64,000 nucleotides of DNA, from assembly GCF_024345995.1 (NCBI RefSeq), contig NZ_JAGQCE010000013.1, positions 1 through 64,000 of the forward strand, written 5' to 3'. Origin of the DNA: Synechococcus sp. Cruz-7E5. GTDB lineage: Bacteria > Cyanobacteriota > Cyanobacteriia > PCC-6307 > Cyanobiaceae. Each line of letters begins with the position of its first letter. The stretch's first letter is position 1. Of the stretch, positions 1 to 64,000 are shown in pieces. A program made the translations under genes and the position numbers. Below the pieces are notes generated by a model. The model saw nothing but the letters and a program-made list of their open reading frames with translations, was not told the origin of the DNA and made no database searches.

Positions 1-156
1 TATGGTGCTTCCGGTACATCTGCGGCTTTCAGCAGTTGTAGCAATCGTTGATTGCCCTGATCAAGGCCAGTTTATCGACTCTTGATTGCTGAAACAAGCT
101 GCGCCGCAATGGATCAGCCTTTTTCAGTAGTCCCTATTTGTGCGCTTGTAGGCTGA

Positions 157-717
157 TTGGCAGACGCTGAGATGGAGTCGCCTCGAAATCTTCACATCGG
201 TGGAACTGAGCCGTCGGATGGCTGGGAGGTGTTCAATGCCATTGCGAGACCCCATGTGGATCACCTGGGGAATGCCAATGACCTTTCACTGTTTCCAGGC
301 AACACCTTCGACAAGATCTACGCTTCCCACGTTTTTGAGCACTTCGGCCACGTCAGCAAACTGCCGTAGACACTTGCCGAGTGGAATCGAAAGCTCGTGC
401 CAGGGGGGGGCTAAATCTATATTAGTGTACCTGATCTGGATGTCTTGGCGCGGCTGATTATGTACATGGATCTGATGAATGTTGATAGCCGAATCATGGT
501 GATGCGCATGATCCTTGGGGGCCATGTAGATTCTTGTGACTACCACCTCGTGGGCTTGGATTAGAAATTTCTCAGGGAGTTTCTGGGCTCTACGGGATAT
601 ATTCATATTTCCAGGCTTTCAAGTTTAGGATTTTTGCAGACACCAGTGAGACGGTGTTTGCCGGAGTGCCCATCAGCATTTATTGAAATGCCGCTGAAGT
701 GGCCGGAACTGCTGTAG
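157..717 (+). pseudogene. Broken SAM-dependent methyltransferase
   Basis: One reading frame carries a recognisable class I methyltransferase of the small 'predicted SAM-dependent methyltransferase' type found in sugar and surface-polysaccharide clusters. It shows an N-terminal LHIGG motif, then DKIYASHVFEH, then a VPGGG/ISVPDLD segment. The frame is cut by three stops: TAG at 367-369, TAA at 412-414 and TAG at 562-564, ending at TAG 715-717. The homology runs across all three without changing frame, so these are nonsense mutations and not frameshifts. The next gene begins at the base after the final stop, which suggests a former operon. The family call is from motif reading only; the exact substrate is unknown. 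Confidence 0.7.
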
Positions 718-2649
718 GTGCTCTACTTGGAATCGAGGCGTTACCATCAAGCCAATGGAAGGGCGGGAGACGAAATCATCACTCTGCAGTTGCTGGAGGA
801 TGCCCTGAGAAGCTTCCAGTGTGGCGATCTGGCGGGAGCCGAGCGCCAGCTCAACGCGCTGGAGGTGAGCGACCCCAACCGAGCGGAAGTGGCGGCCCTG
901 CAGGGCCAGGTGTTGCGTTCGGCTGGCCGCTGGCCGGAGGCCATCAGCTGGTTAGAAAGGGCGCTGGAGCGGGATCCAGCCGATCCCGAACCCCGCATCG
1001 CGATCGGGCAGCTGCATCGCTTGCAGGGTGAGGAAGGAGCGGCGCGCTCCTGCTTCGAGCAGGCTGTGCTTCATGCCAGTTTCCTGCTGGCTGCCAACCC
1101 TGCCGAGGCCAGCCTGCTGGCCGATCTGGGCCTGGCTTATGCCGAGCTGGACGACCCTGACCAGGCCATCGAGGCCTTCCGGGCTGCTCTCACGATCAAC
1201 CCCGGCCATGCGGAAACCCACCAGCGGTTGGGTGCTCTGCTCAGCAAGCTGGGCCGCCACTCCGATGCAGCCACTTGCTTCGAGGCCCTGCTGGCGCTTA
1301 ACCCTGGCGATTGCAACGCGCTGGTAAACGCCGCCATGGGCTGCCATGCCAGGGGCCTGCTCGAGGAAGGCCTCGAACGGCTGGTTTGTGGCCGGGCGAT
1401 CACTCCTGCGGATTGGAATATCACCTATGGCCTGCTTTTCGCCTGTTCCACTGGCGGGGGCTCCCTGCTGCCCCGCCTGCGGGCCACGGCCCGTGAGCAT
1501 TGGCAGCGGCTGCGCGCCGCTCTCCCTTCGGCTCCAGATCCGCTGCCCCTTTCCCTTCCCAACCAACGGCTGCGGGTCGGCATTCTCAGCGCCGAACTGG
1601 GCAACCATGCGGTGGGCCGGTTCCTGGAATCCTTCCTCCGTCACTACCAGCGTGACCGCCTGGAGGTGGAGCTGATCGAAACTCAGGCCCGCGGGGAGAC
1701 CCAGAACCAGACCCTCCGCGGCTTGGCGGATCATGCCTTCCTCCTGCCCGAGCGCGATCACCAACGGAGCTGGGCCATGATTGAGCAACGCCGCTATGCG
1801 GTAATACTGGAAACCTCAGGTTTTACGTCGGCCTCCAGCCTAGATCTTCTAGTCCGACGCCTGGCCCCTGTGCAGTGCCACTACATCGGCTTCCACGCCA
1901 CTACCGAACTTGACACTATCGATTGGTTCATCGCCGATCCACACCTGCTCCCCCCCGACCTCGAAGCGCAGTTCCGTGAACGGATCTGGCGCTTAAACCG
2001 CCCCTGGGCCGCCTACACAGCCCCGGAGCCCATCCCAATGGCCCTCTCCACCCAGAGCCTCGATCGGCCCGTTTTCGGCTCGTTCAACCAGGTGGCGAAG
2101 CTCCGCGCCGAAACCCTGCGGTTCTGGGCTGAGGCCCTGCGGCAGGTGCCGCTGGCCCGCCTGCTCGTCAAGGACAAATGCACCATTGATCCAGCCGTGC
2201 GGCAGCGGATCACCTCTTTTCTGGAGGCCGAAGGCATCGATCCCTCCCGGCTCGATTTCGAGCTTTACTCCCCCAGCTGGAGCGCCCACATGGAGGTCTA
2301 CAACCGTGTGGACGTGGCCCTCGATGCCACCCCCTGGAGCAGTGCCACCACGGCTTTCGAAGCCCTCGCTATGGGCGTGCCCCTGGTGGCGATCCGCGGC
2401 AACGTCCTGGCCGCCCGGATGAGCACCGCCGTGCTGGCCGGGCTGGGGGAGCCTGGCTGGGTGGCGGCCACACCCGAAGCATTCGCGCGCATTGCCGCAG
2501 ATCTGGTAGCCGACCTGCCGGGATGTCGATCCCGCAAGCCGAACTTGCAGCGGCGGGCCCTGGCCAGCCCCCTCTTCGATGCAGCCGATCTGGCCGATCA
2601 CCTCGGGCAGGCGCTGATGGCCATGGTTGAAGAGCGTACTCGCCAATAG
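718..2649 (+). CDS. TPR-containing SPINDLY/O-GlcNAc transferase-like glycosyltransferase (GT41)
   Basis: A 643-residue protein. The N-terminal third (about 1-230) is tetratricopeptide repeats with the usual A/G, Y/L and P spacing. From about residue 280 it has the GT41 C-terminal catalytic region: a VGILSAELGNHAVG block, FGSFNQVAKL, LLVKDK and the VDVALDATPWSSATTAFEAL stretch typical of SPINDLY/OGT-type enzymes. The family transfers GlcNAc or fucose from a nucleotide sugar to Ser/Thr; in bacteria such genes often glycosylate surface or cytoplasmic proteins. The GTG start directly abuts the stop of the upstream methyltransferase pseudogene; a start some 24 codons further in (before ITLQLLEDA) is possible. 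A decayed partial copy lies at 3747-4463. The acceptor is unknown. Confidence 0.85.
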   Translation: MLYLESRRYHQANGRAGDEIITLQLLEDALRSFQCGDLAGAERQLNALEVSDPNRAEVAALQGQVLRSAGRWPEAISWLERALERDPADPEPRIAIGQLHRLQGEEGAARSCFEQAVLHASFLLAANPAEASLLADLGLAYAELDDPDQAIEAFRAALTINPGHAETHQRLGALLSKLGRHSDAATCFEALLALNPGDCNALVNAAMGCHARGLLEEGLERLVCGRAITPADWNITYGLLFACSTGGGSLLPRLRATAREHWQRLRAALPSAPDPLPLSLPNQRLRVGILSAELGNHAVGRFLESFLRHYQRDRLEVELIETQARGETQNQTLRGLADHAFLLPERDHQRSWAMIEQRRYAVILETSGFTSASSLDLLVRRLAPVQCHYIGFHATTELDTIDWFIADPHLLPPDLEAQFRERIWRLNRPWAAYTAPEPIPMALSTQSLDRPVFGSFNQVAKLRAETLRFWAEALRQVPLARLLVKDKCTIDPAVRQRITSFLEAEGIDPSRLDFELYSPSWSAHMEVYNRVDVALDATPWSSATTAFEALAMGVPLVAIRGNVLAARMSTAVLAGLGEPGWVAATPEAFARIAADLVADLPGCRSRKPNLQRRALASPLFDAADLADHLGQALMAMVEERTRQ

Positions 2650-2667
2650 CGGCTAAGAACTCTGGAA

Positions 2668-3552
2668 ATGCCGGCTAGCTTCATCGGGTTTGGCCAGCTG
2701 GCAATGAGTCGGTCCCTCCCCCTGCAGATTGCGCTTGACAGTTCCGTGCTGCTGCAGCAGGAAGATGTGATCGATCGATTGCTGGCGTTCTGCGACTGGG
2801 ATCGCCCTGCCCTTGCGGAGGACATCTTGGCGGCAGTGAATCTGATGGTTCCTGTCGGCTGTCGTCATCCTCTGATACGGATCGGCGGTGACGGTGACGG
2901 CTCCTATCTGGTGCCGGATGATCTCGACGGAGTGGTTGCCTGCTTCTCACCGGGGGTCGCTGATCAGATCGGCTTCGAGCAGGATCTGGCGAAGCGTTGG
3001 AACATCCCCTCCTATCTCTGCGATGCTTCGGTGGATCCTGCATGCCTGGCCCTTGATCCCAGCAGGCAGTTCTTCACTCAGCGCTGGATCGGCTCCTTCG
3101 ATGGCGGACAGACCCAGAGCCTCGATGCCTGGGTGCTCGGCAGTAAGCATGCCGAAGCAGGTGATCTCCTGCTGCAGATGGACATTGAAGGTGCGGAATA
3201 CAATTCTCTCTTGGCCGCATCCGATTCAGTGCTCCAATGCTTCCGAGTGATCGTGATAGAGCTGCACTGGCTCGATCTGCTTGGCAGCGCTCGTTTTCTT
3301 AATCAGCGCGCACTGCCGATGTTGCGCAAGCTCAACCTGGCATTCGACTGCGTACATGCCCACGCCAACAACTGCTGTGGCACTGTGAATCTCGGACCTG
3401 TGACGGTACCTCGGGTGCTTGAACTCACCTACTACCGGCGGGATCGGAACACCCTGCCTTTGCGACCCTGGGCTCCCAATCCCCTCGATGTGGTGAACGT
3501 GCCTTCCAATCCCCCGCTGCCCCTTGGTGCACCTTGGTGTCAGCCTGGCTGA
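2668..3552 (+). CDS. FkbM family methyltransferase
   Basis: A 294-residue protein carrying the FkbM-type hallmark LLQMDIEGAEY near residue 170, followed by the VIVIELHWLD strand. The N-terminal half holds GGDGDGSYLVPDDL, as in FkbM proteins of polysaccharide loci. FkbM enzymes are SAM-dependent O-methyltransferases; in glycan clusters they methylate sugar hydroxyls. It starts 18 bp after the GT41 glycosyltransferase, so co-transcription and action on the same glycan are plausible. ATG 2668 gives the longest form; ATG 2704 (MSRSLPL) is an alternative. The C-terminus is proline-rich. Substrate not predictable. Confidence 0.8.
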   Translation: MPASFIGFGQLAMSRSLPLQIALDSSVLLQQEDVIDRLLAFCDWDRPALAEDILAAVNLMVPVGCRHPLIRIGGDGDGSYLVPDDLDGVVACFSPGVADQIGFEQDLAKRWNIPSYLCDASVDPACLALDPSRQFFTQRWIGSFDGGQTQSLDAWVLGSKHAEAGDLLLQMDIEGAEYNSLLAASDSVLQCFRVIVIELHWLDLLGSARFLNQRALPMLRKLNLAFDCVHAHANNCCGTVNLGPVTVPRVLELTYYRRDRNTLPLRPWAPNPLDVVNVPSNPPLPLGAPWCQPG

Positions 3553-3746
3553 GGGGCCAACTCGGCAAGCTGGGGGCTGGCGATTGAGGCGCCCCGAGTA
3601 TGAGCTCTGGCAAGTTAATCCGAATTTCACGCTTAACCAAACTCAAAGCCGTTCTACAGGCCTCCGTCAGCTGGAATCTTGCCCAGCCTGAAATGCTTCT
3701 GGATCGCATGTGGAATCAGTAGTCCGGTAGCCATCCGCAAAGCTTG

Positions 3747-4463
3747 CTGCTCTGCAGGGCCAGGGGCTGCGCGCCGTGCGCCGCTGGGTGGGGGCCATTG
3801 CCTGGTTTGAGCGGGCCCTGGCGGCCGATCCCGCCGACCCCCGGCCCCTGCTCGCCATCGGCCAGATCCACCGCCAGATGGGCGATCCCGAGGCCGCTCG
3901 TGCCTGCTTCGAGCAGGTGGTGTGGCAAAGCGGTCTCCATGTCGACGCTGGCACCTCTGAGCCGCAGTTGTGGGCCCATCTCGCGATTGCTTACGCCGAG
4001 CTCAAGGCGCCTGAACAGGCCATTTAGGCCCTGCGCGCCGTGCCCTCCGCCCAGATGCTGATCAAGGATCGCTACGCCCCGGATCCAGCCGTGCGCGAGC
4101 GGATCACCGTGGCCCTCGGCGCCGCCGGCATGAGGCGAACCGCCTGTGCTTCGAGGGCTTTGCCAGCAGCTGGGCCGATCACATCCGCACCTACAACCAG
4201 GTGGATGTGGCCCTCGATGCCACCCTTGGAGCAGCGCCGCCCTGGCGGGCGTGGGGGAGCTTGGCTGGATCGCCGATTCACCCGAAGCCTTCGCCGGGAT
4301 CGCCCGTGAGCTCAGCGCTGATCTGTCGGGGTTGCGAGCCGCACGCGCTGAGCGGCAACGGCGGGCTCTCGCCGGGCCCCTGTTTGATGCGCCCGATCTG
4401 GCCCATCACCTCGGCGAGGCGCTGTTGGCCATGGCGGCTGGCGCCGCTAAACCGATGGCATGA
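3747..4463 (+). pseudogene. Decayed second copy of the GT41/TPR glycosyltransferase
   Basis: Residue-level similarity to the intact gene at 718-2649 begins near 3747 (LQGQGLR, WFERALAADPADP) and ends with PLFDAPDLAHHLGEALLAM. Damage visible: a nonsense TAG at 4025-4027 after EQAI, a jump there straight from TPR sequence to the LIKDRYAPDPAVRERIT block (the middle, roughly 300 residues in the intact copy, is missing), a frameshift near 4130-4138 before NRLCFEGFASSWADH, and a further deletion with frameshift near 4235-4250 joining VALDAT to LAGVGELGW. It therefore cannot make a glycosyltransferase. It probably arose by tandem duplication followed by decay. Confidence 0.85.
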
Positions 4464-4999
4464 CCGCCCATCTCCCCTCCGCCCTGTTTGACGCAGCGGT
4501 TCAGAGTGCCTTCGAGAGCGGGCGCCTGAAGACCAGGTCGCAGGCCAGCTTCGAGCTCTCACACCGCAGCGTCAGCAGCTATGCGCTTGTGGCAACGGAT
4601 GGTCTGTTGATTGTGCGCCTGCCTCTGGCGGAGGTGTTGAAACTGGCGACCCGGCGGCGGCGGCGATTCGAGTCGCTGGTGCGGCTAAAGGCCCTGAAGC
4701 GCCTGCCCGTTCAGGCTCGCCGCAAACAGTTCTGGCGCCTGCCGCGCCGGCGCCGTGCGCTGGCCTGGGCGATCGCTGCGGGGCAGCCGATCCCGCCGGG
4801 CCGGATGGGCCCGTGCGCCTGGGTTCTGGCGGTGCTGCTGCTCGCACTCGGCCTGCTCCCCGGCCTTCTGTACTTGGCCTGGGCTGTTCCCAGGGATCGG
4901 CGTTACCGTCAGGCCCTTGCTGCGCTCGAGCGCCGCTGGCTGGCGGCCGGCAAACCCGAACCCTCCGATCCGGCCTTTCAATCCCTGCTGCGTTCCTGA
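4460..4999 (+). CDS. Conserved hypothetical membrane protein
   Basis: A 179-residue protein with a charged N-terminal half (an RRRRR run near residue 55-60), then a hydrophobic segment at about 117-140 (WVLAVLLLALGLLPGLLYLAW) flanked by basic residues, and a cytoplasmic-looking tail. The ATG overlaps the TGA that ends the glycosyltransferase remnant by 4 bp, and the next gene (sensor kinase) starts 9 bp after its stop, so it is probably co-transcribed with the kinase. I do not recognise a named family. The first 50 residues (VSSYALVATDGLLIVRLPLAEV) look like a small beta domain, possibly a sensory or scaffold partner of the kinase; that is inference. Confidence 0.65.
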   Translation: MTAHLPSALFDAAVQSAFESGRLKTRSQASFELSHRSVSSYALVATDGLLIVRLPLAEVLKLATRRRRRFESLVRLKALKRLPVQARRKQFWRLPRRRRALAWAIAAGQPIPPGRMGPCAWVLAVLLLALGLLPGLLYLAWAVPRDRRYRQALAALERRWLAAGKPEPSDPAFQSLLRS

Positions 5000-5008
5000 G
5001 GCCACCCC

Positions 5009-6361
5009 GTGGCGTTACCGCTGCCTCGCTCAAACAGGCCCAGCTCGATTCGCCAGCAGCTGCTCACCACGAGCCTGATGGCGGTGCTGGCTGGTTATGG
5101 GGTGCTGCTGCTGGCGAACCAGGCGCTCTCCTGGCAAGCCAGGCTGCAGGCCCACCGCCAGGCCGTGGACAGGGTGATGCAGCCACTCACGGCAGCGGGG
5201 AGCCGCCTCGATGCAGCTGGCCTGCAGGCTCTGCTGAACCGGATGATCACGCCAGGCCTCACCTTGAGCCTGGAGCGGCCGCCCGTCAGCACAGAGTCCC
5301 AGCCGGTGTTCCGCCGCCGCGATGGCACTGCCACGCTCACCAGTACCCGGGCGCTCGATCTCGATGGCAGCGTCGCGGTGCTGCGGATCGTGCAGGACGT
5401 GAGCGCAGCCGCCGAACGGGAGCGCTTCACGCAGAGCCTGCTGTTCGTGGCGGCGGGGGTGTCATCGCTGCTCACCAGCGCCCTGCTGCGGCCAGTGCTG
5501 CGCCGCGGCCTCAGCCCACTCGATCAGCTCAGCCGCCGGCTGGCCGCGATGTCATCGGAGAGCCTTGAGCTGGAACGGCTGGATCCTGAGGAGCAGCCGC
5601 GGGAACTCCAGCCGATCGTGGTCTCCTTCAACGCACTGCTGGGCCGCCTGGCCGGTTCGTGGGAGCGGCAGCGGATCTTCGTGGATGGCGTGGCCCATGA
5701 GCTGCGCACACCGATCACCCTGATCAGCGGCCAGGCCCAGAGCCTCCAGCGCCAGGCCGATGCTTCGGCCTCGATCGGCCCCGCTGTTCGGCAGCCCCTG
5801 CGGCTGATCGCCTCAGAAGCCCTGCGCATGGGCCGGCTCGTGAGCGATCTGCTCGATATCGCCCGCGATGATGCCGGCCGCCTCAAGCTGCGCAGCGGCC
5901 GGGTCGATCTCGACGACGCCCTGCTGGTTGCCTTCGAGCGGCTGCAGCCGCTGGCGGCCGGCCGCCTGAAGCTGCAGGCTCCTACAGAGGAGCAGGCACC
6001 CGTCGCCGCCGGCGATGCCGATCGCCTGCAGCAGTGCCTCACCAACCTGGTGGAGAACGCCCTCAAATACACCCCCGAAGCCACACCGATTGAACTGTTC
6101 TCCAGCCGTCATGGGGATCAGCTGATCGCCCACGTGCGCGATCACGGCCCTGGGATTTCCCTCGCCGAGAAGGAGCGGATCTTCGAACGCTTTGCCCGCG
6201 GCACGTTGCAGTCGAGTGTCAGCGGCAGCGGCATTGGTCTGTCGATGGTGCGGCTGCTGATGGAGCGGATGGGCGGCGGCGTGCGCGTGGCAGATACACC
6301 CGGCGGCGGCGCCGATTTCCAGCTGCTGCTGCGGCTGGCGGATCAGCCAGGCCTGCCGTGA
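5009..6361 (+). CDS. Sensor histidine kinase (HisKA/HATPase)
   Basis: A 450-residue membrane-bound two-component kinase. One hydrophobic segment lies at about 20-40 and another at about 145-165, enclosing a periplasmic sensor loop of about 100 residues; a HAMP-like linker follows. The H-box VAHELRTP places the phospho-accepting His near residue 231. N-box NLVENALKYTP (about 346), G1 DHGPGIS (about 378) and G2 GSGIGLSMV (about 408) are intact, so it should be active. The GTG start lies 9 bp after the upstream membrane protein. No response regulator is adjacent; the nearest is the OmpR-type gene at 19251-19967. The signal sensed is unknown. Confidence 0.9.
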   Translation: MALPLPRSNRPSSIRQQLLTTSLMAVLAGYGVLLLANQALSWQARLQAHRQAVDRVMQPLTAAGSRLDAAGLQALLNRMITPGLTLSLERPPVSTESQPVFRRRDGTATLTSTRALDLDGSVAVLRIVQDVSAAAERERFTQSLLFVAAGVSSLLTSALLRPVLRRGLSPLDQLSRRLAAMSSESLELERLDPEEQPRELQPIVVSFNALLGRLAGSWERQRIFVDGVAHELRTPITLISGQAQSLQRQADASASIGPAVRQPLRLIASEALRMGRLVSDLLDIARDDAGRLKLRSGRVDLDDALLVAFERLQPLAAGRLKLQAPTEEQAPVAAGDADRLQQCLTNLVENALKYTPEATPIELFSSRHGDQLIAHVRDHGPGISLAEKERIFERFARGTLQSSVSGSGIGLSMVRLLMERMGGGVRVADTPGGGADFQLLLRLADQPGLP

Positions 6362-6750
6362 TCGATCTGATCCAGTGGGTGAAAGCCATGAGCCGAAGGC
6401 CGATTCAGACCCATCTCCAGGACGGTTTCCAGCCGGATTACCCGGCCGTTCAGGTCATCGATGCGGCGCTGCTGTTCATTCATCAGGCCGGCCATTTCCT
6501 CCACCTTGTCGTTCATCCGTATCACGGTGGTGAGCTCCAGCTGCTTCAAGGCCGCTTCCAAGCTGTCGTGCTAGGCCAGCTCGTCGCTGGAGCTGGAGGC
6601 ATAGGCGGCTCCAGCCTCTCGGAAAAACTGCCCCAGCGAGAGCCCCATGCTGCTGGCGCGATCGGTGAACGCGGCTTTTTCTGTGGGCGTCATCAACACC
6701 GCTACACGCTCTGTGGCGCGCTCATCACCGCCCTTTGAGATCCCTCGCAT
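6343..6750 (-). pseudogene. MobC/RHH-like small DNA-binding protein split by an amber codon
   Basis: On the minus strand an ATG at 6750 opens MRGISKGGDERATERV followed by LMTPTEKAAFTDRA and LSLGQFFREAG, resembling the ribbon-helix-helix N-terminus of MobC/antitoxin-type proteins. A TAG at 6573-6571 ends this after 59 codons. The same frame continues (HDSLEAALKQLELTTV, then a heptad-like coiled coil NDKVEEMAGLMNEQQRR) to the stop at 6343. The TAG sits where CAG (Gln) would fit, so this is most simply one gene of about 135 codons with a nonsense mutation; two separate products (6571-6750 and a TTG-started C-terminal piece) are possible. Its 3' end overlaps the kinase end by 19 bp. Confidence 0.6.
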
Positions 6751-6824
6751 CGAGCTGGGGTTTGATCATGTGCAGCACTTGCTAAGGCATTCAGGCAGTG
6801 CCTCCCATCCCAGAGACGCTCGGC

Positions 6825-6840
6825 ACACCATATATGGTGT
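6825..6840. promoter_or_regulatory. 16-bp perfect palindrome upstream of antitoxin remnant
   Basis: ACACCATATATGGTGT is perfectly self-complementary and lies 12 bp before the ATG of the Phd antitoxin fragment at 6852. Phd/YefM antitoxins repress their own promoters by binding such short palindromes, and the AT-rich TATAT centre could double as a -10 element. Interpretation as a relic operator is inference. Confidence 0.5.
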
Positions 6841-6851
6841 CGTCCCAAGCC

Positions 6852-6935
6852 ATGAGCGCTCCTAGTCGCTTCGTTGGGACCTTTGAGGCCAAGACCCACC
6901 TCTCCCGCCTCCTGCGTGCGGGATGTCGCCGCTGA
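6852..6935 (+). pseudogene. Phd/YefM antitoxin N-terminal fragment
   Basis: ATG 6852 encodes MSAPSRFVGTFEAKTHLSRLLR, the standard start of a Phd/YefM (prevent-host-death) antitoxin, where VGTFEAKTHLS is the beta-helix core of the DNA-binding domain. After 22 matching codons the sequence departs from the family and stops at TGA 6933. In a shifted frame the downstream bases read AADQITDWICEGRV before another stop, which I cannot assign. The last 32 bp of the matching part recur with one mismatch at 17394-17425, where the rest of a Phd gene continues. No toxin gene is adjacent. Confidence 0.7.
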
Positions 6936-7362
6936 TCAGATCACCGACTGGATCTGTGAGGGGCGCGTTTGAGCCTCCGTCGTTGACGTCTCGCTGTGTT
7001 TGCTAACAAGGTCATTCAGTGATCAGCAGCACCCGCCGGCACTCAATCCCCTGGCCGTTGAACCAGTGGAGAGCTGTGCGCGCCAAGACAAGAGCAGCAT
7101 CAATGACCTTGACTGGGTCCAGATTCATCGCCAGGCTGCTCAGTTCCCAGAGGTTCAAAACTTGGCCCATCTTCCAGAGACGGCCGGGGCTTCCACCGAC
7201 TCGCGCCATCTCAGGACAATAATGGGTTGATGGTGGGACGCGAACCCATAGGGGCTGGCAGAATCCCATATTAACGTACGCCTACTCCGGTGGGATCACC
7301 GTCAATGCGAGGCATGTTCATTTCAGCCACCCATCGGCAAGGCACAGGTGAGAGGTCCCGGC
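6936..7362. other. Intergenic stretch with no assignable gene
   Basis: About 430 bp between the antitoxin fragment and the island's first gene. The only sizeable open frame is on the minus strand (7269-7012, 85 codons; internal ATG at about 7209 giving MARVGGSPGRLWKMGQ). It shows no family I recognise and its codon use is unconvincing, so I do not call it a gene. The last 100 bp presumably hold the promoter for the CmoA-like gene. Confidence 0.4.
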
Positions 7363-8133
7363 ATGGATAGGCCCCAGAACGAGGAGCAGATCACCCTCCG
7401 GGATCGATTGTTCGCGCAAACAACATCTCGCACGAGCGACTTCGAATTCACCGAAGCAGTAGCCGAGGTTTTCGACGAGATGGTGGAACGCAGCGTCCCC
7501 CTATACCCTGAGCAACAGTCCATGGTTATGGAGCTGTGCAGCAAGTTTTACCCGAAAGATAGTAGTATTTACGATCTCGGCTGTTCAACCGGAACAACTC
7601 TGGCCCACCTGGCCACAAGACTGCCACCCACTGCCAAACTCATCGGCTACGACAGCTCAGCCCCAATGCTGGACCAAGCCAGGCTAAAGCTGGAACAGCT
7701 TGGGCACAGCACCAGAATAGAGTTACGAACGTGTGATCTGAACGACGATCCATCTTCTCTTGATCTTGAGAACGCAGGTGTTGCTCTTCTCTGTTGGACA
7801 CTTCAGTTTGTTCGACCACTCAATCGCGATCTGCTGATTAACCAGATCTATCAATCACTGCGGCCTGGAGGAGTGCTGATCGTCACGGAAAAAATCCTGA
7901 CGATCAATTCGCATATGAATCGCTTTTTCGTGGACCTCTATCACGACTTCAAGCGGCGTAATCAATACTCAGACACGGAAATCATGCGAAAGCGAGAAGC
8001 CCTGGAAAACGTTCTGGTTCCCTATCGGCTCGACGAGAATTATGAGCTATTCCGCCGCAATGGATTTCAGCACGTGGAGACATTCTTCCAGTGGTACAAC
8101 TTCGCTGGTTTCCTCTGTATCAAGTCCATGTGA
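7363..8133 (+). CDS. CmoA-like carboxy-S-adenosylmethionine synthase
   Basis: A 256-residue class I methyltransferase-fold protein that aligns along its length with E. coli CmoA (247 residues), which converts SAM plus prephenate to carboxy-SAM. Shared signatures, absent from ordinary methyltransferases, are RLFAQTT..FTEAVAEVFDEMVERSVP at the N-terminus, YDLGCSTG (about 70-77), TLQF (145-148), HDFKRRNQYS (193-202) and KREALENV (209-216); the Arg of the last motif contacts the carboxylate in CmoA. It heads a four-gene + strand operon with a TIGR04325 protein, an acyl-adenylating enzyme and a glycosyltransferase, and no tRNA-modifying CmoB is present. A GTG at 7348 would add five residues. Function as a paralogue serving the island is inference. 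Confidence 0.8.
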   Translation: MDRPQNEEQITLRDRLFAQTTSRTSDFEFTEAVAEVFDEMVERSVPLYPEQQSMVMELCSKFYPKDSSIYDLGCSTGTTLAHLATRLPPTAKLIGYDSSAPMLDQARLKLEQLGHSTRIELRTCDLNDDPSSLDLENAGVALLCWTLQFVRPLNRDLLINQIYQSLRPGGVLIVTEKILTINSHMNRFFVDLYHDFKRRNQYSDTEIMRKREALENVLVPYRLDENYELFRRNGFQHVETFFQWYNFAGFLCIKSM

Positions 8134-8181
8134 CGACAAGTAGCACTCCTTTCTCGCCGCCGAATCTGCCCGTCAAATGCT

Positions 8182-9063
8182 GTGAAGCTCTACGCACTCT
8201 GGCAAAAGGGATTACTGCCCACAGCAAGCAAGCGGTTGCATGGGCTCGTCGACAACTGGCTACCACCAGCAGCCAAGAGGCTGATCCAGCTCACTCTTTC
8301 CGAATGGGAATACCTCCCGAACGGCTGGCCCCACCGAATTGGCCGCGATCAAGGGTGGAATGTGACCAGTGTTGCCGTGGCCCAGGAGAATCATTGGCAG
8401 ACTTTGCATCGGAATCTCCAGGGGCCAGGGCCTTTGGGCGTTTCTCATTTTCTTCGTAGCGATGGCCGCGAGCATACCGGCGACCATAACGCCATGATGT
8501 CTTTTGGCTACGTACTGGCCAAGGCGGCAAGATACAAACAAAAACTCTCCATTCTGGACTGGGGTGGCTCACTAGGACACTTCTATTTGTACAGCCGGGC
8601 GCTTCTTCCAGACCTTGATATCGATTACACATGTTTTGATGTCTCCCTTCTCAATGAGGCTGGCAGGAGAGTGCTCCCCCAGGTGAGTCACCTTAACGAT
8701 CCTGCAGCGGCGCTTAGTCGGCAGTATGACCTGGTGATATCCAGCAGCGCACTGCACTACTTCAAGGAATGGGAAAGCTGCGCTCGCCAGTTAGCTGCTG
8801 CCACTCTGGACAGCCTCTACCTCGCTCGCCTGCAAACCGTCAGGAATGGTCGCACCTACGCTGTCATTCAACGCCCTTACCATTCGGGCTATGACACCGA
8901 GTATCCAAGCTGGTTCATCAGCCGTAGAGATCTCCTTGCCTGTTTTGAGGGAACAGGGCTTGAATTGGAACGGGAGTTTGTTTATGCAGAAGACTGGGTG
9001 GTGCGCGGTGCTCCAGAACGTGGCCACTGCCACGGCTTCCTGTATCGCCGACAGCCATCATGA
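8182..9063 (+). CDS. TIGR04325 family putative methyltransferase
   Basis: A 293-residue protein with the features of the TIGR04325 (LIC12133-type) family: ILDWGGSLGHFYLYSRALLPDL at about 131-152 as the SAM-binding segment, DLVISSSALHYFKEW as the post-motif region, and a conserved YAVIQRPYHSGY block. The family occurs in surface-polysaccharide loci and has no established reaction. GTG 8182 follows the CmoA-like stop by 48 bp, and its stop overlaps the next gene's ATG. Given the upstream CmoA homologue it might use carboxy-SAM rather than SAM; that is a hypothesis. Methyltransferase fold is well supported, the donor and acceptor are not. Confidence 0.8.
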   Translation: MKLYALWQKGLLPTASKRLHGLVDNWLPPAAKRLIQLTLSEWEYLPNGWPHRIGRDQGWNVTSVAVAQENHWQTLHRNLQGPGPLGVSHFLRSDGREHTGDHNAMMSFGYVLAKAARYKQKLSILDWGGSLGHFYLYSRALLPDLDIDYTCFDVSLLNEAGRRVLPQVSHLNDPAAALSRQYDLVISSSALHYFKEWESCARQLAAATLDSLYLARLQTVRNGRTYAVIQRPYHSGYDTEYPSWFISRRDLLACFEGTGLELEREFVYAEDWVVRGAPERGHCHGFLYRRQPS

Positions 9064-10376
9064 TGGAATCCCTGAAAACACTCTCTTTACTGAAAGACCA
9101 GAGGTTAAGCGTACGTCGGCATCCAGACAGCACGATCAGGCGTCAGAGTCACCTGCTTCGGCTCTCCTTGGCACATGCCAATTCCTACATCCCCTTCTAC
9201 CGAAAGATTTGGTCAGAGGCAGGTGTTGTCTTGTCCACCATCAACTCCATCAATGACCTTAAGCGCCTACCGATTATCACAGCCGATCAGTTTCGTGCAG
9301 CAACACAACGAGGCGAAACTCTGGCAACGTCGGTAGAAGCAGGCGAAGGGCAGCGCTTCTCAACCGGTGGATCAACAGGAATCCCGCTAGAAGTCCGCCG
9401 CGGATCTGTCGAAGCCAGGCTTTGGCGCACCGCTGGACTGAGCATGCAGCTTGAGCATGGCTTCAGCTGGTCCGACACTACCGTTCAGTTCGATGTTGCA
9501 CCTCACCAACCCCATCCATTGCAGAAACTAGGGATCGCTCCCTCTATCTGGATCGATCCGAAGCTGCCCATCGAGGTTCAAATGGATCTTCTGCTGCAAG
9601 CTAAGCCTTCTGTTATTCATGGCCATGTCACGGTTCTAAGAGCCATGGCGAAGGCCTTGATCGATCGAAGTTGCCAGTTGCATAACCCCTTGACCATCTT
9701 TAGTGTGGCCGAACTCCTGGATAAAGATAGCCGCGACACCATTCGTGCTGGATTCGGCGTGGATCCAACTGATGTCTATGGGATGACAGAAGTAGGTTTT
9801 ATCGCATGGCAATGTGAAGTCCATCAGCAGATGCATGTCAATGCTGAGCTGGTTATAGTCGAGATTCTTGGTGAAGATGGCCCAGCCCAACCTGGAGAGC
9901 TTGGAAGAGTAGTCGTTACGGATCTACGGGGAAGAACGATGCCTGCGATTCGCTACGATACAGGCGATCTTGCTAGGGCAAGCGAACCTTGTGTCTGCGG
10001 CCGCAGCTTACCAAGCATTGGTCCATTGGAAGGTCGCGCCCGGCAGGCCATTGTCCGCCCCGATGGATCCACGATCACACCACTTGGGATCATGAATCAT
10101 CTTTCCTCATCCCTCAGGACAGGAGAGTACTGTCTTCAGAGGATCAGTGAACACCAGTTTCTACTTCGGATCACGTCCCAAGGTCTCTTCCCTGGTAAAA
10201 ATGCCCATGAGATCTGCCAAGAACTTGAGGACTGGCTTGGTGGCTGTGAAGTCAAAGCTGAAATCGTGACCGGCTTTCCCAAGGGATTGAAAACTCATTC
10301 GGTGGTTGATCTACGTAATTCTTTGTCACCGCTCCCTGATAATGAAGGGTGCATGAGTACAGCCGAGAAGCAATAG
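9060..10376 (+). CDS. PaaK/CapK-type AMP-forming ligase
   Basis: A 438-residue adenylate-forming enzyme of the phenylacetate-CoA ligase/CapK branch. The P-loop-like FSTGGSTGIPL is at about 99-109, the VYGMTEVGFIAW motif at about 238, RYDTGDLA at about 299 and a Cys-containing CVCGRSLPSIGPLEGR segment (as in PaaK) at about 310. Such enzymes activate a carboxylic acid with ATP; CapK-like members occur in capsule and O-antigen loci and presumably attach an acyl group to a sugar or amine. The ATG overlaps the preceding stop, indicating translational coupling. The acid substrate cannot be inferred. Confidence 0.85.
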   Translation: MMESLKTLSLLKDQRLSVRRHPDSTIRRQSHLLRLSLAHANSYIPFYRKIWSEAGVVLSTINSINDLKRLPIITADQFRAATQRGETLATSVEAGEGQRFSTGGSTGIPLEVRRGSVEARLWRTAGLSMQLEHGFSWSDTTVQFDVAPHQPHPLQKLGIAPSIWIDPKLPIEVQMDLLLQAKPSVIHGHVTVLRAMAKALIDRSCQLHNPLTIFSVAELLDKDSRDTIRAGFGVDPTDVYGMTEVGFIAWQCEVHQQMHVNAELVIVEILGEDGPAQPGELGRVVVTDLRGRTMPAIRYDTGDLARASEPCVCGRSLPSIGPLEGRARQAIVRPDGSTITPLGIMNHLSSSLRTGEYCLQRISEHQFLLRITSQGLFPGKNAHEICQELEDWLGGCEVKAEIVTGFPKGLKTHSVVDLRNSLSPLPDNEGCMSTAEKQ

Positions 10377-10401
10377 CTAGCTGGTACCATCCCTTATCAA
10401 G

Positions 10402-11724
10402 ATGAGCGCACGCCCGAATGTTGCCCACGTCAACTATCATTACTTCCTGTCCACGCAGTCATTCATTTCGTTCTATCTCGATAGTCTGAACCGCTATCGG
10501 CCGATCTGTTTAACCCGGACTCCTGAAACCGATGCCATCAGGAAGACGACACCCAACAGGATTCGACATTGTCTCCGTATCTACGGGCAGAAGGATGGTG
10601 CCGACAGTGAGAGCCTGATCTGGCGTTGTGGTCGCCTTCTGCGCAGAACCCTGAGCCACATGCCTCTCGGATTGGCGCAGCTGGGATTTCATGCGCTGAA
10701 CCGGTGGGTGATTCCCAGGCTGCGGAATGATTCCAATTCCGATGCGTATCTTGCTTGGGTACGCGATATTCTTATCAGTGAGTCGGTTCAGATTATCCAT
10801 GCCTACTTCGGCCCCGTTGGCTGGAGGATGCTGACACTGAAGCGTCAGTTAAATCTCCCTTTGGTCGTAACCTTGCTTGGTGATGATGTTGCCCCGTCAC
10901 TCGATCCATGGTGGTGGTGGCTTGTGCAGAAGAACCGCCGGGACAAGCAGCCCAACTGGCCTGAACGGCTGCAGGAGTTGTTTTCAGAAGCTGATCTTAT
11001 CCTTGTGGAAGGCGAATACCTCCGGCAGAAACTGATTGGCCTGGGGGCAGATCCCTCCAAGGTTGCCGTGCAACGCATTGCCCTGCCTCTCGCTTCCCTG
11101 CCATACTCTCAGGCCACCCATGAAGCCAAGCAACGAACAACCATTCTGTTTGCAGGTCGGTTCTGTGAACGGAAAGGGATTCTTGATGCTCTAGATGCCA
11201 TTAGCCGTGTGTGGATGGTACGCCAGGACTTTGAGTTTGTGATGATTGGGGATGATACGCTCACGGATGGACTATATGCTTCAAGGGTTCATGATTCCAT
11301 CCGTCGGCTTAGACTTGAAGACTGCGTACGTTTGCTAGGTTTCGTGGACCATCAGCGCTATCTTCAGGAGCTGAGCCGAGCCGACATTTTTTTTCATCCC
11401 AGCCACGTCGATTCTCATGGGCTGACGGAGGGCGGTGCACCCACAACCATTCTTGAAGCCCAGGCCATGGGAGTGGCCGTGGTTGCCACGCAGCACTGCG
11501 ATATTCCCAACATCACGCTGCCAGGCAGCAGTGCACTTCTGGTCAATGAGCGCAATCCTGCCGAACTGGCCGCCGCACTGGTGTCGCTTCTTGATGCCCC
11601 CGATCGCAGGAGCAGAATGGGAGAAGCCGGTCGCAGCTTTGTCTCCAGGAATCATGATATTTCCATAGAGGTTCTTAGACTTGAAGAGCACTATGATGAA
11701 CTGCTGCGCAGATGCGAGCCTTAG
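10402..11724 (+). CDS. Glycosyltransferase family 4 (GT-B)
   Basis: A 440-residue GT4-type enzyme. The N-terminal Rossmann half has IHAYFGPVGWRMLTLK and LVVTLLGDDV; the C-terminal half opens with ILFAGRFCERKGILDALDA and carries the donor-binding acidic motif as EGGAPTTILEAQAMG (E..G..T.LEA). It would transfer a sugar from a nucleotide donor to a lipid or oligosaccharide acceptor in the cytoplasm. It is the last gene of the + strand operon. Its TAG (11722-11724) overlaps the stop of the convergent GMC oxidoreductase. Sugar specificity is unknown. Confidence 0.9.
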   Translation: MSARPNVAHVNYHYFLSTQSFISFYLDSLNRYRPICLTRTPETDAIRKTTPNRIRHCLRIYGQKDGADSESLIWRCGRLLRRTLSHMPLGLAQLGFHALNRWVIPRLRNDSNSDAYLAWVRDILISESVQIIHAYFGPVGWRMLTLKRQLNLPLVVTLLGDDVAPSLDPWWWWLVQKNRRDKQPNWPERLQELFSEADLILVEGEYLRQKLIGLGADPSKVAVQRIALPLASLPYSQATHEAKQRTTILFAGRFCERKGILDALDAISRVWMVRQDFEFVMIGDDTLTDGLYASRVHDSIRRLRLEDCVRLLGFVDHQRYLQELSRADIFFHPSHVDSHGLTEGGAPTTILEAQAMGVAVVATQHCDIPNITLPGSSALLVNERNPAELAAALVSLLDAPDRRSRMGEAGRSFVSRNHDISIEVLRLEEHYDELLRRCEP

Positions 11725-13328
11725 ATGATGTGGCCTCGTCGATATTCTTTGACGAGATTGTCGCAGGCACGAACAACCAGTGCCATCAACGTAAGCGTAA
11801 TGTTTTGACTACAACCTGAAGGAAAAGCTGCCCCGTCGGCAACTACCACATTCGGTGCATCCCAACACTGACCATAAGGATTCAGCACGGACGATGCCGG
11901 ATCCATCCCCATGGCAGCTCCACCATGATCATGCACCGCGCTGCCGGGAACAAAGGCGCCGGAAGGATCCAGGATCAAAGGTTTCCACAGCCGATAGGCC
12001 AGGGAATCAATCCAGCGTCCCGATGGCGGCATCCGAATGGGAAGGTCGGCAGCATCTGCCATCTCCCGCAGGGCCTTGAACGCATCGCGGATCATGGCCA
12101 ATTCATTGGTTGCGTAGGCACAACGAATGTGGACAATGGGTATGCCCCATGCATCTGTTTTGTAGGGGTGTAGGGTGATGCGATTCTCCGGACGTGCCAG
12201 CATCTCGCCATGAGCAAGCAGATACCATCCAGGCCCTCGTCCGATCCCTCCTTGCACGGCATAGCCGCGCAGGAATGACCCCTGTGATGCACGTTGATTG
12301 CGGAATCGCGGTATATAGAAGCCTGTGTGATAGCCGGAGTCGTAGGGGTCGGCAGGGTTCTCGAACCTTGAGCTCGCACCTGAGGATGGTCCCGCTAGGG
12401 CAATCATTGGGTGATCCATCAGGCCCAGACCCAGCTGACCCGATGAATTGCCGAGCCCACGAGGATGACGAGAGCAGGCAGAGTTGAGAAGAATCCGTAC
12501 ACTCTCAATTGTGCTGGCACACAGAACAACAAGTTCACTGCTGACCTGATGTTCAGTAGAGTCGGAGCGATCGATATAGGTGACCCCCGTCGCGTTGCCC
12601 GTCAAAGGATCGGTGTTGATGCGCCGCACGGCAGCCTCTGTGCGGATCTGAAGGTAACCCGTTCCAAGCGCGGTGCGCAGGGTTTTGGGCACCCTCTCCA
12701 CATCATGGTGCACCACTCGGGCGGCAACCACCTGACGATCCGGAAATCTATTCTCAACCGCTGAACGGAATGACCGCTCAGGCTCCGTCATTACAAACTC
12801 GCCAGAATAAAGACCGTCGGGAAGGTTTGGAATGCCGCCTGCACTTCCATCTAGTCCAAGAAACGCTTCGACATGATTGTAATAGGGCTCCAAATCAGTG
12901 TAAGCCAGGGGCCAGTCAACTCCGTAGCCATCGTGTGAACAAGGCTTCAACTCAAGATCTGAAAGCCGAAATGCCAGCCGTGACCATAGGTGAAGCCGCC
13001 CACCCACCTGCTGGCCTCGGAACCAATTGAACGGGCGCCGAAAAGGAGTTGAATAGGGATTCTTGCGATCGTTAACAAAGAAGCGGTGATTTCGTCCATT
13101 ATAAATGCCGCACCTCATTTGCACCGGCTGGTTGAATATATTGCCAAGGCGAGAGAGAATGCGTCGCTCCGGCGGTGGGCGATGTGGATAATCCAGCTCT
13201 GGATCCAGAATTCGCCCCGCTTCCAACAGCAAGACACTCAGCCCCTGTTCCGTAAGCTGCTTCGCCGCCCATCCTCCCGTTGCTCCGGAACCCACAACAA
13301 TCACATCGTAACAATGACCGGATGTCAT
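11721..13328 (-). CDS. GMC family FAD-dependent oxidoreductase
   Basis: A 535-residue flavoprotein. The N-terminal dinucleotide motif VGSGATGG (13-20), LLLEAG ending in an acidic residue for FAD ribose, and the C-terminal GMC block with DHGGAAMG and the NITLTLMALVVRACDNL helix are clear. GMC enzymes oxidise alcohols of sugars, sterols or aliphatic compounds; a predicted substrate here would be a hydroxyl on the island's product. It is the last gene of the minus-strand operon (WecE-like, PhyH, DegT, GMC) and its TAA overlaps the TAG of the convergent glycosyltransferase. Start ATG at 13328. Confidence 0.85.
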   Translation of the reverse strand: MTSGHCYDVIVVGSGATGGWAAKQLTEQGLSVLLLEAGRILDPELDYPHRPPPERRILSRLGNIFNQPVQMRCGIYNGRNHRFFVNDRKNPYSTPFRRPFNWFRGQQVGGRLHLWSRLAFRLSDLELKPCSHDGYGVDWPLAYTDLEPYYNHVEAFLGLDGSAGGIPNLPDGLYSGEFVMTEPERSFRSAVENRFPDRQVVAARVVHHDVERVPKTLRTALGTGYLQIRTEAAVRRINTDPLTGNATGVTYIDRSDSTEHQVSSELVVLCASTIESVRILLNSACSRHPRGLGNSSGQLGLGLMDHPMIALAGPSSGASSRFENPADPYDSGYHTGFYIPRFRNQRASQGSFLRGYAVQGGIGRGPGWYLLAHGEMLARPENRITLHPYKTDAWGIPIVHIRCAYATNELAMIRDAFKALREMADAADLPIRMPPSGRWIDSLAYRLWKPLILDPSGAFVPGSAVHDHGGAAMGMDPASSVLNPYGQCWDAPNVVVADGAAFPSGCSQNITLTLMALVVRACDNLVKEYRRGHII

Positions 13329-13358
13329 GCTCAGAACTGATGATAAAGTATCAAGCTA

Positions 13359-14690
13359 TCAATGGACAGTGCGCAAAAGTGCTTTCCCGATCTGATCAAC
13401 CTGCAAGAAACTAAGCTCTGGATTGATGTCAATATGTACAGCCCGCCTCAGCAGGGCAAGAGTTCGCGGGCATGGATTCGAATCAATATCCAGGGGCCGA
13501 GGATGGCCACTCCATGGCGCTCCTGACGCGGACCATGCCCGCTGTTTCAGGATCGGAGCCCACGAAGTATACACATGCAAATCAATCGGATCTCTGGGCA
13601 GGAATGCCAGATCATTATACATTCGACTCGCGGGAACGTTCTCCCTCAACAGACCATCAATGACAGGTTGGACCTTGCTGGCATCAGGCAAAAAGAACAC
13701 CAGAGAAGTGGCAGCGTCGCCCTGTTCATCGTGAAGAGCTCGAAAAGATATGCCACGCCTTTCCAGTGGATTCTTGATCACATTTAACAACTGTTTCTTT
13801 CGCTCGCGCATGGCGTTGAGAATATCGTCTAACCGATCAAGCTGCACCAGCAGAATCGCTGCATGTAGCTCAGACATGCGTAGGTTCAAGCCGGCGATCC
13901 AATCCTCCAGCTCCACACCGCGGTGCAGGCAAACGGCTGAGTCGTGATACATCACAGCACGTTCATGGGTCAGCTGTTCAGCGCTCAGGAGCATTCCACC
14001 TTCACCCGCTGTAAGGATCTTGCTCATCTGGAAGCTGAAGACACCAGCATCACCGAGTGTTCCGAGTTGCTTGCCAAAGAAACTCGCCCCTAGGGACTGG
14101 GCCACATCCTCAATCAGGAAAAGACCTCGGCGGGATGCGAGATCGAGGAGTACATCCAGTCGTGCGGGAGCGCCTCGCATGTGCACAGCAAGTATGGCCC
14201 TTGTCAGCGGACTGATCTTCGCCTCCACATCAGCTGGGTCAAGCGTCAGGGATTCGTCGATCTCAGCCAGAATGGGAACAGCTCCAACCGAAACAACCGC
14301 AGACGCGGTCGACACCCAGGAGTAAGAAGGGAGGATCACCTCATCGCCTGGGCCAATTCCTAAACCTCGAAGCGCGCAGACGATGGCGCTGGTACCGGAG
14401 TTCACAGCCAGGGCGTGGCGAGCCCGCATCCGCCTGGCAAAGGCGTTCTCAAGCTGGAGAACGCGTGAGGGTTGCAAGAGGTTGCGAGTTACTCCGAAGT
14501 GACGAAACAGCTTCTTTGATCGCATCACCTCTCGAACGGCTGCCACCGCAGCCTCCTCTTCTTCCAGCCCAAGACGGTGACCACCAGGACACATCCTCGG
14601 CATCCGACCCTGGACGAGCGGAGGTCGCAACACCCACCCCAGGCGTCGCTTTGCCGCTCCCAGCAGCTTGTCAAGAATCTGTCGGTTCAT
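13359..14690 (-). CDS. DegT/DnrJ/EryC1/StrS aminotransferase
   Basis: A 443-residue PLP-dependent sugar aminotransferase. The N-terminal ALAVNSGTSAIVCALRGLG, EVILPSYSWVSTASAV, the EDVAQSLGA Asp (near 195) and the Schiff-base Lys in FQMSKILTAGEGG (K224) all fit the fold type I family. Members convert a keto-sugar nucleotide, or a cyclitol ketone, to the amine using Glu or Gln. The first 40 residues are a basic extension. The start overlaps the 3' end of the PhyH gene by 4 bp. It is distinct from the WecE-like enzyme two genes upstream, so the pathway may install two amino groups. Confidence 0.88.
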   Translation of the reverse strand: MNRQILDKLLGAAKRRLGWVLRPPLVQGRMPRMCPGGHRLGLEEEEAAVAAVREVMRSKKLFRHFGVTRNLLQPSRVLQLENAFARRMRARHALAVNSGTSAIVCALRGLGIGPGDEVILPSYSWVSTASAVVSVGAVPILAEIDESLTLDPADVEAKISPLTRAILAVHMRGAPARLDVLLDLASRRGLFLIEDVAQSLGASFFGKQLGTLGDAGVFSFQMSKILTAGEGGMLLSAEQLTHERAVMYHDSAVCLHRGVELEDWIAGLNLRMSELHAAILLVQLDRLDDILNAMRERKKQLLNVIKNPLERRGISFRALHDEQGDAATSLVFFLPDASKVQPVIDGLLRENVPASRMYNDLAFLPRDPIDLHVYTSWAPILKQRAWSASGAPWSGHPRPLDIDSNPCPRTLALLRRAVHIDINPELSFLQVDQIGKALLRTVH

Positions 14691-15517
14691 TGGCTGATGC
14701 CGAGTGATTGACTGGCCTGTATCATCCGGCGCGCAACACGAGCCAATCGAGGCCCGAGGTAAAGCAACTGATTGCGAAGACTGAAATGAGAAGGCAGGAA
14801 AGACTGAAACCTGGGTGCTGGGCGACCGTGAAGAGCCACCCTAAAGTAGGGGGAGCGAATGTATGGGTCAATGTCACGGCTGGGAACGAACTCCACCACA
14901 TAAGCACAGCGCTCATGCTGAGAAATATTGACAGACGTGGAATGAAGCAAGTACGAAGAGAATAAGATCACGTCGCCTGCTTCCGCCTCAATAAGGACTG
15001 GGTTCATCACCTCTCCCGCGAAGACGGCATAGCGATCAATGAATCGATGCTGCAGCAACCCCTGTCGATGGCTTCCGGGTTGAACCCAGAAGCCTCCCAT
15101 ATCCAGGTTAATTGGAGTGAGCGCAACCCACAACTGACAATGTGCTGTCAGTAGATTATTGTATGCATTGTCCTGATGCCAGGGGAACTCTCCTCCACCA
15201 GGGAGCTTATTGACCATTTGGTCCCAGCGAACCCAGAAATCTGGGCCAATAAGCGTACTGACAAGATCAACGATTCGTGGCTGACTGATAAATGCCTGCA
15301 GTGCAGTGCTTCGTTGGAACAGATTGCTCCGAAATACCATCTTATCCTTTGTTAGCCAATCCTCCCCAGGTTTTCGAGTCTGCGCGATATCCAAGCATGC
15401 ACGGAGCGCCTTGATCTCCTGAGAGCCGAAAAGGCCACGGACAACAACATAGCCACATTCCTGATACTCCTTGGCAGAAGCTTTACTCATCGCTGCTCCA
15501 CTCTTGGTGAACATCAT
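14687..15517 (-). CDS. Phytanoyl-CoA dioxygenase (PhyH) family protein
   Basis: A 276-residue Fe(II)/2-oxoglutarate dioxygenase-like protein. The facial triad is visible as WHQDNAY (H114, D116) and the distal LLHSTSVN (H192), and the 2-oxoglutarate-binding Arg is probably in RCAYVVEF or further on in VPSRD. PhyH-type enzymes hydroxylate lipids, amino acids and natural products. ATG 15490 (MSKASAKEY) is a likely alternative start, since homologues usually begin about ten residues before the CGYVVVRGLF strand. It overlaps the downstream DegT gene by 4 bp. The substrate is probably the island's product or its acyl part; inference. Confidence 0.82.
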   Translation of the reverse strand: MMFTKSGAAMSKASAKEYQECGYVVVRGLFGSQEIKALRACLDIAQTRKPGEDWLTKDKMVFRSNLFQRSTALQAFISQPRIVDLVSTLIGPDFWVRWDQMVNKLPGGGEFPWHQDNAYNNLLTAHCQLWVALTPINLDMGGFWVQPGSHRQGLLQHRFIDRYAVFAGEVMNPVLIEAEAGDVILFSSYLLHSTSVNISQHERCAYVVEFVPSRDIDPYIRSPYFRVALHGRPAPRFQSFLPSHFSLRNQLLYLGPRLARVARRMIQASQSLGISQ

Positions 15518-15531
15518 CTGACCTTACATGT

Positions 15532-16671
15532 TCAATCCGAGCCTGCTGTGAGACATGTCTCAAGCGCGTTGACGACTCTCTCAATGTCAACGTCAGAAAG
15601 ATCAGGCCAGCAGGGAAGCCTGAGCAAGCGTGACGCCAGATCTTCGGTCACCGGTAAATCACCGCTTCTATATCCCAGCCTCTGACCCATCGGAGAAGCA
15701 TGAAGAGGCATGAAATGCCCAACCGCCTCAATTCCAAGAGCCCTGAGATCCCCAGAAAGACGATGACGTGTTTCGCGATCCGGCAGAATGACATACATAA
15801 TGTGGCCATTTGACAGACAATTACCTGGAACAACTGGCAGCTGCAGCAATCCTTTCTGTGCAAGTGGCGACAGCGCCTTTGAGTAGGACGTCAGGATCTC
15901 ATTGCGTCGCATCGTGATGAACGAGGCTGCTTGAAGCTGGGCCAACAACATGGCAGCAGCCATTTCAGACAGCTGGAAGGCCGAGCCAATATCGTGCCAC
16001 TGGTAAGAAGTCACCGTACCTTGGCGAAATCTGATTCGATCTGTACCTTCCTCAGACAGAATAGAGGCACGTTCATCAAAGCGAGGATCATTCACGAGCA
16101 GGGCACCCCCTTGCCCACAACTGATGTTTTTCGTGGCGTGAAAGCTGATCACCCCTAGTTCTCCAGCTGTACCAAGCGCACGTCCGTTTCGGCTTGCCAG
16201 CAGTCCCTGGGCCGCATCTTCAACAATGTCAATCCCATGGGGGCGGGTCATGCTCTGCATCTCCTCCGTGGCCGCACCGACACCGGCATAGTGCACGGGT
16301 ACAACTACCCTGGTGCGGGGAGTTATGAGAGATCGCAGAGCCTGCTCATCAAGATTTAATGTGTCGGCTCGGATATCTCCGAAGCGAAGGGTGGCGCCGC
16401 GGAGCAGGAAGGCGTTGGCGGTAGCCACGTAGGTAAACGAAGGCAGCACCACTTCGTCCCCAGGCTCTATCTCGCAAAGCAGCGCGGCCATCTCCAGGGC
16501 TGCTGTAGCAGAGGTCGTGAGGATGACGCGTCGAGCCCCCAACTCTCCTTCAATCCACTTTCGACAAGCTGTGGAGAATCGTCCCCCATTGGCAGGCAGC
16601 CCTTCTGCCAGAACTTCGCCCAGTAAGCGGTGCTCATGGCCACAAAGATAGCCACGATGAAGGGGCAGCAA
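15532..16671 (-). CDS. WecE/FdtB-like sugar aminotransferase
   Basis: Strong similarity to E. coli WecE (dTDP-4-amino-4,6-dideoxygalactose transaminase, 376 residues): ILTTSATAALEMAALL, DEVVLPSFTYVATANAF, VPVHYAG, EDAAQG, and the PLP Lys in FHATKNISCGQGG. Homology begins at LPLHRGYLCG, so the TTG at 16671 (380 residues) is the best start; the frame stays open to an ATG at 16842, but that stretch overlaps transposase-derived DNA and matches nothing. The original start may have been altered by the insertion-sequence remnant upstream. It heads the minus-strand operon (PhyH 14 bp downstream). Substrate probably a nucleotide-linked 4-keto or 3-keto deoxysugar. Confidence 0.85.
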   Translation of the reverse strand: MLPLHRGYLCGHEHRLLGEVLAEGLPANGGRFSTACRKWIEGELGARRVILTTSATAALEMAALLCEIEPGDEVVLPSFTYVATANAFLLRGATLRFGDIRADTLNLDEQALRSLITPRTRVVVPVHYAGVGAATEEMQSMTRPHGIDIVEDAAQGLLASRNGRALGTAGELGVISFHATKNISCGQGGALLVNDPRFDERASILSEEGTDRIRFRQGTVTSYQWHDIGSAFQLSEMAAAMLLAQLQAASFITMRRNEILTSYSKALSPLAQKGLLQLPVVPGNCLSNGHIMYVILPDRETRHRLSGDLRALGIEAVGHFMPLHASPMGQRLGYRSGDLPVTEDLASRLLRLPCWPDLSDVDIERVVNALETCLTAGSD

Positions 16672-16789
16672 CGCCTCGGGCCACCCTGAACCTGAAGGTG
16701 GCAAGCCAGTGCAACACGTCAATGTTGAAAAAACTAGCACCGCATCAGAGCATTCCCCCCGACGATCACTTTCCGGGAAACTTCCATCT

Positions 16790-17281
16790 TCACGAGCAAT
16801 CAGCAAACTTACCCAGGCTCTCCACCTCTCGCCACTTGCCACTGCGTCCTGAGCAGGAAAGAGGACCCCTGCCGGCCCTTGCTGGGGTGGTGAGCCAGCG
16901 GATCAGCTTAAAAGCCATTCGCCGACTGACTTTGATGGCAATCTGAGGTCGGTGCCCTGCTCCGCAAGGAAGCGAAATGCGGGCGATTCCCGTGCAGGTA
17001 TCCGCCTGCACCAGGACGTCGGTGAACTTGCTGCCTCGGAGGAGCCTTCGGAGTGAAGCGGTCTCGCTGCTCTCGTCAGTGGCGTAAGTGGTCTGGGCTA
17101 TCGCCACCCCCACTTGTTGGGAGCATGGACTCACCCGGGCCATGAAAGTCGCTGCAGCACCAGCCTTCTGGTCGATCGAGCCGCGCAGTGTCTTGCCGCC
17201 TGGCACCAGAGTGTGTGGGCCGTCCACCAAGGCAGGCCGCTGACTCATCCACTTGAGCAGCTGGGCCTCGAACGCCTCCAC
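16790..17281 (-). pseudogene. ISAs1-type transposase fragment
   Basis: The minus strand carries QLLKWMSQRPALVDG, then GGKTLRGSIDQKAG and QTTYATDESSETASLRRLL followed by VQADTCTG, matching the central DDE region of ISAs1/H-repeat transposases (KTLRGS and the VDEKSNE-like and DA.G positions). The N- and C-terminal thirds are missing, the second catalytic segment reads DTCTG where DAMG would be expected, and no terminal inverted repeats were seen. It lies directly upstream of the WecE-like gene on the same strand, marking the edge of the accessory island. Confidence 0.7.
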
Positions 17282-17390
17282 ATCGAGCTCTAGGAACAGA
17301 TATCGGAACGTGGAAAAGGTCTATTAACGTGGACCGACTCCCATGCTGACGGGATCAGCCAGGCCTACTGAGCCAGTTTTTTAATAATCC

Positions 17391-17679
17391 CTGGGCCAAG
17401 ATCCACCTCTCCCGCCTCCTGCGTGAGGTGGAGCAGAGGGAGAGCGTCACGATCACGGTGCGTGGCAAGGCCGTGGCTGATCTGGTGCCCAGCCGCACCG
17501 ATCCTGCATCGCCTCTTGAAACAACGGAGCGCATCACCAGCCTGGGTCGCAGTTTCCAGCTCAGCAGCCATAACGCCTCTTACCTGGAGTTGGCCCTGCG
17601 GTTGGGTTCAGGGCTGGCGAGCTTCGATCGGGCTCTGCTCGCCGCGGCGGCGGCGGCTGGGGTGGCGGTCTACGACTGA
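17391..17679 (+). pseudogene. Fused phd-vapC remnant (antitoxin joined to toxin tail)
   Basis: From 17395 the frame reads AKIHLSRLLREVEQRES and VRGKAVADLVP, a Phd antitoxin lacking its first 13 or so residues and any start codon. After SRTDPASPLE it changes abruptly to a VapC/PIN C-terminus: ERITSLGRSFQLSSHNASYLELA then LASFDRALLAAAAAAGV. In VapC proteins of this group the middle motif is normally Y-D-A, where Asp is catalytic; here it is H-N-A. The best reading is a deletion that removed the antitoxin C-terminus and most of the toxin, leaving an in-frame chimera. The segment 17394-17425 repeats 6887-6918. Confidence 0.72.
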
Positions 17680-17749
17680 TCGATGCCAGCGCCAGGTGCA
17701 CCTGCGCCGATATTGCTAGCGTGATAGCGGCTTGGTCGGAGATGGCGTG

Positions 17750-18004
17750 ATGGCGCAGTTGCTGGTTCGCAATCTGGAGTTGTCGGTGAAGGAAGCGCTG
17801 CAGCGTCGCGCCCGCCGCCATGGCCGCAGCATGGAGGAGGAAGCCCGCCTGATCCTGCGCCAGGCAGCGGAAGCGGAGCAGGTTCAGCCCGAAGGAGTTG
17901 GGCTTGGATCGCAGATGGCTGCTCTGTTCGCTGGCGCAGGGCTGGAGCAGCCGATTCCCGAGTGGCAGGGCCACGAGGCCGCACCCGCCGCCTTTGATCT
18001 GTGA
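17750..18004 (+). CDS. FitA-like Arc/RHH antitoxin
   Basis: An 84-residue antitoxin. MAQLLVRNLELSVKEALQRRA is the ribbon-helix-helix DNA-binding half (strand LLVRNL, then two helices with HGRSMEEEARLIL), as in FitA/VagC-type proteins; the C-terminal tail ending PEWQGHEAAPAAFDL would thread into the toxin active site. ATG 17750 is preferred over an upstream GTG because homologues begin MAQ(L/I)LVRN. Its TGA overlaps the GTG start of the toxin gene by 4 bp. It should autoregulate through a promoter just upstream. A decayed copy of its C-terminus sits at 19091-19144. Confidence 0.85.
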   Translation: MAQLLVRNLELSVKEALQRRARRHGRSMEEEARLILRQAAEAEQVQPEGVGLGSQMAALFAGAGLEQPIPEWQGHEAAPAAFDL

Positions 18005-18420
18005 TCCTGCTCGATACCAACGTGATCTCGGCGGTGATGCAGTCCCGTCCGGATCCGGCGGTGGTGAGCTGGCTGGATGACCAGGGCATCCAGGAGGTCT
18101 GGCTGCCCAGCGTGGTGGTGGTTGAGTTGCGGTACGGCGTGGCAATCCTGCCGGCAGGTCAACGTCGCCGCGCGCTCCAGCGAGGGCTCGATCAGCTGTT
18201 GGAGCAACTGGTTCAGGATCGCATCGCTCCGCTGGATGGCCTGGCTGCCTGCAGGGCCGCCGATCTGGCCGCCGATCGCAAGGCCAGGGGGCGCCAGGTG
18301 GATCTGCGCGACACCCTGATTGCCGGCATTGCCCTGGCCCGTGGCGCCCAGCTGGCCACCCGCAACACGCGCCATTTCATCGACACCAGCATCAGCCTGA
18401 TCAATCCCTTTGCCCCGTGA
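18001..18420 (+). CDS. FitB-like PIN-domain toxin (VapC family)
   Basis: A 139-residue PIN ribonuclease toxin. The first acidic residue is in ILLDTNVISAVM, the second in VVVVELRYGV, the third in RQVDLRDTLIAGIA and the last region is LATRNTRHF, so the catalytic acids appear intact. These toxins cleave tRNA or rRNA when released from the antitoxin. GTG 18001 overlaps the antitoxin's stop, the usual arrangement for a bicistronic module. The LPAGQRRRAL and ITRHF-like positions favour the FitB subgroup. Confidence 0.88.
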   Translation: MILLDTNVISAVMQSRPDPAVVSWLDDQGIQEVWLPSVVVVELRYGVAILPAGQRRRALQRGLDQLLEQLVQDRIAPLDGLAACRAADLAADRKARGRQVDLRDTLIAGIALARGAQLATRNTRHFIDTSISLINPFAP

Positions 18421-18436
18421 GCATCAGCACCGGCGT
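18415..18436. repeat. 22-bp direct repeat, copy 1 (copy 2 at 19706-19727)
   Basis: The 22 bases spanning the FitB stop codon (18415-18436) are identical to 19706-19727 inside the response-regulator gene, where they encode part of the receiver domain on the opposite strand. Outside the 22 bp the two sites do not match. It may be a junction left when the second toxin-antitoxin module was inserted, or a chance product of local rearrangement. Confidence 0.6.
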
Positions 18437-18492
18437 GCTAACGGCCACTGGCTTGCTCTAGACTTGCTTATGGCTAGCAAGCGATTGGCGCC

Positions 18493-18714
18493 ATGCGAAC
18501 GCTTTACCTTCGCAATGTTCCCGACGACGCCGTGCAGCGCCTGGAGCGCCTCGCCGCCCTGGCGGGCCTGCCGGTGAGCGTCTTTGCTGTGCGGGAGCTG
18601 ATCGAGGCGTCGCGCCGTGCCGACAACGCCCCCCTCCTCGACGCTCTGCCCGACCTGCCAGTGCCCACCTCGGCCATCACCGAAGCCCTTGCGGCAGGGC
18701 GGCAGGAGCGGTGA
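18493..18714 (+). CDS. RHH-type antitoxin paired with VapC
   Basis: A 73-residue protein beginning [21 protein letters not shown], a ribbon-helix-helix strand plus helix, followed by [20 protein letters not shown] as the second helix. The C-terminal [16 protein letters not shown] tail is the likely toxin-binding part. The stop overlaps the GTG of the downstream VapC by 4 bp. This type of antitoxin is common next to PIN toxins in cyanobacteria and actinobacteria. Confidence 0.82.
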
Positions 18715-19094
18715 TCGTGGCTGATGCGTCGGCCGTGGTGGCGGCGTTATTGCACAAGGGCCCGGCCCGGCGGCTGCTGGCCACGGCAACCATCCACGCT
18801 CCCCATCTGCTCGATGTGGAGGTGATGTCGGTGTTCAGGCGCCTCAATCTGGCCGGCACCTTGACTGAGGTGGAGATCGAGAGTTGCTTGAATGCTTTCC
18901 AGGCCATGGGGATCCGGCGCAGTGGCCATCGACCCTTGCTGGCGCGAATCTGGGTGCTGCGCCACAACCTCAGCGCCTACGACGCCACCTATGTGTCCCT
19001 GGCCGAAGCCCTCGGCTGCCCGCTGCTCACGGCCGATCGTCGTCTCGCTGCTGCACCTGGCCTCGAGTGCCCGATTCAACTCTTGCCAGGCTGA
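18711..19094 (+). CDS. VapC-type PIN-domain toxin
   Basis: A 127-residue PIN toxin. Catalytic positions are visible in [43 protein letters not shown] and LLTADRRLA. Length and motif order are normal, so an active RNase is expected. It is translationally coupled to the RHH antitoxin by a 4-bp overlap. It is the second complete module in tandem on the + strand and is not closely similar to the FitB-like toxin before it, so the pair did not arise by recent duplication. Confidence 0.87.
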
Positions 19095-19144
19095 TTCCGA
19101 AGTGGCATGGCCACGAGGCAGCACCTGCATCCTTCGCCCCATGA
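19091..19144 (+). pseudogene. FitA antitoxin C-terminal remnant
   Basis: Eighteen codons read [17 protein letters not shown] and stop at 19142-19144. This matches the FitA-like antitoxin tail at 17950-18004 (PIPEWQGHEAAPAAFDL) almost residue for residue, with silent and missense changes. No N-terminal part or toxin follows, so it is the scar of a third FitA-type module. The remaining 105 bp to the response regulator hold nothing recognisable. Confidence 0.7.
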
Positions 19145-19250
19145 AATTTGGATCTCCAAGGACCACATCGATGACATCGAAGAACTTCGCTGAGGCATCG
19201 TGTAACTTCTGCTGACTGCACCAACCCCCGGTCGAACCAGGCGCGCCTGA

Positions 19251-19967
19251 TCAGGCCTTCACCGCGCCTTCCTTGAGCATGAACCCCACGCCTCGCACCG
19301 TCTGGATCAGTGTGGGCTGGCCGGGCGCTTCCACCTTCTTGCGCAGATAGCGGATGTAAACGTCGAGCAGGTTGTCGTCGCCCACGAAGGTTTCGCCCCA
19401 CACCTCCCTCAGGATCGCGTTGCGCTCATGCACGCGGTTCGGCTGGCGCAGCAGGCACAGCAGCAGGTCGTACTCACGCACGGTGAGCTGGATCGGCTGC
19501 CCGTCGCGGCTCACCTCGTGGCTGGCGGTGTTCACCAGCAGGCCATTCAGGCTGAGCATCTCCGCGCTGCCGCCACCGCTGCGGCCATCGCGCCGCAGCC
19601 GCGCCCGCACCCGCGCCAGCAGTTCCTCGATCGAGAACGGCTTGGTGAGGTAATCGTCGGCGCCGGCATCCAGCGCCTCCACCCGCTCGCTCACCGCATC
19701 GCGGGCCGTGAGCATCAGCACCGGCGTATCCAGCCCGCTGGCGCGCATCCGCCGGCACACCTCCACACCGCTGAAGTCCGGCAGGGTCCAGTCCAGCAGC
19801 ACCAGATCCCACTCGCCCCCGCGGATGCGGGTGAGCGCCTCCTGGCCCGTGCCGGCGCTCTCCACCCCGTAGCCGTCGGCCTTCAGCTCACCGGCCAGGA
19901 AGCGGCGCAGTTCCGGGTCGTCGTCGACGATCAGCACATTCGGCTGGGGCTGGGGCTGGGGGGTCAT
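19251..19967 (-). CDS. OmpR-family response regulator
   Basis: A 238-residue regulator. The receiver has VLIVDDDPE (acidic pocket), the phospho-accepting D59 in VLLDWTLPD, LMLTARDA (Thr switch) and K109 in DYLTKPF. The C-terminal winged helix starts near 140 (LSLNGLLVN) with the LTVREYDLL and VYIRYLRKKVE/VRGVGFML blocks of OmpR/PhoB DNA-binding domains. The ATG overlaps the TGA of the upstream PIN toxin, so it is translationally coupled to a toxin-antitoxin operon, which is unusual. The sensor kinase at 5009-6361 is a possible partner although 13 kb away and on the other strand. Confidence 0.92.
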   Translation of the reverse strand: MTPQPQPQPNVLIVDDDPELRRFLAGELKADGYGVESAGTGQEALTRIRGGEWDLVLLDWTLPDFSGVEVCRRMRASGLDTPVLMLTARDAVSERVEALDAGADDYLTKPFSIEELLARVRARLRRDGRSGGGSAEMLSLNGLLVNTASHEVSRDGQPIQLTVREYDLLLCLLRQPNRVHERNAILREVWGETFVGDDNLLDVYIRYLRKKVEAPGQPTLIQTVRGVGFMLKEGAVKA

Positions 19968-20392
19968 GGCGAAAACCTAGCTGTGGCAGCCGGCCCGTTC
20001 AGGAGCAGCGTTGGCTGTCCCTGAGCTTTCAGCAGCTCCGCAGCCTTGCGGTCGAAGCTGGCCAGCACTTCGCCGCCGAGCCAACGGCCGCTGTGGGCGA
20101 TCACCCCATCAGCAAAATCACCATCGGCGGCCAACATCGCCAGCCCCGCCTCCACACACGGCCGATCAAGGACGACCGGTGGGGAGGCCGCCAGCGTCTC
20201 GATCGCTGCGATGCAATCGTGATTCGTGAAGCCGTACACCCGGCGCAGAACCCAGACGAATTCGCAAAGCACCGGTAGCGGAACCGCAATCAATTCGGCC
20301 TCCCGAAGAAGTTCCGCCGCCAGCTGAGCCTGGTGCTGGTCGTCCTGGACGACGGCCCGCACCAGCAGATTCGTGTCGGCCGTGATCTTCAC
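19964..20392 (-). CDS. VapC-type PIN-domain toxin (MazE-like partner)
   Basis: A 142-residue PIN protein. KITADTNLLVRAVVQDD carries the first acidic residue, LCEFVWVLRRVYG the second, FADGVIAHSGRWLGG the third region and LASFDRKAAELL the fourth. It starts four bases inside the end of the AbrB/MazE-type antitoxin and its stop overlaps the response regulator's ATG, making a three-gene coupled operon. Of the four acidic positions the FADGVIA one is at the usual place, so activity is expected. Confidence 0.87.
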   Translation of the reverse strand: MKITADTNLLVRAVVQDDQHQAQLAAELLREAELIAVPLPVLCEFVWVLRRVYGFTNHDCIAAIETLAASPPVVLDRPCVEAGLAMLAADGDFADGVIAHSGRWLGGEVLASFDRKAAELLKAQGQPTLLLNGPAATARFSP

Positions 20393-20673
20393 GATGACTG
20401 CGGCGCGTTCTGCGGCCCTGCCTGTTCATGGCCTGCCCAGCCCTCGGCAGCGGCAGCATCGAGTTCCTCCAGAGAGGCCGAGCGGCTGCTCCTGCCGGCC
20501 AGAAGCCCGATGAAGGCATCGATCGTGCCTGGGGGGCGTTCCGCCTGGATCTGGATGCGGCCCCCAGGCAACACATCAACCTCAACCCGCTGACCAGGCC
20601 TGACACCCAGATGGCCGAGCAGGTCCTTGCGCAGGGTGACCTGCCCCTTGCTGGTCACGGTGAGGGTTGGCAT
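20389..20673 (-). CDS. AbrB/MazE/SpoVT-type antitoxin
   Basis: A 94-residue antitoxin with a swapped-hairpin AbrB fold at the N-terminus: LTVTSKGQVTLRKDLLGHLGV followed by GQRVEVDVLPGGRIQI. The C-terminal half (TIDAFIGLLAGR.., SLEELDAAAAEGWAG) is the toxin-binding tail typical of VapB partners. It is the first gene of the operon antitoxin, VapC, response regulator; as an autorepressor it may set expression of the regulator too. Confidence 0.87.
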   Translation of the reverse strand: MPTLTVTSKGQVTLRKDLLGHLGVRPGQRVEVDVLPGGRIQIQAERPPGTIDAFIGLLAGRSSRSASLEELDAAAAEGWAGHEQAGPQNAPQSS

Positions 20674-20713
20674 CGGGCTTCAGCAGGCAAAGCCATCGTA
20701 AGGCAGTAAGCCC

Positions 20714-21031
20714 TTACTTTTGATCGGCAGCGCGACGGCGAGTGTCCGGATTCCGCATCGACCCACGGCTCAGCAGGCAGAGACCCACGCGCTCCACATG
20801 GGCGCGCAGATCCTCGTTCAGGTGGGCTTCCAGCGAAAGATCCACCTGCCAGGGCAGCGGCAGATCATCGATCGCCTCCATCAGCCGCAGCAGATCTCTG
20901 GAGGCGGGGCGGTGTCGGCCCATCGCCCGCGACCCGTACAGCCACACCTCTTCAACCGCTGGACATGCCGCCAGCACACCCAGCAGCTTCTGGCTCGCCT
21001 CCACGGGCAACCCAGGCACCGGTTGGGTTAC
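20714..21031 (-). pseudogene. MNT nucleotidyltransferase antitoxin with catalytic motif deleted
   Basis: The minus strand reads AVEEVWLYGSRAMGRHRPAS then jumps to RDLLRLMEAIDDLPLPWQVDLSL and HVERVG, the usual MNT-domain antitoxin of HEPN/MNT-type modules. Normal members have GSDIDL plus about a dozen residues between RHRP and DLLRLM; here those residues, including the metal-binding D-x-D, are absent in frame. The family's start would be the codon at 21031, which is now GTA, leaving only internal GTGs. The open frame upstream (to 21148) is not homologous. Non-functional as an AMP-transferase. Confidence 0.72.
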
Positions 21032-21189
21032 GGCAGGCGCTTCTCGAGCGTGGTGCGCAGCTGACGAAAACAAGTGAGATACCTCTCGCGGATATGGGAC
21101 GTGATCAAGGCGGCGGTGGCTCGATCCAGCTGCTCCAGGGCCCGGCAATCGTTCGAGAACCGTTGCTGCCAGCGCACATCTGCATCCAT
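21028..21189 (-). pseudogene. HI0074/HepT-like (HEPN-type) toxin remnant
   Basis: ATG 21189 opens MDADVRWQQRFSNDCRALEQLDRA, the conserved N-terminus of the HI0074 family (nucleotidyltransferase substrate-binding protein, normally about 130-145 residues). It then runs directly into HIRERYLTCFRQLRTTLEKRL, which resembles the family's last helix; the central helices are missing. The product would be 53 residues. The stop overlaps the position where its MNT partner should start. Both partners have thus suffered internal deletions. Confidence 0.68.
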
Positions 21190-23003
21190 GGCCGAACAGT
21201 AAGGGTGGTGTTGTGCCGCAGCCGGTGCGCCGCCCGTGCCAGCCGGGCGCGGCTGTTGCTTCCCCCAGTCCCCGGCGGCGCGAAGCGCAGGCTCTGGTAG
21301 CTCGCGGCCAGCTCGCTCAGTCCAGCCGCCAGCTCCGGCCTGGCCGCTGCGGCCCGCCGGCAGAAGTGCTCCAGGCTCTCGCCCGGCTCCGGCTCCAGGC
21401 CGCCGCGGCGCAGTGGCATCAGTGCCCACTCCAGCTGGCGCCGCGCCGGGTCGCCGCCCCGCCGCTGCAGCACCGCCAGCAGGCCCAGACCAGCCGCCAG
21501 GGTCAGCCCCACCGCCAGCAGCACCAGGGCCCCCAGCCAGTCGCGCCGGTTGCCCAGCAGCCGCTGCAGCAGGTTCTCCTGCTCGGCGCGATCGAACCCC
21601 AGCCACCAGCGGCTCCAGGCCACATCCAGCCCCCACCACTGGCGCTGGCTCCAGGTCCACCAACTGGTCCGGGCCGCCGCCGCTTCTGCCACTGCTCCCG
21701 CCACGGCACCGCCACCGCCCCCCGCCCACACGGTGGGATCCACCCGCCGCCAGCCCTCGCCGCTCACCCACACCTCGCTCCAGGCATGGGCATTGCTCTG
21801 GCGCACGTCGAGGAAGGGGCTGCCGCCCAACGGCTGCACCCAGGTGCCGCCCAGGTAGCCACTCACAACCCGGGCCGGCACTCCCGCTGCCCGCATCAGG
21901 GCCGTGTAGGCACTGGCGTAGTGCCCGCAGAAGCCCTCCTGCCGCTCGAACAGGAACGCATCCAGACCGGCCGTTTCAGGCAGGGCTCCGGGGCTGAGGC
22001 TGTAGCGGAACGGCCGGCTGCGGAACCAGCTCTCGGCCGCCGCCAGCCGCGCCTCGGTGCTGGGCAGCTCCGCCCAGCTTCGCCCCAGGGTCTCCAGGCG
22101 CGGCTGGCGGCCCGCTGGAAAGGCCAGATCCACCGGCCCGGGCGGCAGTTGTTGCCAGCTGACCCCCCGCTCCTGCCCCGCCAGCCGGTAGGTGCGCCGC
22201 TCCGCCGCCGCCTGCCGCAGCAGCAGCTCGCCGCTGCCGTGCAGCCGCAGCGACTCGTCGCCGCCGGCCGGTGCCCGTGAGGTCCCATCCCAGGGTACCG
22301 CCGCGAACCGGCTCGGCTCCATCAGCCACAGCTGGTTAGCCGGACCCGCGGCCGGCGGCAGCGGGATCGTGTTCGCTTCCAGTGACCGCTCGCCCCGTTG
22401 CCAGCGCCGGCCATCGAAGCGTTCGTGCACCAGCACCCGCCAGTAGCGCTCCGCCGGCGCCGGCGGCCCGCCCGCCGCGAAGGCCAGCCGGGCCGCCGGC
22501 GCGTCGTTGCCGGCCAGCCGGGCGATGCCGCCTGGATCGAGATCGGCGCTCAGGCCCGTTTCGGCCACCCGATCCTCCGGCGCCGGCAGCGGCACCAGGG
22601 GATCCAGCCGCGGCACCAGCACCAGCAGCAGCAGTGCCATCGGCAGGGCCGCCAGCGCCACCTGCAGGCTGCGGCTGAGCAGCGCCCTGGCGTTCAGCCC
22701 CGCATCCAGCTCCAGCGCCAGCAGCCCCGCCAACGCCGTGACCGTGGCGGTCCCCTGCAGCAGCGTCGGTCCCAGCTCCGGCCGCTGCGCCGCCAGCAGC
22801 CCGGCCACCACCAGCTGCAGCAGCGCCACCAGGCGCCGCTCGCCCAGGCTCCTGGCCTCCAGCAGCTTCAGACAAGCGAGGCCCAGCATCGCAACCGTCA
22901 TCCAGGCCAGGGTTCCCCCCTGCAGCCCCGGCAGGCCCGCCGCCAGCAGGGCCAGTGTCAGCCCCTGCCAGCCTCGCCAGTTCCGCCAGGTCTTCAGCGC
23001 CAC
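21105..23003 (-). CDS. Transglutaminase-like membrane protein (DUF3488/TgpA type)
   Basis: A 632-residue protein. The N-terminal 140 residues hold several membrane segments; the central periplasmic transglutaminase-like domain has the catalytic triad as EGFCGHYASAY (Cys), SNAHAWSEVW (His) and RRVDPTVWAG (Asp). Another membrane segment follows near 485-505 (LGALVLLAVGLTLAAGLG) and a cytoplasmic DUF4129-like tail. It is the third gene of the MoxR/DUF58/transglutaminase operon and overlaps DUF58 by 10 bp. Its last 28 or so residues read through DNA that also encodes the HepT-like remnant, so the C-terminus may have been altered by that neighbouring insertion. Role probably in envelope protein processing or peptide crosslinking. 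Confidence 0.87.
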   Translation of the reverse strand: MALKTWRNWRGWQGLTLALLAAGLPGLQGGTLAWMTVAMLGLACLKLLEARSLGERRLVALLQLVVAGLLAAQRPELGPTLLQGTATVTALAGLLALELDAGLNARALLSRSLQVALAALPMALLLLVLVPRLDPLVPLPAPEDRVAETGLSADLDPGGIARLAGNDAPAARLAFAAGGPPAPAERYWRVLVHERFDGRRWQRGERSLEANTIPLPPAAGPANQLWLMEPSRFAAVPWDGTSRAPAGGDESLRLHGSGELLLRQAAAERRTYRLAGQERGVSWQQLPPGPVDLAFPAGRQPRLETLGRSWAELPSTEARLAAAESWFRSRPFRYSLSPGALPETAGLDAFLFERQEGFCGHYASAYTALMRAAGVPARVVSGYLGGTWVQPLGGSPFLDVRQSNAHAWSEVWVSGEGWRRVDPTVWAGGGGGAVAGAVAEAAAARTSWWTWSQRQWWGLDVAWSRWWLGFDRAEQENLLQRLLGNRRDWLGALVLLAVGLTLAAGLGLLAVLQRRGGDPARRQLEWALMPLRRGGLEPEPGESLEHFCRRAAAARPELAAGLSELAASYQSLRFAPPGTGGSNSRARLARAAHRLRHNTTLTVRPWMQMCAGSNGSRTIAGPWSSWIEPPPP

Positions 23004-23908
23004 AGGGCCAGCGCCTCCAGGCAGCGGTCGCGGTGCCCCATCCCCCGGCCTTCCGCCAGCAGCCGCCCGCCGGCCACCAGCCCATAGGTCTGCCCCTCGC
23101 GCTGAGAGCGCCAGATCCGCTCGCTGAGGTGTTCCAGCGCCTGCTCCAGCGGCACCGCCGCCGCCACCGTCAGCAAGGGGGCCGGTTCGGCGTCGGAGCG
23201 GAATGTCTTGGTGTGCCGGCCCCGTCCGGCGGCCAGCAGCTTCCAGGCCAGCCGCCCCTGGCCGTCCTCGGGTCGGTGGGGCTCCAGGTCATGCCAGTCG
23301 GCGCTGCCAGGGCTGGCGGCCAGCGCTGTGGCCTCCGCCCCCAGGCTCTGCCGCCCCACCTGCGCCACCGGGCCCGCCACCCGCGCCGGCCACACCAGCT
23401 GGAATGCGGCTGGATCCCAGCGGGTCCAGCAGACGAACAGCCCCAGGGGTGCCGTGGTGCGGATCCGCAGCCGCCCCGGCCGCTGTCGCCCCCGGCCGCT
23501 GGCCCGCCACGGCACGCTCAGCCCGTGTTCCCCCGCCATCAGCGCTCCGGGCCGGAGCATCGGGCCGTCCCCGAAGCGCAGTTCCAGACCCTCGCAGCGG
23601 CTGGGGCAGCGCAGCAAGAGCGGGTAGGCCAGTGGTTCATCGGCGAAGCCCGGCGCCGGACGGCCGCAGCGCAGTTCCAGCCCCATCAGGTTGAAGTGGG
23701 TGAGGTGCAGCGCCAGCAGCAGCAGCGCCAGCATCAGGAAACTCAGCAGCAGCGGCCCATTGCGCTGCAGCTGGATGCCCACCACCTGCAGCAGACCCGC
23801 CCCCGCCAGCCACAGCCAGCCGAAGCGCGTCGGCACGATGTAAAGGTTGCGCAGCCCCAGCCGCACCCGCTCGCCCCGCAGCGGCTCACCGAAGTCCATC
23901 CACCCCAC
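22994..23908 (-). CDS. DUF58 domain protein
   Basis: A 304-residue protein with two hydrophobic segments at about 30-75 (FGWLWLAGAGLL, LLLSFLMLALLLLA) and a C-terminal von Willebrand A-like DUF58 region: DWHDLEPHRPEDGQGRLAWK near 205-225 is the family signature. In MoxR operons DUF58 proteins are thought to act with the ATPase as an envelope-associated chaperone system. The GTG at 23908 is used here; ATG 23899 is possible. It overlaps moxR by 23 bp and the transglutaminase gene by 10 bp, so the three are one transcription unit. Confidence 0.87.
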   Translation of the reverse strand: MGWMDFGEPLRGERVRLGLRNLYIVPTRFGWLWLAGAGLLQVVGIQLQRNGPLLLSFLMLALLLLALHLTHFNLMGLELRCGRPAPGFADEPLAYPLLLRCPSRCEGLELRFGDGPMLRPGALMAGEHGLSVPWRASGRGRQRPGRLRIRTTAPLGLFVCWTRWDPAAFQLVWPARVAGPVAQVGRQSLGAEATALAASPGSADWHDLEPHRPEDGQGRLAWKLLAAGRGRHTKTFRSDAEPAPLLTVAAAVPLEQALEHLSERIWRSQREGQTYGLVAGGRLLAEGRGMGHRDRCLEALALWR

Positions 23909-24797
23909 GCCCCAGCTCCCGGCTCAGCTCGCCTGGCTCGTGGCGGGGCTGGCCCCCGTCCAGCCGGTGCTCGCACACCGGCGCCAGCACCGCCTGCACG
24001 TCATCGGGCAGCACGTGGTCGCGGCCCTCCAGCAGCGACCAGGCCCGGGCCGCCGCCACCAGGGCCAGCCCCGCCCGCGGCGACAGCGGCATCCCGCCCA
24101 TGCCGCTGCTGCGGCTGCGGGCCAGCAGATCCAGCACGTAGTCGACCAGGGCTGCGCTGCAGTGCTGGCCTGCCGCCTGCTGCTGCAGGGCCCTCAGGTC
24201 GGCTGGCCCCAGGCCGGTGGCGATCGTGTCCGGATGGCCGCCCGCTCCCGTGAGCAGAGCCTGCTCCGCCGCCCGCTCCGGAAAGCCCAGGCTGAGGCGC
24301 ATCAGGAAGCGGTCGAGCTGGGATTCCGGCAGCGGCGCCGTGCCGCCCTGATCCAGGCCGTTCTGGGTGGCGATCACCAGGAACGGATCCGGCAGCGGAT
24401 GGCTGGTGCCATCCACGCTCACCCGCCCCGCCGCCATCGCTTCCAGCAGGGCGCTCTGGGTGCGGGGGCTGGCCCGGTTGATCTCATCGGCCAGCAGCAC
24501 CTCGCTGAACAGTGGTCCGGGGTGGAAGCGGAAGCTGGCGCTGGCCGACTCGAACACATTGATGCCGGTGAGATCGGCCGGCAGCAGATCACTGGTGAAG
24601 CTCACCCGCTTGAAGCCCAGCCCAAAGCTGCGGGCCAGCGCCTCCGCCAGCGTGCTCTTGCCCACCCCCGGCAGGTCTTCGATCAGCAGATGGCCGCGGG
24701 CCAGCAGGCAGGCCAGCGCCAGCTTCACCGCCCGCTCCTTACCCAGCAGCACTTCCCCGATCGCCGCGATCACCGGTTGCAGGGGGGAGCGCGTCAA
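23886..24797 (-). CDS. MoxR-type AAA ATPase
   Basis: A 303-residue AAA+ protein. Walker A is GVGKSTLAEAL (about 44), Walker B VLLADEINRASPRTQSALLEAM (about 107), sensor 1 FLVIATQNGLDQGG and the sensor 2 region SPRAGLALVAAARAW. MoxR ATPases are cytoplasmic chaperones that assist assembly of membrane or periplasmic complexes. TTG at 24797 is the start. It heads the operon with DUF58 and transglutaminase genes and diverges from the DppC gene at 24945; the 147-bp gap should carry both promoters. Confidence 0.93.
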   Translation of the reverse strand: MTRSPLQPVIAAIGEVLLGKERAVKLALACLLARGHLLIEDLPGVGKSTLAEALARSFGLGFKRVSFTSDLLPADLTGINVFESASASFRFHPGPLFSEVLLADEINRASPRTQSALLEAMAAGRVSVDGTSHPLPDPFLVIATQNGLDQGGTAPLPESQLDRFLMRLSLGFPERAAEQALLTGAGGHPDTIATGLGPADLRALQQQAAGQHCSAALVDYVLDLLARSRSSGMGGMPLSPRAGLALVAAARAWSLLEGRDHVLPDDVQAVLAPVCEHRLDGGQPRHEPGELSRELGRGVDGLR

Positions 24798-24944
24798 GGG
24801 GCCGGCTCTCGCGGGGCTTCAGCGGTTTCACCCTACGGACCACACCCAGCTGCCGGCCTGCCCAGTGCCGCTGCCAGTGCTGCCGCCAGCGCCGTCCTGC
24901 CCCAGACTGGCCGCGCCCAGGACCGCAGCGCAGGACCGCCGCCG

Positions 24945-25826
24945 ATGACCACCCTGCCGCGTTCCGGGCTGCTGCGCCGCTGGCGCCCCACCGACCTCTC
25001 CGGCCGCATGGCCCGCTGGGGCCTGGTGATCGTGCTGATCTACGGGCTGATCGCCCTGCTCACGCCGCTGCTGATCCATCTGGGTCTGCTGGCCGACCCC
25101 AACACCGGCCTGGAGAATCCGATCTACTCAACCCCGTCGCTGCAGCACTGGTGCGGCACCGACCGGCTCGGACGTGATGTGTGCGTGCGCACCCTCTCCG
25201 GCGCCGGCGTCGCCCTGCAGGTGGTGCTGCTGGCGCTGGTGGTGGCCCTGGTGATCGGGGTGCCCCTGGGGATGCTCAGCGGCTACCTCGGCGGCTGGTT
25301 CGACCGGGTGCTGGTGCTGCTGATGGACACGCTCTACACCCTGCCGGTGCTGCTGCTCTCGGTGGTGCTGGCCTTCCTGCTCGGCCGCGGCCTGCCCAAT
25401 GCCGCCGCCGCCCTCTGCGTGGTGTACATCCCCCAGTACTTCCGGGTGGTGCGCAACCAGACGGCCCAGGTGAAGGCCGAGCTCTACGTCGAGGCCGCCC
25501 GCACCCTGGGGGCCGGTCCGATCTGGATCCTGCGCCGCTACCTCTTCCGCAACGTGATCACCTCGGTGCCGGTGCTGCTCACCCTCAATGCCGCCGATGC
25601 GGTGCTGGTGCTCGGAGGTCTGGGCTTCCTCGGCCTGGGCCTGCCCGAAACCATTCCCGAATGGGGCGGTGATCTGCAGCAGGCCCTCACCGCCCTGCCC
25701 ACCGGCATCTGGTGGACGGCCCTCTACCCCGGCCTGGCCATGTTCGTGCTGGTGCTTGGCCTGTCGTTTCTGGGGGAAGGCCTGGAGGCCTGGGTGAGCG
25801 GCGGGGATGGGGGCAGGGCTGCGTGA
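24945..25826 (+). CDS. DppC/OppC-type ABC transporter permease
   Basis: A 293-residue inner-membrane permease of the dipeptide/oligopeptide/nickel type. After a cytoplasmic N-terminus and first membrane helix (LVIVLIYGLIALLTPLL) comes the GTDRLGRDV motif and then the BPD transport domain with the EAA loop seen as YVEAARTLGAGPIWILRRYLF. ATG 24945 fits the family; the open frame extends much further upstream without homology. No DppB, ATPase or binding protein gene is next to it, so it must work with components encoded elsewhere, as is common in picocyanobacteria. Confidence 0.9.
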   Translation: MTTLPRSGLLRRWRPTDLSGRMARWGLVIVLIYGLIALLTPLLIHLGLLADPNTGLENPIYSTPSLQHWCGTDRLGRDVCVRTLSGAGVALQVVLLALVVALVIGVPLGMLSGYLGGWFDRVLVLLMDTLYTLPVLLLSVVLAFLLGRGLPNAAAALCVVYIPQYFRVVRNQTAQVKAELYVEAARTLGAGPIWILRRYLFRNVITSVPVLLTLNAADAVLVLGGLGFLGLGLPETIPEWGGDLQQALTALPTGIWWTALYPGLAMFVLVLGLSFLGEGLEAWVSGGDGGRAA

Positions 25827-25964
25827 GGGCGGGCGATCTCACCAGCTCCTCACAAGCTCCTGGATCTTGGCAATCGCCCCGATTTGTTGGTTTGCTGGCC
25901 AACCCTGCCAGCCGCTGCGTGGGGCTCCGGTTCTGAGTAGGACGGAGAAACAGTCCCGGTACCC

Positions 25965-26228
25965 GTGATGCCCATCTGGGTCATGGCACTCCTGCTGGCA
26001 GCTTCAGTGCTGCTCTGGTTGCTGGGCACGGCCAACAGCGACGACGTGATCGGCCTGCTTGAGCGCCTGCTGTCCCTTGGGGCCCTGGCCGTGGTGTTGT
26101 TCGTGGCACGGCCCCTGCTTCTGGAACTTCTCGGTGTGGGCCTGGCCCTCTGGTTGCCGAGGGCCCACAGCGGCCAGGCACCGCCGCCGCTGCCGAACCA
26201 CAACGACGTGCTTATTCCGTTCCTCTGA
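25965..26228 (+). CDS. Small hypothetical membrane protein
   Basis: An 87-residue protein with two hydrophobic stretches (MALLLAASVLLWLLG at about 7-21 and LGALAVVLFVARPLLLELLGVGLALWL at about 38-64) and a polar, proline-rich tail ending LPNHNDVLIPFL. GTG 25965 or the adjacent ATG 25968 can start it. Its stop is 39 bp from the end of the convergent trmH. I recognise no family; conservation would decide whether it is a real gene, though hydrophobic pattern and start context favour it. Confidence 0.5.
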   Translation: MMPIWVMALLLAASVLLWLLGTANSDDVIGLLERLLSLGALAVVLFVARPLLLELLGVGLALWLPRAHSGQAPPPLPNHNDVLIPFL

Positions 26229-26266
26229 AGATCCCGTTCCTCTGAACCCTGGGCAGGCTCAGCAGC

Positions 26267-26956
26267 TCAATAGCGCAGTTTCAGGGTTCGCGGCAGCTCC
26301 TCGCTGATTTCCCCCTCCGCGGTGAGCGCTGGGTAGGGGCGCCCCTGGCGACGGCACCAGTCCGCCACCTGGGGATAGGCCCACTCGAACAGCAGCTTGT
26401 CGCGCGCTCCTTTCGGCAAGCCTTCGCCGGCCTGCGGCACCAGGCCCGCCGCCTGCCGCTGCCGCAGTGCCTCGAACAGCAGCACCGCCGCCGCCACCGA
26501 CACATTCAGCGACTGCACCATGCCGCCGGTGGGGATGAACAGGGCCTGATCCACCATCGCCGCCGCCGCCTCGCTCAGGCCCCATTTCTCCGCCCCCAGC
26601 ACGAAGGCCGTGGGGCCGCGGAAGTCGCACTGGCGGTAATCCACAGCGCTGGTGCCCAGCTGGGTGCCATAGAGCCGGAAGCCCTGCTGCTTCAGCTGGC
26701 CCAGCACCTCCTCCACCGTGTCGTGAGGACGCAGCGGCACCCACTTCTGGCTGCCCTGGGCCGTGCTGTTGAACGTGCGCGGACGGCCCTTCAGGCTCAC
26801 CACGTGGGCTTCGAGTACCCCCACCGCATCGCAGCTGCGCAGGATCGCCGAGAGGTTGTGGGGCTTGTCCACCGCCTCCAGCACCACGCTGAGATCGGCC
26901 ATGCGCCGATCGAGCACGGCGCGGATCCGCTCGAAGCGGCGGGGCAGCAGGGGCAT
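26267..26956 (-). CDS. trmH: tRNA (guanosine-18-2'-O)-methyltransferase, SpoU/TrmH family
   Basis: A 229-residue SPOUT methyltransferase matching TrmH, which methylates the ribose 2'-OH of G18 in the tRNA D-loop. Motif 1 is VVLEAVDKPHNLSAILRSCDAVG (about 24-46, with the catalytic Arg), motif 2 AFVLGAEKWGLSE (about 136) and motif 3 IPTGGMVQSLNVSVAAAVLLFEALRQR, which forms the SAM-binding knot. Length is normal for TrmH. It is followed by a protease gene on the same strand with a 42-bp gap. Start ATG 26956. Confidence 0.9.
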   Translation of the reverse strand: MPLLPRRFERIRAVLDRRMADLSVVLEAVDKPHNLSAILRSCDAVGVLEAHVVSLKGRPRTFNSTAQGSQKWVPLRPHDTVEEVLGQLKQQGFRLYGTQLGTSAVDYRQCDFRGPTAFVLGAEKWGLSEAAAAMVDQALFIPTGGMVQSLNVSVAAAVLLFEALRQRQAAGLVPQAGEGLPKGARDKLLFEWAYPQVADWCRRQGRPYPALTAEGEISEELPRTLKLRY

Positions 26957-26999
26957 GGGCGCGGCGCGGCAGGGGCGACCGTAGGCCGCCTGCCGCGCC

Positions 27000-28163
27000 T
27001 CAGTTCAGCACCGGATCCAGACCGGGGATGAAGGCGAGGCTGTTGCCGCTGCTGAGCACCGCCACCCCACCCTGCAACCGCCGGAAGCTGCCCTCATCCT
27101 CCTGGGTCTGGCCGCTGCCGTCCTCGGCGCGGATCGCCACGCGCCCATCGGCGAAGAAGGCATAGGCATTGCGGGAGCCGTCAGCCCAGGCCAGGTCGTA
27201 GAGGGTGCCGCCGCCGCGGCCACGCACGCGGCTGACGCGGCAGGGGATCTGTTCATCGCGGCCACCGGCGGCGCGGAACAGGCAGAGCGCATCCTGTCTG
27301 GGGTTCAGATCAGGCCGCGAAGGCCGCGACGGCAGCTGCGGCTGCTGTGGCCGCCGGGCCTGGCGTTGGTCGGGAGGCTCCGCCGCAGGCTGGCCAGCGG
27401 CCGGCAGCTGAGCCAGGAACTCGCGCACAACTTTCGACGACACCGCGAAATTCAACCCCTCGCTGTCGCCGAACTTGAAGGTGGCGATGCCCGCCACGCA
27501 CTGGCCCGCATCCAGCACCGGCCCGCCGGAGTTGCCCGGGTTCACCGCCGCGTCGATCTGCAGGATCTGCTCGTTGCCGCGCAGGCTGCTCACCACACCG
27601 CGGCTGAGGCTGAACTCCAGGCCCTTCGGGGCGCCGATCACGAACACCTCCTGCCCCACGGCAGAGGCCTGATCGCGCAGGCGCAGCACCTTGCCCCGCG
27701 TGCCCTCCACCGCCAGCAGGGCCAGGTCGCTGGTGGGATCCTCTCCTGATCCGCGCGCCACCACCCGGGCCCGGTCGCTGCTGCCATCCACCCACTTCAG
27801 CCGCACCACCTCGCTGCCGTTCACCACATGGGCATTGGTGGCCAGGTAGGTGAGGCCGTTCTGCTGGGCCACCACGAAGGCGCTGCCCATGCCGCTGCCC
27901 GTGGACACCACTGCCACCCCTTCCCGGGCTGAGCGGAACACCTCCTCGGCGCTCTGACGGCCCGTGGCGCAGGCGCGGGCTTGATCAGCATCCGCAGCAT
28001 CAGCTGCGGCGGCAGGAGCTGGCAGGGTGGCGGCCGCGGCCCGGGCCGACGGTGCCTCGGCGGTGGCGCGCACCAGGCCGCAGCCGCTGAGCGTGAGCGC
28101 CAGGCCGGCGGCCCCTGCCGTCAGCCCCCAGGCGGCCCTCTTGATCCTGCTGGTGCTCTGCAT
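27000..28163 (-). CDS. Trypsin-like serine protease, predicted lipoprotein
   Basis: A 387-residue periplasmic protease. A signal sequence ends in LTLSGC (lipobox, Cys near 28). An Ala-rich linker follows, then a chymotrypsin-fold domain with the triad TNAHVV (His), TSDLALL (Asp) and GNSGGPVL (Ser). It resembles the HtrA/Deg catalytic domain, but the usual PDZ domain is replaced by a Pro/Gln-rich linker (about 255-285) and a C-terminal domain of unknown type with LYDLAWADGSRNAY. Likely anchored in a membrane and involved in envelope proteolysis. Its upstream region diverges from the alkyltransferase-like gene. Confidence 0.85.
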   Translation of the reverse strand: MQSTSRIKRAAWGLTAGAAGLALTLSGCGLVRATAEAPSARAAAATLPAPAAAADAADADQARACATGRQSAEEVFRSAREGVAVVSTGSGMGSAFVVAQQNGLTYLATNAHVVNGSEVVRLKWVDGSSDRARVVARGSGEDPTSDLALLAVEGTRGKVLRLRDQASAVGQEVFVIGAPKGLEFSLSRGVVSSLRGNEQILQIDAAVNPGNSGGPVLDAGQCVAGIATFKFGDSEGLNFAVSSKVVREFLAQLPAAGQPAAEPPDQRQARRPQQPQLPSRPSRPDLNPRQDALCLFRAAGGRDEQIPCRVSRVRGRGGGTLYDLAWADGSRNAYAFFADGRVAIRAEDGSGQTQEDEGSFRRLQGGVAVLSSGNSLAFIPGLDPVLN

Positions 28164-28295
28164 CTTGGTGGCCCGTGTGGGGGCTCAAAGGAGTTGTGAA
28201 CTCAGTTCTATGGCCGCGATCTGTCCGCTCGGATCGGCTTTCCGCCAGCGCTGATGACAGGATCTTCCTGCCGCTGCTTACGGTCAGCCCTTGTC

Positions 28296-28634
28296 ATGGT
28301 TGATGGCACTCCGGGCTTCGATCAGCGGGTGTGGGCGGCGGTTGGTCTTGTCCCAGCCGGCCAGCTGGCCACCTACGGGCAGATCGCTGAGCTGATCGGT
28401 GCCTACGGCTGCGCCCGTCAGGTGGGCTGGGCCCTGCGCCGACTGCCGTTGCCATCGGAGGTGCCCTGGCATCGGATCGTCAATGCCCGCGGCTGCATCA
28501 GCCTCAGCCTGGCGCGTGAAGGCAGCGACTGGATGCAGCGTCAGCTGTTGCTCGCTGAGGGAATCCCCGTGGATGAGCAGGGCCGGCTGCCCCTGCGGCG
28601 CTATCTGTGGAGGCCGCCGCCCCCTGCCGTTTGA
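28296..28634 (+). CDS. Alkyltransferase-like protein (ATL, Ogt/MGMT fold)
   Basis: A 112-residue protein corresponding to the C-terminal DNA-binding domain of O6-alkylguanine-DNA alkyltransferases: PAGQLATYGQIAELIG and CARQVGWALRRLP. In MGMT the active site reads P-C-H-R; here it is VPWHRIVNARG with Trp in place of Cys, the diagnostic substitution of ATL proteins. ATLs cannot remove alkyl groups but bind O6-alkylguanine and direct it to nucleotide excision repair. ATG 28296 fits homologues; ATG 28254 would add 14 residues. The C-terminus (RRYLWRP) matches the ATL tail. It overlaps rsmB. Confidence 0.9.
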   Translation: MVDGTPGFDQRVWAAVGLVPAGQLATYGQIAELIGAYGCARQVGWALRRLPLPSEVPWHRIVNARGCISLSLAREGSDWMQRQLLLAEGIPVDEQGRLPLRRYLWRPPPPAV

Positions 28635-30001
28635 GCGCCTCCCCCGCCACCCCAGCCCCGCCGGCAGCAGACCAGGGCGCCATCGGGCTCGAGGCCCGGC
28701 GCGTTGCCTGGCGGGTGCTGCAGGCCGTGGCGGCCGGCGCCTACACCGACCTGGCCCTGGAGCGGGAGCTGCGCCGCTCCCCCCTGGCGCCGGCCGACCG
28801 CGGCCTGGCCACCGAGCTGGCCTGCGGTGCCATCCGCCAGCGGGGCCTGCTCGACGGCTGGATCGACGCCCTCGGCAAGGTGCGGGCTGAGCGCCAGCCG
28901 CCGCCGCTGCGCTGGTTGCTGCACCTCGGCCTGTATCAGCTCCTGTTCACAGCCCGGGTGCCGGCCTCGGCGGCGGTGAGCACCACGGTGGAGCTGGCCA
29001 AGCGCGACGGTCTCGCCCGCCTGGCACCGGTGGTCAATGGCCTGCTGCGGGCCTGTCTGCGCCGCCGGCAGGCACTCCCCCCCGGCGCCGCCCCCTGGGA
29101 GCCCCTGCCCCTTCCCGCCGATCCCGCCGCCAGCCTGGCCCTGCGCGCTTCCCTGCCCCCCTGGCTGGCTGCCGGATTGCTGCAGTGGCTGCCCAGTGAG
29201 GGCGCCGAGGCCTTCGCCCTGGCCGCCAACCAGCCGCCCGCTCTCGATCTGCGCGTGAATCGCCTGCGCGCCAATCGCGAGGGCGTGATCGAGGCCCTCG
29301 CCGCCGCTGGCGTGAGCGCCGAACCCCTGCCGGATCTGCCCTGGGGCCTCAGCCTCGGCGGGCGCAGCGGTGATCTGCGTGCCCTGCCCGGCTACGCCGA
29401 AGGCCACTGGAGCGTGCAGGACCGCACCGCCCAGGTGATCGCCCCCCTGCTCGACCCCCAGCCCGGGGAGCGCCTGCTCGATGCCTGCGCCGCCCCCGGC
29501 GGCAAGAGCACCCACCTGGCCGAGTTGATCGGCGATGCCGGCACCGTGCTGGCGGTGGATCGCTCCGAGGGCCGTCTCCGCCGCCTGCGCGACAACGCCC
29601 GCCGCCTGGGGCTGAGCGCGATCGAGCCGCTCACCGCCGATGCCGCCCTCCCCGGCGCCATCCCCGGACCGCCCTTCGATCGGATCCTGCTCGATGCCCC
29701 CTGCTCGGGCCTGGGCACCCTGGCGCGCCATCCTGATGCTCGCTGGCGCATGACCCCCGGCGGCATCCGCGAGCTGGTGGCCCTGCAGCGCAACCTGCTG
29801 GAGGCGATGCTGCCGCTGCTGGTCCCCGGTGGCCGGTTGGTGTACGCCACCTGCACCGTGCACCCCAGCGAGAATGGCGAGCTGATCGCCGCTTTTCTGG
29901 AGCACCACCCTGGCTGGCTGCTGCTGTCGCAACAGCAGCACTGGCCAGGCCCCCAGGGTGGAGATGGCTTCTATGCCGCGGTGCTGCAGGCGCCCGGCTG
30001 A
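28607..30001 (+). CDS. rsmB: 16S rRNA m5C967 methyltransferase RsmB
   Basis: A protein of up to 464 residues. The N-terminal NusB-like RNA-binding domain (ARRVAWRVLQAV.., ATELACGAIRQRGLLD) is followed by the RsmB methyltransferase domain: LDACAAPGGKSTHLAEL (motif I), DRILLDAPCSGLGTLARHPDARW (motif IV with a catalytic Cys) and VYATCTVHPSENGELI (motif VI with the second Cys). It methylates C967 of 16S rRNA. GTG 28607 gives the full frame; a TTG at 28631 overlapping the ATL stop is as likely. It is convergent with the PBP gene, ends 20 bp apart. Confidence 0.92.
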   Translation: MEAAAPCRLSASPATPAPPAADQGAIGLEARRVAWRVLQAVAAGAYTDLALERELRRSPLAPADRGLATELACGAIRQRGLLDGWIDALGKVRAERQPPPLRWLLHLGLYQLLFTARVPASAAVSTTVELAKRDGLARLAPVVNGLLRACLRRRQALPPGAAPWEPLPLPADPAASLALRASLPPWLAAGLLQWLPSEGAEAFALAANQPPALDLRVNRLRANREGVIEALAAAGVSAEPLPDLPWGLSLGGRSGDLRALPGYAEGHWSVQDRTAQVIAPLLDPQPGERLLDACAAPGGKSTHLAELIGDAGTVLAVDRSEGRLRRLRDNARRLGLSAIEPLTADAALPGAIPGPPFDRILLDAPCSGLGTLARHPDARWRMTPGGIRELVALQRNLLEAMLPLLVPGGRLVYATCTVHPSENGELIAAFLEHHPGWLLLSQQQHWPGPQGGDGFYAAVLQAPG

Positions 30002-30020
30002 AGCGGGCGGGCGGGACGGA

Positions 30021-32147
30021 TCAGGGAACGGGAGGTGGCGCCACCGGGGGAGGCGGTGCCACGGGTGGGGGTGCCACCGGGAAGGAGGGTGCCACCGGGG
30101 CTGGCGCGGGCTCCGGAGCGGGTTGGGGTTCGGGGCTTGGTTGACGCTCCTGGGGTGGCCGGCTCGGCGGCGGCAGCGTCGGCAGATCGGGCAGGGGAGG
30201 CAGGTCGCTGCCGCGCTCGCTCGCTGGCGGCGTCTGCGATGGCTCCGGCCGCCAGCGGTCTTCGCCGGGGGTGGGCAGGTCGCTGGGACGACCCTGCTGG
30301 ACGGTGGATCTGGCTGCCCTGGTGGGCTTGAAAGTGCCTGTGAGCACGGGCTTGGGCGGGAACTGCTTCACGGGCAGGTCCTTCACCACCACCGACATGT
30401 AGCGGCCCCAGGCCGCGGCGGCCGAACCGCTGTCGCTGCCGGTCTTGCGGTTGTTGTCGTAGCCCAGCCAGATGCCGGTGGTGAGCTGGGGAATGCCGCC
30501 GATGAACCAGAGGTCGCGCGCTCCCTCGGAGGTGCCGGTCTTGCCCGCCACGGGACGGCCGGAAAGGGAGGCAGCGCCGCCGGTGCCGCCGCTCACCACC
30601 CTCTCCAGCATCCACACCATGGCGTCGGCGATGTCGCTGTTCACCGCCCGCCGCCCCTTGTCGCCATCCACGCGCCGGCTCCAGAGCAGCTCACCATTCG
30701 GCCCGTTGATTTCCTCGAACGGGGTGGCGGGCACAAATACGCCGCGGTTGATCACCGCCGCATAGGCCGTGGTCATGTCGAGCACGGTCTGCTCGTAGGC
30801 GCCGAGGGCCATCGGGTAGAAACGCCCCAGCTCCCGCGTGATGCCCAGGCTCTGGGCCGTGGCGATCACCTTGTCGAAGCCCACCTGCTGCAACAGGCTC
30901 ACGGCCACGGTGTTGAGCGAGTTCTGCAGCGCCGTCGCCAGTGACACCCGCCCCAGGTAGCGGTCGCTGAAGTTCTTGGGGCAGTACCCCGCGAAGCAGC
31001 GCTTGGCATCGACCACCGTGTCCTCCGGCTTCATGCCGGCCTTGAGGGCAGCCAGATAGACAAACAGCTTGAAGGTGGAGCCGGGTGAACGCAGGGCCTG
31101 GGTGGCGCGGTTGAACTGGCTCTTGTTGAAGTCCTTGCCGCCCACCATCGCCCGCACCAGACCGGTGCCCGGCTCCACCGTCACCAGCGCCCCCTCCAGG
31201 CCGCCGTAGGCGCTGGCGTCGATCACCTTCTGGCCTTCCTCCTGCCAGGCCTGATTGAGGCTGCTGCGGATCGTCAGACCGCCCACTTCCAGCTGCTCGG
31301 CGCTCAGCACCTTGGGCAGCTCCTGCGCCACCCAGCCGGTGAAGAAGGGGGCGCGGCTGTTCCAGTACTTCGGCAGGGCCGGCTTCAGCTCCAGCGGTGT
31401 GGCCCTGGCGTCGGCCAGCTCCCCAGCATCGATGAAGCCGGCCTGGGCCATCCGCTCCAGCACGACGCTGCGGCGCTGCAGGGCCAGTTCCGGGTTCACC
31501 AGCGGCGAGTAAACCGAGGGGGCCGGCGGCAGCCCCGCGATCATGGCCGCCTCCGGCAGGGTCAGCTGGTCGGGGGTCTTGGAGAAGTAGATCCAGGCGG
31601 CATCGGCCACGCCGTAGGCGCTGGAGCCCAGATACACATAGTTGAGGTATTGCTCGAGGATCTGCTGCTTGCTCAGCTGCCGCTCCAGCTTTCCGGCCAG
31701 GGCCGCTTCCTTCAGCTTGCGGATCAGCGTGCGGTCCTGGCTGAGGAACACCGTGCGCGCCAGCTGCTGGGTGATCGTGCTCGCCCCCTCCTCCACGGAG
31801 CCCTGGCGCAGGTTGCGCAGCATCGCCCGGGCAATGCCGGTGGGGTCGATGCCGTTGTGCTGATAGAAGCGGCGGTCTTCGGCGGCGATGAAGGCCTCCT
31901 TCACCAGCTCAGGCATCTGGCCGCTGGCCACCTTCTCGCGCGTGGCCGGGCCCAGTTTCTGCAGCACCTCCCCGTCGGCCGAGAGGATCGTCACCGTGCC
32001 CGGACGGTTGAAGGTGCTGATCCGGCGAGCGTCGGGCAACAGGCTGTCCAGCCCCTTGAACAGGGCATTCACCCCCAGCGCCGTGGCGCCTCCAGCGGTG
32101 AGTGCGAAGGCAGCGACCAGCAGCAAGCGCCGCCTGCGTTTGCTCAC
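30021..32147 (-). CDS. Class A penicillin-binding protein 1A
   Basis: A 708-residue bifunctional peptidoglycan synthase. One N-terminal membrane helix (LLLVAAFALTAGGATALG) is followed by the GT51 glycosyltransferase domain with EDRRFYQHNGID and STITQQLARTVFLS, QLSKQQILEQYLNYVYLG. The transpeptidase domain has SPGSTFKLF (SxxK nucleophile), QNSLNTVAVSL (SxN) and GKTGTSEGARDLWF (KTG). The last 120 residues are a Pro/Ser-rich extension with alternating P-V-A-P runs, of the kind seen in cyanobacterial PBP1A proteins. It acts on lipid II outside the plasma membrane. It is followed upstream by chlG, 7 bp away. Confidence 0.93.
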   Translation of the reverse strand: MSKRRRRLLLVAAFALTAGGATALGVNALFKGLDSLLPDARRISTFNRPGTVTILSADGEVLQKLGPATREKVASGQMPELVKEAFIAAEDRRFYQHNGIDPTGIARAMLRNLRQGSVEEGASTITQQLARTVFLSQDRTLIRKLKEAALAGKLERQLSKQQILEQYLNYVYLGSSAYGVADAAWIYFSKTPDQLTLPEAAMIAGLPPAPSVYSPLVNPELALQRRSVVLERMAQAGFIDAGELADARATPLELKPALPKYWNSRAPFFTGWVAQELPKVLSAEQLEVGGLTIRSSLNQAWQEEGQKVIDASAYGGLEGALVTVEPGTGLVRAMVGGKDFNKSQFNRATQALRSPGSTFKLFVYLAALKAGMKPEDTVVDAKRCFAGYCPKNFSDRYLGRVSLATALQNSLNTVAVSLLQQVGFDKVIATAQSLGITRELGRFYPMALGAYEQTVLDMTTAYAAVINRGVFVPATPFEEINGPNGELLWSRRVDGDKGRRAVNSDIADAMVWMLERVVSGGTGGAASLSGRPVAGKTGTSEGARDLWFIGGIPQLTTGIWLGYDNNRKTGSDSGSAAAAWGRYMSVVVKDLPVKQFPPKPVLTGTFKPTRAARSTVQQGRPSDLPTPGEDRWRPEPSQTPPASERGSDLPPLPDLPTLPPPSRPPQERQPSPEPQPAPEPAPAPVAPSFPVAPPPVAPPPPVAPPPVP

Positions 32148-32154
32148 AGGTCCC

Positions 32155-33138
32155 TCACATCACCACGGTCAGGCTGCTGTGACCGATCGCCAGCGCCGTG
32201 ACCAGCATCCCCAGCACCAGGAACGGCTGGGCGCTCGCCTGATACTTCACATCGAAGGCCACTGGATCGCGCAGCAGCCAGATGTCCTGGAACGTGATCT
32301 GGGGAATGATCAGCAGCACCAGCAGCACGGCCGCGAAGTTCTGACCGATGGCGATCAGCACAGCCACCATCGCCAGCTGAAACAGATCGATCATGCCAGC
32401 GCTGATCCAGCTGGCTCGCTTGATCCCGAACACCACCGGCAGGCTCTGCAGCCCCAGGGCCCGGTCACCCTCGACGCTCTTGAAATCGTTCACCACGGCG
32501 ATGCCGAGACCCGCCAGGCTGTAGGCCAGGGTGAGCAGGGCCGTGGTCCAGGTGAGCTGGCCGAACAGGGCCTGACCGGCCCACCAGGGCAGGGCGATGT
32601 AGCTGGCGCCGAGGGCATAGTTGCCCAGCCAGCCGTTCTGCTTCAGCTTCAGCGGCGGTGCCGAATAGATGAAGCTCACAAGCGAGCCGCCGAGCGCCAG
32701 CAGCAGCAGCACCGGAGTGGTGTGGCCGGCCCAGAGGTCGAGCCCCCAGGCCACCGCCAGGCCGGCGATCAGCAGCACCCAGATCTGCACTTTCACCTGC
32801 GGCAGGGAGATGGCGCCAGATGGGATCGGCCGGTAGGGCTCGTTGATCGCGTCGATCTCGCGGTCGTAGTAGTCATTGATGGTCTGGGTGTAGCCGGCCA
32901 GCAGCGGACCGCTCATCACCATGCAGGCCAGGGACGCGCCCACCTCCGGCAGGGTCCAGTGGAAGTTGCCCGAAGCCGCCGCCCCGCAGATCACTCCCCA
33001 GATCAGGGGGATCCAGGTGACCGGCTTCATCAGCTGCAGGCGCAGCTTCCAGGTGGAGCTGGTGCCGCTGGCACCTTTCATGCCAAGCAGCTGACGGGCG
33101 CCGCCGCCACTGTTGCTGGTCTCGGGGGCGTCGCTCAA
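32155..33138 (-). CDS. chlG: Chlorophyll synthase ChlG
   Basis: A UbiA-family prenyltransferase that esterifies chlorophyllide with phytyl or geranylgeranyl diphosphate at the thylakoid or plasma membrane. Signatures: QLMKPVTWIPLIWGVICGAAASG, the first Asp-rich motif NDYYDREIDAINEPYRPIPSG and the second DFKSVEGDRALGLQSLPVVFG. The TTG at 33138 (SDAPETS.. onwards) gives 327 residues and matches ChlG length; the open frame to 33222 overlaps the DUF2862 gene and is not used. It lies 2 bp after that gene and just before the PBP1A gene on the same strand. Confidence 0.95.
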   Translation of the reverse strand: MSDAPETSNSGGGARQLLGMKGASGTSSTWKLRLQLMKPVTWIPLIWGVICGAAASGNFHWTLPEVGASLACMVMSGPLLAGYTQTINDYYDREIDAINEPYRPIPSGAISLPQVKVQIWVLLIAGLAVAWGLDLWAGHTTPVLLLLALGGSLVSFIYSAPPLKLKQNGWLGNYALGASYIALPWWAGQALFGQLTWTTALLTLAYSLAGLGIAVVNDFKSVEGDRALGLQSLPVVFGIKRASWISAGMIDLFQLAMVAVLIAIGQNFAAVLLVLLIIPQITFQDIWLLRDPVAFDVKYQASAQPFLVLGMLVTALAIGHSSLTVVM

Positions 33139-33139
33139 A

Positions 33140-33373
33140 TCAGACCGCGGCGATTTCGTCGTCGAAGAACCAGCCGGTGCTGCCGTTGGCGAGTTCCACC
33201 ACCACCCCGATGCCGCTGCCATCAGTCATCTTGAAATCGCGGACGGTGCCGGTGGCATCGCTCTGGAGCATTTCGACCAGCTCGGCGGGGATCTGGTCAC
33301 GCACCCGCGTGATCCGCACCTTCGAACCGATCGTCACGGCACTCGAGGGGCCTGAGGTGGCAGCCTGGGACAT
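33140..33373 (-). CDS. DUF2862 small conserved cyanobacterial protein
   Basis: A 77-residue protein with an SH3-like pattern: [24 protein letters not shown] then [20 protein letters not shown] and [11 protein letters not shown]2862 proteins are found across cyanobacteria and often precede chlG; no biochemical role is established. Start ATG 33373; the stop is 2 bp before the chlG TTG, so translation is probably coupled. It diverges from hisF with a 45-bp gap. The link to chlorophyll synthesis is by gene order only. Confidence 0.88.
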
Positions 33374-33418
33374 GACCGGCGCGACTGGATCGGGTGGCGC
33401 AACCTTAACAGCGAGACC

Positions 33419-34225
33419 ATGGTGGCCCGGCGCATCATTCCCTGCCTCGACGTGGCCGACGGCCGGGTGGTCAAAGGGGTCAATTTCATCGGTCTGCGCG
33501 ATGCCGGTGATCCGGTGGAGCTCGCCTGCCGCTACGACGTCGCCGGTGCCGATGAGCTGGTCTTCCTCGATATCGCCGCCAGTCACCAGGGTCGCCGCAC
33601 CCTCGTTGACCTCGTGCGTCGCACCGCCGAGGCCGTCACCATTCCCTTCACCGTGGGCGGCGGCATCAGCTCCGTGGAGGGCATCACAGAATTGTTGCGG
33701 GCAGGCGCCGACAAGGTGAGCCTCAACTCATCGGCGGTGGCGCGGCCGGAGCTGATCGGCGAAGGGGCCCGCCAGTTCGGTTGCCAGTGCATCGTGGTGG
33801 CGATCGATGCCCGGCGCCGCCCGGATGGCAGCGGCTGGGACGTCTACGTCAAGGGTGGGCGGCAGAACACCGGCCTTGATGCCGTGGCCTGGGCGAGGCG
33901 TGCCGTGGCCCTCGGCGCCGGTGAGATCCTGCTCACCTCCATGGATGGCGATGGCACCCAGGCCGGCTACGACCTGGTCCTCACCCGTGCTGTGGCCGAG
34001 GCGGTGGAGGTGCCGGTGATCGCCTCCGGTGGCGCCGGCAGTATCGATCACATCGCCGCCGCCCTTGATGAGGGCCATGCCTCAGCGGCACTGCTGGCCT
34101 CCCTCCTCCACGACGGCGTGCTCACGGTGCAGGCGATCAAGAGCGAGCTGCTGGCGCGGGGCCTGGAGCTGCGGCCGCTGGAGGCGGAGTCGCTGGAGGC
34201 TTACTCGCCCGCCCTGGCCGGCTGA
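33419..34225 (+). CDS. hisF: Imidazole glycerol phosphate synthase cyclase subunit HisF
   Basis: A 268-residue (beta/alpha)8 barrel. The N-terminal [20 protein letters not shown] carries the first catalytic Asp and AIDARR the second (about 130). Phosphate-binding loops [22 protein letters not shown] and ASGGAG are present. With HisH it makes IGP and AICAR from PRFAR and ammonia in histidine synthesis. The C-terminal region reads [10 protein letters not shown] where many HisF have AAS.FH.G, a minor difference. ATG 33419. No other his gene is nearby. Confidence 0.96.
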
Positions 34226-34307
34226 GGCGTTGCGATCACAGCCGGTCGCAAACTCTCGTTAAATTGATTCAACTGCCTACACCTAGGCTCTCTTTCGTCT
34301 ATCTCCC

Positions 34308-34652
34308 GTGCCGGCCCTGCAGCCACCTCTTTCCACAGCCCTCGGCCTACTGATGGTGGTTGTGGTGGTGGCCCTGGTGGCCTGGGCTCTTCAGTTGATG
34401 CAGGCGGCCAACGACCGCCGTGAGTTTTCGCTGATGCTCGCCGGCTGCATGGTCTGTTCTGCCGCTGTCGGCCTGGCCACTGTGATGGTGCTCACCCTCA
34501 CCGGTCCAAACCGCCTCGCCGGCCGAGCTCTCTGGTTGCCCCAGCCCATCGAGGAACCAGGCGTCAGCCTCGATTCGGTCAACCTGCCCTGGGAAGGGTC
34601 CCTCGATTGCCTGGTGGATCCCAGCCGCTGCTCCGACCTGCGATTGTCCTGA
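34308..34652 (+). CDS. Small hypothetical membrane protein
   Basis: A 114-residue protein starting with GTG 34308. Two hydrophobic segments are clear: LGLLMVVVVVALVAWALQLM (about 13-32) and LMLAGCMVCSAAVGLATVMVLTL (about 42-64), followed by a polar tail with two cysteines (SLDCLVDPSRCSDLRLS) that could form a disulphide. It lies between hisF and menG on the same strand, with 24 bp to menG. No named family recognised; position and start signals make it a probable gene. Confidence 0.6.
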   Translation: MPALQPPLSTALGLLMVVVVVALVAWALQLMQAANDRREFSLMLAGCMVCSAAVGLATVMVLTLTGPNRLAGRALWLPQPIEEPGVSLDSVNLPWEGSLDCLVDPSRCSDLRLS

Positions 34653-34676
34653 GAGTTCCCCGCTCCATCTCCGCCG

Positions 34677-35390
34677 TTGAAGCCCGGTGATCCCAAGGCG
34701 GTGCGAGAGCTGTTCGAGGCCATCGCCCCTCGCTACGACCAGCTCAATGACTTGCTTTCCTTCGGGCTCCACCGCCTCTGGAAGCGCCAGGCGGTGCTGT
34801 GGTTGCGGCCGAGGCCAGGTCAGCGACTGATCGATCTCTGCTGCGGCACCGGTGATCTGGCACTGGTGCTGGCCGGGAAGGTGCGGCCAGGCGGGCAGGT
34901 GATCGGCCTTGATGCAGCCAGTGCTCCCCTGCAGGTGGCCGCCGCCCGCGCCGCCCGCCAGCCCTGGCTGCCGCTGCAGTGGCGCCAGGGCGATGCCCTG
35001 GCCACAGGCCTGCCGCCCCAGTCGTTCGATGGTGCGGTGATGGCCTACGGGCTGCGCAATCTGGCTGATCCAGCCGAGGGCTTCAGGGAGCTGCGCCGGC
35101 TGCTGCGCCCGGGCGGGCGGGCGGCGGTGCTGGATTTCAACCGCCCCGACCCCAGCTCTCCCACCGGGGCAATGGCAGCGGCCTTCCAGCGCCTCTACCT
35201 GCGCCGGCTGGTGGTGCCCACCGCGCGCCTGTTCGATCTGCCCGAGCAGTACGCCTACCTCGAAGCCAGCCTGGAGCGCTTTCCCAGCGGCGGCGAGCAG
35301 CACCAGCTGGCGCGAGCAGCGGGCTTCAGCTGGGCCCGTCACCGTCCCCTGGCCGGCGGCCAGATGGGCTTGCTGCAGTTGCTGGCCTGA
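34677..35390 (+). CDS. menG: Demethylphylloquinone/2-phytyl-1,4-naphthoquinone methyltransferase
   Basis: A 237-residue UbiE/MenG-family enzyme. Motifs: LFEAIAPRYDQLNDLLSFGLHRLWK at the N-terminus, IDLCCGTGDLAL (SAM motif I, about 52), VMAYGLRNLADPAEGFRELRRLLRPGG and VLDFNRPD. In cyanobacteria it performs the last methylation in phylloquinone synthesis for photosystem I. TTG 34677 is used because the homologous N-terminus begins only four codons later. It stands alone apart from the small membrane gene before it. Confidence 0.9.
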   Translation: MKPGDPKAVRELFEAIAPRYDQLNDLLSFGLHRLWKRQAVLWLRPRPGQRLIDLCCGTGDLALVLAGKVRPGGQVIGLDAASAPLQVAAARAARQPWLPLQWRQGDALATGLPPQSFDGAVMAYGLRNLADPAEGFRELRRLLRPGGRAAVLDFNRPDPSSPTGAMAAAFQRLYLRRLVVPTARLFDLPEQYAYLEASLERFPSGGEQHQLARAAGFSWARHRPLAGGQMGLLQLLA

Positions 35391-35417
35391 GACCTCGCCC
35401 CTCGCCGGGTCGCAGCA

Positions 35418-35705
35418 TCAGCCGCAGTAGACCTTCACCCAGGTGAGAGCATCGGCTTTGCTGATTCCCTCGAATTCGATGTCGTAGTCGCGGCTGTCAC
35501 ACCATCCATTCACGTACGAGCCGTCATCCCAGAAGATGCCGATCGACTCCCGGTCCCGGCACACCTTCACGGCATTGCCGCCGTCGTCTCTGTCGAAGCG
35601 GCAGTCGCTGTCGCGCCACTCCGCCGCCGTGGCCGGAGCGATAACGGACATGGACAGCGACGCCAGCGCGAACCAGCTGAGACCCAGGGCTTTGAGTGTC
35701 GTCAT
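35418..35705 (-). CDS. Small secreted hypothetical protein
   Basis: A 95-residue protein with a signal peptide (ALGLSWFALASLSMSVIAPATAAEW; cleavage probably after ATA-A near 28) and a mature part with four cysteines: SDCRFDR, KVCRDR, GWCDSR and VYCG. The spacing suggests two disulphides. The mature region resembles a duplicated short WD/YNG pattern (FWDDGSYVNGW). Family unknown to me. It is monocistronic, between menG and glyQ. Confidence 0.65.
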   Translation of the reverse strand: MTTLKALGLSWFALASLSMSVIAPATAAEWRDSDCRFDRDDGGNAVKVCRDRESIGIFWDDGSYVNGWCDSRDYDIEFEGISKADALTWVKVYCG

Positions 35706-35876
35706 GGGCGATGTCCGTGCTGATTCTCAAGCAATTGATGACCTCTGGCCCGGCAGTCCGTTGTCGTCAAAGCTGCGGTTTGCGGAACCCCGGCCCCCTG
35801 GCGCCGTCGCCGTTCAGAATCCCTGCCAGCGGGCGACGGCCACGCCCAAGACTCCATCCCAGATCCGGTCAGCTCC

Positions 35877-36785
35877 GTGCACTTCCAGGACATCATCGCC
35901 GCCCTGAACAGCTTCTGGGCCGACCAGGGCTGCCTGTTGCTGCAGCCCTACGACACGGAAAAAGGCGCCGGCACGATGAGTCCGCACACGGTGCTGCGGG
36001 CGATCGGTCCCGAGCCCTGGGCCGTGGCTTACCCCGAACCCTGCCGCCGCCCCACCGACGGCCGCTACGGCGACAACCCCAACCGCGCCCAGCACTACTT
36101 CCAGTACCAGGTGCTGATCAAGCCCTCCCCCGACGGCATCCAGGAGACCTACCTGGCCTCCCTCGAAGCCCTCGGCATCCGCCAGCGTGACCACGACATC
36201 CGCTTCGTGGAGGACAACTGGGAGTCGCCAACCCTCGGTGCCTGGGGTGTGGGCTGGGAGGTGTGGCTGGATGGCATGGAGGTCACCCAGTTCACCTATT
36301 TCCAGCAGTGCGGCGGCCTCGACTGCAGGCCGGTGTCGATCGAGATCACCTACGGGCTCGAACGCCTCGCCATGTACCTCCAGGATGTGGAGAGCATCTG
36401 GGACCTGAGCTGGAACGGCCAGCGCAGCTACGGCGATCTGTGGCTGGCCTCCGAGAAGGGCCAGTGCACCTACAACTTCGAGGCCTCCAACCCCGAACGA
36501 CTGCAGCAGCTCTTTGCCCTCTATGAGGCGGAAGCCGGCGATCTGGTGGCGGCGGGCCTGCCCGCCCCGGCACTGGATTACGTGCTCAAGTGCAGCCACA
36601 CCTTCAACCTGCTGGAGGCCCGCGGCGTGATCTCGGTCACGGAGCGCACCGCCACCATCGGCCGCATCCGCCACCTGGCGCGCCAGGTGGCCGAGGCCTG
36701 GCTGCAGGAACGGCAGGCCCTGGGCTTTCCCCTGCTCAGCGACGACCAGCGCCGCGCCATCGCGGCTGAACCGGCTCTGGCCTGA
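35877..36785 (+). CDS. glyQ: Glycyl-tRNA synthetase alpha subunit
   Basis: A 302-residue class II synthetase subunit. [55 protein letters not shown] and [30 protein letters not shown] hold the class II motifs and glycine site; [13 protein letters not shown] is motif 3. It joins the beta subunit (GlyS), encoded elsewhere, to charge tRNA-Gly. GTG 35877. The gene is followed after 24 bp by a 59-residue ORF and then comEC. Confidence 0.96.
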
Positions 36786-36809
36786 GGTCACTCCAGGGAG
36801 GCTCCGCCG

Positions 36810-36989
36810 ATGAAACGCAACCTGCTGGCGCTGGTGCTGATCGCTGGCAGCTTCCAGACGGGCCGGCTCACGGAGCGGGCGATCTGGCCCTGCCGGCTGA
36901 GGCCGCTGGCGGCCCTGGTGGCTCCGCTGCTGGGTCAGGAGTTGCCCAGCCCCCAGCTCTGTGAGCTGATGCTCAGCCTGCCCGGCTGA
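36810..36989 (+). CDS. Short ORF between glyQ and comEC
   Basis: ATG 36810 is preceded by a good ribosome-binding site (GGGAGG, 7 bp upstream) and opens 59 codons beginning MKRNLLALVLIAGSFQTGR. The first 15 residues look like a short signal sequence or anchor, and two cysteines occur later (WPCRLRP, LCELML). It is 24 bp after glyQ and 88 bp before comEC. I know no family; similar short ORFs follow glyQ in related genomes only if a comparison confirms it. Confidence 0.5.
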   Translation: MKRNLLALVLIAGSFQTGRLTERAIWPCRLRPLAALVAPLLGQELPSPQLCELMLSLPG

Positions 36990-37077
36990 CGCTGGCGACC
37001 AGATGACCACAGATGGCGACCTGATGGCGACCAGAACCCCTTGAGCGGGGAACCCTTCGGGGACTGGCGCTGGTTCC

Positions 37078-39147
37078 ATGCCCTTTCTTGTGGTGTCGCT
37101 CGCCCTGGCGGGGCTGGCGCTGGGCACCGTGCCCCTGGCCGCCATGCCCCGGCTGGTCCTCCTGCTCCTGTTCGGGGCGGCCGGCTGCTGGCGGGCACGG
37201 CAGCTGGGGGCCAGGCCATTGCCGACGCTGACCCTGGTGGTGATTGCCCCGTCGCTGCTGCTCTGGTCGCTCTGGCGCCAGCCCCAGCCAGGCCCCGGCG
37301 ATCCGGTGCAGCTGTTGCAGGGCGAAAGTGGCCGTGAGATGGTGCTGCGTGGCCAGCTCGTCAGCGATCCCCGCCCTCGGGGCGATGCGGGGGGCTGCTC
37401 GGTGCCCATGCGCACGGCCGGCGGACGCACGGAGCTGCTGCTGGAGCCCTGTCCGCCCCTGCGCCAGGGCTGGCTGGTGGAGGCCAGCGGCAGCCTGCGG
37501 CGGCCGGCCAGCGGCCCCCATCCGCTGCTGAGCGGTCCGGCGGAACGCCTCGCTCGCCGCGGCATCTGGAGCCAGCTGCGCCTGGGGGCCAGCACGGATC
37601 TGAGGGTGCTGGCTCGCCCGGCCACCCCCATCGCCGATCTGCGCCGCCGCATGGCCGCCGCCCTGATTCAGCAGGGCGGGGAGCGCCGTGGGGGCATTCT
37701 CGCTGCCCTCGTGCTCGGCAGCGCCGTGGTGCCATTGCCTGTGGATGTGGGCGCCAGCTTCCGCGCCGCCGGTCTCTCCCACGCCCTGGCCGCCTCCGGC
37801 TTCCACCTCTCGGTGCTGCTTGGCGCGGTGATGGCCCTCGGTCGCCGGCTGCCGCGGCTCCCCCGCTGCCTCCTGGCCCTGGGGGCGATGCTGCTGTTCC
37901 TGCTGCTGGCGGGCCCCCAGCCCTCGGTGGTGCGAGCGGTGCTGATGGGTGGGGTGGCCTTTGCGGTGCTGGAGAGCGGCGGCCGCAGCCGGCCCCTGGG
38001 GGTGCTGCTGCTGAGCGTTCTGCTGATGCTGCTGGTCCAGCCCTGGTGGCTTCAGGACGTGGGCTTCCAGCTCTCGGTGGCGGCGACCGCCGGGCTGATC
38101 CTCACCGCCCGTCCCCTGGAGACGGCCCTGACCAGGCGCCTGCCGGCCTGGGCGGCGGCGGGGCTGGCGGTGCCCGTGGCCGCCTCGCTCTGGACCCTGC
38201 CGCTGCAGTTGCACCATTTCGGCATCGTTCCTCTTTATGCCGTGCCCGCCAACCTGCTGGTGGCGCCCCTGCTCACCCCGCTCACCCTCGGCGCCATGGC
38301 GATGGCCCTCACGGCGGTGCTGCTGCCCCCCCTGCTGCCGCTGCTGGCCTGGCCGCTGCTGCCACTGAGCGGATTGCTGCTGGCGATCACCCGTGCGATT
38401 GCGGCCCTGCCGATGGCCCAGTGGCAGCTGGGTCGCCCACTGCCCGCCCTGGTGCTGCTCTTCGGCCTCTCACTGCTGCCCTGGCTGCTGCCGGCTGCCG
38501 GCGCCTGGCCGCGGCGGCTGGGGGCAGGGGGGCTGGCGCTGGTGCTGACGGTTCATCTGGCCCTGCTCGGCGGTGATGCCCTGCTGCTGGTGCACCGCTG
38601 GAGCGGCGATCTGCTGGTGGCCCGCCACCGGGGGCGTGGCGCCCTGGTGAGTGGCCGCGCCGATGACTTCAGCTGCGCCGATGCCCGCAAGCTCGCCAGC
38701 GGCCTCGGCCTGGAGCGCTACGACTGGATCACCCTGCTCGATCCGGTCGCCCCGACCGATCCAGCCTGCTGGAGTGGCCAGACCTCGCTGCTGGTCTCCA
38801 GCCACGATGGGCAGAGCGGCCTGCAGCCGGGTCAGCGCCTGGAGAGCCCCGGGCTCAGCCTTGCTCCCCTCAGCGGCGACAGCCAGGCCATGGCCCTCGG
38901 TATCGGCCGCCACCGCTGGTGGCTGCTGCCCGATCCCCAGTCGCTCGAGGCCTGGAGCGATCGCGGCCAGCCCAATGATGGATCGCTGGCGGGAGTGTGG
39001 CTTGGTTTTCGCCCCAGCCCCCGCCAGCAGCAGCTGCTGAGCGCCGCTGGCCCCGGACGGGTCTGGCTCAGCGGCACGGCCCCCGGCCTGCCAAGGGGTT
39101 GGAGCGCCAGCGGGAAGAGTGGATCGCTGGAGGGAGCAGCAGGCTGA
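37078..39147 (+). CDS. comEC: ComEC/Rec2 DNA uptake channel protein
   Basis: A 689-residue polytopic membrane protein. The N-terminal DUF4131 part (about 1-170) is followed by the Competence domain with the signature GLSHALAASGFHLSVLLGAVMALG (about 220-245) and the helices through PLQLHHFGIVPLYAVPANLLVAPL. The C-terminal third is metallo-beta-lactamase-like in position, but the zinc-binding HxHxDH motif is not seen, as in many picocyanobacterial ComEC. It would carry single-stranded DNA across the inner membrane. Start ATG 37078. Confidence 0.88.
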   Translation: MPFLVVSLALAGLALGTVPLAAMPRLVLLLLFGAAGCWRARQLGARPLPTLTLVVIAPSLLLWSLWRQPQPGPGDPVQLLQGESGREMVLRGQLVSDPRPRGDAGGCSVPMRTAGGRTELLLEPCPPLRQGWLVEASGSLRRPASGPHPLLSGPAERLARRGIWSQLRLGASTDLRVLARPATPIADLRRRMAAALIQQGGERRGGILAALVLGSAVVPLPVDVGASFRAAGLSHALAASGFHLSVLLGAVMALGRRLPRLPRCLLALGAMLLFLLLAGPQPSVVRAVLMGGVAFAVLESGGRSRPLGVLLLSVLLMLLVQPWWLQDVGFQLSVAATAGLILTARPLETALTRRLPAWAAAGLAVPVAASLWTLPLQLHHFGIVPLYAVPANLLVAPLLTPLTLGAMAMALTAVLLPPLLPLLAWPLLPLSGLLLAITRAIAALPMAQWQLGRPLPALVLLFGLSLLPWLLPAAGAWPRRLGAGGLALVLTVHLALLGGDALLLVHRWSGDLLVARHRGRGALVSGRADDFSCADARKLASGLGLERYDWITLLDPVAPTDPACWSGQTSLLVSSHDGQSGLQPGQRLESPGLSLAPLSGDSQAMALGIGRHRWWLLPDPQSLEAWSDRGQPNDGSLAGVWLGFRPSPRQQQLLSAAGPGRVWLSGTAPGLPRGWSASGKSGSLEGAAG

Positions 39148-39237
39148 CGCATGCGCGTTGATGAATTCGTGCTGATGAATCCGTAGAGTGCCGCCTGGCT
39201 GAGCCATCGATGCCTGTGGGCATGGAAGGTCGGTCCT

Positions 39238-39322
39238 GGAGAGGTGGCTGAGTGGTCGAAAGCGAACGACTCGAAATCGTTTGAAGGGAAACCTTCCGTG
39301 GGTTCGAATCCCACCCTCTCCG
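39238..39322 (+). tRNA. tRNA-Ser (anticodon CGA)
   Basis: The acceptor stem pairs GGAGAGG (39238-39244) with CCTCTCC (39315-39321), discriminator G at 39322. The anticodon loop CTCGAAA lies between AACGA and TCGTT, giving anticodon CGA, reading UCG. A long variable arm (GAAGGGAAACCTTC) marks it as a type II tRNA, and GGTTCGAATCC is the T arm. No CCA is encoded. A weak hairpin CCGTTTT/AAAACGG (39320-39338) follows and may serve in termination or processing. Confidence 0.96.
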
Positions 39323-39522
39323 TTTTCGGTCAAAACGGGACTTCCCGGCAGGTCTAGTTGCGTCCCACAACTTCCTGCGATCCAAGCTGGGATCAGGGCC
39401 AGCGGGGCTGCACTGCAGCACCTGGAGCAACGCCTCGATCGACTGGATCAGCTGGTGGTGTTGATCGCTCAGCTGCTGGCGGGATCTACCCTCCCGCCAA
39501 CCTGAAGCTCCAGCCGCAGCCC

Positions 39523-39717
39523 ATGCCATTGCCCTCAAATCCTGAGAAGCTGGGCCGCTTTCTGCTGCGTGGCCTGCGCATCGGTGCCAGCACGATCTCG
39601 ATCGTGGAGCTACTGCGCAGCGACTGGACCGGCGGCCTCAGCGCTGGGGTGGCCTGGCTGGTGTTTCTGCAGGTGGAGCGGCGGCTGCCGCCAGAACCGA
39701 CGGACACCCAGAGTTGA
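39523..39717 (+). CDS. Small hypothetical protein
   Basis: A 64-residue protein from ATG 39523: PSNPEKLGRFLLRGLRIGASTISIVELLR, a GGLSAGVAWLVFLQVERRL hydrophobic segment near 40-55 and a polar tail. It looks like a small amphipathic or single-pass membrane protein. Upstream in another frame (about 39379-39505) are codons reading LQHLEQRLDRLDQLVVLIAQLL, a coiled-coil-like piece with no start codon, which may be a degraded neighbour. Unknown function. Confidence 0.5.
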   Translation: MPLPSNPEKLGRFLLRGLRIGASTISIVELLRSDWTGGLSAGVAWLVFLQVERRLPPEPTDTQS

Positions 39718-40394
39718 GCTCCAGCCTGCAGGCCCTGGCAGTGTTGCCAGGCTCGCCGAGGGTGCCGGTTCCGGAGCCATGAAGCCCTCTTCATGAATCC
39801 CCGTTGCGCCCGGTGAAGACAGTTGTTGATCGCGCTGCAGAAATTGCCAGCAGCGGCTTGCCGTCCGATTGTGAATGCATCGACAACCGGGAGGCTCCAG
39901 AGCATGGAAGACACCCCACCTGAGCATCAGCCAGGAGTGCGCTGACGATCCGGTCCCTGCTCCAACAATCTCGACGGATCACTGACTTCCCTGGCGTGTG
40001 ACATCGTCGCCGTCCACTGCACCGTTAATGGCTCTGCCTCAGGTGCCCAGGACCAAACGGGAGGTCCCACTTGTCAACTGGCCCCAGGTGCCAGCGTCAG
40101 CAGCTCCGCCCCCACACCCAAACACCTTCAAAGCCCGGTGGCCTCGTCACCGGGCTTTGTCGTGCAGGCCCCAGGCTGCCTGGGTCGATGGAGCGAATCG
40201 GCTCGGGTCCGGGCATCGACGGGCCGAGCCTTGCTGCCTCTTTTCGAGAAGGCTTCGCCTAGGTGGAAGCCAAGGGCTGTAGTGCCCTGTGCGTCGCGCC
40301 GTTATCGGTTGGCTGCCAGCCTGGGCACCATTCCGGCTCTGATTGCTTGCCCCTCGATTACGCCACCCTTCGGCCCGTTCCATGCACGCCAGCA
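39718..40394. other. Gene-free region with one strong hairpin
   Basis: About 680 bp without a convincing ORF. At 40130-40158 an 11-bp perfect inverted repeat (AAAGCCCGGTG and CACCGGGCTTT, 7-base loop) forms a strong stem but lacks a following T-run on the + strand. On the minus strand the stem ends in AAAGCCC-TTT context, also without a T-run. The segment before it has C-rich single-stranded stretches. It could be the 3' end of a small RNA or a bidirectional terminator. The last 150 bp should hold the P450 promoter. Confidence 0.45.
40130..40158. terminator. Strong 11-bp hairpin in gene-free region
   Basis: Arms 40130-40140 and 40148-40158 are perfectly complementary, loop GCCTCGT. No uridine tract follows, so a classical intrinsic terminator is not certain; cyanobacteria often terminate with weak T-tracts. 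It may equally end a small RNA transcribed from about 39900-40100. Confidence 0.45.
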
Positions 40395-41693
40395 ATGAGC
40401 GGCGTGCTGGAGACCCTCGCCTTCCTGCGGGATCCTGATTTCGCGCGCTCACGCTTCGAGCGCTACGGCGATGTCTACGAAACCAGCCTGCTGGGGCAGC
40501 GCACCGTGTTCATTCGCGGCGGGCAGGCGATCGGCGACCTGTTCGCCCAGGCTGATTCGGTTCAGGGCTGGTGGCCGGACAGTGTGCGGGAGCTGCTGGG
40601 GCCGCTGTCGCTGGCCAACCGCAACGGTGCCGATCACAAAGCCCGCCGTCGGGTGGTGGGCCAGCTGTTCGCATCCGCTGCCCTGAAGCGGTACAGCCCG
40701 GCGATCGTGGCGCTGGTTGATGGCCTCACAGAGGAGCTGCTCGTCGATGAACCACCCGTGGCCCTGGTGCCAAAGCTGCGGCGCTTTGCCTTCAGCGTGA
40801 TCGCCAGCACGGTGCTGGGGCTTGATGGCGTCGATCGCGATGCCCTGTTCGTGGACTTCGAAACCTGGTGCCAGGGCCTGTTCTCCCTGCCGTTCGCCCT
40901 GCCCGGCAGTCCATTCGCCCGAGCCCGTCAGGCCCGCAAGCGCCTGTTGCTGCGTCTGGGCTCTGTGCTCCAGAAGGCCCAGGCCGCCGCTGCATCCGGA
41001 GCGCCCCTCGCCGCAGGTGGACTCGATCTGCTGGCCGGAGGCCTGGATGAAGCCGGTCTCCCCCTGGCCGACGACGACGTGGCGGAGCAGCTTCTGCTCC
41101 TGCTGTTCGCCGGCTACGAAACAACCGCCTCCTCGCTCAGTTGCCTGCTGCTGACCCTGCTCCGGCACCCCGCGGAGCTGGCCTGGCTGCTGGAAGAATT
41201 TGACACCTTGCCCTGGCCACCGGCGGAGGGGGAAGCGGTGACCGCCTACGACGCCCTGCGGGCCCCACGGTTGGATGCGGTGGTGAAGGAGGTGATGCGG
41301 TTGACCCCGCCGGTGGGGGGCTTCTTTCGACGCACCCGGGAGCCCATCGCTCTGGCCGGTGTCCTGGTGCCGGCCGATCGGGTGGTGCAGGTGAACATCA
41401 GCGCCAGCCATCGCCATGGTGCCGACCCGGATGATCTGGCGGCCTTTCGGCCCCAGCGGCATCTTGACGGAGACGCAGCAGTGTTCCTGCTGCCCTACGG
41501 AGGCGGTGAGCGGGTCTGCCTGGGCAAGGCGCTGGCGGAGCTGGAAATCCGGCTGCTGGCGGTGGGGCTGCTCAAGCAGCTGAGCCTGGAGATGGAGCCG
41601 GATCAGGACCTGACGCTCATGGTCATTCCCAGCCCCTCCCCGAAGGATGGCCTGCTGGTGCGCCCACGCCGCAGAGCCGCTCCCCACAAGTGA
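40395..41693 (+). CDS. Cytochrome P450 (CYP120-like)
   Basis: A 432-residue P450. Helix I has LFAGYETTASS (oxygen-activating Thr near 246), the ExxR motif is KEVMRL, and the haem-binding loop is LPYGGGERVCLGKALAELE with the axial Cys near 378. Length and the FFRRTREP region resemble cyanobacterial CYP120 (retinoid hydroxylase in Synechocystis). ATG 40395 is the best start; the frame upstream is open but not homologous. Redox partners would be ferredoxin and its reductase. The substrate is not known. Overlaps a small membrane gene by 4 bp. Confidence 0.9.
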   Translation: MSGVLETLAFLRDPDFARSRFERYGDVYETSLLGQRTVFIRGGQAIGDLFAQADSVQGWWPDSVRELLGPLSLANRNGADHKARRRVVGQLFASAALKRYSPAIVALVDGLTEELLVDEPPVALVPKLRRFAFSVIASTVLGLDGVDRDALFVDFETWCQGLFSLPFALPGSPFARARQARKRLLLRLGSVLQKAQAAAASGAPLAAGGLDLLAGGLDEAGLPLADDDVAEQLLLLLFAGYETTASSLSCLLLTLLRHPAELAWLLEEFDTLPWPPAEGEAVTAYDALRAPRLDAVVKEVMRLTPPVGGFFRRTREPIALAGVLVPADRVVQVNISASHRHGADPDDLAAFRPQRHLDGDAAVFLLPYGGGERVCLGKALAELEIRLLAVGLLKQLSLEMEPDQDLTLMVIPSPSPKDGLLVRPRRRAAPHK

Positions 41694-41887
41694 TCGGCCA
41701 TGGGCTCAACGCTCGAGAGGCCATCAGACTCCCCAAGGCCCTGCTGCTGCTTACGGTGCAGGAGCATTGGGATGATCGAATGCCTCGCTGGCTCCAACGC
41801 CTCTCCCAGCGGCCCTCACTGCTGTGGAACACCGGCATCGGCCTGATCATCGGCCTGTCACTGCTGCGCTGGCTGCTGCAGCGCTGA
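41690..41887 (+). CDS. Small hypothetical membrane protein downstream of P450
   Basis: GTG 41690 overlaps the P450 stop and gives 65 residues; ATG 41780 gives 35 residues (MPRWLQRLSQRPSLLW..) that contain the only clear feature, one membrane segment (NTGIGLIIGLSLLRWLL). Translational coupling with the P450 favours the longer form. No family recognised. Confidence 0.45.
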   Translation: MIGHGLNAREAIRLPKALLLLTVQEHWDDRMPRWLQRLSQRPSLLWNTGIGLIIGLSLLRWLLQR

Positions 41888-41892
41888 AGTGT

Positions 41893-42046
41893 TCAGGGAA
41901 TGAACAGATCTTCGTAGTCGCCGCCTTCGATGGTGGCGACCGCTGCCTGGAGCTCGCTTGTGAACTCGCGATGCAGCTTGTCGTAGCTGACCCAGCCTGA
42001 ATGGGTTCCAGAAGATCATCAGCGCCAGGTTCACCACCCCGATCAC
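41893..42046 (-). pseudogene. Frameshifted small ORF of unknown family
   Basis: On the minus strand GTG 42046 begins MIGVVNLALMIFWNPF (hydrophobic), while after about 41996 a different frame reads VSYDKLHREFTSELQAAVATI and ends EDLFIP at TGA 41893-41895. Both halves look protein-like and join at the point where the frames cross, suggesting one small gene with a frameshift. It lies just after fetB. I cannot name the family. Confidence 0.35.
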
Positions 42047-42051
42047 CTCGT

Positions 42052-42855
42052 TCAGCCGACCAACCGATCGAGCCGCAACTGATGGTCAGCGCTGGTGAGC
42101 CGTCCGTAGGCCAGGCCAACGACGCCGAACACGCCCAGCGCTGTCGCCGAAGCGATCATGAACAGGATCACGATCTGGTAGCGAACAGCCGCATCCGGCG
42201 TCGCTCCCTGGAGGATCTGGCCGGTCATCATCCCCGGCAGGCTCACCAGCCCCATCACCATCATCGAGTTGATCGTCGGGATCATTGCCACGCGGATCGC
42301 GTCACGCACCACCTCCTGGCAGGCCTCCCAGCGGGTCGCTCCCAGGGCCAGGGCTGTTTCAACCTGATCGCGCCCGCTGCGCAAACCCTCCATGAAGCGA
42401 TCGAGCCCCAGGGAGATGCCGTTGAGCGTGTTGCCCAGAACCATCCCCAGCAGGGGGATCAGATATTGGGGGTCATACCAGGGCTGGGGCTGGATCAGCC
42501 CCGTCACCGCCAGGCCCGTGACCAGCGCCGAGGAGGCCATCACCGAGAGCAGGCTGTTGAGGTAGATGCCGGCGAAGCGGCGCCGGGTGCGCTGGACGGC
42601 CGAAATCCCCGCGATCATGGCCATGGCCGCACCCACCAGCACGATCAGCGGCGCATGGTCCTGGCGGAACAGCCACTCGAGCACGAAGCCCACCAGCAGC
42701 AACTGCACCACCATGCGCAGCGAGGCCACCAGCAGGCTGCGCGTCAGGCCCAGGCGCAACGCCGCCGAAAGCCCCACGTTCACCAGGATCAGCAGGGCGG
42801 AAAGCGCCAGGCGGCCATCGCTGATCGTCAGGGCTCCTGAGGTCATGGGCGTCAT
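42052..42855 (-). CDS. fetB: ABC transporter permease, FetB/YbbM (UPF0014) family
   Basis: A 267-residue membrane protein with multiple hydrophobic helices. Family signatures are MVVQLLLVGFVLEWLF, LIPLLGMVLGNTLNGISLGLDR, ALALGATRWEACQEVVRDAIR and LVSLPGMMTGQILQGA. In E. coli FetAB protects against oxidative stress by iron export. ATG 42855 overlaps the fetA stop (ATGA); ATG 42846 is an internal alternative. Substrate assignment to iron is by family. Confidence 0.88.
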   Translation of the reverse strand: MTPMTSGALTISDGRLALSALLILVNVGLSAALRLGLTRSLLVASLRMVVQLLLVGFVLEWLFRQDHAPLIVLVGAAMAMIAGISAVQRTRRRFAGIYLNSLLSVMASSALVTGLAVTGLIQPQPWYDPQYLIPLLGMVLGNTLNGISLGLDRFMEGLRSGRDQVETALALGATRWEACQEVVRDAIRVAMIPTINSMMVMGLVSLPGMMTGQILQGATPDAAVRYQIVILFMIASATALGVFGVVGLAYGRLTSADHQLRLDRLVG

Positions 42856-43502
42856 GGGCGGAGCTCCAGGGTGCGGGTGGCGAAGCGTTGGATCTGCTCG
42901 CTGTCGTGGCTGGTGAACACGCAGGCGCGCTGGCCCGCGGCGAGCCACTCGATCAGCAGAGCCTCAAGCGCGGCGGTGGTGGCCCCATCGAGGGAGGCCG
43001 TTGGTTCATCAAGCAGCAGCACGCTCGGATCGAACTGCAGGGCCCGCAGCAGCGCCAACAACTGCAGCTCGCCACCGGAGAGCCGCTCGGCGTCGTAGGC
43101 CAGGAAAGAGGGATCGCGCCCCAGGGCCTGCAACCAGCCCTTGATCCGCTCATAACGCCAGCCACCACGCCCCCGCAGCTCCTGGAACTCCCAGGGCGAG
43201 CGCAGGTTCGCCTCCACCGTTCCCCCATGGGCGGTGGGCCGCTGGGCGAGATACAGCACCATCGAGCGCCAGCGTGGCAGCCCCCAGGTGGCCGGCGGGC
43301 GACCCTGCAGGCTGATCGTGCCGGCCTGCAGGGGATCGAGCAGAGCCAGGGCTCGCAGCAACAAGGTCTTGCCCGCCCCCGAGGGTGCCACCAGCCCCAG
43401 GCGATCACCGGCGGCCAGCACCAGATTCAGCTGACTCCAGAGGAGTCGATCCCCCAACTGACGCTTGAGCCCCTCGGCGCGCAGGAGCAGGCTGGGACCC
43501 AT
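42852..43502 (-). CDS. fetA: ABC transporter ATP-binding protein, FetA-like
   Basis: A 216-residue ATPase. Walker A reads APSGAGKTLLLRAL, with Q-loop LYLAQRPTA, signature LSGGELQLLALLRAL and Walker B SVLLLDEPTASLD followed by H-loop TSHDSEQ. The first Walker A residues are APSG where GPSG is more usual, a tolerated change. ATG 43502 (MGPSLLLRAEG) is the start; the open frame further upstream is not homologous. Operon with fetB. Confidence 0.88.
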   Translation of the reverse strand: MGPSLLLRAEGLKRQLGDRLLWSQLNLVLAAGDRLGLVAPSGAGKTLLLRALALLDPLQAGTISLQGRPPATWGLPRWRSMVLYLAQRPTAHGGTVEANLRSPWEFQELRGRGGWRYERIKGWLQALGRDPSFLAYDAERLSGGELQLLALLRALQFDPSVLLLDEPTASLDGATTAALEALLIEWLAAGQRACVFTSHDSEQIQRFATRTLELRP

Positions 43503-43610
43503 TCCCGGTGGTCGGCCCGGACCAGTTCTCCCTCCCTCTCGTCGCAGTGGGCCAACCACTCAATCAGAACGGGGAGCCGCTTGCGATAGGTGTCACAGCG
43601 TGCTGCCCCA

Positions 43611-43967
43611 TCAGGTGTTGATGGCGTCGAACTTGGCCGCCAGGACGGCATCGGCTCGTGTCAGGCCATCGGCTTTGTGGGTGTAGATGTCGATCTCCAC
43701 GTAGCCCCAGCCCACCCGGAAGTCGCCGTGGTGGCCCTGGTCTTCACAGATGGCGCCCGCCTGATTCAGCCAGGCCAATGCCGTACTGAAGTCGGGGAAG
43801 CTGATGCGCCTGTGGAGGTGGTGGCCTTCAAGCACCTCCCAATCGGGCAGCTCGGCCTGCAAGGAGGCCAGTTCCTCCGCCTCAAGGGTGGGGCCACCAT
43901 CTCGGCAAGGCACACAGATTTCGTCGCGTAGGGCCATTTGGTTGACATTCAACAAGGCTGCTTTCAT
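43611..43967 (-). CDS. Pterin-4a-carbinolamine dehydratase-like protein
   Basis: A 118-residue protein. The C-terminal half has the PCD/DCoH signature: ICEDQGHHGDFRVGWGYVEIDIYTHKADGLTRAD, shown here in parts as DQGHHGD, GWGYVEIDI and HKADGLT, with the paired His of the active site. PCD dehydrates 4a-hydroxytetrahydropterin; in cyanobacteria without phenylalanine hydroxylase a role in pterin recycling or molybdopterin is debated. ATG 43967. The 108 bp before fetA contain an open frame (RLPVLIEWLAHCDEREGEL) that looks coding but has no start. Confidence 0.85.
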   Translation of the reverse strand: MKAALLNVNQMALRDEICVPCRDGGPTLEAEELASLQAELPDWEVLEGHHLHRRISFPDFSTALAWLNQAGAICEDQGHHGDFRVGWGYVEIDIYTHKADGLTRADAVLAAKFDAINT

Positions 43968-44216
43968 CGTGCCTCACGACTGGCGCAGTGGCACAGGGGA
44001 TAACCCCACCCACTTGAAGAGATCCCAGGCGTCGAGCCCGACGAGTCAGCACCTGTAGCCTGCTGTAGATAAAAATAGCTTTCGCGAATTCTATGCCCTA
44101 TTCTCTAATTGCATGCGTGTGGATATCCGGCCACTAAATCTTGTAAAGCAACGCAACTGCTGGCCGGGGGCGCAGCAACGCTTGAGGGATGAACGGTCGT
44201 CATTGGGGAGAAGACC

Positions 44217-44903
44217 ATGCTCGACTTCAATTGCGGCTCCATCTGCAGACTTGGATCCACAACGCTGCGGCTGGCGGGTGCAGGGCTTGCCCTCGCCGTG
44301 CTCTCCGGAGCGATGCCGGTGGCTCGGACTCAGACATCAGAACCCTCTGTGCTGCAAGCGCAGGTTGTTGCACCACACTGGAGTGCCCGGATGGGTCCCA
44401 GTGATCAGCGTTTCATCGAGATGATGGTTTCGCATCACGATGGAGCCATCGCGATGGCCGATCTGGCTCTGACCCGCGCCCGCCGACCGGAAATCAAGGA
44501 GATGGCCCGCAGCATCAAGGCCAGCCAGACTCGCGAAAATGAACAGATGCGGCGCTGGTACCGGCAGTGGTTCAACGCCGATCTCCCCAAGTGGGAACCA
44601 GGGATTGGCTGGGGCTGGCACCATGGCGGGATGATGGGAGGAATTGGAATTCCAGGTAGTGCTGATCGAGGGAGAGGGCCTTGGATGGGTACCAACCTCG
44701 AGGCTCTCAGGCAGGCGTCCGACTTCGATCGGGTGATCATCGAGCAGATGATTCCCCATCACCAGATGGGCGTGATGATGGCGACCATGGAGCTCAACAG
44801 CAGCCAGCGCCCTGAAATGCGCAAGCTCGCTGAAGACATGGTGCGCGTGCAAAGTGACGAGATCAATACGATGCAGCGCTGGTACCGCAACTGGTATTCC
44901 TGA
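44217..44903 (+). CDS. DUF305 periplasmic protein (CopM-like)
   Basis: A 228-residue exported protein. A hydrophobic N-terminus (AGAGLALAVLSGAMPVA) precedes a duplicated DUF305 four-helix unit: FIEMMVSHHDGAIAMADLA (about 63) and IIEQMIPHHQMGVMMATMEL (about 181). The paired HH and Met residues resemble those of CopM, the copper-binding periplasmic protein of Synechocystis; a Met/His/Gly-rich linker (GWHHGGMMGGIG) joins the repeats. Function in copper or other metal binding is by family. The 160 bp upstream are AT-rich and likely hold a strong promoter. Confidence 0.82.
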   Translation: MLDFNCGSICRLGSTTLRLAGAGLALAVLSGAMPVARTQTSEPSVLQAQVVAPHWSARMGPSDQRFIEMMVSHHDGAIAMADLALTRARRPEIKEMARSIKASQTRENEQMRRWYRQWFNADLPKWEPGIGWGWHHGGMMGGIGIPGSADRGRGPWMGTNLEALRQASDFDRVIIEQMIPHHQMGVMMATMELNSSQRPEMRKLAEDMVRVQSDEINTMQRWYRNWYS

Positions 44904-44973
44904 AACGGCAGTCCTGCAACTTCAGGTCTGCATCTTCGGTTGACAATCAATTCCGTTCAGTGGACTGGATAAC

Positions 44974-45219
44974 ATGACTTCAACAAGAGGCTACGCATTT
45001 CGCTGCACACTCACCTATGGAGATATCTATGGGCAGATCCTTGTGTGGTTGCTGGTCACCTTCCTGAGCCTTGCAGCAGGCATGGCGCTGATGGGTGCCA
45101 CCCATCCCGTGGCAGGCATCGCCGTGATCGGGCTGATTTTCGTGCTGTCGTTACCGTTTCTGATGTTTGCCTTCGTGACCACCTTGTTGAGTCATATCGC
45201 TCTTGATGAGCAGTCTTAG
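44974..45219 (+). CDS. Small hypothetical membrane protein
   Basis: An 81-residue protein with two hydrophobic helices (ILVWLLVTFLSLAAGMALMG and VAGIAVIGLIFVLSLPFLMFAFVTTLL). ATG 44974. It lies 70 bp after the DUF305 gene and is convergent with the thioredoxin-like gene, overlapping at their stops by 4 bp. No known domain; it could be a DUF305-associated membrane partner, which is inference from position. Confidence 0.6.
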   Translation: MTSTRGYAFRCTLTYGDIYGQILVWLLVTFLSLAAGMALMGATHPVAGIAVIGLIFVLSLPFLMFAFVTTLLSHIALDEQS

Positions 45220-45557
45220 TTGTTGGCGGATTCACGCAACAGTTCCTGCAGGCGTGCCTGAAATCTGTCCTCAGGCAGGCCACCGGCGATTTCGCCGTGA
45301 ATGCTGAAATCCCCCTCAGGGCTTTCCACCAGCAGATAGGTGGGCAGCCCCAGATTCTGCTTGAGGGGATAGTGATGCAGCAATATCTTGCGGTATCGCC
45401 CATAGATCAGTGGATTCTTCATGTCGACATCCACAAAAGCCAATCCCAGGTCATCGGCTACTTTGGCATCAAAGGTGGCCATCCGCTGGCAGATTGAGCA
45501 GTCATGGGTGCTGTACTTCAGCAGAGTGAGCATGTTCTTTGCCATCATCATTCCCAT
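45216..45557 (-). CDS. Thioredoxin-like protein
   Basis: A 113-residue thioredoxin-fold protein: LTLLKYSTHDCSICQRMATFD has the redox motif C-S-I-C, LAFVDVDMKNP is the second strand and LPTYLLVESPEG has the cis-Pro. The N-terminus MGMMMAKNML allows several starts (ATG 45557 or inner Mets). It has no signal peptide, so is cytoplasmic. The C-terminal LPEDRFQARLQELL helix fits the family. Substrate unknown. Confidence 0.8.
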   Translation of the reverse strand: MGMMMAKNMLTLLKYSTHDCSICQRMATFDAKVADDLGLAFVDVDMKNPLIYGRYRKILLHHYPLKQNLGLPTYLLVESPEGDFSIHGEIAGGLPEDRFQARLQELLRESANN

Positions 45558-45681
45558 TTATCAGATCTCTAGCCTAACTGTGGGTCACGGGGTCGGCATT
45601 AGCAGGCCCGTTGAGCCACGGCACGGCACGGCTCGGCTCTGGGGGCACCTAAAGGCCAGCAGCCGATAGTGCCTCTGGTGA

Positions 45682-47370
45682 TCAACGAGCGGAAAGGTTG
45701 GCGCTGACCGGTGCTTGCACGCTCAAGGCTGACCCGAGTGGTGGCGGCTCGTTTCCCTCCCACATCCGCTGAAATTCGGCGCTGGTGGAGGAGGCTTCGT
45801 CTGGGCGTCCCTCGGAGCGGAGGGTCGTGGCCAGCCCGTGCAGGGACCAGCCGTTTGCGGGGAAGCGCTTCAGATCCTCACGGAAGATTCGCTCTGCTGC
45901 GGAATATTCACCCACCTTCAGAAGGAAGAAACCGAAGTCCTGTCTGACGGGAATCGACCATTCCGGTGGTTCTCCATAGACCATCCCGTCTTCCAGTGAT
46001 ACCGCATTCTCAAAGTGCGTCCTTGCCGCAGCGGAGTCCCCGGCCGCCGCAGCGAGATGGGCCGCCAGCACTTCAGAGGCGATGGAGAGCACGGTGCCGG
46101 ACGTATTGAACTCGAGCCGCTGAGCGGACAGCTCGGGGTCCGCAGCCAGGGCCTTGAGCTCCGCCAGGAGTCCGCGTGCTTCCACAAGGTTTCCCTGGGC
46201 GGTCAGGGCACGACCGCGGGCATAGGCCCATAGCCCGCGGGCATGTCCGAGATCCGCAGGTGGTGCCTCCTCCGCCAGGATCGACTCCCAGAGAGCGAAG
46301 CGCACCTTCATCTGCAGATGGCGGGTGAGGTGATGCTGCAGGAAGGTCATCCCCGGTGCGCCCAGCATGTCTGCAGGGGCGAGCGTGCGCATTGTCTCGG
46401 TGGCGGCCAGGGCCTCCTCGCGCCGGCCGATCATGCTGGCTGCGAAGGCCAGAAAGTCGTAATTGTGGGGGAAATAGCCGGCCAGATACACTCCGAAGCC
46501 AGGACGTTGAGCCCGAATGTAGGTTTCATCGGCATGGATTGCATGTTCATTGGCAGTGATGGCATCGCGATAGCGTCCAACCCTGACATAGATGTGACCA
46601 GGCATGTGCACGATGTGTCCTGCACCAGGCATCAAGCCGGCCAGGCGCTCGGCGGCCTGCAGTGCACGCTCGGGCTGCACTTCCTCGATCGCATGGATAT
46701 AGAAGTGATTGGCACCTGGATGGTTGGGTGCGATCCGGAGAACTGTCTCGAGTTGGCGCAGGATCTCTGCCGTGTTCTCACGGGCTGAGCCGTCCTTGTT
46801 CCAGTATTGCCAGGGACTCAGACCCATCAGTGCCTCCGCGTGGAGCGTGCGGAGATCCATGTCGTTCGGGTACTTCCGAACGAGCTTTTGCAATGCGTCT
46901 GCCCAGGCGGCGTCCAGCATGCTCCGCTCCTGCGGAGGATCAGCCGCGTAGCGCCGGGAGAGAGCCTCAATCAGATCCCGCTCCTTCGGAGAGGCTGTGG
47001 CCAGGTTGGCTTGTGCCTTCTTGAGAGCGGCCCACGCCTGCAGTCCTGCGTCGCGGTCCATCGCCAGGTTGATGTTGGGACCCCACGCCAGGGCTTCTCC
47101 CCAGTGGCAGAGTGCGCAGCCCGGATCGAGGCTGGAGGCGTGGCGGAAGGCCCGGATCGCTTCCGCGTGGTTGAACGCGTAGTAGAGACGCAGCCCCTGA
47201 TTGAAGTACGCCTGAGCCCGGCGATCCCGGATGGAAAGGGGGTAGTGGTGCGAGCCGAGGTTGTCGTAAAGGGGAGGTGCTTGAACCTGGGCAAGGCTGA
47301 TCGGCGCTTGCAGGGTGAGTCCCACCAGCAGGGGAAGGAGAGCCAGGCGTGAATGAGGAAGGATTGACAT
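45682..47370 (-). CDS. Exported tetratricopeptide repeat protein
   Basis: A 562-residue protein with a signal peptide (LALLPLLVGLTLQAPISLA) and TPR-like repeats through most of its length, e.g. RRAQAYFNQGLRLYYAFNHAEAIRAF, and the GCALCHWGEALAWGPNIN block. Related proteins have C-x-x-C-Y/H-W-GEA here; the present version reads C-A-L-C-H, formally a haem c-binding motif. HMPGHIYVRVGRY and MVYGEPPEWSIPVR are further conserved blocks. It is periplasmic by prediction. Function unknown; a scaffold or, if haem is bound, a redox role are options. Confidence 0.75.
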   Translation of the reverse strand: MSILPHSRLALLPLLVGLTLQAPISLAQVQAPPLYDNLGSHHYPLSIRDRRAQAYFNQGLRLYYAFNHAEAIRAFRHASSLDPGCALCHWGEALAWGPNINLAMDRDAGLQAWAALKKAQANLATASPKERDLIEALSRRYAADPPQERSMLDAAWADALQKLVRKYPNDMDLRTLHAEALMGLSPWQYWNKDGSARENTAEILRQLETVLRIAPNHPGANHFYIHAIEEVQPERALQAAERLAGLMPGAGHIVHMPGHIYVRVGRYRDAITANEHAIHADETYIRAQRPGFGVYLAGYFPHNYDFLAFAASMIGRREEALAATETMRTLAPADMLGAPGMTFLQHHLTRHLQMKVRFALWESILAEEAPPADLGHARGLWAYARGRALTAQGNLVEARGLLAELKALAADPELSAQRLEFNTSGTVLSIASEVLAAHLAAAAGDSAAARTHFENAVSLEDGMVYGEPPEWSIPVRQDFGFFLLKVGEYSAAERIFREDLKRFPANGWSLHGLATTLRSEGRPDEASSTSAEFQRMWEGNEPPPLGSALSVQAPVSANLSAR

Positions 47371-47862
47371 GGGTTCACTGGGAGAATTGAGTTTTCAGCT
47401 CCTCACGAAGATCGCCACCGATGCGCCTGCGCATCTTCACCGACTGACTATCTCTTGGGTCTATCGGTATCCAAGCCGGGGAATCCGCGCAGATCCTGGT
47501 CTGCCGCAAATTTCGACTGCACCGATATGAACTGGATCAGCTAAAACGATTGATGATGGAACAAAGGATTGAAGTTGTCATCGCGCTCAGCTCCTGGGCT
47601 TGAAAGAAAAACGTGTTGACCATCTCGCGAAGAAAGCCCGGGGAACCCCCGTGTGCTCTTCCTCGCTTCCGTATTCACCAATTCTTGGCTTGTCGAATCA
47701 ACGGATGAGTGGTACAGACAAGAATCTTCATTCTTCCGGGGTCCGATCTAGGCAGCATCGGCTGACGATTCACTCAACGAGTCCGGAGCTCTGCCAGCAA
47801 CAGCTCTGTTCAGGCTTGCGCAGCTACTCACTGCCTCCAGCGCAGGAACGCATCGAGGCCAT
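47371..47862. other. Intergenic region, no gene recognised
   Basis: About 490 bp between the TPR gene and the next minus-strand gene. It is less GC-rich than its surroundings. A short frame near 47500-47600 reads KFRLHRYELDQLKRLMMEQRIEVVIALSSWA in pieces but lacks a start and any family match. Nothing else supported. Confidence 0.4.
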
Positions 47863-48213
47863 TCATGGCCTCTTGGTTTCTGGGCGCAAGGGCACAAGGA
47901 TCCGATTGCCGTTCAGCTTGTTGGTGAACACGGCATTGCCCTGTACGAAGATCTGCCGCTCCCAGATCCCGCCGAGGGAGTCTCGCAAGCTGGAGAGGGG
48001 GAAGCCGGCTTTCACCAGGCGATAGGTCATGGCCTTGCCGTCCTGCCAGACAATGCGCACCGTCCCATCAGGGGAGTGGCTGTCACGGCAGGGGATCGTC
48101 TTGTCGTTGAAAGCGCAGGCCTTCCATGGTTCGGCATGGCCAGGCTGCATGGTTCCGCTGAGGAGACAGACGATCACCAACAGGCTCTGGAGGCGTGGAC
48201 GGTCAAGACGCAT
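47863..48213 (-). CDS. Secreted hypothetical protein
   Basis: A 116-residue protein from ATG 48213 (an upstream ATG at 48258 extends it by 15). The signal peptide LQSLLVIVCLLSGTMQPGHA ends before EPWKACAFNDKTIPCRD, where two cysteines may pair. The mature part, with GTVRIVWQDGKAMTYRLV and GGIWERQIFVQGNAVFTN, resembles a small lipocalin-like or beta-sandwich fold. This pattern recurs in cyanobacterial secreted hypotheticals. Function unknown. Confidence 0.6.
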   Translation of the reverse strand: MRLDRPRLQSLLVIVCLLSGTMQPGHAEPWKACAFNDKTIPCRDSHSPDGTVRIVWQDGKAMTYRLVKAGFPLSSLRDSLGGIWERQIFVQGNAVFTNKLNGNRILVPLRPETKRP

Positions 48214-48327
48214 CAACGAGGCAGCGTGCGGTGACCAGATCATGATCAGCCCCAGCAAGGATGCCCCACAACATCAGGAATCCAGGCCACACTCATCATT
48301 CACCTGCCACAGCCGGCAGCTGAGGCC

Positions 48328-50022
48328 ATGCCCGCCCCGATGACGACGATGACCTTCAGCACCGTCTTTCACGAGCTGGCCGCCATCCTGATGATTGCTG
48401 GCGTCATCGGAATCGTGGCGCTGAAACTGCGCCAGCCCCTGCTCATCGGCTACATCCTCACCGGCATCGTGGTCGGACCAGCGGGATTGGGCTGGGCCTC
48501 GGGCGGCAGCGAACTGAAGCTGTTATCCAGCATCGGCATCTCGGTGCTGCTGTTTGTGGTCGGCCTCAAGCTGGATGTGGGCTTGATCCGCTCGGTGGGA
48601 CCAGTGGCCCTGGCCACCGGGCTGGGCCAGATCGTGTTCACGGCTCTGTTCGGCTTTCTGTTGAGTCTGGCGCTGGGGTTTGCACCGGTGAAGGCGATCT
48701 ACATCGCTGTCTGCCTCACTTTCTCCAGCACGATCATCATCGTGAAGCTGCTCTCGGACAAGCGGGAGATCGACTCACTGCACGGGCGAATTGCAGTCGG
48801 CTTCCTGGTGGTGCAGGACATCGCCGTGATCCTGGCGATGATCCTGCTCACCTCCTTCACCAGCCAGGCGGATGGCGGAATCGTTGGCCAGGCGATCCGG
48901 CTGCTGCTGGTGGGCACTGCCTTTGTGCTCGGCACCGCAGTCACGATGCGCTGGGTGATGCCGCCGCTGCTGAGCCGCCTGGCCCAGAACCAGGAACTGC
49001 TGGTGCTGTTCGCCGTGGCCTGGGCGGTGGGTCTGGCGGCCCTGGCTGACGGCGTGAATTTCAGCAAGGAGGTGGGTGCCTTTCTGGGTGGGGTTTCGAT
49101 CGCCTCCACGGCCTACCGGGAGGCGATTGCCTCGCGCCTGACCGGGCTGCGCGATTTTCTGCTGCTCTTTTTCTTCATTGACCTGGGCTCCGGCCTCAAC
49201 CTCTCGGCCGCTGGCCTTCAGCTCGGACCGGCCCTGGTGCTGTCGGTGTTCGTGCTGGTGGGCAACCCATTGATCGTGGTGGCGATCATGGGCGCGATGG
49301 GCTACAGGCGCAGAACAGGATTTCTGGCCGGTCTGACCGTGGCCCAGATTTCGGAGTTCTCGCTGATCCTGGCGGCGCTGGGGCTGCGTCTCGGCCAGCT
49401 TGGCGAAGCGGAAGTGAGTCTGATCACCCTGGTGGGGGTGATCACCATCGCCATCTCCACCTACATGATCCTTGGCTCCGAACAGCTCTACGGCTGGCTG
49501 CAGGGGCCGCTGCGCCTGTTTCAGCGCGCCATGCCTTTCAGCGAGCTCGGCGACACCATCAGCGGTCCGGTCCAGGTGGATGTGATCCTGCTGGGCCTGG
49601 GCCGTTTCGGCAGCGCGATCTATCGCCAGCTGCAGCCCCACAACCTCTCGATTCTCGGCATCGACTTCGACCCTCAGGCCCTGCGGCTGGCAGAAGCACA
49701 TGGCCTGCCGGTGCAATACGGCGATTCCGAGGATCCGGAATTCACGGCCTCACTGCCGCTTTCCTCCGCCACGGTGGTGGTGAGCACCTTGCCCTCGCTG
49801 AAGGCCAACGCCGCCATCCGCCATGGGCTGGAAACGGCCGGTTTCCAGGGCCACTTCATCGCCACCGCCCATGACGAAGCGGAGGTGGCCAAGCTCGAAT
49901 TCATGGGAGCCCAGCGCACCTTGCTGCCCTTTCTCGACGCCGCCGAGCGGGCCGCGGAGCTGATCATGGCTGACCTGAATCAGCTGCGCTCCCAGCCTGC
50001 AGAGGCACACGGACAAGGCTGA
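48328..50022 (+). CDS. CPA2 cation:proton antiporter with TrkA-N domain (Kef/YbaL type)
   Basis: A 564-residue membrane protein. Residues 1-390 form the Na/H exchanger-like domain with motifs YILTGIVVGPAGLGW, FLVVQDIAVILAMILL and KEVGAFLGGVSIAST; the C-terminal part (about 410-520) is a Rossmann RCK/TrkA-N domain (VILLGLGRFGSAIYRQL, then D as the acidic end of strand 2). It exchanges K+ or Na+ for protons, gated by nucleotide. ATG 48328; MTTM at 48340 is an alternative. A heptamer repeat follows 3 bp after its stop. Confidence 0.88.
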   Translation: MPAPMTTMTFSTVFHELAAILMIAGVIGIVALKLRQPLLIGYILTGIVVGPAGLGWASGGSELKLLSSIGISVLLFVVGLKLDVGLIRSVGPVALATGLGQIVFTALFGFLLSLALGFAPVKAIYIAVCLTFSSTIIIVKLLSDKREIDSLHGRIAVGFLVVQDIAVILAMILLTSFTSQADGGIVGQAIRLLLVGTAFVLGTAVTMRWVMPPLLSRLAQNQELLVLFAVAWAVGLAALADGVNFSKEVGAFLGGVSIASTAYREAIASRLTGLRDFLLLFFFIDLGSGLNLSAAGLQLGPALVLSVFVLVGNPLIVVAIMGAMGYRRRTGFLAGLTVAQISEFSLILAALGLRLGQLGEAEVSLITLVGVITIAISTYMILGSEQLYGWLQGPLRLFQRAMPFSELGDTISGPVQVDVILLGLGRFGSAIYRQLQPHNLSILGIDFDPQALRLAEAHGLPVQYGDSEDPEFTASLPLSSATVVVSTLPSLKANAAIRHGLETAGFQGHFIATAHDEAEVAKLEFMGAQRTLLPFLDAAERAAELIMADLNQLRSQPAEAHGQG

Positions 50023-50025
50023 TTG

Positions 50026-50064
50026 TCAGAGTTCAGAGTTCAGAGTTCAGAGTTCAGAGTTCAG
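50026..50064. repeat. Heptanucleotide tandem repeat (TCAGAGT x5)
   Basis: Five perfect copies of TCAGAGT plus TCAG occupy 50026-50064, just beyond the antiporter stop codon. Short tandemly repeated repetitive (STRR) heptamers are a known feature of cyanobacterial genomes. A pair of CATCAGCTGT copies follows at once (50065-50091). Confidence 0.9.
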
Positions 50065-50227
50065 CCATCAGCTGTAAGACATCAGCTGTCTTCAGGCGAC
50101 CGCCGGAACCCTGAAGGGCAAGCCCACGAGGCTGCAGGTGCTTTGGGTGATGCTCTCGATCAACTGACCGGCAAGCAAAGCTGACCTTTCCGCCGAGTCC
50201 TTACTTACGCGCCACTCGCTGAGAGGG

Positions 50228-50761
50228 TCATGGTTGGGGGTGGGGCACGCGAAGGTGGTGCAGTCGCTTGATCAGGTCGGCAATGGAGTCGTCTTTGGCT
50301 GGATGGCTGCTGTTGCTCACCAGCTGACGGCCCACCACATGGGCACCCAGGTGGGCGAGCTGCAGCCGCAGGGCCGTCAGCACGGTGTGGCCGCCACCGC
50401 CGGAGTGCGTGGCGATCGCTACGGGACGACCATTGAACAGGGCTCTGAAGTCGTCGCCCTGCACCGACAGCCAGGCAATGGCACTGGTGAGCACCGGCGG
50501 TATCGAGCCGTTGTACTCCGGAGCACAGATCACCCAGCGGGGGTATGAACTGAGAAGTGCCTCCAGATCGGCCAGCCCAGGCGGTGTGCCGGCTGCCTGG
50601 GCGCGCGGCGTGAACAGAGGCAGCGCAACGGTGGTGAGGTCGAGCACCTCGGCGGAATGTCCCTGTTCCCTGGCAGCGGAGGCAAAGCGCTCAGCCAGTT
50701 TGAGGTTCTCTCCATTGCTGGCGGCGATCACCAGGAGATCGGGGGTCTGGGGCAGGGTCAT
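50228..50761 (-). CDS. NADPH-dependent FMN reductase-like flavoprotein
   Basis: A 177-residue flavodoxin-fold protein: LLVIAASNGENLKLAERFA is the phosphate loop, WVICAPEYNGSIPPVLTSAIAWL the FMN-binding signature, and VAIATHSGGGGHTVLTALR the last loop. The family reduces FMN or quinones with NAD(P)H, or chromate and azo dyes in some members. ATG 50761. The 130 bp downstream to 50100 contain no gene; the promoter region abuts the hli terminator. Confidence 0.85.
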   Translation of the reverse strand: MTLPQTPDLLVIAASNGENLKLAERFASAAREQGHSAEVLDLTTVALPLFTPRAQAAGTPPGLADLEALLSSYPRWVICAPEYNGSIPPVLTSAIAWLSVQGDDFRALFNGRPVAIATHSGGGGHTVLTALRLQLAHLGAHVVGRQLVSNSSHPAKDDSIADLIKRLHHLRVPHPQP

Positions 50762-50852
50762 GTCCTGGTATCGAGGTCCCTCATGAAAGCTGGATTTACC
50801 GCATCGCCACGCTCAGCGATGCCGACCGTGAGGCACTGTCGGCACAGACAGC

Positions 50853-50876
50853 AAAACCCCAGGCAGTGCCCGGGGA
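50853..50876 (-). terminator. Intrinsic terminator of the hli operon
   Basis: Read on the minus strand a hairpin CCCCGGGCA/TGCCTGGGG (50875-50857, one mismatch, tiny loop) is followed by TTTT at 50856-50853. It lies 30 bp after the stop of the last hli gene and fits a Rho-independent terminator. Confidence 0.6.
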
Positions 50877-50905
50877 TTCGAAGTGTTTGCCATTTGGCGT
50901 GAGCG

Positions 50906-51142
50906 TCAGAAGCAGAAAGGCAGAAACTGGGTGCGGCAGGCGGCGTAACCGTCGACCAGGGGGCCGAGGCCGATCTGATGGGCAATCCCGAAACCCGTGA
51001 GGCCTTCGACCACCACGCCGATCACGATGCCGACCATGGCGGCGCGGCCATTGAAGAGCTCGGCGCGCTTGAGCTGGTCCAGATGGATCTGCCGTTCGGT
51101 GGGCTGCTGGAAGCGTGTGCCGTCGGCTGGAGTGTTGGTCAT
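50906..51142 (-). CDS. High-light-inducible protein (Hli/Scp), long form
   Basis: A 78-residue single-helix Lhc-like protein. The chlorophyll-binding motif is RAELFNGRAAMVGIVIGVVVEG (ExxNxRxAMxG, with Glu and Asn/Arg ligands) near 27-48. The tail (LGPLVDGYAACRTQFLPFCF) carries two cysteines, unusual for Hli proteins. Hli proteins bind chlorophyll and carotenoid in the thylakoid membrane and dissipate excess energy under high light. ATG 51142. It is the last gene of a four-ORF minus-strand run. Confidence 0.92.
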   Translation of the reverse strand: MTNTPADGTRFQQPTERQIHLDQLKRAELFNGRAAMVGIVIGVVVEGLTGFGIAHQIGLGPLVDGYAACRTQFLPFCF

Positions 51143-51176
51143 GGGTTCCTGGGGTGAATGGAAAAGGACTGAAGCG

Positions 51177-51254
51177 TCAGTCCGCAAGATCTGGCTGCAG
51201 GAGGGCGCCGGCGAGCCAGGTGCTGAACAGGACGACGGTGAGGGTGGCAATCAT
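51177..51254 (-). CDS. 25-residue putative membrane peptide in hli array
   Basis: ATG 51254 overlaps the stop of the preceding ORF by 4 bp (ATGA), and 25 codons follow: MIATLTVVLFSTWLAGALLQ then PDLAD, stop 51179-51177. One hydrophobic helix fills most of it. It is too short for routine gene finders. The coupling and position between two hli genes argue it is translated. No homologue is named from memory; photosystem-type small subunits of similar size exist. Confidence 0.5.
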   Translation of the reverse strand: MIATLTVVLFSTWLAGALLQPDLAD

Positions 51255-51367
51255 CGTGATGACTGAGAGAGGTCGCTGGGACGGCTGAGCAGGTAAGTGA
51301 CCATGCCGGTCAGAACAACGACAAGGCCGATGACGGCGGCGGTGGCTGCGGTGTAGTCGGTGCTCAT
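51251..51367 (-). CDS. 38-residue putative membrane protein in hli array
   Basis: ATG 51367 lies 5 bp after the stop of the first hli gene and gives MSTDYTAATAAVIGLVVVLTG then MVTYLLSRPSDLSQSSR. One membrane helix (AATAAVIGLVVVLTGMVTYLL) with a short polar C-terminus, like small photosystem or cytochrome b6f subunits. Stop 51253-51251 overlaps the next ORF's ATG. Not assignable to a named subunit by eye. Confidence 0.55.
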   Translation of the reverse strand: MSTDYTAATAAVIGLVVVLTGMVTYLLSRPSDLSQSSR

Positions 51368-51372
51368 GGCGA

Positions 51373-51516
51373 TCAGCCCAGGCCGATCTGGGAGAGGATG
51401 CCCTGGCCGGTGAGCAGTTCGGTGCCCAGACCGATCACGAAGCCGAGCATGGCGAGGCGGCCATTCCAGGTTTCGGCGAAAGCGACGAAACCGAAGCGGG
51501 AAGCGGAGTCAGCCAT
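51373..51516 (-). CDS. High-light-inducible protein (Hli), short form
   Basis: A 47-residue Hli from ATG 51516: SASRFGFVAFAETWNGRLAMLGFVIGLGTELLTGQG, seen here as FAETWNGRLAMLGF, the ExxNxRxAMxG chlorophyll-binding motif, plus the C-terminal ILSQIGLG. It is first of the minus-strand array and 118 bp from the divergent P-type ATPase start, so the promoter lies between. Longer in-frame extension to 51618 is not needed. Confidence 0.92.
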   Translation of the reverse strand: MADSASRFGFVAFAETWNGRLAMLGFVIGLGTELLTGQGILSQIGLG

Positions 51517-51648
51517 GTGTGTAACGGATTGTTGCGACAACTGTAACAGGTTGCTAAGCGTCGTGGCAACGTGAACCCTCAGGCCAGGCGCTCGGCTGGA
51601 TCCGCCAGCTTGCGGCAAGGTTGAGCGCGAGTCTTGCTACGCCGAGTG

Positions 51649-54324
51649 ATGGTGCTGCTGTCCGCGCCAGCCCATGCTCTGCCGGTGGCTGAGGTGGTCG
51701 CCGGCCTGGGCAGCGATGCCGCCGAGGGGCTCAACCCGGCGGAAGCCCAGCGGCGGCTGGTGGCCTTCGGCCCCAACAGCCTCACCAACCGTGGCGGCAA
51801 GCCCGCCTGGCTCAAGTTTCTGCTGCAGTTCAACAACCCGCTGTTGATCACCCTGCTGGTGGTGGGCGCTGTGAAGGCGCTGCTCGGCCACCCCCGCGAT
51901 GCCCTGGTGATCTGGAGCGTCACGGTGATCAACGCCGTGATCGGGTTCGTGCAGGAGAGCAAGGCCGAGAGCGCCATTGCGGCTCTGGCGCGGGCCGTGC
52001 GTACGGAGGTGGAGGTGGTGCGCGGTGGGGTGCGCCAGAGGCTGCCTTCAGAATTGCTGGTGGTGGGTGATCTGGTGCGGCTGGAGGCGGGCGCACGGGT
52101 TCCGGCCGATCTGCGCCTGGTGGTGGGGCGCAACCTGCACACCGATGAATCTGCCCTCACAGGGGAATCGGTGCCGGTGGGCAAGGGCAGCACCTCCGTG
52201 GAGGCCAGTGCGCCCCTGGCGGAGCGCATCGGCATGGCCTATGCCGGCAGTTACGTGACCTCCGGCCAGGGGATGGGCCTGGTGGTGGCGTGCGGTGATG
52301 CCACCGAAGTGGGCCGGATCTCCACGTCCCTGCAGGATCAGGTGGATCTCACCACGCCGCTGACGCGCAAGTTCGGGCGGTTCAGCCGCACCTTGTTGCA
52401 GGTGATCCTGGTGATGGCCAGCCTCACCTTTCTGGTTGGTCTGGCGCGCGGCCGCGGGGCCGACGAGATGTTCGACGGAGCAGTGGCCCTGGCGGTGGGG
52501 GCGATTCCAGAGGAGCTGCCGGCGATCGTGACCATCACCCTTGCGATCGGCGTTCACCGCATGGCCCGGCGGCGGGCGATCATCCGCAAGCTTCCGGCGG
52601 TGGAGGCCCTCGGCAGCACCACGGTGATCTGCTCCGACAAAACCGGCACCCTTACCCAGAACCGGATGACGGTGCAGCACCTCTACGCCGGCGCTGAGCT
52701 GTCGGCGATCGAGGATCTCTGGCCGGGCGAGGCCACCGGCAGTGCCCCCGGCAGCGTGAACGTGGCCCTGCAGGAAACCCTGCTGGCCGGGCTTCTCTGC
52801 AACGACGCCCGCCCCAGCAGCCGCGAGGGCCTCCTGGTGGGCGACCCCACCGAAACGGCGTTGCTGGTGGCGGCCAAGGAGGCCGGCATCGATCGGCAGG
52901 GGGCCCTGGATCGCCATCCCCGCCGAGATGCCATCCCTTTCGAATCGGAACAGCAGTTCATGGCCACCCTCCACGGCAGCGAGCGCATCCTGTTGAAGGG
53001 GTCGGTGGAGGTGGTGCTGGGGCGCTGCAGCCGTCAACTGGATGGCGAAGGTCAACCCCAGCCTCTCGATCGCCGGGCGATCGAGGCGGCGGTGGCGGCG
53101 ATGGCGGCCCGCGGCGAGCGGGTGCTGGCCTTCGCCATCGGCCAGGCCCATCCCACCCAGCAGCGGCTAGAGCACCACCACGTGGCGGCCGACCTGGATT
53201 TCCTGGGTCTGCAGGGGATGCTGGATCCACCCCGGCCGGAGGCGATCCTGGCCGTGGCGGCCTGCCAGGCGGCTGGCATCACGGTGAAGATGATCACCGG
53301 CGACCATGTGGAAACTGCCCGGGCGATCGCCCGCGAGATGGGCATCGGCGGGGCCGAAGTGGCGGCGATCGATGGCCGCCAGCTGGAGGCCATGGCTGCC
53401 GACGGGATCGCCGAGCTGGTGGATCGGGTGGATGTGTTCGCCCGGGTGGCGCCGGCCCAGAAGTTGCAGCTGGTTCAGGCCCTGCAGGCGAACGGTGAAG
53501 TGGTGGCGATGACCGGCGATGGTGTCAATGACGCTCCGGCTCTCAAGCAGGCCGATATCGGCATCGCCATGGGCGCTGGTGGCACCGAGGTGGCCCGCGA
53601 AGCGGCCGACATGCTGCTCACCGATGACAACTTCGCCACGATCGAGGCGGCGGTGGAAGAAGGCCGCACGGTGTATCTCAACCTCCGCAAGACGCTTGCC
53701 TTCGTGCTGCCTGTGAACGGTGGCGCCTCGATGACGATCCTGCTGGGGGCAGTGCTGGGCACGCCCCTGCCGGTGACGGCGCTGCAGGTGCTCTGGCTCA
53801 ACATGATCTGCTCGCTCACCATGTCGATCGCCCTGGCGTTCGAGCCGATCGTGCCGGGACTGATGCAGCAGCCGCCCCGCCCACCGAATCAGCCCCTGCT
53901 CACCGGCGGGCTGATCCGCCGGGTGCTGGTGGTGTCGCTGTTCAACTGGGCGCTGATCTTCGGGCTGTTCTTCTGGAGCGAACGGCGCAGCGGTGACCTG
54001 TCCCTGGCCCGCACCATGGCGGTGCAAGGCCTGGTGCTGGCCCACCTGGTGTATCTGGTCAGCATCAGCCAGCTGCGCAGAGGCCTGCTGGCTCTGCCGA
54101 GCCTGGGCTGGCGAGCCCTCGCCCAGGCTCCAGCTGTTCCGCTGGGGATCGCGGGCACCATCACGGTGCAGTGGATCTTCAGCCAGACGGAGTGGATGAA
54201 TCGCTTCTTTGACACGGCACCCCTCGATTCAGGGGATCTGCTGATCTGTGCCCTGCCGATGCTGCTGATGCTGCCGGTGGCCTGGTTGGGCGAGCGGCTC
54301 GACCCCACCAGCAGGAGCACCTGA
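51649..54324 (+). CDS. P2-type cation-transporting ATPase
   Basis: An approximately 890-residue P-type ATPase with an N-terminal cation-ATPase domain, the actuator motif [11 protein letters not shown] (about 170), the phosphorylation site [13 protein letters not shown] (Asp near 330), [11 protein letters not shown] in the nucleotide domain, and [14 protein letters not shown] and [22 protein letters not shown] in the hinge. The M4 motif reads PEELPA, with Glu as in Ca2+/H+ and cyanobacterial PMA1-like pumps. No heavy-metal Cys motif is present, so Ca2+, Na+ or K+ are more likely cargo. ATG 51649 is chosen over TTG 51634. Confidence 0.9.
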
Positions 54325-54375
54325 ATCAGGGCTGCTGACGTTGCTGGCGAGGTCGGATCGGTTGGCGGTTCGGAA

Positions 54376-54390
54376 TGAGAACGGTTCTCA
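54376..54390. promoter_or_regulatory. Zur-like 7-1-7 palindrome upstream of CobW gene
   Basis: TGAGAAC-G-GTTCTCA is a perfect 7-1-7 inverted repeat in the 105-bp gap before the CobW GTPase and overlaps a TATGGTAT that could be the -10 box. Cyanobacterial Zur boxes have the same 7-1-7 form (consensus near TGATAATnATTATCA). Zinc repression of the downstream gene is inferred. Confidence 0.6.
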
Positions 54391-54429
54391 GTTATGGTAT
54401 GGAGCCGAGTGGCTGACCGCACCATCTCC

Positions 54430-55464
54430 ATGGCCCAGCTTCCCGTCACCCTGCTTACCGGCTTCCTCGGTGCCGGCAAGACCACCCTGCTCAATCACAT
54501 CCTCAGCAACCAGCAGGGGCTGCGCATCGCGGTGCTGGTGAACGAGTTCGGCGAGGTCGGCATCGACAACGAACTGGTGGTGACCACCAGCGACACCATG
54601 GTGGAGCTGAGCAACGGCTGCATCTGCTGCTCGATCAACGGCGAGCTGCAGGAGGCCGTGCAGCGGGTGCTGGAGCGCCCGGATCCGATCGACTACATCG
54701 TGGTGGAAACCACTGGTCTGGCCGATCCCCTGCCGGTCGCCATGACCTTCATGGCCGGTGATTTCCGCGACCAGCTTCGGCTTGATTCGATCATCACCCT
54801 GATCGATGCCGAGCACTTCAACGCCACCGCCCTCGAGAGCCCGATCGCCAGGGCCCAGGTGGTGTACGGCGACATCTTGCTGCTCAACAAGTGCGATCTG
54901 GTGGAGGAGGAGCGGCTAGCTGAGGTGGAGGCCAGCCTGCGCGAGATCAAGGTCGACGCCCGCATCCTGCGGGCCGATCATGGCGCCGTGCCGCTGGCCA
55001 TGCTGCTGAGCGTGGGGCTGTTCGAAACAGATCGCCTGGCGGAATTGCAGGCCAGGGAGGACACCCGCGAAGACGATCACAACCATCATCACCACGCGCA
55101 CGACCATTCCAATCACGAGCACCACGATCACGATCACGGGACCCACGAGCACCACACCCATACTCCGGAGCTGGAGGGTTTCAGCTCTGTTTCCCTGGCG
55201 GTGGAGGCGCCGTTTGATCTGCGCCGCTTTCAGTTCTTTCTCGACAACCAGCTCCCCGAAACGGTGTTCCGCGCCAAGGGAGTGCTCTGGTTCCGTGAGA
55301 GCAACCGCCGCCATCTGTTTCACCTCTGCGGCAAGCGCTTCACCATCGACGACTCCGACTGGCCCGAGGGCACTTCCCGCCACACCAAGGTGGTCGCCAT
55401 CGGCAAGGGCCTGGATCAACACACCCTCAGATCTCAGCTCGAGGCCTGCGTGGTGGCGCCATGA
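54430..55464 (+). CDS. CobW/COG0523 GTPase, zinc metallochaperone type
   Basis: A 344-residue G3E-family GTPase from ATG 54430. Walker A GFLGAGKTT (about 9), the metal-binding NGCICCSI (CxCC, about 60), VETTGLADP and NKCDLVEE (guanine specificity). A His-rich linker near 215-247 contains 16 His in 32 residues, and the C-terminal CobW_C domain follows (FRAKGVLWF, HLCGKRF). Such proteins deliver zinc to client enzymes under zinc limitation and are normally Zur-regulated; a Zur-like palindrome precedes it. It ends against the convergent cobW::znuB remnant, overlapping it by 31 bp. Confidence 0.9.
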   Translation: MAQLPVTLLTGFLGAGKTTLLNHILSNQQGLRIAVLVNEFGEVGIDNELVVTTSDTMVELSNGCICCSINGELQEAVQRVLERPDPIDYIVVETTGLADPLPVAMTFMAGDFRDQLRLDSIITLIDAEHFNATALESPIARAQVVYGDILLLNKCDLVEEERLAEVEASLREIKVDARILRADHGAVPLAMLLSVGLFETDRLAELQAREDTREDDHNHHHHAHDHSNHEHHDHDHGTHEHHTHTPELEGFSSVSLAVEAPFDLRRFQFFLDNQLPETVFRAKGVLWFRESNRRHLFHLCGKRFTIDDSDWPEGTSRHTKVVAIGKGLDQHTLRSQLEACVVAP

Positions 55465-55996
55465 GCTGTCATCCGGCTGACCAGCAGGGCCAGCACAAAG
55501 CCGGCGAACTGCACGATCACCACACAGGGGCCTGAGGGCAGATTGGTGAGGCCCGAGCCCAGCAACCCCACCAGGGCACATCCCCCGCCCATGGTGGCCG
55601 AAGTGAGCATGTACATCGGGAAGCGGCGGCTCAGCAGCCGGCCGGCACAGGCTGGAATCACCACGAAGGCACTGATCAGCAGTACCCCAACTGCCTTGAT
55701 CGAGACGGCCACCACCACCGCCAGCAAGACGATGAAGGCCAGGCGATGCCAGTTGGCGCGGACGCCGAACGCCCCGGCCAGGTCGTCTTTGAGGGTCAGC
55801 AACACCTGGGCCCTGAGGCTCAGGGCCAGGTAGGCCATCGCGCCGAGCAACAGCACGGCGATCACGGCCACCTTCAGGCCGTGCTCATGGGTGAGGATCC
55901 GGTTCAACAACGTGGTCTTGCCGGCGCCGAACGTCTGCCGGTGAGAACGGTCACCGGCAGACGTTCGGCGGCTGGAACAGCGCTGGAGAAGGCCAT
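55434..55996 (-). pseudogene. Fusion remnant: CobW N-terminus joined to ZnuB C-terminus
   Basis: ATG 55996 (MAFSSAVPAAERLPVTVLTG) begins a second CobW-like gene; after LTG the frame is broken and, in the next frame, continues FGAGKTTLLNRILTHEHGLKVAVI, the CobW P-loop region. It then changes without a stop to AVLLLGAMAYLALSLR and the membrane helices of ZnuB, the zinc ABC transporter permease (e.g. VVVAVSIKAVGVLLISAFVV, SGLTNLPSGP), to the end at 55434. The N-terminal half of ZnuB and most of CobW are missing. So a deletion fused the two genes and a frameshift inactivated the start. A znuA or znuC partner is not present. Confidence 0.8.
55925..55970. repeat. Perfect 20-bp inverted repeat, 6-base loop, in the cobW remnant
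   Basis: Arms 55925-55944 and 55951-55970 are exact reverse complements, with loop GAACGG (55945-55950). It lies within the coding DNA for LPVTVLTG of the broken cobW gene and replaces the expected FLG codons of the P-loop with two extra bases, causing the frameshift. Not followed by a T-run on either strand, so unlikely to be a terminator. Confidence 0.85.
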
Positions 55997-56025
55997 GGCA
56001 GGGGAGGGGACGCCAGGTCTATGTG

Positions 56026-56040
56026 TGAGAATGGTTGTCG
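56026..56040. promoter_or_regulatory. Second Zur-like site between divergent genes
   Basis: TGAGAATGGTTGTCG matches the cyanobacterial Zur consensus at most positions of the 7-1-7 layout, less perfectly than the site at 54376. It sits 30 bp before the cobW remnant's ATG and 27 bp before the FAD protein's ATG, and could once have served both. Confidence 0.45.
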
Positions 56041-56066
56041 TTCTAGCAAGAACAAGGGCTCCCGCC

Positions 56067-57254
56067 ATGGCTGAGCTGGTGATCGCCGGGGCCGGTCCCC
56101 AGGCCCTCACGCTCTGTTGTCAGCTGCTGCAGAAAAGGCCCCAGTGGCGCCGGCAACTGCGGGTGCTCGATCCCACGGGCAGCTGGCTGTCGCGCTGGCA
56201 CGGGCAGATGCGGCGCTGTGAAATCCCCTGGCTGCGCTCCCCTTCGCCCCACCATCCGCACCCCAACCCCCATGCCCTGCGCCGCTTCGCCCAGGAACGG
56301 CAGCGCAGCCATGACCTGGACGGCCCTTTTGGCCTGCCCCACACGGACCTCTTCGCCGACTTCTGTCGCAGCGTCGTGGCCGACTTCCAGCTGGCTGACC
56401 AGGTGCAGGCGGCCTCGGTGCAGCAGATCCGACTGGGTCAGGCAGGGCCTGCATCGCTGGAGCTGGTCCTGAGTGATGGTGCCGTCGTGGCGGCCCGCCG
56501 GCTGGTGATCGCCACTGGTGCCGGCGCGGCCGTGCTGCCCAGCTGGCTTCGGACCATGTCCGGGTCTCACCCGGTTCAGGCCCTGCAACACAGCCAGACG
56601 ATCGATCTGGCTGCCTGCCAGGGGTTGAGGGGACAACACGTCCTGATCGTGGGAGGCGGTCTCACCAGCGCCTATCTGGCCATGGGCGCCATCAAGCGAG
56701 GGGCCCGGGTCAGCCTGCTGTGCCGGCGGGGGCTGCGCAGCCAACCCTTCGACGCGGACCCGGGCTGGCTGGGCCCGAAGCACCTCAAGGCCTTTCGGGC
56801 TGAACCGTGCTGGCACCGCCGCCGTCAGCAGGTGCTGGACGCTCGCGATGGCGGCTCGATCACGCCCCAGCTGGCTGTTCAGCTGCATCAGGCGTGCCGG
56901 CAGGGCAGCCTGCAGCTCCACGAGCACTGTCAGGTGCAGGAGGCTGCCTGGCGTGCGGGCCAATGGCGGATTTTCTGCCGCGAAGGAGGCGGCCTGCAGG
57001 CCGATCGCCTCTGGCTGGCCACCGGCTTCCACCAGGGAGTGAGCCACCAGCCGCTGCTGCGCCAGTTGCTGGATCAACAGCCCATCGAGCTGATCGACGA
57101 CTGGCCCGTCCTCACCCCTGATCTGCGCTGGCCCGGCACCAACGTGCACCTCATGGGAGGCCTGACGGCGCTGCAGCTGGGTCCAGCAGCGCGCAACCTG
57201 TTCGGGGGGCGGGAGGCGTCAGAGCGCATCTGTCGTGCCGCCATCAAGGCCTGA
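56067..57254 (+). CDS. FAD/NAD(P)-binding oxidoreductase (monooxygenase-like)
   Basis: A 395-residue flavoprotein from ATG 56067. It has two dinucleotide folds: VIAGAGPQALTLCCQLL at the N-terminus for FAD, and VLIVGGGLTSAYLAMGAIKRG at about 190 for NAD(P)H, plus the ATGFHQG motif near 330 (A-T-G-F/Y, as in N-hydroxylating and FAD-dependent pyridine nucleotide oxidoreductases). The domain order resembles lysine/ornithine N-monooxygenases (SidA/IucD) and YpdA-like proteins. Adjacent to zinc genes and behind a Zur-like site, a role under metal limitation is conceivable but unproven. Confidence 0.78.
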   Translation: MAELVIAGAGPQALTLCCQLLQKRPQWRRQLRVLDPTGSWLSRWHGQMRRCEIPWLRSPSPHHPHPNPHALRRFAQERQRSHDLDGPFGLPHTDLFADFCRSVVADFQLADQVQAASVQQIRLGQAGPASLELVLSDGAVVAARRLVIATGAGAAVLPSWLRTMSGSHPVQALQHSQTIDLAACQGLRGQHVLIVGGGLTSAYLAMGAIKRGARVSLLCRRGLRSQPFDADPGWLGPKHLKAFRAEPCWHRRRQQVLDARDGGSITPQLAVQLHQACRQGSLQLHEHCQVQEAAWRAGQWRIFCREGGGLQADRLWLATGFHQGVSHQPLLRQLLDQQPIELIDDWPVLTPDLRWPGTNVHLMGGLTALQLGPAARNLFGGREASERICRAAIKA

Positions 57255-57281
57255 TCGACGTTTGGATCCAGTCAGTGATGG

Positions 57282-57629
57282 TCAGTGTTGTGGGTGCTCA
57301 CGGCAAGGCATCCACAGTGAACCCATGGCATGGACGCCCTCGCACCCCAGTTCCTTCGCCTTCTGGAGCGCCACCTGTTTGCTCGGGTAGGCATAAACGT
57401 TCTGTTTGCCCCCTTGCTGCCCGTGGTGTTGATGAATCTGCCCGCTTTGGCTCCCCAGACGGAAGGGCCCCATACCCTTGATCCCAACCCACCAGACACC
57501 CATCACGTTCACCCCAGCGATCAGGATGCCCATGCCCACCACAGAGGCATTGATCACTCCCATGGCCACGGCGCCGATGCTCAACACCCCCATCCGCACG
57601 ACGCCAATGCTGACCACACCCATGGGCAC
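57282..57629 (-). CDS. Glycine-hydrophobic periodic protein
   Basis: A 115-residue protein whose first 55 residues have a five- or six-residue periodicity: MGVVSIGVVRMGVLSIGAVAMG and on through MGVWWVGIKGMG, with Gly every fifth or sixth position, like left-handed beta-helix/pentapeptide-like repeats or membrane-packed helices. The remainder (GKQNVYAYPSKQVALQKAKELG..) is a small soluble domain. The periodicity continues upstream in frame before the ATG (IAIGIAPLGIISIG) back to a stop at about 57739, but no start codon occurs there except GTG 57635, so the N-terminus is unclear. No named family; similar repeat proteins occur in cyanobacteria. Confidence 0.55.
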   Translation of the reverse strand: MPMGVVSIGVVRMGVLSIGAVAMGVINASVVGMGILIAGVNVMGVWWVGIKGMGPFRLGSQSGQIHQHHGQQGGKQNVYAYPSKQVALQKAKELGCEGVHAMGSLWMPCREHPQH

Positions 57630-57763
57630 GATGCCGATCGAGATGATGCCCAGGGGGGCGATGCCGATGGCAACGATCTTCGGTCGACCACCGCAAGCCG
57701 GCTGCGAGGTTGTTGCTGGCAGATCCGATGCCGGTGGCGGTGATTATTCTTTTGAAGTCAGGT

Positions 57764-58252
57764 TTACCGGCTGAGTGCCCGAGATCCCTGGCGGAAGAGG
57801 GCCGCACCTGTCTTGGTCGGGTTGCCGATTTGCAGGCCGTTCAGTGACTCGGCTTCGCTTATCCCCTAGTGCTTCATGCAAAGAGGACAGATCAAAACGG
57901 TGCCGCCTGAAGCAAGCAGCTCCGCAATCAGGACCTGCTGCTCGGTGAGAGAGGCTGCTTTTGCTTTGGTCCTGGATCCCGCCAAGACTCCACGATCGTT
58001 GAGGAAGATCGTGACGGGGTGACCGAGAGCCAGCCGCTGCCTGGCAAAGGACAATGCCATCTTGAGCCGGTGCGGCTCATCCGATGTGAGGTTGATGAAC
58101 AGCGGATCCAGCTGGCCGGCAGTGGTTGAAAGGAGTGAGGCCATGGCAAGCCGGCGGGCCATGGCAGGAAGACGAAGCAAGGCGAGACGGGAGGCAAGGA
58201 CCTGATGATGTGGGGCGCCCATGTATTGGCTGCAGGAAATTATACTCAGCAT
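57764..58252 (-). pseudogene. DsrE-family protein interrupted by an amber stop
   Basis: The minus strand encodes a DsrE/DsrF-like sulphur-carrier-type fold: LFINLTSDEPHRLKMALSFA, HPVTIFLNDRGV, LIAELLASGGTVLICPLCMKH. A TAG at 57868-57866 stops it after CMKH. The same frame then continues GISEAESLNGLQIGN and TGAALFRQ to a TAA at 57766-57764, which matches the family's normal C-terminus. So the gene is full-length but for one nonsense codon, probably TAC/TAT (Tyr) to TAG. The truncated product (128 residues) retains the CPLC cysteines. ATG 58252 is the start; a start at MARRLAMA further in is possible. Confidence 0.75.
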
Positions 58253-58525
58253 TGTCTGCCAGTATTCAGGTTTGTTGAGTGCTTCGACATATGAATTCTA
58301 ATCCTTGATCGGTTTATTCTCATCACCCTTCGTCCTGGTCGGCGTGCAGCACCAGGTGGCAACGGCCGGTGCACAATGCTAAAATATCGATCCCAACTTA
58401 CTCGATCGACGTCGTCTTCTTCGGCAGACGGCTGAGCAGCCTTGTCCCTCGCCTCACTGGGATCTGGCAGCTGTAGGACTAAGGCTCAACGCTCAAAGTG
58501 AGGGTCATGAGGCGGCCTTATCGCG
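58253..58525. other. AT-richer intergenic stretch
   Basis: About 270 bp without a gene and visibly lower in GC than the core. An 8-bp inverted repeat (58490-58497 and 58535-58542) brackets the stop codon of the DUF2459 gene and may be its terminator. Several TATA-like and TTGATC runs could be promoters for the flanking minus-strand gene at 58252. Confidence 0.35.
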
Positions 58526-59206
58526 TTACATCCTTTTGAGCGAGTGGTTGGGGGTCAAAGTACATTGCTGACGAAGCTCTCGGATAGCGCTCATCACCTT
58601 CGTAGGTGTTTGGGAAAAAGACGAAGATACGTTAATCCCGGCACTCTGCAATCCTTTGGCGGTCCAGTTGTTGCACGTATGCAGCAAAGAAAAGCGCCCC
58701 TCTCCTTCGTAGAACTGACTGTTGCCGTAAAGGCCCCGGTTGAGGCGGACAATGCGTCCTTGATGGTCACGGGCAAAGCTGTTTGCCACAAATGCTATGA
58801 GAGAAGTAACTTGCTGATCGGTTAAACAGGTGCTGACGACTTCACTTGCCCCAAGGAATTCGCTCGGAGAGCCTGGGATAGCAACCATGTGCATAACAGC
58901 GCCTTTCGAAAGAAATATCGCTTGCAAGGTTAGGTCGATCGATACTTCCCCTGATTGGTAAAATTCTTTATCGCCCCAGCCAATTTCATAGTAAGCGGCA
59001 TCACCAAAATGCTCCTTGAGCCCGGGAATGGCTTGATTCAGGCGACCAGCTGGAATGACAAGACCAGTATGCCATCCATGTCTTACGACGAATGTCTGAT
59101 GCGAACGAATGGCATCAGGCGATGAGACTGTTGGTTTTACCGCATACGGCTTCTCCGAGCATGAACTCACTGCAAGCGCTGCGAGAATCAATCCAGCCAG
59201 CTTCAT
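58526..59206 (-). CDS. DUF2459/TIGR02117-family lipoprotein
   Basis: A 226-residue protein with a lipobox (LAVSSCS, Cys near 16) and the DUF2459 signatures VVRHGWHTGLVIP, YYEIGWGDKEFYQ, HMVAIPGSPSEF and CNNWTAKGLQSAGI, a cysteine/His arrangement like an NlpC/P60- or papain-type fold. TIGR02117 proteins are of unknown function. Its codon use is less GC-biased than that of its neighbours, and the C-terminus ends in PNHSLKRM. Likely acquired. Start ATG 59206. Confidence 0.8.
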   Translation of the reverse strand: MKLAGLILAALAVSSCSEKPYAVKPTVSSPDAIRSHQTFVVRHGWHTGLVIPAGRLNQAIPGLKEHFGDAAYYEIGWGDKEFYQSGEVSIDLTLQAIFLSKGAVMHMVAIPGSPSEFLGASEVVSTCLTDQQVTSLIAFVANSFARDHQGRIVRLNRGLYGNSQFYEGEGRFSLLHTCNNWTAKGLQSAGINVSSSFSQTPTKVMSAIRELRQQCTLTPNHSLKRM

Positions 59207-59445
59207 GGGGATGGTGCTGTTCGAGCTAAGGGCTCCGCTCTGGTTGGCCGCGCTGATCGTGGTCGCTTTTGCGGTGTTTCATAGCTATGCCCACGGCAGT
59301 GAGCTTCCTGCCGTCAGCAATGCTCTTGTCTACAGTCATCCTGTTTGGAGCGGTAGTGGCCCTGGTGGGCCTGCTGGCGGAGCTCGAGGTGCCGATGGGC
59401 AGGGGGGCGACCATGGCTTGGACGGCGCTGCCCTGGCCTTGATGG
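59207..59445 (+). pseudogene. HupE/UreJ-like fragment
   Basis: The + strand reads LWLAALIVVAFAVFHSYAHGSELP from about 59240, matching the last-but-one helix of HupE/UreJ metal transporters (FAVFHGHAHG.ELP). The frame breaks soon after and other frames (VILFGAVVALVGLLAELEV, 59320-59445) give only more hydrophobic sequence. The N-terminal two-thirds are missing, so it is a remnant. HupE/UreJ proteins move nickel or cobalt. Identification rests on one short motif. Confidence 0.45.
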
Positions 59446-59653
59446 GTGGCGTCGCGGGCGTCACTGCAATGACAACGATGCTCACCCTGATGCTGAAGGA
59501 GCAGCTCGGACCGGCCCACTGCGCTTACTGGGTGCGGATCCGGCGATCGCCGCCTAGGGACAAGCGCGATCAGGCGCTGCAGCGCCCTTTCCTCGCGAAC
59601 AACTGTGTGCCAGCCCAGACTGAACCAAGCGTTGATTCGGGGATTGTGCGCTG

Positions 59654-59920
59654 ATGTCAGGCCCGGTTCCCCCCGCTGAGGGCCCCCAGCCGCTTGATCT
59701 GCCCGCCGGCCGCTCCTATCTGTGCAGCTGCCGCCGCAGTCGCCAGGGCTGGTTCTGCGACGGCGCCCATCTGGGCAGTGGGCTGATTGCCCGTGAGGTT
59801 CAGCTGGAGGAGCCGGGCACCGTGCTGATGTGCGGTTGCGGCCGCTCCCGCCGCTATCCCCTCTGCGACGGCAGCCATGGTCGAGCGGCCGCAAAGCCCT
59901 GGTGGGCCTGGTGGAGATGA
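59654..59920 (+). CDS. Tandem CDGSH iron-sulphur protein
   Basis: An 88-residue protein with two CDGSH-type [2Fe-2S] motifs: CSCRRSRQGWFCDGAH (about 24-39) and CGCGRSRRYPLCDGSH (about 60-75), each with the C-x-C..C..H ligands. In mitoNEET-type proteins these clusters are redox-active and labile; bacterial forms have uncertain roles in Fe-S or redox sensing. Its TGA overlaps the next gene's ATG (ATGA), so it is co-translated with a VOC-family protein. ATG 59654. Confidence 0.88.
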   Translation: MSGPVPPAEGPQPLDLPAGRSYLCSCRRSRQGWFCDGAHLGSGLIAREVQLEEPGTVLMCGCGRSRRYPLCDGSHGRAAAKPWWAWWR

Positions 59921-60291
59921 AGGGCTCGATCGTGCTGGCTGCCGACGATCCAGCGGCACTGGCCTGTTTCTATGGCTCCCTGCTTGCGGTGGAGCCTCAG
60001 CAGGGCCTGAGCGAATCCCACTGGCGGGTGGCCTGGCCTGCCGGAGGGTTCCTGGAGATCTATGCCCCGTCGAGCAGCCGGCCCCAGCCCCGGCAATTGG
60101 GCCGTGTGGCGCTGTGCCTGCAACGCCACGCCGAAGGCGGTGATCCCACCCAGGTGCTCCACGACTGGATTGGGCAGTCAACAGCCCAGGGGGCATCGCT
60201 GCTCACACCCCCGCGGCAGGAACCGTTCGGGGTGGAAGCCTGGCTACTTGATCCGGAGGGCAACCGCCTGCTGTTGCTGGTACAGGACTGA
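59917..60291 (+). CDS. VOC (glyoxalase/bleomycin resistance) family protein
   Basis: A 124-residue protein, one or two beta-alpha-beta-beta-beta units: IVLAADDPAALACFYGSLLAVEPQQ, HWRVAWPAGGFLEIYAP and PFGVEAWLLDPEGNRLLLL, the last being the standard metal-ligand Glu strand of VOC proteins. Substrate unknown. Its ATG 59917 overlaps the CDGSH stop. A real protein is supported by the pattern; a dioxygenase or glyoxalase role cannot be chosen. Confidence 0.75.
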   Translation: MKGSIVLAADDPAALACFYGSLLAVEPQQGLSESHWRVAWPAGGFLEIYAPSSSRPQPRQLGRVALCLQRHAEGGDPTQVLHDWIGQSTAQGASLLTPPRQEPFGVEAWLLDPEGNRLLLLVQD

Positions 60292-60420
60292 GACCGGCCG
60301 CGCAGCCGCTGCTCCTGAATCCGGCGCCACGCCATCAATTTTGTAGCTGCTCACACAATTGAAGCGTTGCATGAATGGCTTCCGAACTACCGGAAAAGCT
60401 CTGTCAAGCCCGATCCACAG

Positions 60421-61812
60421 TTATGACCCCACCAGCTTCGCCAGCAGTTGGGTCCCGGCACCGATGGCTGCAGCTGCGCCAATCAGCTGCAGCACACTCC
60501 AGCGCAGTTTCACCAGGACCAGCAGGGCGAGGGCCACCACCAGTGCTGCTGCGGGATCCATGCGTCCGTTGGGCCAGAGCACCGGTCCGGCCAAGAACAC
60601 CGCCAGGCTGGCGATCACCCCCACCACAGCCGCTGTGATCGCTGTGAGCGGTGCGCCCAGGCGCAGGTCGCCGCGGCTGGCCTCCACAAGCGGCGCCCCG
60701 GTCAGGATGAATCCGAAGGACGGAAGAAAGGTGAACCACACCGTGACCAGGGTGGCGGCGGCGGCGGCGGGCCAGCTGCCCTCAGTGCTGTTCCAGCCGC
60801 CCATGAACCCCACGAAGGCCACCACCATGATCAGCGGGCCCGGGGTGGTTTCCCCCAGTGCCAGGCCATCGACCATCTGGCCGGCTGAGAGCCAGCCGAA
60901 CTGCTCCACCGCCCCCTGGGCCACATAGGGCAGCACGGCATAGGCCCCACCGAAGCTCAGCAGGGCCACCCGGGAGAAAAAGCGGGCCATCAGCGCGAGG
61001 TTGCCGTTCCAGCCGCCGGCAGCGGTGAGCAGCGCCAGGGGAATCAGCAAGGCCATTCCCCAGGCCAGCAGGGTGAGTGCCAGGCGGCGGCGGCTGAAGC
61101 GGGCGTGCTCCGGGGTCGAGGTGTGGTCTCCGTGGATGGGCTCCTCCTCTGGCATGCCTGCGCTTGATGTCGGGCTACTGGACTGCTGAGGGGGTGGGGC
61201 TGAATGACCTGGCACCAGCAACAGCCCCGATCGCCAGCGGCCTACCACCAGGCCGCAGAGGGCTGCCCCCACCACCACCAGTGGATAGGGAAGCTGCAAC
61301 ACCGCCAAGGCCAGAAACGCCGCGACGGCAATGCCGATCAGCACAGGGGTTCGCAGGGTGCGCAGGCCCAGCCGCCAGGCCGCCACCAGCACGATCGCCA
61401 GCACGGTCGGCTTGAGCACGGCAAACACCGAAACGAGCAGGGGCAGCTGGCCCCAGAGGGCATAGACCGTGGCCAGGGCCGTGAGCACCAGCACCGAGGG
61501 GGCCAGGAACAGCCCACCGGCGATCAGGCCACCAGGCACCCCATGCATCAGCCAGCCCAGATAGGTGGCCAGCTGGGTGGCCTCCGGACCGGGCAGAAGC
61601 ATGCAGTAGTTGAGGGCATGCAGGAAGCGCCGCTCGCTCAACCAGCGCCGCCGCTCCACCAGCTCCCGGTGCAACAGGGCGATCTGCCCGGCGGGCCCAC
61701 CGAAGCTCACCAGCCCGAGCTTCAGCCAGAAACGCGACGCCTCGCTCAGGCTCACGGCTGAGGTCGGAGCAGCCGATTGCGTGGTCAGAGCTGGCGTTAG
61801 CGAGCTGGTCAT
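60421..61812 (-). CDS. chrA: Chromate transporter (CHR family)
   Basis: A 463-residue protein with the CHR duplicate: FWLKLGLVSFGGPAGQIALLHRELVERRRWL in the first half, shown in parts as GLVSFGGPAGQ and ARFFSRVALLSFGGAYAVLPYVAQ in the second, each with a FGG motif. LLPGPEATQLATYLGW and GETTPGPLIMVVAFVGFMGGW are the matching second signatures. It exports chromate or, in many bacteria, has an unknown anion role in sulphur metabolism; sulfate-binding genes follow upstream. ATG 61812 overlaps the amidotransferase stop. Confidence 0.9.
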   Translation of the reverse strand: MTSSLTPALTTQSAAPTSAVSLSEASRFWLKLGLVSFGGPAGQIALLHRELVERRRWLSERRFLHALNYCMLLPGPEATQLATYLGWLMHGVPGGLIAGGLFLAPSVLVLTALATVYALWGQLPLLVSVFAVLKPTVLAIVLVAAWRLGLRTLRTPVLIGIAVAAFLALAVLQLPYPLVVVGAALCGLVVGRWRSGLLLVPGHSAPPPQQSSSPTSSAGMPEEEPIHGDHTSTPEHARFSRRRLALTLLAWGMALLIPLALLTAAGGWNGNLALMARFFSRVALLSFGGAYAVLPYVAQGAVEQFGWLSAGQMVDGLALGETTPGPLIMVVAFVGFMGGWNSTEGSWPAAAAATLVTVWFTFLPSFGFILTGAPLVEASRGDLRLGAPLTAITAAVVGVIASLAVFLAGPVLWPNGRMDPAAALVVALALLVLVKLRWSVLQLIGAAAAIGAGTQLLAKLVGS

Positions 61813-62654
61813 GCCAGACCGATCCGGTTTGGGGCCACAACAAGATCCCCACCCCAATCGCATGGGGATCTTGTTGTGGCGCTGCTGCGCTGACGGATCT
61901 CGCCGTCGATCAGCAGCATGGATTCTCCGAGCTGGAAGGGCTGCCACAGCTCATCGGTGGTGAGTGGCTCCGTGCTCAGGATCGTCACCACATCATGGGC
62001 CGTGGTGAGTGTGGAGAAATCAACCTGAAGGGGCGCATCGGCCAGGGTGGCGGTACGGAAGGGGGCCCGGCGGGTGAGCCAGTGCAACCGGGTGGTGGCG
62101 GTGGCAAACAGCCACTGGCCATTGCTGATCAGGGCATTGAAGGTGCCGCGCTGGGCCAGCTGGGCGGCGCAGCGATGCAGGAGGGCGAACAGGGCAGCGG
62201 CATCCTCTGGATCCACCCGGGCCCGGTCAAGCTGCTCGAGAATCCAGCAGAAGGCGGCCTCGCTGTCGGTGGAGCCGAACGGGCGGTAGCGAACGCCCAG
62301 GGGGATCTCGCCCTTGAGGTCACCGTTGTGAGCGAACACCCAGCTCTGATCCTGCCAGGTGCGGCAGAAGGGATGGCAGTTTTCCAGGGCCACCACCCCG
62401 CGGGTCGCCTGACGGATGTGGGCGATGCTCACCAGAGCCTTGGCAGGGCTTTCAGACAGTTGATTCGCCAGGGCGGAGAAGGCGGCCGGGGCGTCCTCTC
62501 GCAGCAGGGTGAGGCCATGGCCAGTGGGGCTGAAACTGGCCAGCCCCCAGCCATCGGCGTGCTCGCCGGTGACACCACCGCGGCGACTGAGGCCCCGAAA
62601 GGAAAAGCCCATGTCGGTGGGGGTGTTGGCGTTGAGGGCCAGCAGCTCACACAT
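61809..62654 (-). CDS. Class II glutamine amidotransferase (YafJ-like)
   Basis: A 281-residue Ntn-hydrolase. ATG 62654 gives MCELLALN, where Cys2 becomes the N-terminal nucleophile; the open frame beyond 62654 is not used. FRGLSRRGGVTGEHADGWGLAS, ALVSIAHIRQATRGVVALENCHPF and FAHNGDLKG are the glutamine-site motifs. It hydrolyses glutamine to provide ammonia; YafJ itself has no known partner. The last 20 or so residues lie within the inverted repeat and may be altered. The stop overlaps chrA's ATG by 4 bp. Confidence 0.85.
   Translation of the reverse strand: MCELLALNANTPTDMGFSFRGLSRRGGVTGEHADGWGLASFSPTGHGLTLLREDAPAAFSALANQLSESPAKALVSIAHIRQATRGVVALENCHPFCRTWQDQSWVFAHNGDLKGEIPLGVRYRPFGSTDSEAAFCWILEQLDRARVDPEDAAALFALLHRCAAQLAQRGTFNALISNGQWLFATATTRLHWLTRRAPFRTATLADAPLQVDFSTLTTAHDVVTILSTEPLTTDELWQPFQLGESMLLIDGEIRQRSSATTRSPCDWGGDLVVAPNRIGLA
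61834..61880. repeat. 17-bp perfect inverted repeat in the amidotransferase 3' end
   Basis: Arms 61834-61850 and 61864-61880 are exact reverse complements, loop ACCCCAATCGCAT. It is within the last codons of the glutamine amidotransferase gene and ends 22 bp before the chrA ATG (minus strand). It is too far from a T-run to be a plain terminator and could modulate chrA translation or be a template-switch scar like the one at 55925. Confidence 0.8.
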
Positions 62655-62661
62655 GGCCGGA

Positions 62662-63702
62662 TTAGCGGGTTTTGGCGAAGAGACGATCCCAGAGTCCGTC
62701 TTTGCCAAAGAACTCCTTGTTCACCAGGTCCCAGCCTCCGAAGTCCTGCACAGTGAAGAACTGCTTGACGGGGGCAAAGCGATCCTTTACTCGTGACCAG
62801 ATCGTGGGGTTGGTGGGGCGGAATCCCTCCTCGGCAAAGATGGCCTGCGCCTCTTCTGAGAATAGATACTGGGCAAGGGCTTCTGCGGCCTTACGGGTGC
62901 CTTTTCGTTCCACATTCTTGTCGACCACGGCGACCGGACCCTCAATGCGGATGTTCACTTCTGGCACCAAGAATGGATCTTTGAGATCACCGGTCCTGGT
63001 GGCAAGGATGGCCTCGTTTTCGTAGTTCAGAAGCACATCACCCTGGCCTTTCTTGAGGAACACGTCGGAGGCTTCTCGCGCATCCTTGGGCAGATTGTCA
63101 ACGTTCTTGTACACGCTGGCAACATAGGCCTCGGCCTGCTGTTGGTTGCCTCCCGTCTGGGTCACCGAGCCCCAGAGGCCCAGGAAGTTCCAGCGGGCAC
63201 CGCCTGAAGTTTTGGGATTGGCTGTCACCACCGTGATGCCTGGCTTGATCAGATCGGCCCAGGAGGCGATCTGCTTGGGGTTGCCCGGACGGGTCAGGAA
63301 AGCCACCGTGGAGTTGGTGATGATGCTGTTGTTGGGCAACTCCTTCTCCCAGCCGGCATCCAACAGTCCCGATTCCTCGAGCTTGAGTACGTCGGCCGAG
63401 AGGGCCAGGGTCACCACATCGGCATCGAGGCCATCGATCACCGCCCGGGTCTGGGTGCCTGAGCCGCCGTAACTGGTTTTGATCTCCAGCTCCTGGCCCG
63501 TTTTGGCTTTCCATTCCGAGATGAACTTGGGAATGATCCGGTCGTAAGCCCCCTTGGTGACGGCGTAACTCACAAGCAGCAGCTGTTGTTGACCGTCCGG
63601 GTCGCCAGTGCCGGAGCTTTGCGGCGGGCCACCGCAGCCGGCCAGGAGGACCAGAGAGCCAGCCGCAAGCAGGGGTGAGAGGCACTGAGAGAACTTAGCC
63701 AC
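62662..63702 (-). CDS. sbpA: Sulfate-binding lipoprotein SbpA
   Basis: A 346-residue ABC transporter substrate-binding protein with a lipobox (LLAGCGG, Cys near 23). Sulfate-binding signatures: VSYAVTKGAYDRIIPKF, KTSYGGSGTQTRAV, VTANPKTSGGARWNFLGLWG and FRPTNPTIW. It binds sulfate in the periplasm for the CysTWA transporter. GTG 63702. Its 8-bp gap from the amidotransferase gene suggests an operon with chrA. A second, related gene begins upstream (63805). Confidence 0.93.
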   Translation of the reverse strand: MAKFSQCLSPLLAAGSLVLLAGCGGPPQSSGTGDPDGQQQLLLVSYAVTKGAYDRIIPKFISEWKAKTGQELEIKTSYGGSGTQTRAVIDGLDADVVTLALSADVLKLEESGLLDAGWEKELPNNSIITNSTVAFLTRPGNPKQIASWADLIKPGITVVTANPKTSGGARWNFLGLWGSVTQTGGNQQQAEAYVASVYKNVDNLPKDAREASDVFLKKGQGDVLLNYENEAILATRTGDLKDPFLVPEVNIRIEGPVAVVDKNVERKGTRKAAEALAQYLFSEEAQAIFAEEGFRPTNPTIWSRVKDRFAPVKQFFTVQDFGGWDLVNKEFFGKDGLWDRLFAKTR

Positions 63703-63707
63703 GTTTT

Positions 63708-63752
63708 CCGGTCGGAAATTCGAAGATCAGAATACCACGGTTATCCGACCGG
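63708..63752. promoter_or_regulatory. Inverted repeat between the two sulfate-binding genes
   Basis: A 9-bp perfect inverted repeat (63708-63716 and 63744-63752, 27-bp spacer) lies in the 102-bp gap directly upstream of the sbpA start. It may be the terminator of the upstream sbp gene or an operator for sbpA. Confidence 0.4.
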
Positions 63753-63804
63753 TGAGACGTCCATACGAGGCGCCTTGGCCTGGTGGGCTCGGGGCGGCTT
63801 CCCT

Positions 63805-64000
63805 TCAGCGGGTCCTGGCGAAGATCTGATCCCAGGTCCCGCCTTTGCCGAAGAACTTCTTGTCGACGCCCGCCCAGCCACCGAAATCACTCACCTTGAA
63901 GAAGCTCGCGTTCTGGAACTTGCCTCTGGCATAGGCCTTGCCTTGAGGGGTCACGGGGCGGAAGCCGTTGTCCACGAAGATCTTCTGGGCCTGCGGTGTA
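63805..64000 (-). CDS. Second sulfate-binding protein (3' end only)
   Basis: The minus strand ends a protein like SbpA, in parts: PQAQKIFVDNGFRPVTPQGKAYARG and FFKVSDFGGWAGVDKKFFGKGG, WDQIFARTR, stop 63807-63805. It differs from SbpA in many residues, so it is a paralogue rather than a duplicate copy. The rest lies beyond the window edge. Both in tandem suggest an expanded sulfate or related-anion uptake locus. Confidence 0.88.
   Translation of the reverse strand, partial: TPQAQKIFVDNGFRPVTPQGKAYARGKFQNASFFKVSDFGGWAGVDKKFFGKGGTWDQIFARTR

Follow-up and report, generated by a model that had tools for sequence, protein, structure and literature searches.

A CmoA-type carboxy-SAM synthase in an inserted sugar-type gene cluster of Synechococcus sp. 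Cruz-7E5, a candidate source of carboxymethyl groups for glycans

A protein that belongs to the CmoA family by sequence and by modelled fold, and that keeps the carboxylate-binding arginine, is encoded in Synechococcus sp. Cruz-7E5 at the head of a sugar-type gene cluster, on an insertion, in a genome where no CmoB is recognisable. The window analysed here is a stretch of 64,000 nucleotides (assembly GCF_024345995.1, contig NZ_JAGQCE010000013.1, positions 1 to 64,000 of the forward strand), whose features are listed in Table 1; a CopM-type match is in keeping with a cyanobacterial origin. The reading that we prefer, and towards which our confidence and our doubt are evenly balanced, is that this CmoA makes carboxy-SAM, not for the tRNA wobble position, but for a carboxymethyltransferase of the cluster that would modify a sugar or a precursor linked to a sugar, and that is likely the product of the next gene. 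Carboxy-SAM would be formed from SAM and prephenate, as by E. coli CmoA, with no service to tRNA wobble modification in this genome. The most likely partner, a class I methyltransferase whose gene begins 48 nt after that of CmoA, would take up carboxy-SAM and transfer its carboxymethyl group to a hydroxyl or amine function of the acceptor; a surface glycan or a glycosylated metabolite would thereby gain an acidic substituent of the glycolate type. The amino sugar would be supplied by the GMC oxidase and the two DegT aminotransferases, and attached by the GT4 enzyme; more speculatively, the PaaK-like ligase could activate a carboxyl group, perhaps the one just added, so that an amide can form.

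Table 1. Features of the insertion and of the gene cluster it carries (positions in the window)
Feature	Position	Strand	Evidence and remarks
Insertion between a tail-to-tail histidine kinase / response regulator pair	6362-19250		GC3 contrast, gene order in sister genomes
35-nt direct repeat (94%), left copy	6887-6921	+	Within a truncated piece of a presumed VapB-like antitoxin
CmoA-type carboxy-SAM synthase (predicted)	7363-8133	+	256 aa, ATG start; TIGR00740, residues, tree, AF2 model
Class I SAM methyltransferase, divergent TIGR04325-like; candidate carboxymethyltransferase	8182-9063	+	293 aa; TIGR04325 score, AF2 model
PaaK-like AMP-forming ligase	9060-10376	+	438 aa; 4-nt overlap with the previous gene; no curated cut-off reached
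GT4 glycosyltransferase	10402-11724	+	440 aa; family match; 25 nt after the ligase gene
GMC-type oxidoreductase	11721-13328	-	Nearest solved structures: glucose and fructose dehydrogenases
DegT-type aminotransferase	13359-14690	-	Nearest solved structure: 8-amino-3,8-dideoxy-manno-octulosonate transaminase, 5k8b
PhyH-type Fe/2-oxoglutarate dioxygenase	14687-15517	-	Family match
dTDP-4-amino-4,6-dideoxygalactose transaminase (WecE type)	15532-16842	-	PRK11706, 435.9 bits (cut-off 375)
35-nt direct repeat (94%), right copy	17394-17428	+	Within a longer reading frame, presumed VapB-like

The CmoA reading frame, for which an alternative GTG start is possible at 7348, scored 229.7 bits (E 3.8e-68) against TIGR00740, the curated equivalog model of CmoA, whose cut-off is 193.3. 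It did not reach the narrower PRK15451 model (164.6 versus 285 bits). The signature motifs on which the original prediction was built are all present (TLQF, HDFKRRNQYS and KREALENV), and this score, together with the kept arginine described below, bears out its assignment to CmoA. The nearest solved structures were the YecO/CmoA entries 1im8, 4gek and 4iwn (E 4.7e-48 to 4.9e-42). An AF2 model of the protein (pLDDT 86.6) was superposed on E. coli CmoA (4gek) by VIA-align with a Z of 30.3 and an rmsd of 1.9 Å over 227 residues, and thus has the CmoA fold; the best match outside CmoA reached a Z of 27.4. Next in the ranking of folds came methyltransferases of the CysG/BelI type, with Z values of 26-27 against 29-30 for CmoA.

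According to the structural report on E. coli CmoA (PMC3663124), Arg199 makes a salt bridge with the carboxylate of the carboxymethyl group of carboxy-SAM, and the cofactor is contacted by 11 other residues (Tyr39, Asp62, Gly64, Ser66, Ala70, Asp89, Asn90, Asp117, Ile118, Asn132 and Phe137), Ala70 and Ile118 through their main chain; the same text describes Glu164 as a conserved residue of CmoA. When the window protein was aligned to the E. coli enzyme, Arg211 fell at the position of Arg199, an equivalence by sequence and not by side-chain geometry. Glu164 was present as well, and seven of the 11 other contacts were kept: Tyr39, Asp62, Gly64, Ser66, Asp89, Asp117 and Phe137. The four changes are Ala70 to Thr, Asn90 to Ser, Ile118 to Leu and Asn132 to Cys, the last being Cys144 in the numbering of the window protein. 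Judging from the aligned sequences, Arg199 is a strong indicator of CmoA, though not an invariable one: its column holds Lys, Asn and Glu in L040, L047 and L065, respectively, in a stretch where the alignment is unsure, the first two being CmoB-paired CmoAs and the third the experimentally proven protein of phage S-B43. Its family membership makes it highly probable that the window protein produces carboxy-SAM.

A tree of 39 CmoA proteins, where L065, L066, L022, L068 and L067 form long branches, placed the window protein in a well-supported clade of 15 members (100/98), the 14 others coming from Gammaproteobacteria, Acidobacteriota, Omnitrophota, Nitrospirota, Myxococcota and Verrucomicrobiota. 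Arg199 was kept in all 15, and position 132 was occupied by Cys in 14 of them and by Ser in the remaining one. For each of the 14 relatives, the clade member was the only CmoA of the genome at E 1e-30. CmoB was found in six of these genomes (L005, L008, L009, L010, L016 and L020) and not found in eight, absences that count for less as all 14 genomes are titled metagenome-assembled, with completeness not stated. These six genomes mean that the clade as a whole cannot be taken as devoted to uses outside tRNA. The situation that the original prediction had named as speaking against it, that of a sole tRNA CmoA with CmoB elsewhere in the genome, is what these six relatives present, and is not what the window genome presents. 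Since six relatives with Cys132 are the only CmoA of CmoB-bearing genomes, we conclude that the Cys132 form probably still makes carboxy-SAM.

The window genome has a listed completeness of 99.99%, and neither a CmoB (best match to TIGR00452, 28 bits versus 275) nor a second CmoA (two further matches, 32.3 and 20.6 bits) was found in it over cut-off. The claim that CmoB is lacking was thus upheld over the whole genome, and the search for another cmoA/cmoB pair, which had been proposed as a check, gave none over cut-off. TrhO, the maker of ho5U34, was detected at 283.1 bits (cut-off 170). TrhO is however widespread, cyanobacteria included, according to PMC6599085, so that its presence says little about a tRNA use of CmoA. 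Only 12 of the 386 genomes of the phylum had a CmoA match at E 1e-30, which makes the gene a rare one there. Six CmoA-bearing genomes were found in the family of the window, f1, and CmoB was matched in none of them, either at E 1e-30 or over cut-off; one of the six, G431, is 76% complete. Among the nine other CmoA-bearing genomes found in the phylum, eight had CmoB, and the ninth, G038, is 73% complete.

CmoA heads a run of four genes on the forward strand, followed by the methyltransferase, the PaaK-like ligase and the GT4 glycosyltransferase, and this run faces four amino-sugar-type genes on the reverse strand. Taken together, the eight genes look like a cluster whose products make an amino sugar and attach it, in keeping with the glycan-type setting that had been predicted. 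Besides CmoA, the TIGR04325-like protein is the only methyltransferase encoded by these eight genes, and no C5 cytosine methyltransferase (CmoX) was found among them. The other methyltransferase candidate among the ten proteins scanned is an FkbM-like protein (2668-3552; 20.3 bits, cut-off 37.7), encoded outside the insertion.

Evidence for the insertion comes from base composition and from sister genomes. The GC3 of the eight cargo genes is 0.52-0.60, compared to 0.83 for the histidine kinase gene before them and 0.90 for the response regulator gene after them. Matches to these kinase and regulator genes adjoin each other tail to tail in four of eight same-genus genomes, with gaps of 13, 18 and 35 nt in G459, G521 and G490, as measured on the regions fetched, and of about 30 nt in G512, as read from the match list; in the window the distance between the two genes is 12.9 kb. 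Kinase and regulator are on separate contigs in G440, and no adjoining pair was seen in the match lists for G411, G476 and G502. A search at E 1e-25 found CmoA in none of the eight. The two copies of the 35-nt direct repeat flank the cargo on both sides, within reading frames which we take to be VapB-like antitoxins, and PIN-domain genes are found after the right copy, at 18001 and 18711.

The protein encoded next to CmoA had been predicted to be a TIGR04325 methyltransferase. The methyltransferase fold and the position, 48 nt downstream, were found as described, and the family name held only in part: the score against TIGR04325 was 75.7 bits, under the NCBI curated cut-off of 80, and the label is therefore approximate, which is why we write TIGR04325-like. 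Its AF2 model (pLDDT 83.0) has a class I methyltransferase fold. A fold search with this model retrieved the general methyltransferase fold only, with many matches of equal rank that included E. coli CmoA (Z 15.3); CmoB was absent from the 50 rows listed, which says nothing either way. Comparison with relatives allowed no carboxylate-binding residue to be assigned: at 18 positions the protein differs from four close relatives that agree among themselves, and the sole basic residue gained there is His170, which is Phe in all 14 other sequences and from which we draw no inference.

The nearest relatives of the TIGR04325-like protein in the phylum sample are 37-46% identical to it, and their host genomes were not among the CmoA matches at E 1e-30. 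Two of them are the tails of proteins of 1060 and 1094 aa that begin with glycosyltransferase and methyltransferase domains, which ties the subfamily to glycan work. When the 12 genomes listed with CmoA were compared to the 15 listed with a TIGR04325-like protein, only G000 and G310 were in both. TIGR04325-like proteins thus occur mostly in genomes without CmoA, and belonging to this family does not in itself imply a use of carboxy-SAM. Because there is no CmoB over cut-off in the genome and no CmoX beside CmoA, we incline, with slightly more confidence than doubt, to see in the adjacent methyltransferase the best candidate user of carboxy-SAM.

The survey of homologues suggested with the original prediction did not show the CmoA-TIGR04325 pair to be recurrent, and this possibility was rejected for the present set: none of 42 other CmoA loci had it. 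These loci are 3.8 to 20.8 kb long (L023 consists of a CmoA fragment only), and a more distant partner would be missed. A profile of ten TIGR04325-like sequences gave no partner at E 1e-4 in 35 CmoA loci, and over 53 sources its matches were confined to the window and to the three regions that had been included on account of TIGR04325.

Methyltransferases of other families were found directly after CmoA. At five other loci this is a NanM-type putative sugar O-methyltransferase (TIGR04371, each over the 44-bit cut-off): L012 from Nitrospirota, L013 and L014 from Omnitrophota, and L046 and L105 from the window's own family. A NeuB gene lies near the pair in L012. As the CmoA of L046 is located in a quite different part of the tree (L105 is not in the tree), the CmoA-NanM association either has several origins or is transferred as one block. 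At seven further loci (L017, L018, L061-L064 and L072, corresponding to two Larkinella, four Rhizobiaceae plasmids and Gemmatirosa), CmoA is followed by a membrane methyltransferase of the PEMT/ICMT type, with gaps of -4 to 21 nt. Profiles of the NanM and PEMT-like partners, run over 854,591 nt (the 53 sources, among which L107 repeats part of L046), gave strong matches only directly downstream of CmoA, and two weak ones elsewhere (28.7 and 25.0 bits). Since these profiles were built from the partner genes themselves, except those of L105 and L063, and since the loci were picked for holding CmoA, this result shows that the partners are uncommon in the neighbourhood, not that their choice was blind. 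The wider pattern, with CmoA next to a methyltransferase at these loci and no CmoB found in the six f1 genomes, favours a glycan role. As for the carboxymethyl transfer onto a sugar, a lipid or an acyl group that had been put forward, the genuine CmoA, the lack of CmoB, the sugar-type setting and the five CmoA-NanM loci speak for it, and the specific pair with TIGR04325 was not encountered again.

Within the 15-member clade, a methyltransferase gene neighbours CmoA at seven loci (the window, L005, L010, L012, L013, L014 and L021); at the eight others none was seen in the part of the neighbours that was scanned. Such a gene is next to CmoA in five of the nine members without CmoB, window included, against two of the six with CmoB, small numbers that likewise refer to the neighbours scanned. 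In L005 the methyltransferase gene is 334 nt upstream of CmoA, and in L010 CmoA is followed by an NRPS gene with a methyltransferase domain; as both are from CmoB-bearing genomes, these neighbours prove little. NeuB or glycosyltransferase genes were found near CmoA in L012, L104, L007 and L016, the last from a genome with CmoB.

Other readings of the locus have to be weighed. CmoA could make carboxy-SAM for some other enzyme, encoded here or elsewhere, perhaps in the synthesis of a small molecule, with the TIGR04325-like neighbour being an ordinary SAM methyltransferase. The occurrence of TIGR04325-like proteins in genomes not found to have CmoA fits this, and so do the PhyH oxygenase and the PaaK-like ligase, which are of the kind met in small-molecule pathways, the peptide products among the known uses of carboxy-SAM, and the NRPS gene of L010. 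However, this neighbour has no rival methyltransferase in the cluster, the FkbM-like gene lying outside the insertion, and GT4 and WecE point to sugars; we consider this reading rather unlikely. It is improbable that the protein has the fold of CmoA with a lost or changed carboxylation chemistry, for instance that of a plain methyltransferase, as the change of Asn132 to Cys might allow. The Cys in 14 of the 15 clade members and the CysG/BelI-type methyltransferases that come next in the fold ranking could be cited in its favour, but Arg199 is kept, and the six Cys132 relatives that are the only CmoA beside CmoB suggest that the variant still makes carboxy-SAM.

A tRNA role after all, in which ho5U34 would be carboxymethylated by a transferase not recognisably CmoB, would account for the TrhO match and would agree with the six close relatives, out of 14, whose sole CmoA sits in a CmoB-bearing genome. 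Against it stand the lack of any CmoB over cut-off, the wide distribution of TrhO, and the location of the gene on an insertion, with no CmoA in the eight same-genus genomes, which would be odd for a housekeeping step of tRNA modification; we hold it to be very improbable. Carboxymethylation of DNA by a CmoX-type enzyme, as in phages, is barely credible here. Cyanophage CmoA/CmoX/CmoY systems do exist, and some plasmid CmoAs are near a C5 cytosine methyltransferase gene, but the cluster encodes no such enzyme, CmoX-like similarity in the genome was confined to a single 380-aa frame of a different contig, with two low scores (32.7 and 30.2 bits), and the CmoA of phage S-B43 is distant from that of the window (22.7% identical). 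The preferred reading, a transfer to sugars by the neighbouring methyltransferase, is favoured by the tight gene run with the ligase and GT4 and by the published systems in which a CmoA homologue has a transferase of its own. The points that count against it are that the pair was seen only here, that TIGR04325-like proteins mostly come from genomes without CmoA, that no carboxylate-binding residue could be assigned in the neighbour, that Cys and Ser replace the contacts Asn132 and Asn90, that Arg199 has exceptions in the CmoA alignment, that CmoB is present in six of the 14 relatives' genomes, and that TrhO is present.

A broader proposal can be made, and we advance it tentatively, with more doubt than conviction. 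Carboxy-SAM might be a general bacterial currency for the anionic decoration of glycans and lipids, CmoA having been repeatedly recruited beside unrelated methyltransferase families (TIGR04325-like, NanM and PEMT/LmtA-like) that would act as carboxymethyltransferases in surface-glycan or membrane-modification loci; in the present cluster, the PaaK-like ligase would use the new carboxylate as an amide handle. If the glycan reading is true, it adds a natural class of acceptor for carboxy-SAM to tRNA, peptide products and DNA, and accounts for the occurrence of cmoA in some bacteria that have no cmoB; for such genes the annotation as tRNA-modification enzymes, given for example in Ensifer and Rhizobium records, would be wrong. 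It also names enzyme pairs for testing, CmoA with TIGR04325-like, NanM or PEMT-like proteins. Among the matches listed in the open-access literature, which most subscription journals lie outside of, we found no publication linking carboxy-SAM to glycans, nothing on point on natural carboxymethyl sugars, and no published function for the CmoA-NanM pair; TIGR04325 is named in one paper.

The original prediction knew of no use of carboxy-SAM beyond the tRNA wobble uridine, and in this it was mistaken. According to a 2023 review (PMC10491745), TglE/TglF (3-thiaglutamate) and MccS/MccB (microcin-C-like peptides) use it outside tRNA, and PMC12783734 describes phage CmoA/CmoX/CmoY, in which carboxy-SAM is used on DNA to give 5-carboxymethylcytosine and the CmoY of phage S-B43 activates the carboxylate. 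The window protein resembles the CmoA of the E. coli CmoA/CmoB system (tRNA cmo5U34) in sequence family, Arg199 and fold, and differs in having no CmoB over cut-off beside it in the genome, in its inserted sugar-type cluster, and in the Cys found in place of Asn132. The three other systems can be compared as these texts describe them. TglE/TglF likewise combines a CmoA homologue and a dedicated transferase in a biosynthetic cluster, but TglF resembles CmoB and has a thiol of a peptide as its target, whereas no CmoB-like protein over cut-off was found in the window genome. In MccS/MccB the CmoA homologue is associated with a carboxymethyltransferase not similar to CmoB, MccB being a nucleotidyltransferase with a carboxymethyltransferase domain, and the cluster is a peptide-nucleotide (peptidyl-cytidylate) one, in contrast to the sugar-type genes of the window. 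The phage module shares with the window the succession of a carboxy-SAM synthase, a transferase and an AMP-forming ligase in one run, and its carboxylate serves as a handle; there, however, the transferase, CmoX, belongs to the C5 DNA methyltransferases and the ligase, CmoY, is homologous to asparagine synthetase, where the window has the TIGR04325-like protein and the PaaK-like ligase. Likewise, the five CmoA-NanM pairs have a methyltransferase directly after CmoA, of a family that differs from the TIGR04325-like partner of the window. Accessory clusters that combine a carboxy-SAM synthase with its own transferase have thus been described before; what is new is the setting among glycan-type genes and the families to which the partners belong.

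The window holds a 12.9-kb insertion (6362-19250) that separates a histidine kinase gene from a response regulator gene, two genes which adjoin in sister genomes (regions L099, L102 and L103). A direct repeat of 35 nt was found on either side of the low-GC cargo, at 6887-6921 and 17394-17428, and both copies fall within presumably VapB-like reading frames. Toxin-antitoxin genes may have served as exchange sites. Three PIN-domain genes are clustered in the window (see table).

Coordinates of the genes and gene pairs, in the window and in loci (L) of other genomes
Feature	Location	Size
PIN-domain gene	window 18001-18420	
PIN-domain gene	window 18711-19094	
PIN-domain gene	window 19967-20392	
Three-part protein	L058:6810-9992	1060 aa
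Three-part protein	L059:9470-12754	1094 aa
CmoA + PEMT/ICMT-type cassette	L061:8977-10491	
CmoA + PEMT/ICMT-type cassette	L062:8959-10479	
CmoA + PEMT/ICMT-type cassette	L063:8959-10481	
CmoA + PEMT/ICMT-type cassette	L072:5959-7481	
CmoA + PEMT/ICMT-type cassette	L064:8842-10465	
CmoA + PEMT/ICMT-type cassette	L017:9962-11445	
CmoA + PEMT/ICMT-type cassette	L018:10001-11481	
CmoA homologue beside or near C5 cytosine methyltransferase gene	L066:5983-7672	
CmoA homologue beside or near C5 cytosine methyltransferase gene	L069:4995-9275	
CmoA homologue beside or near C5 cytosine methyltransferase gene	L071:4989-7661	

In other genomes of the same phylum, a TIGR04325-like tail is borne by large proteins with a glycosyltransferase and a methyltransferase domain; in L058, a separate second TIGR04325-like gene immediately follows.

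At seven loci, on plasmids in Rhizobiaceae and Gemmatirosa and also in Larkinella, CmoA forms a two-gene cassette with a PEMT/ICMT-type membrane methyltransferase, whose L017, L061 and L064 representatives weakly resemble Leptospira LmtA. This partner is possibly a carboxymethyltransferase acting on lipids or membrane proteins. A Burkholderia stagnalis plasmid (L070:4051-9911) encodes in a run a DUF692 iron protein, a CmoA homologue, a large methyltransferase-domain protein and a radical SAM protein, which together resemble a peptide cluster of the thiaglutamate type. CmoA homologues also adjoin, or lie close to, C5 cytosine methyltransferase genes on Scytonema, Paenibacillus and Brevibacillus plasmids, and this arrangement (L066, L069, L071) is like the phage CmoA/CmoX pair.
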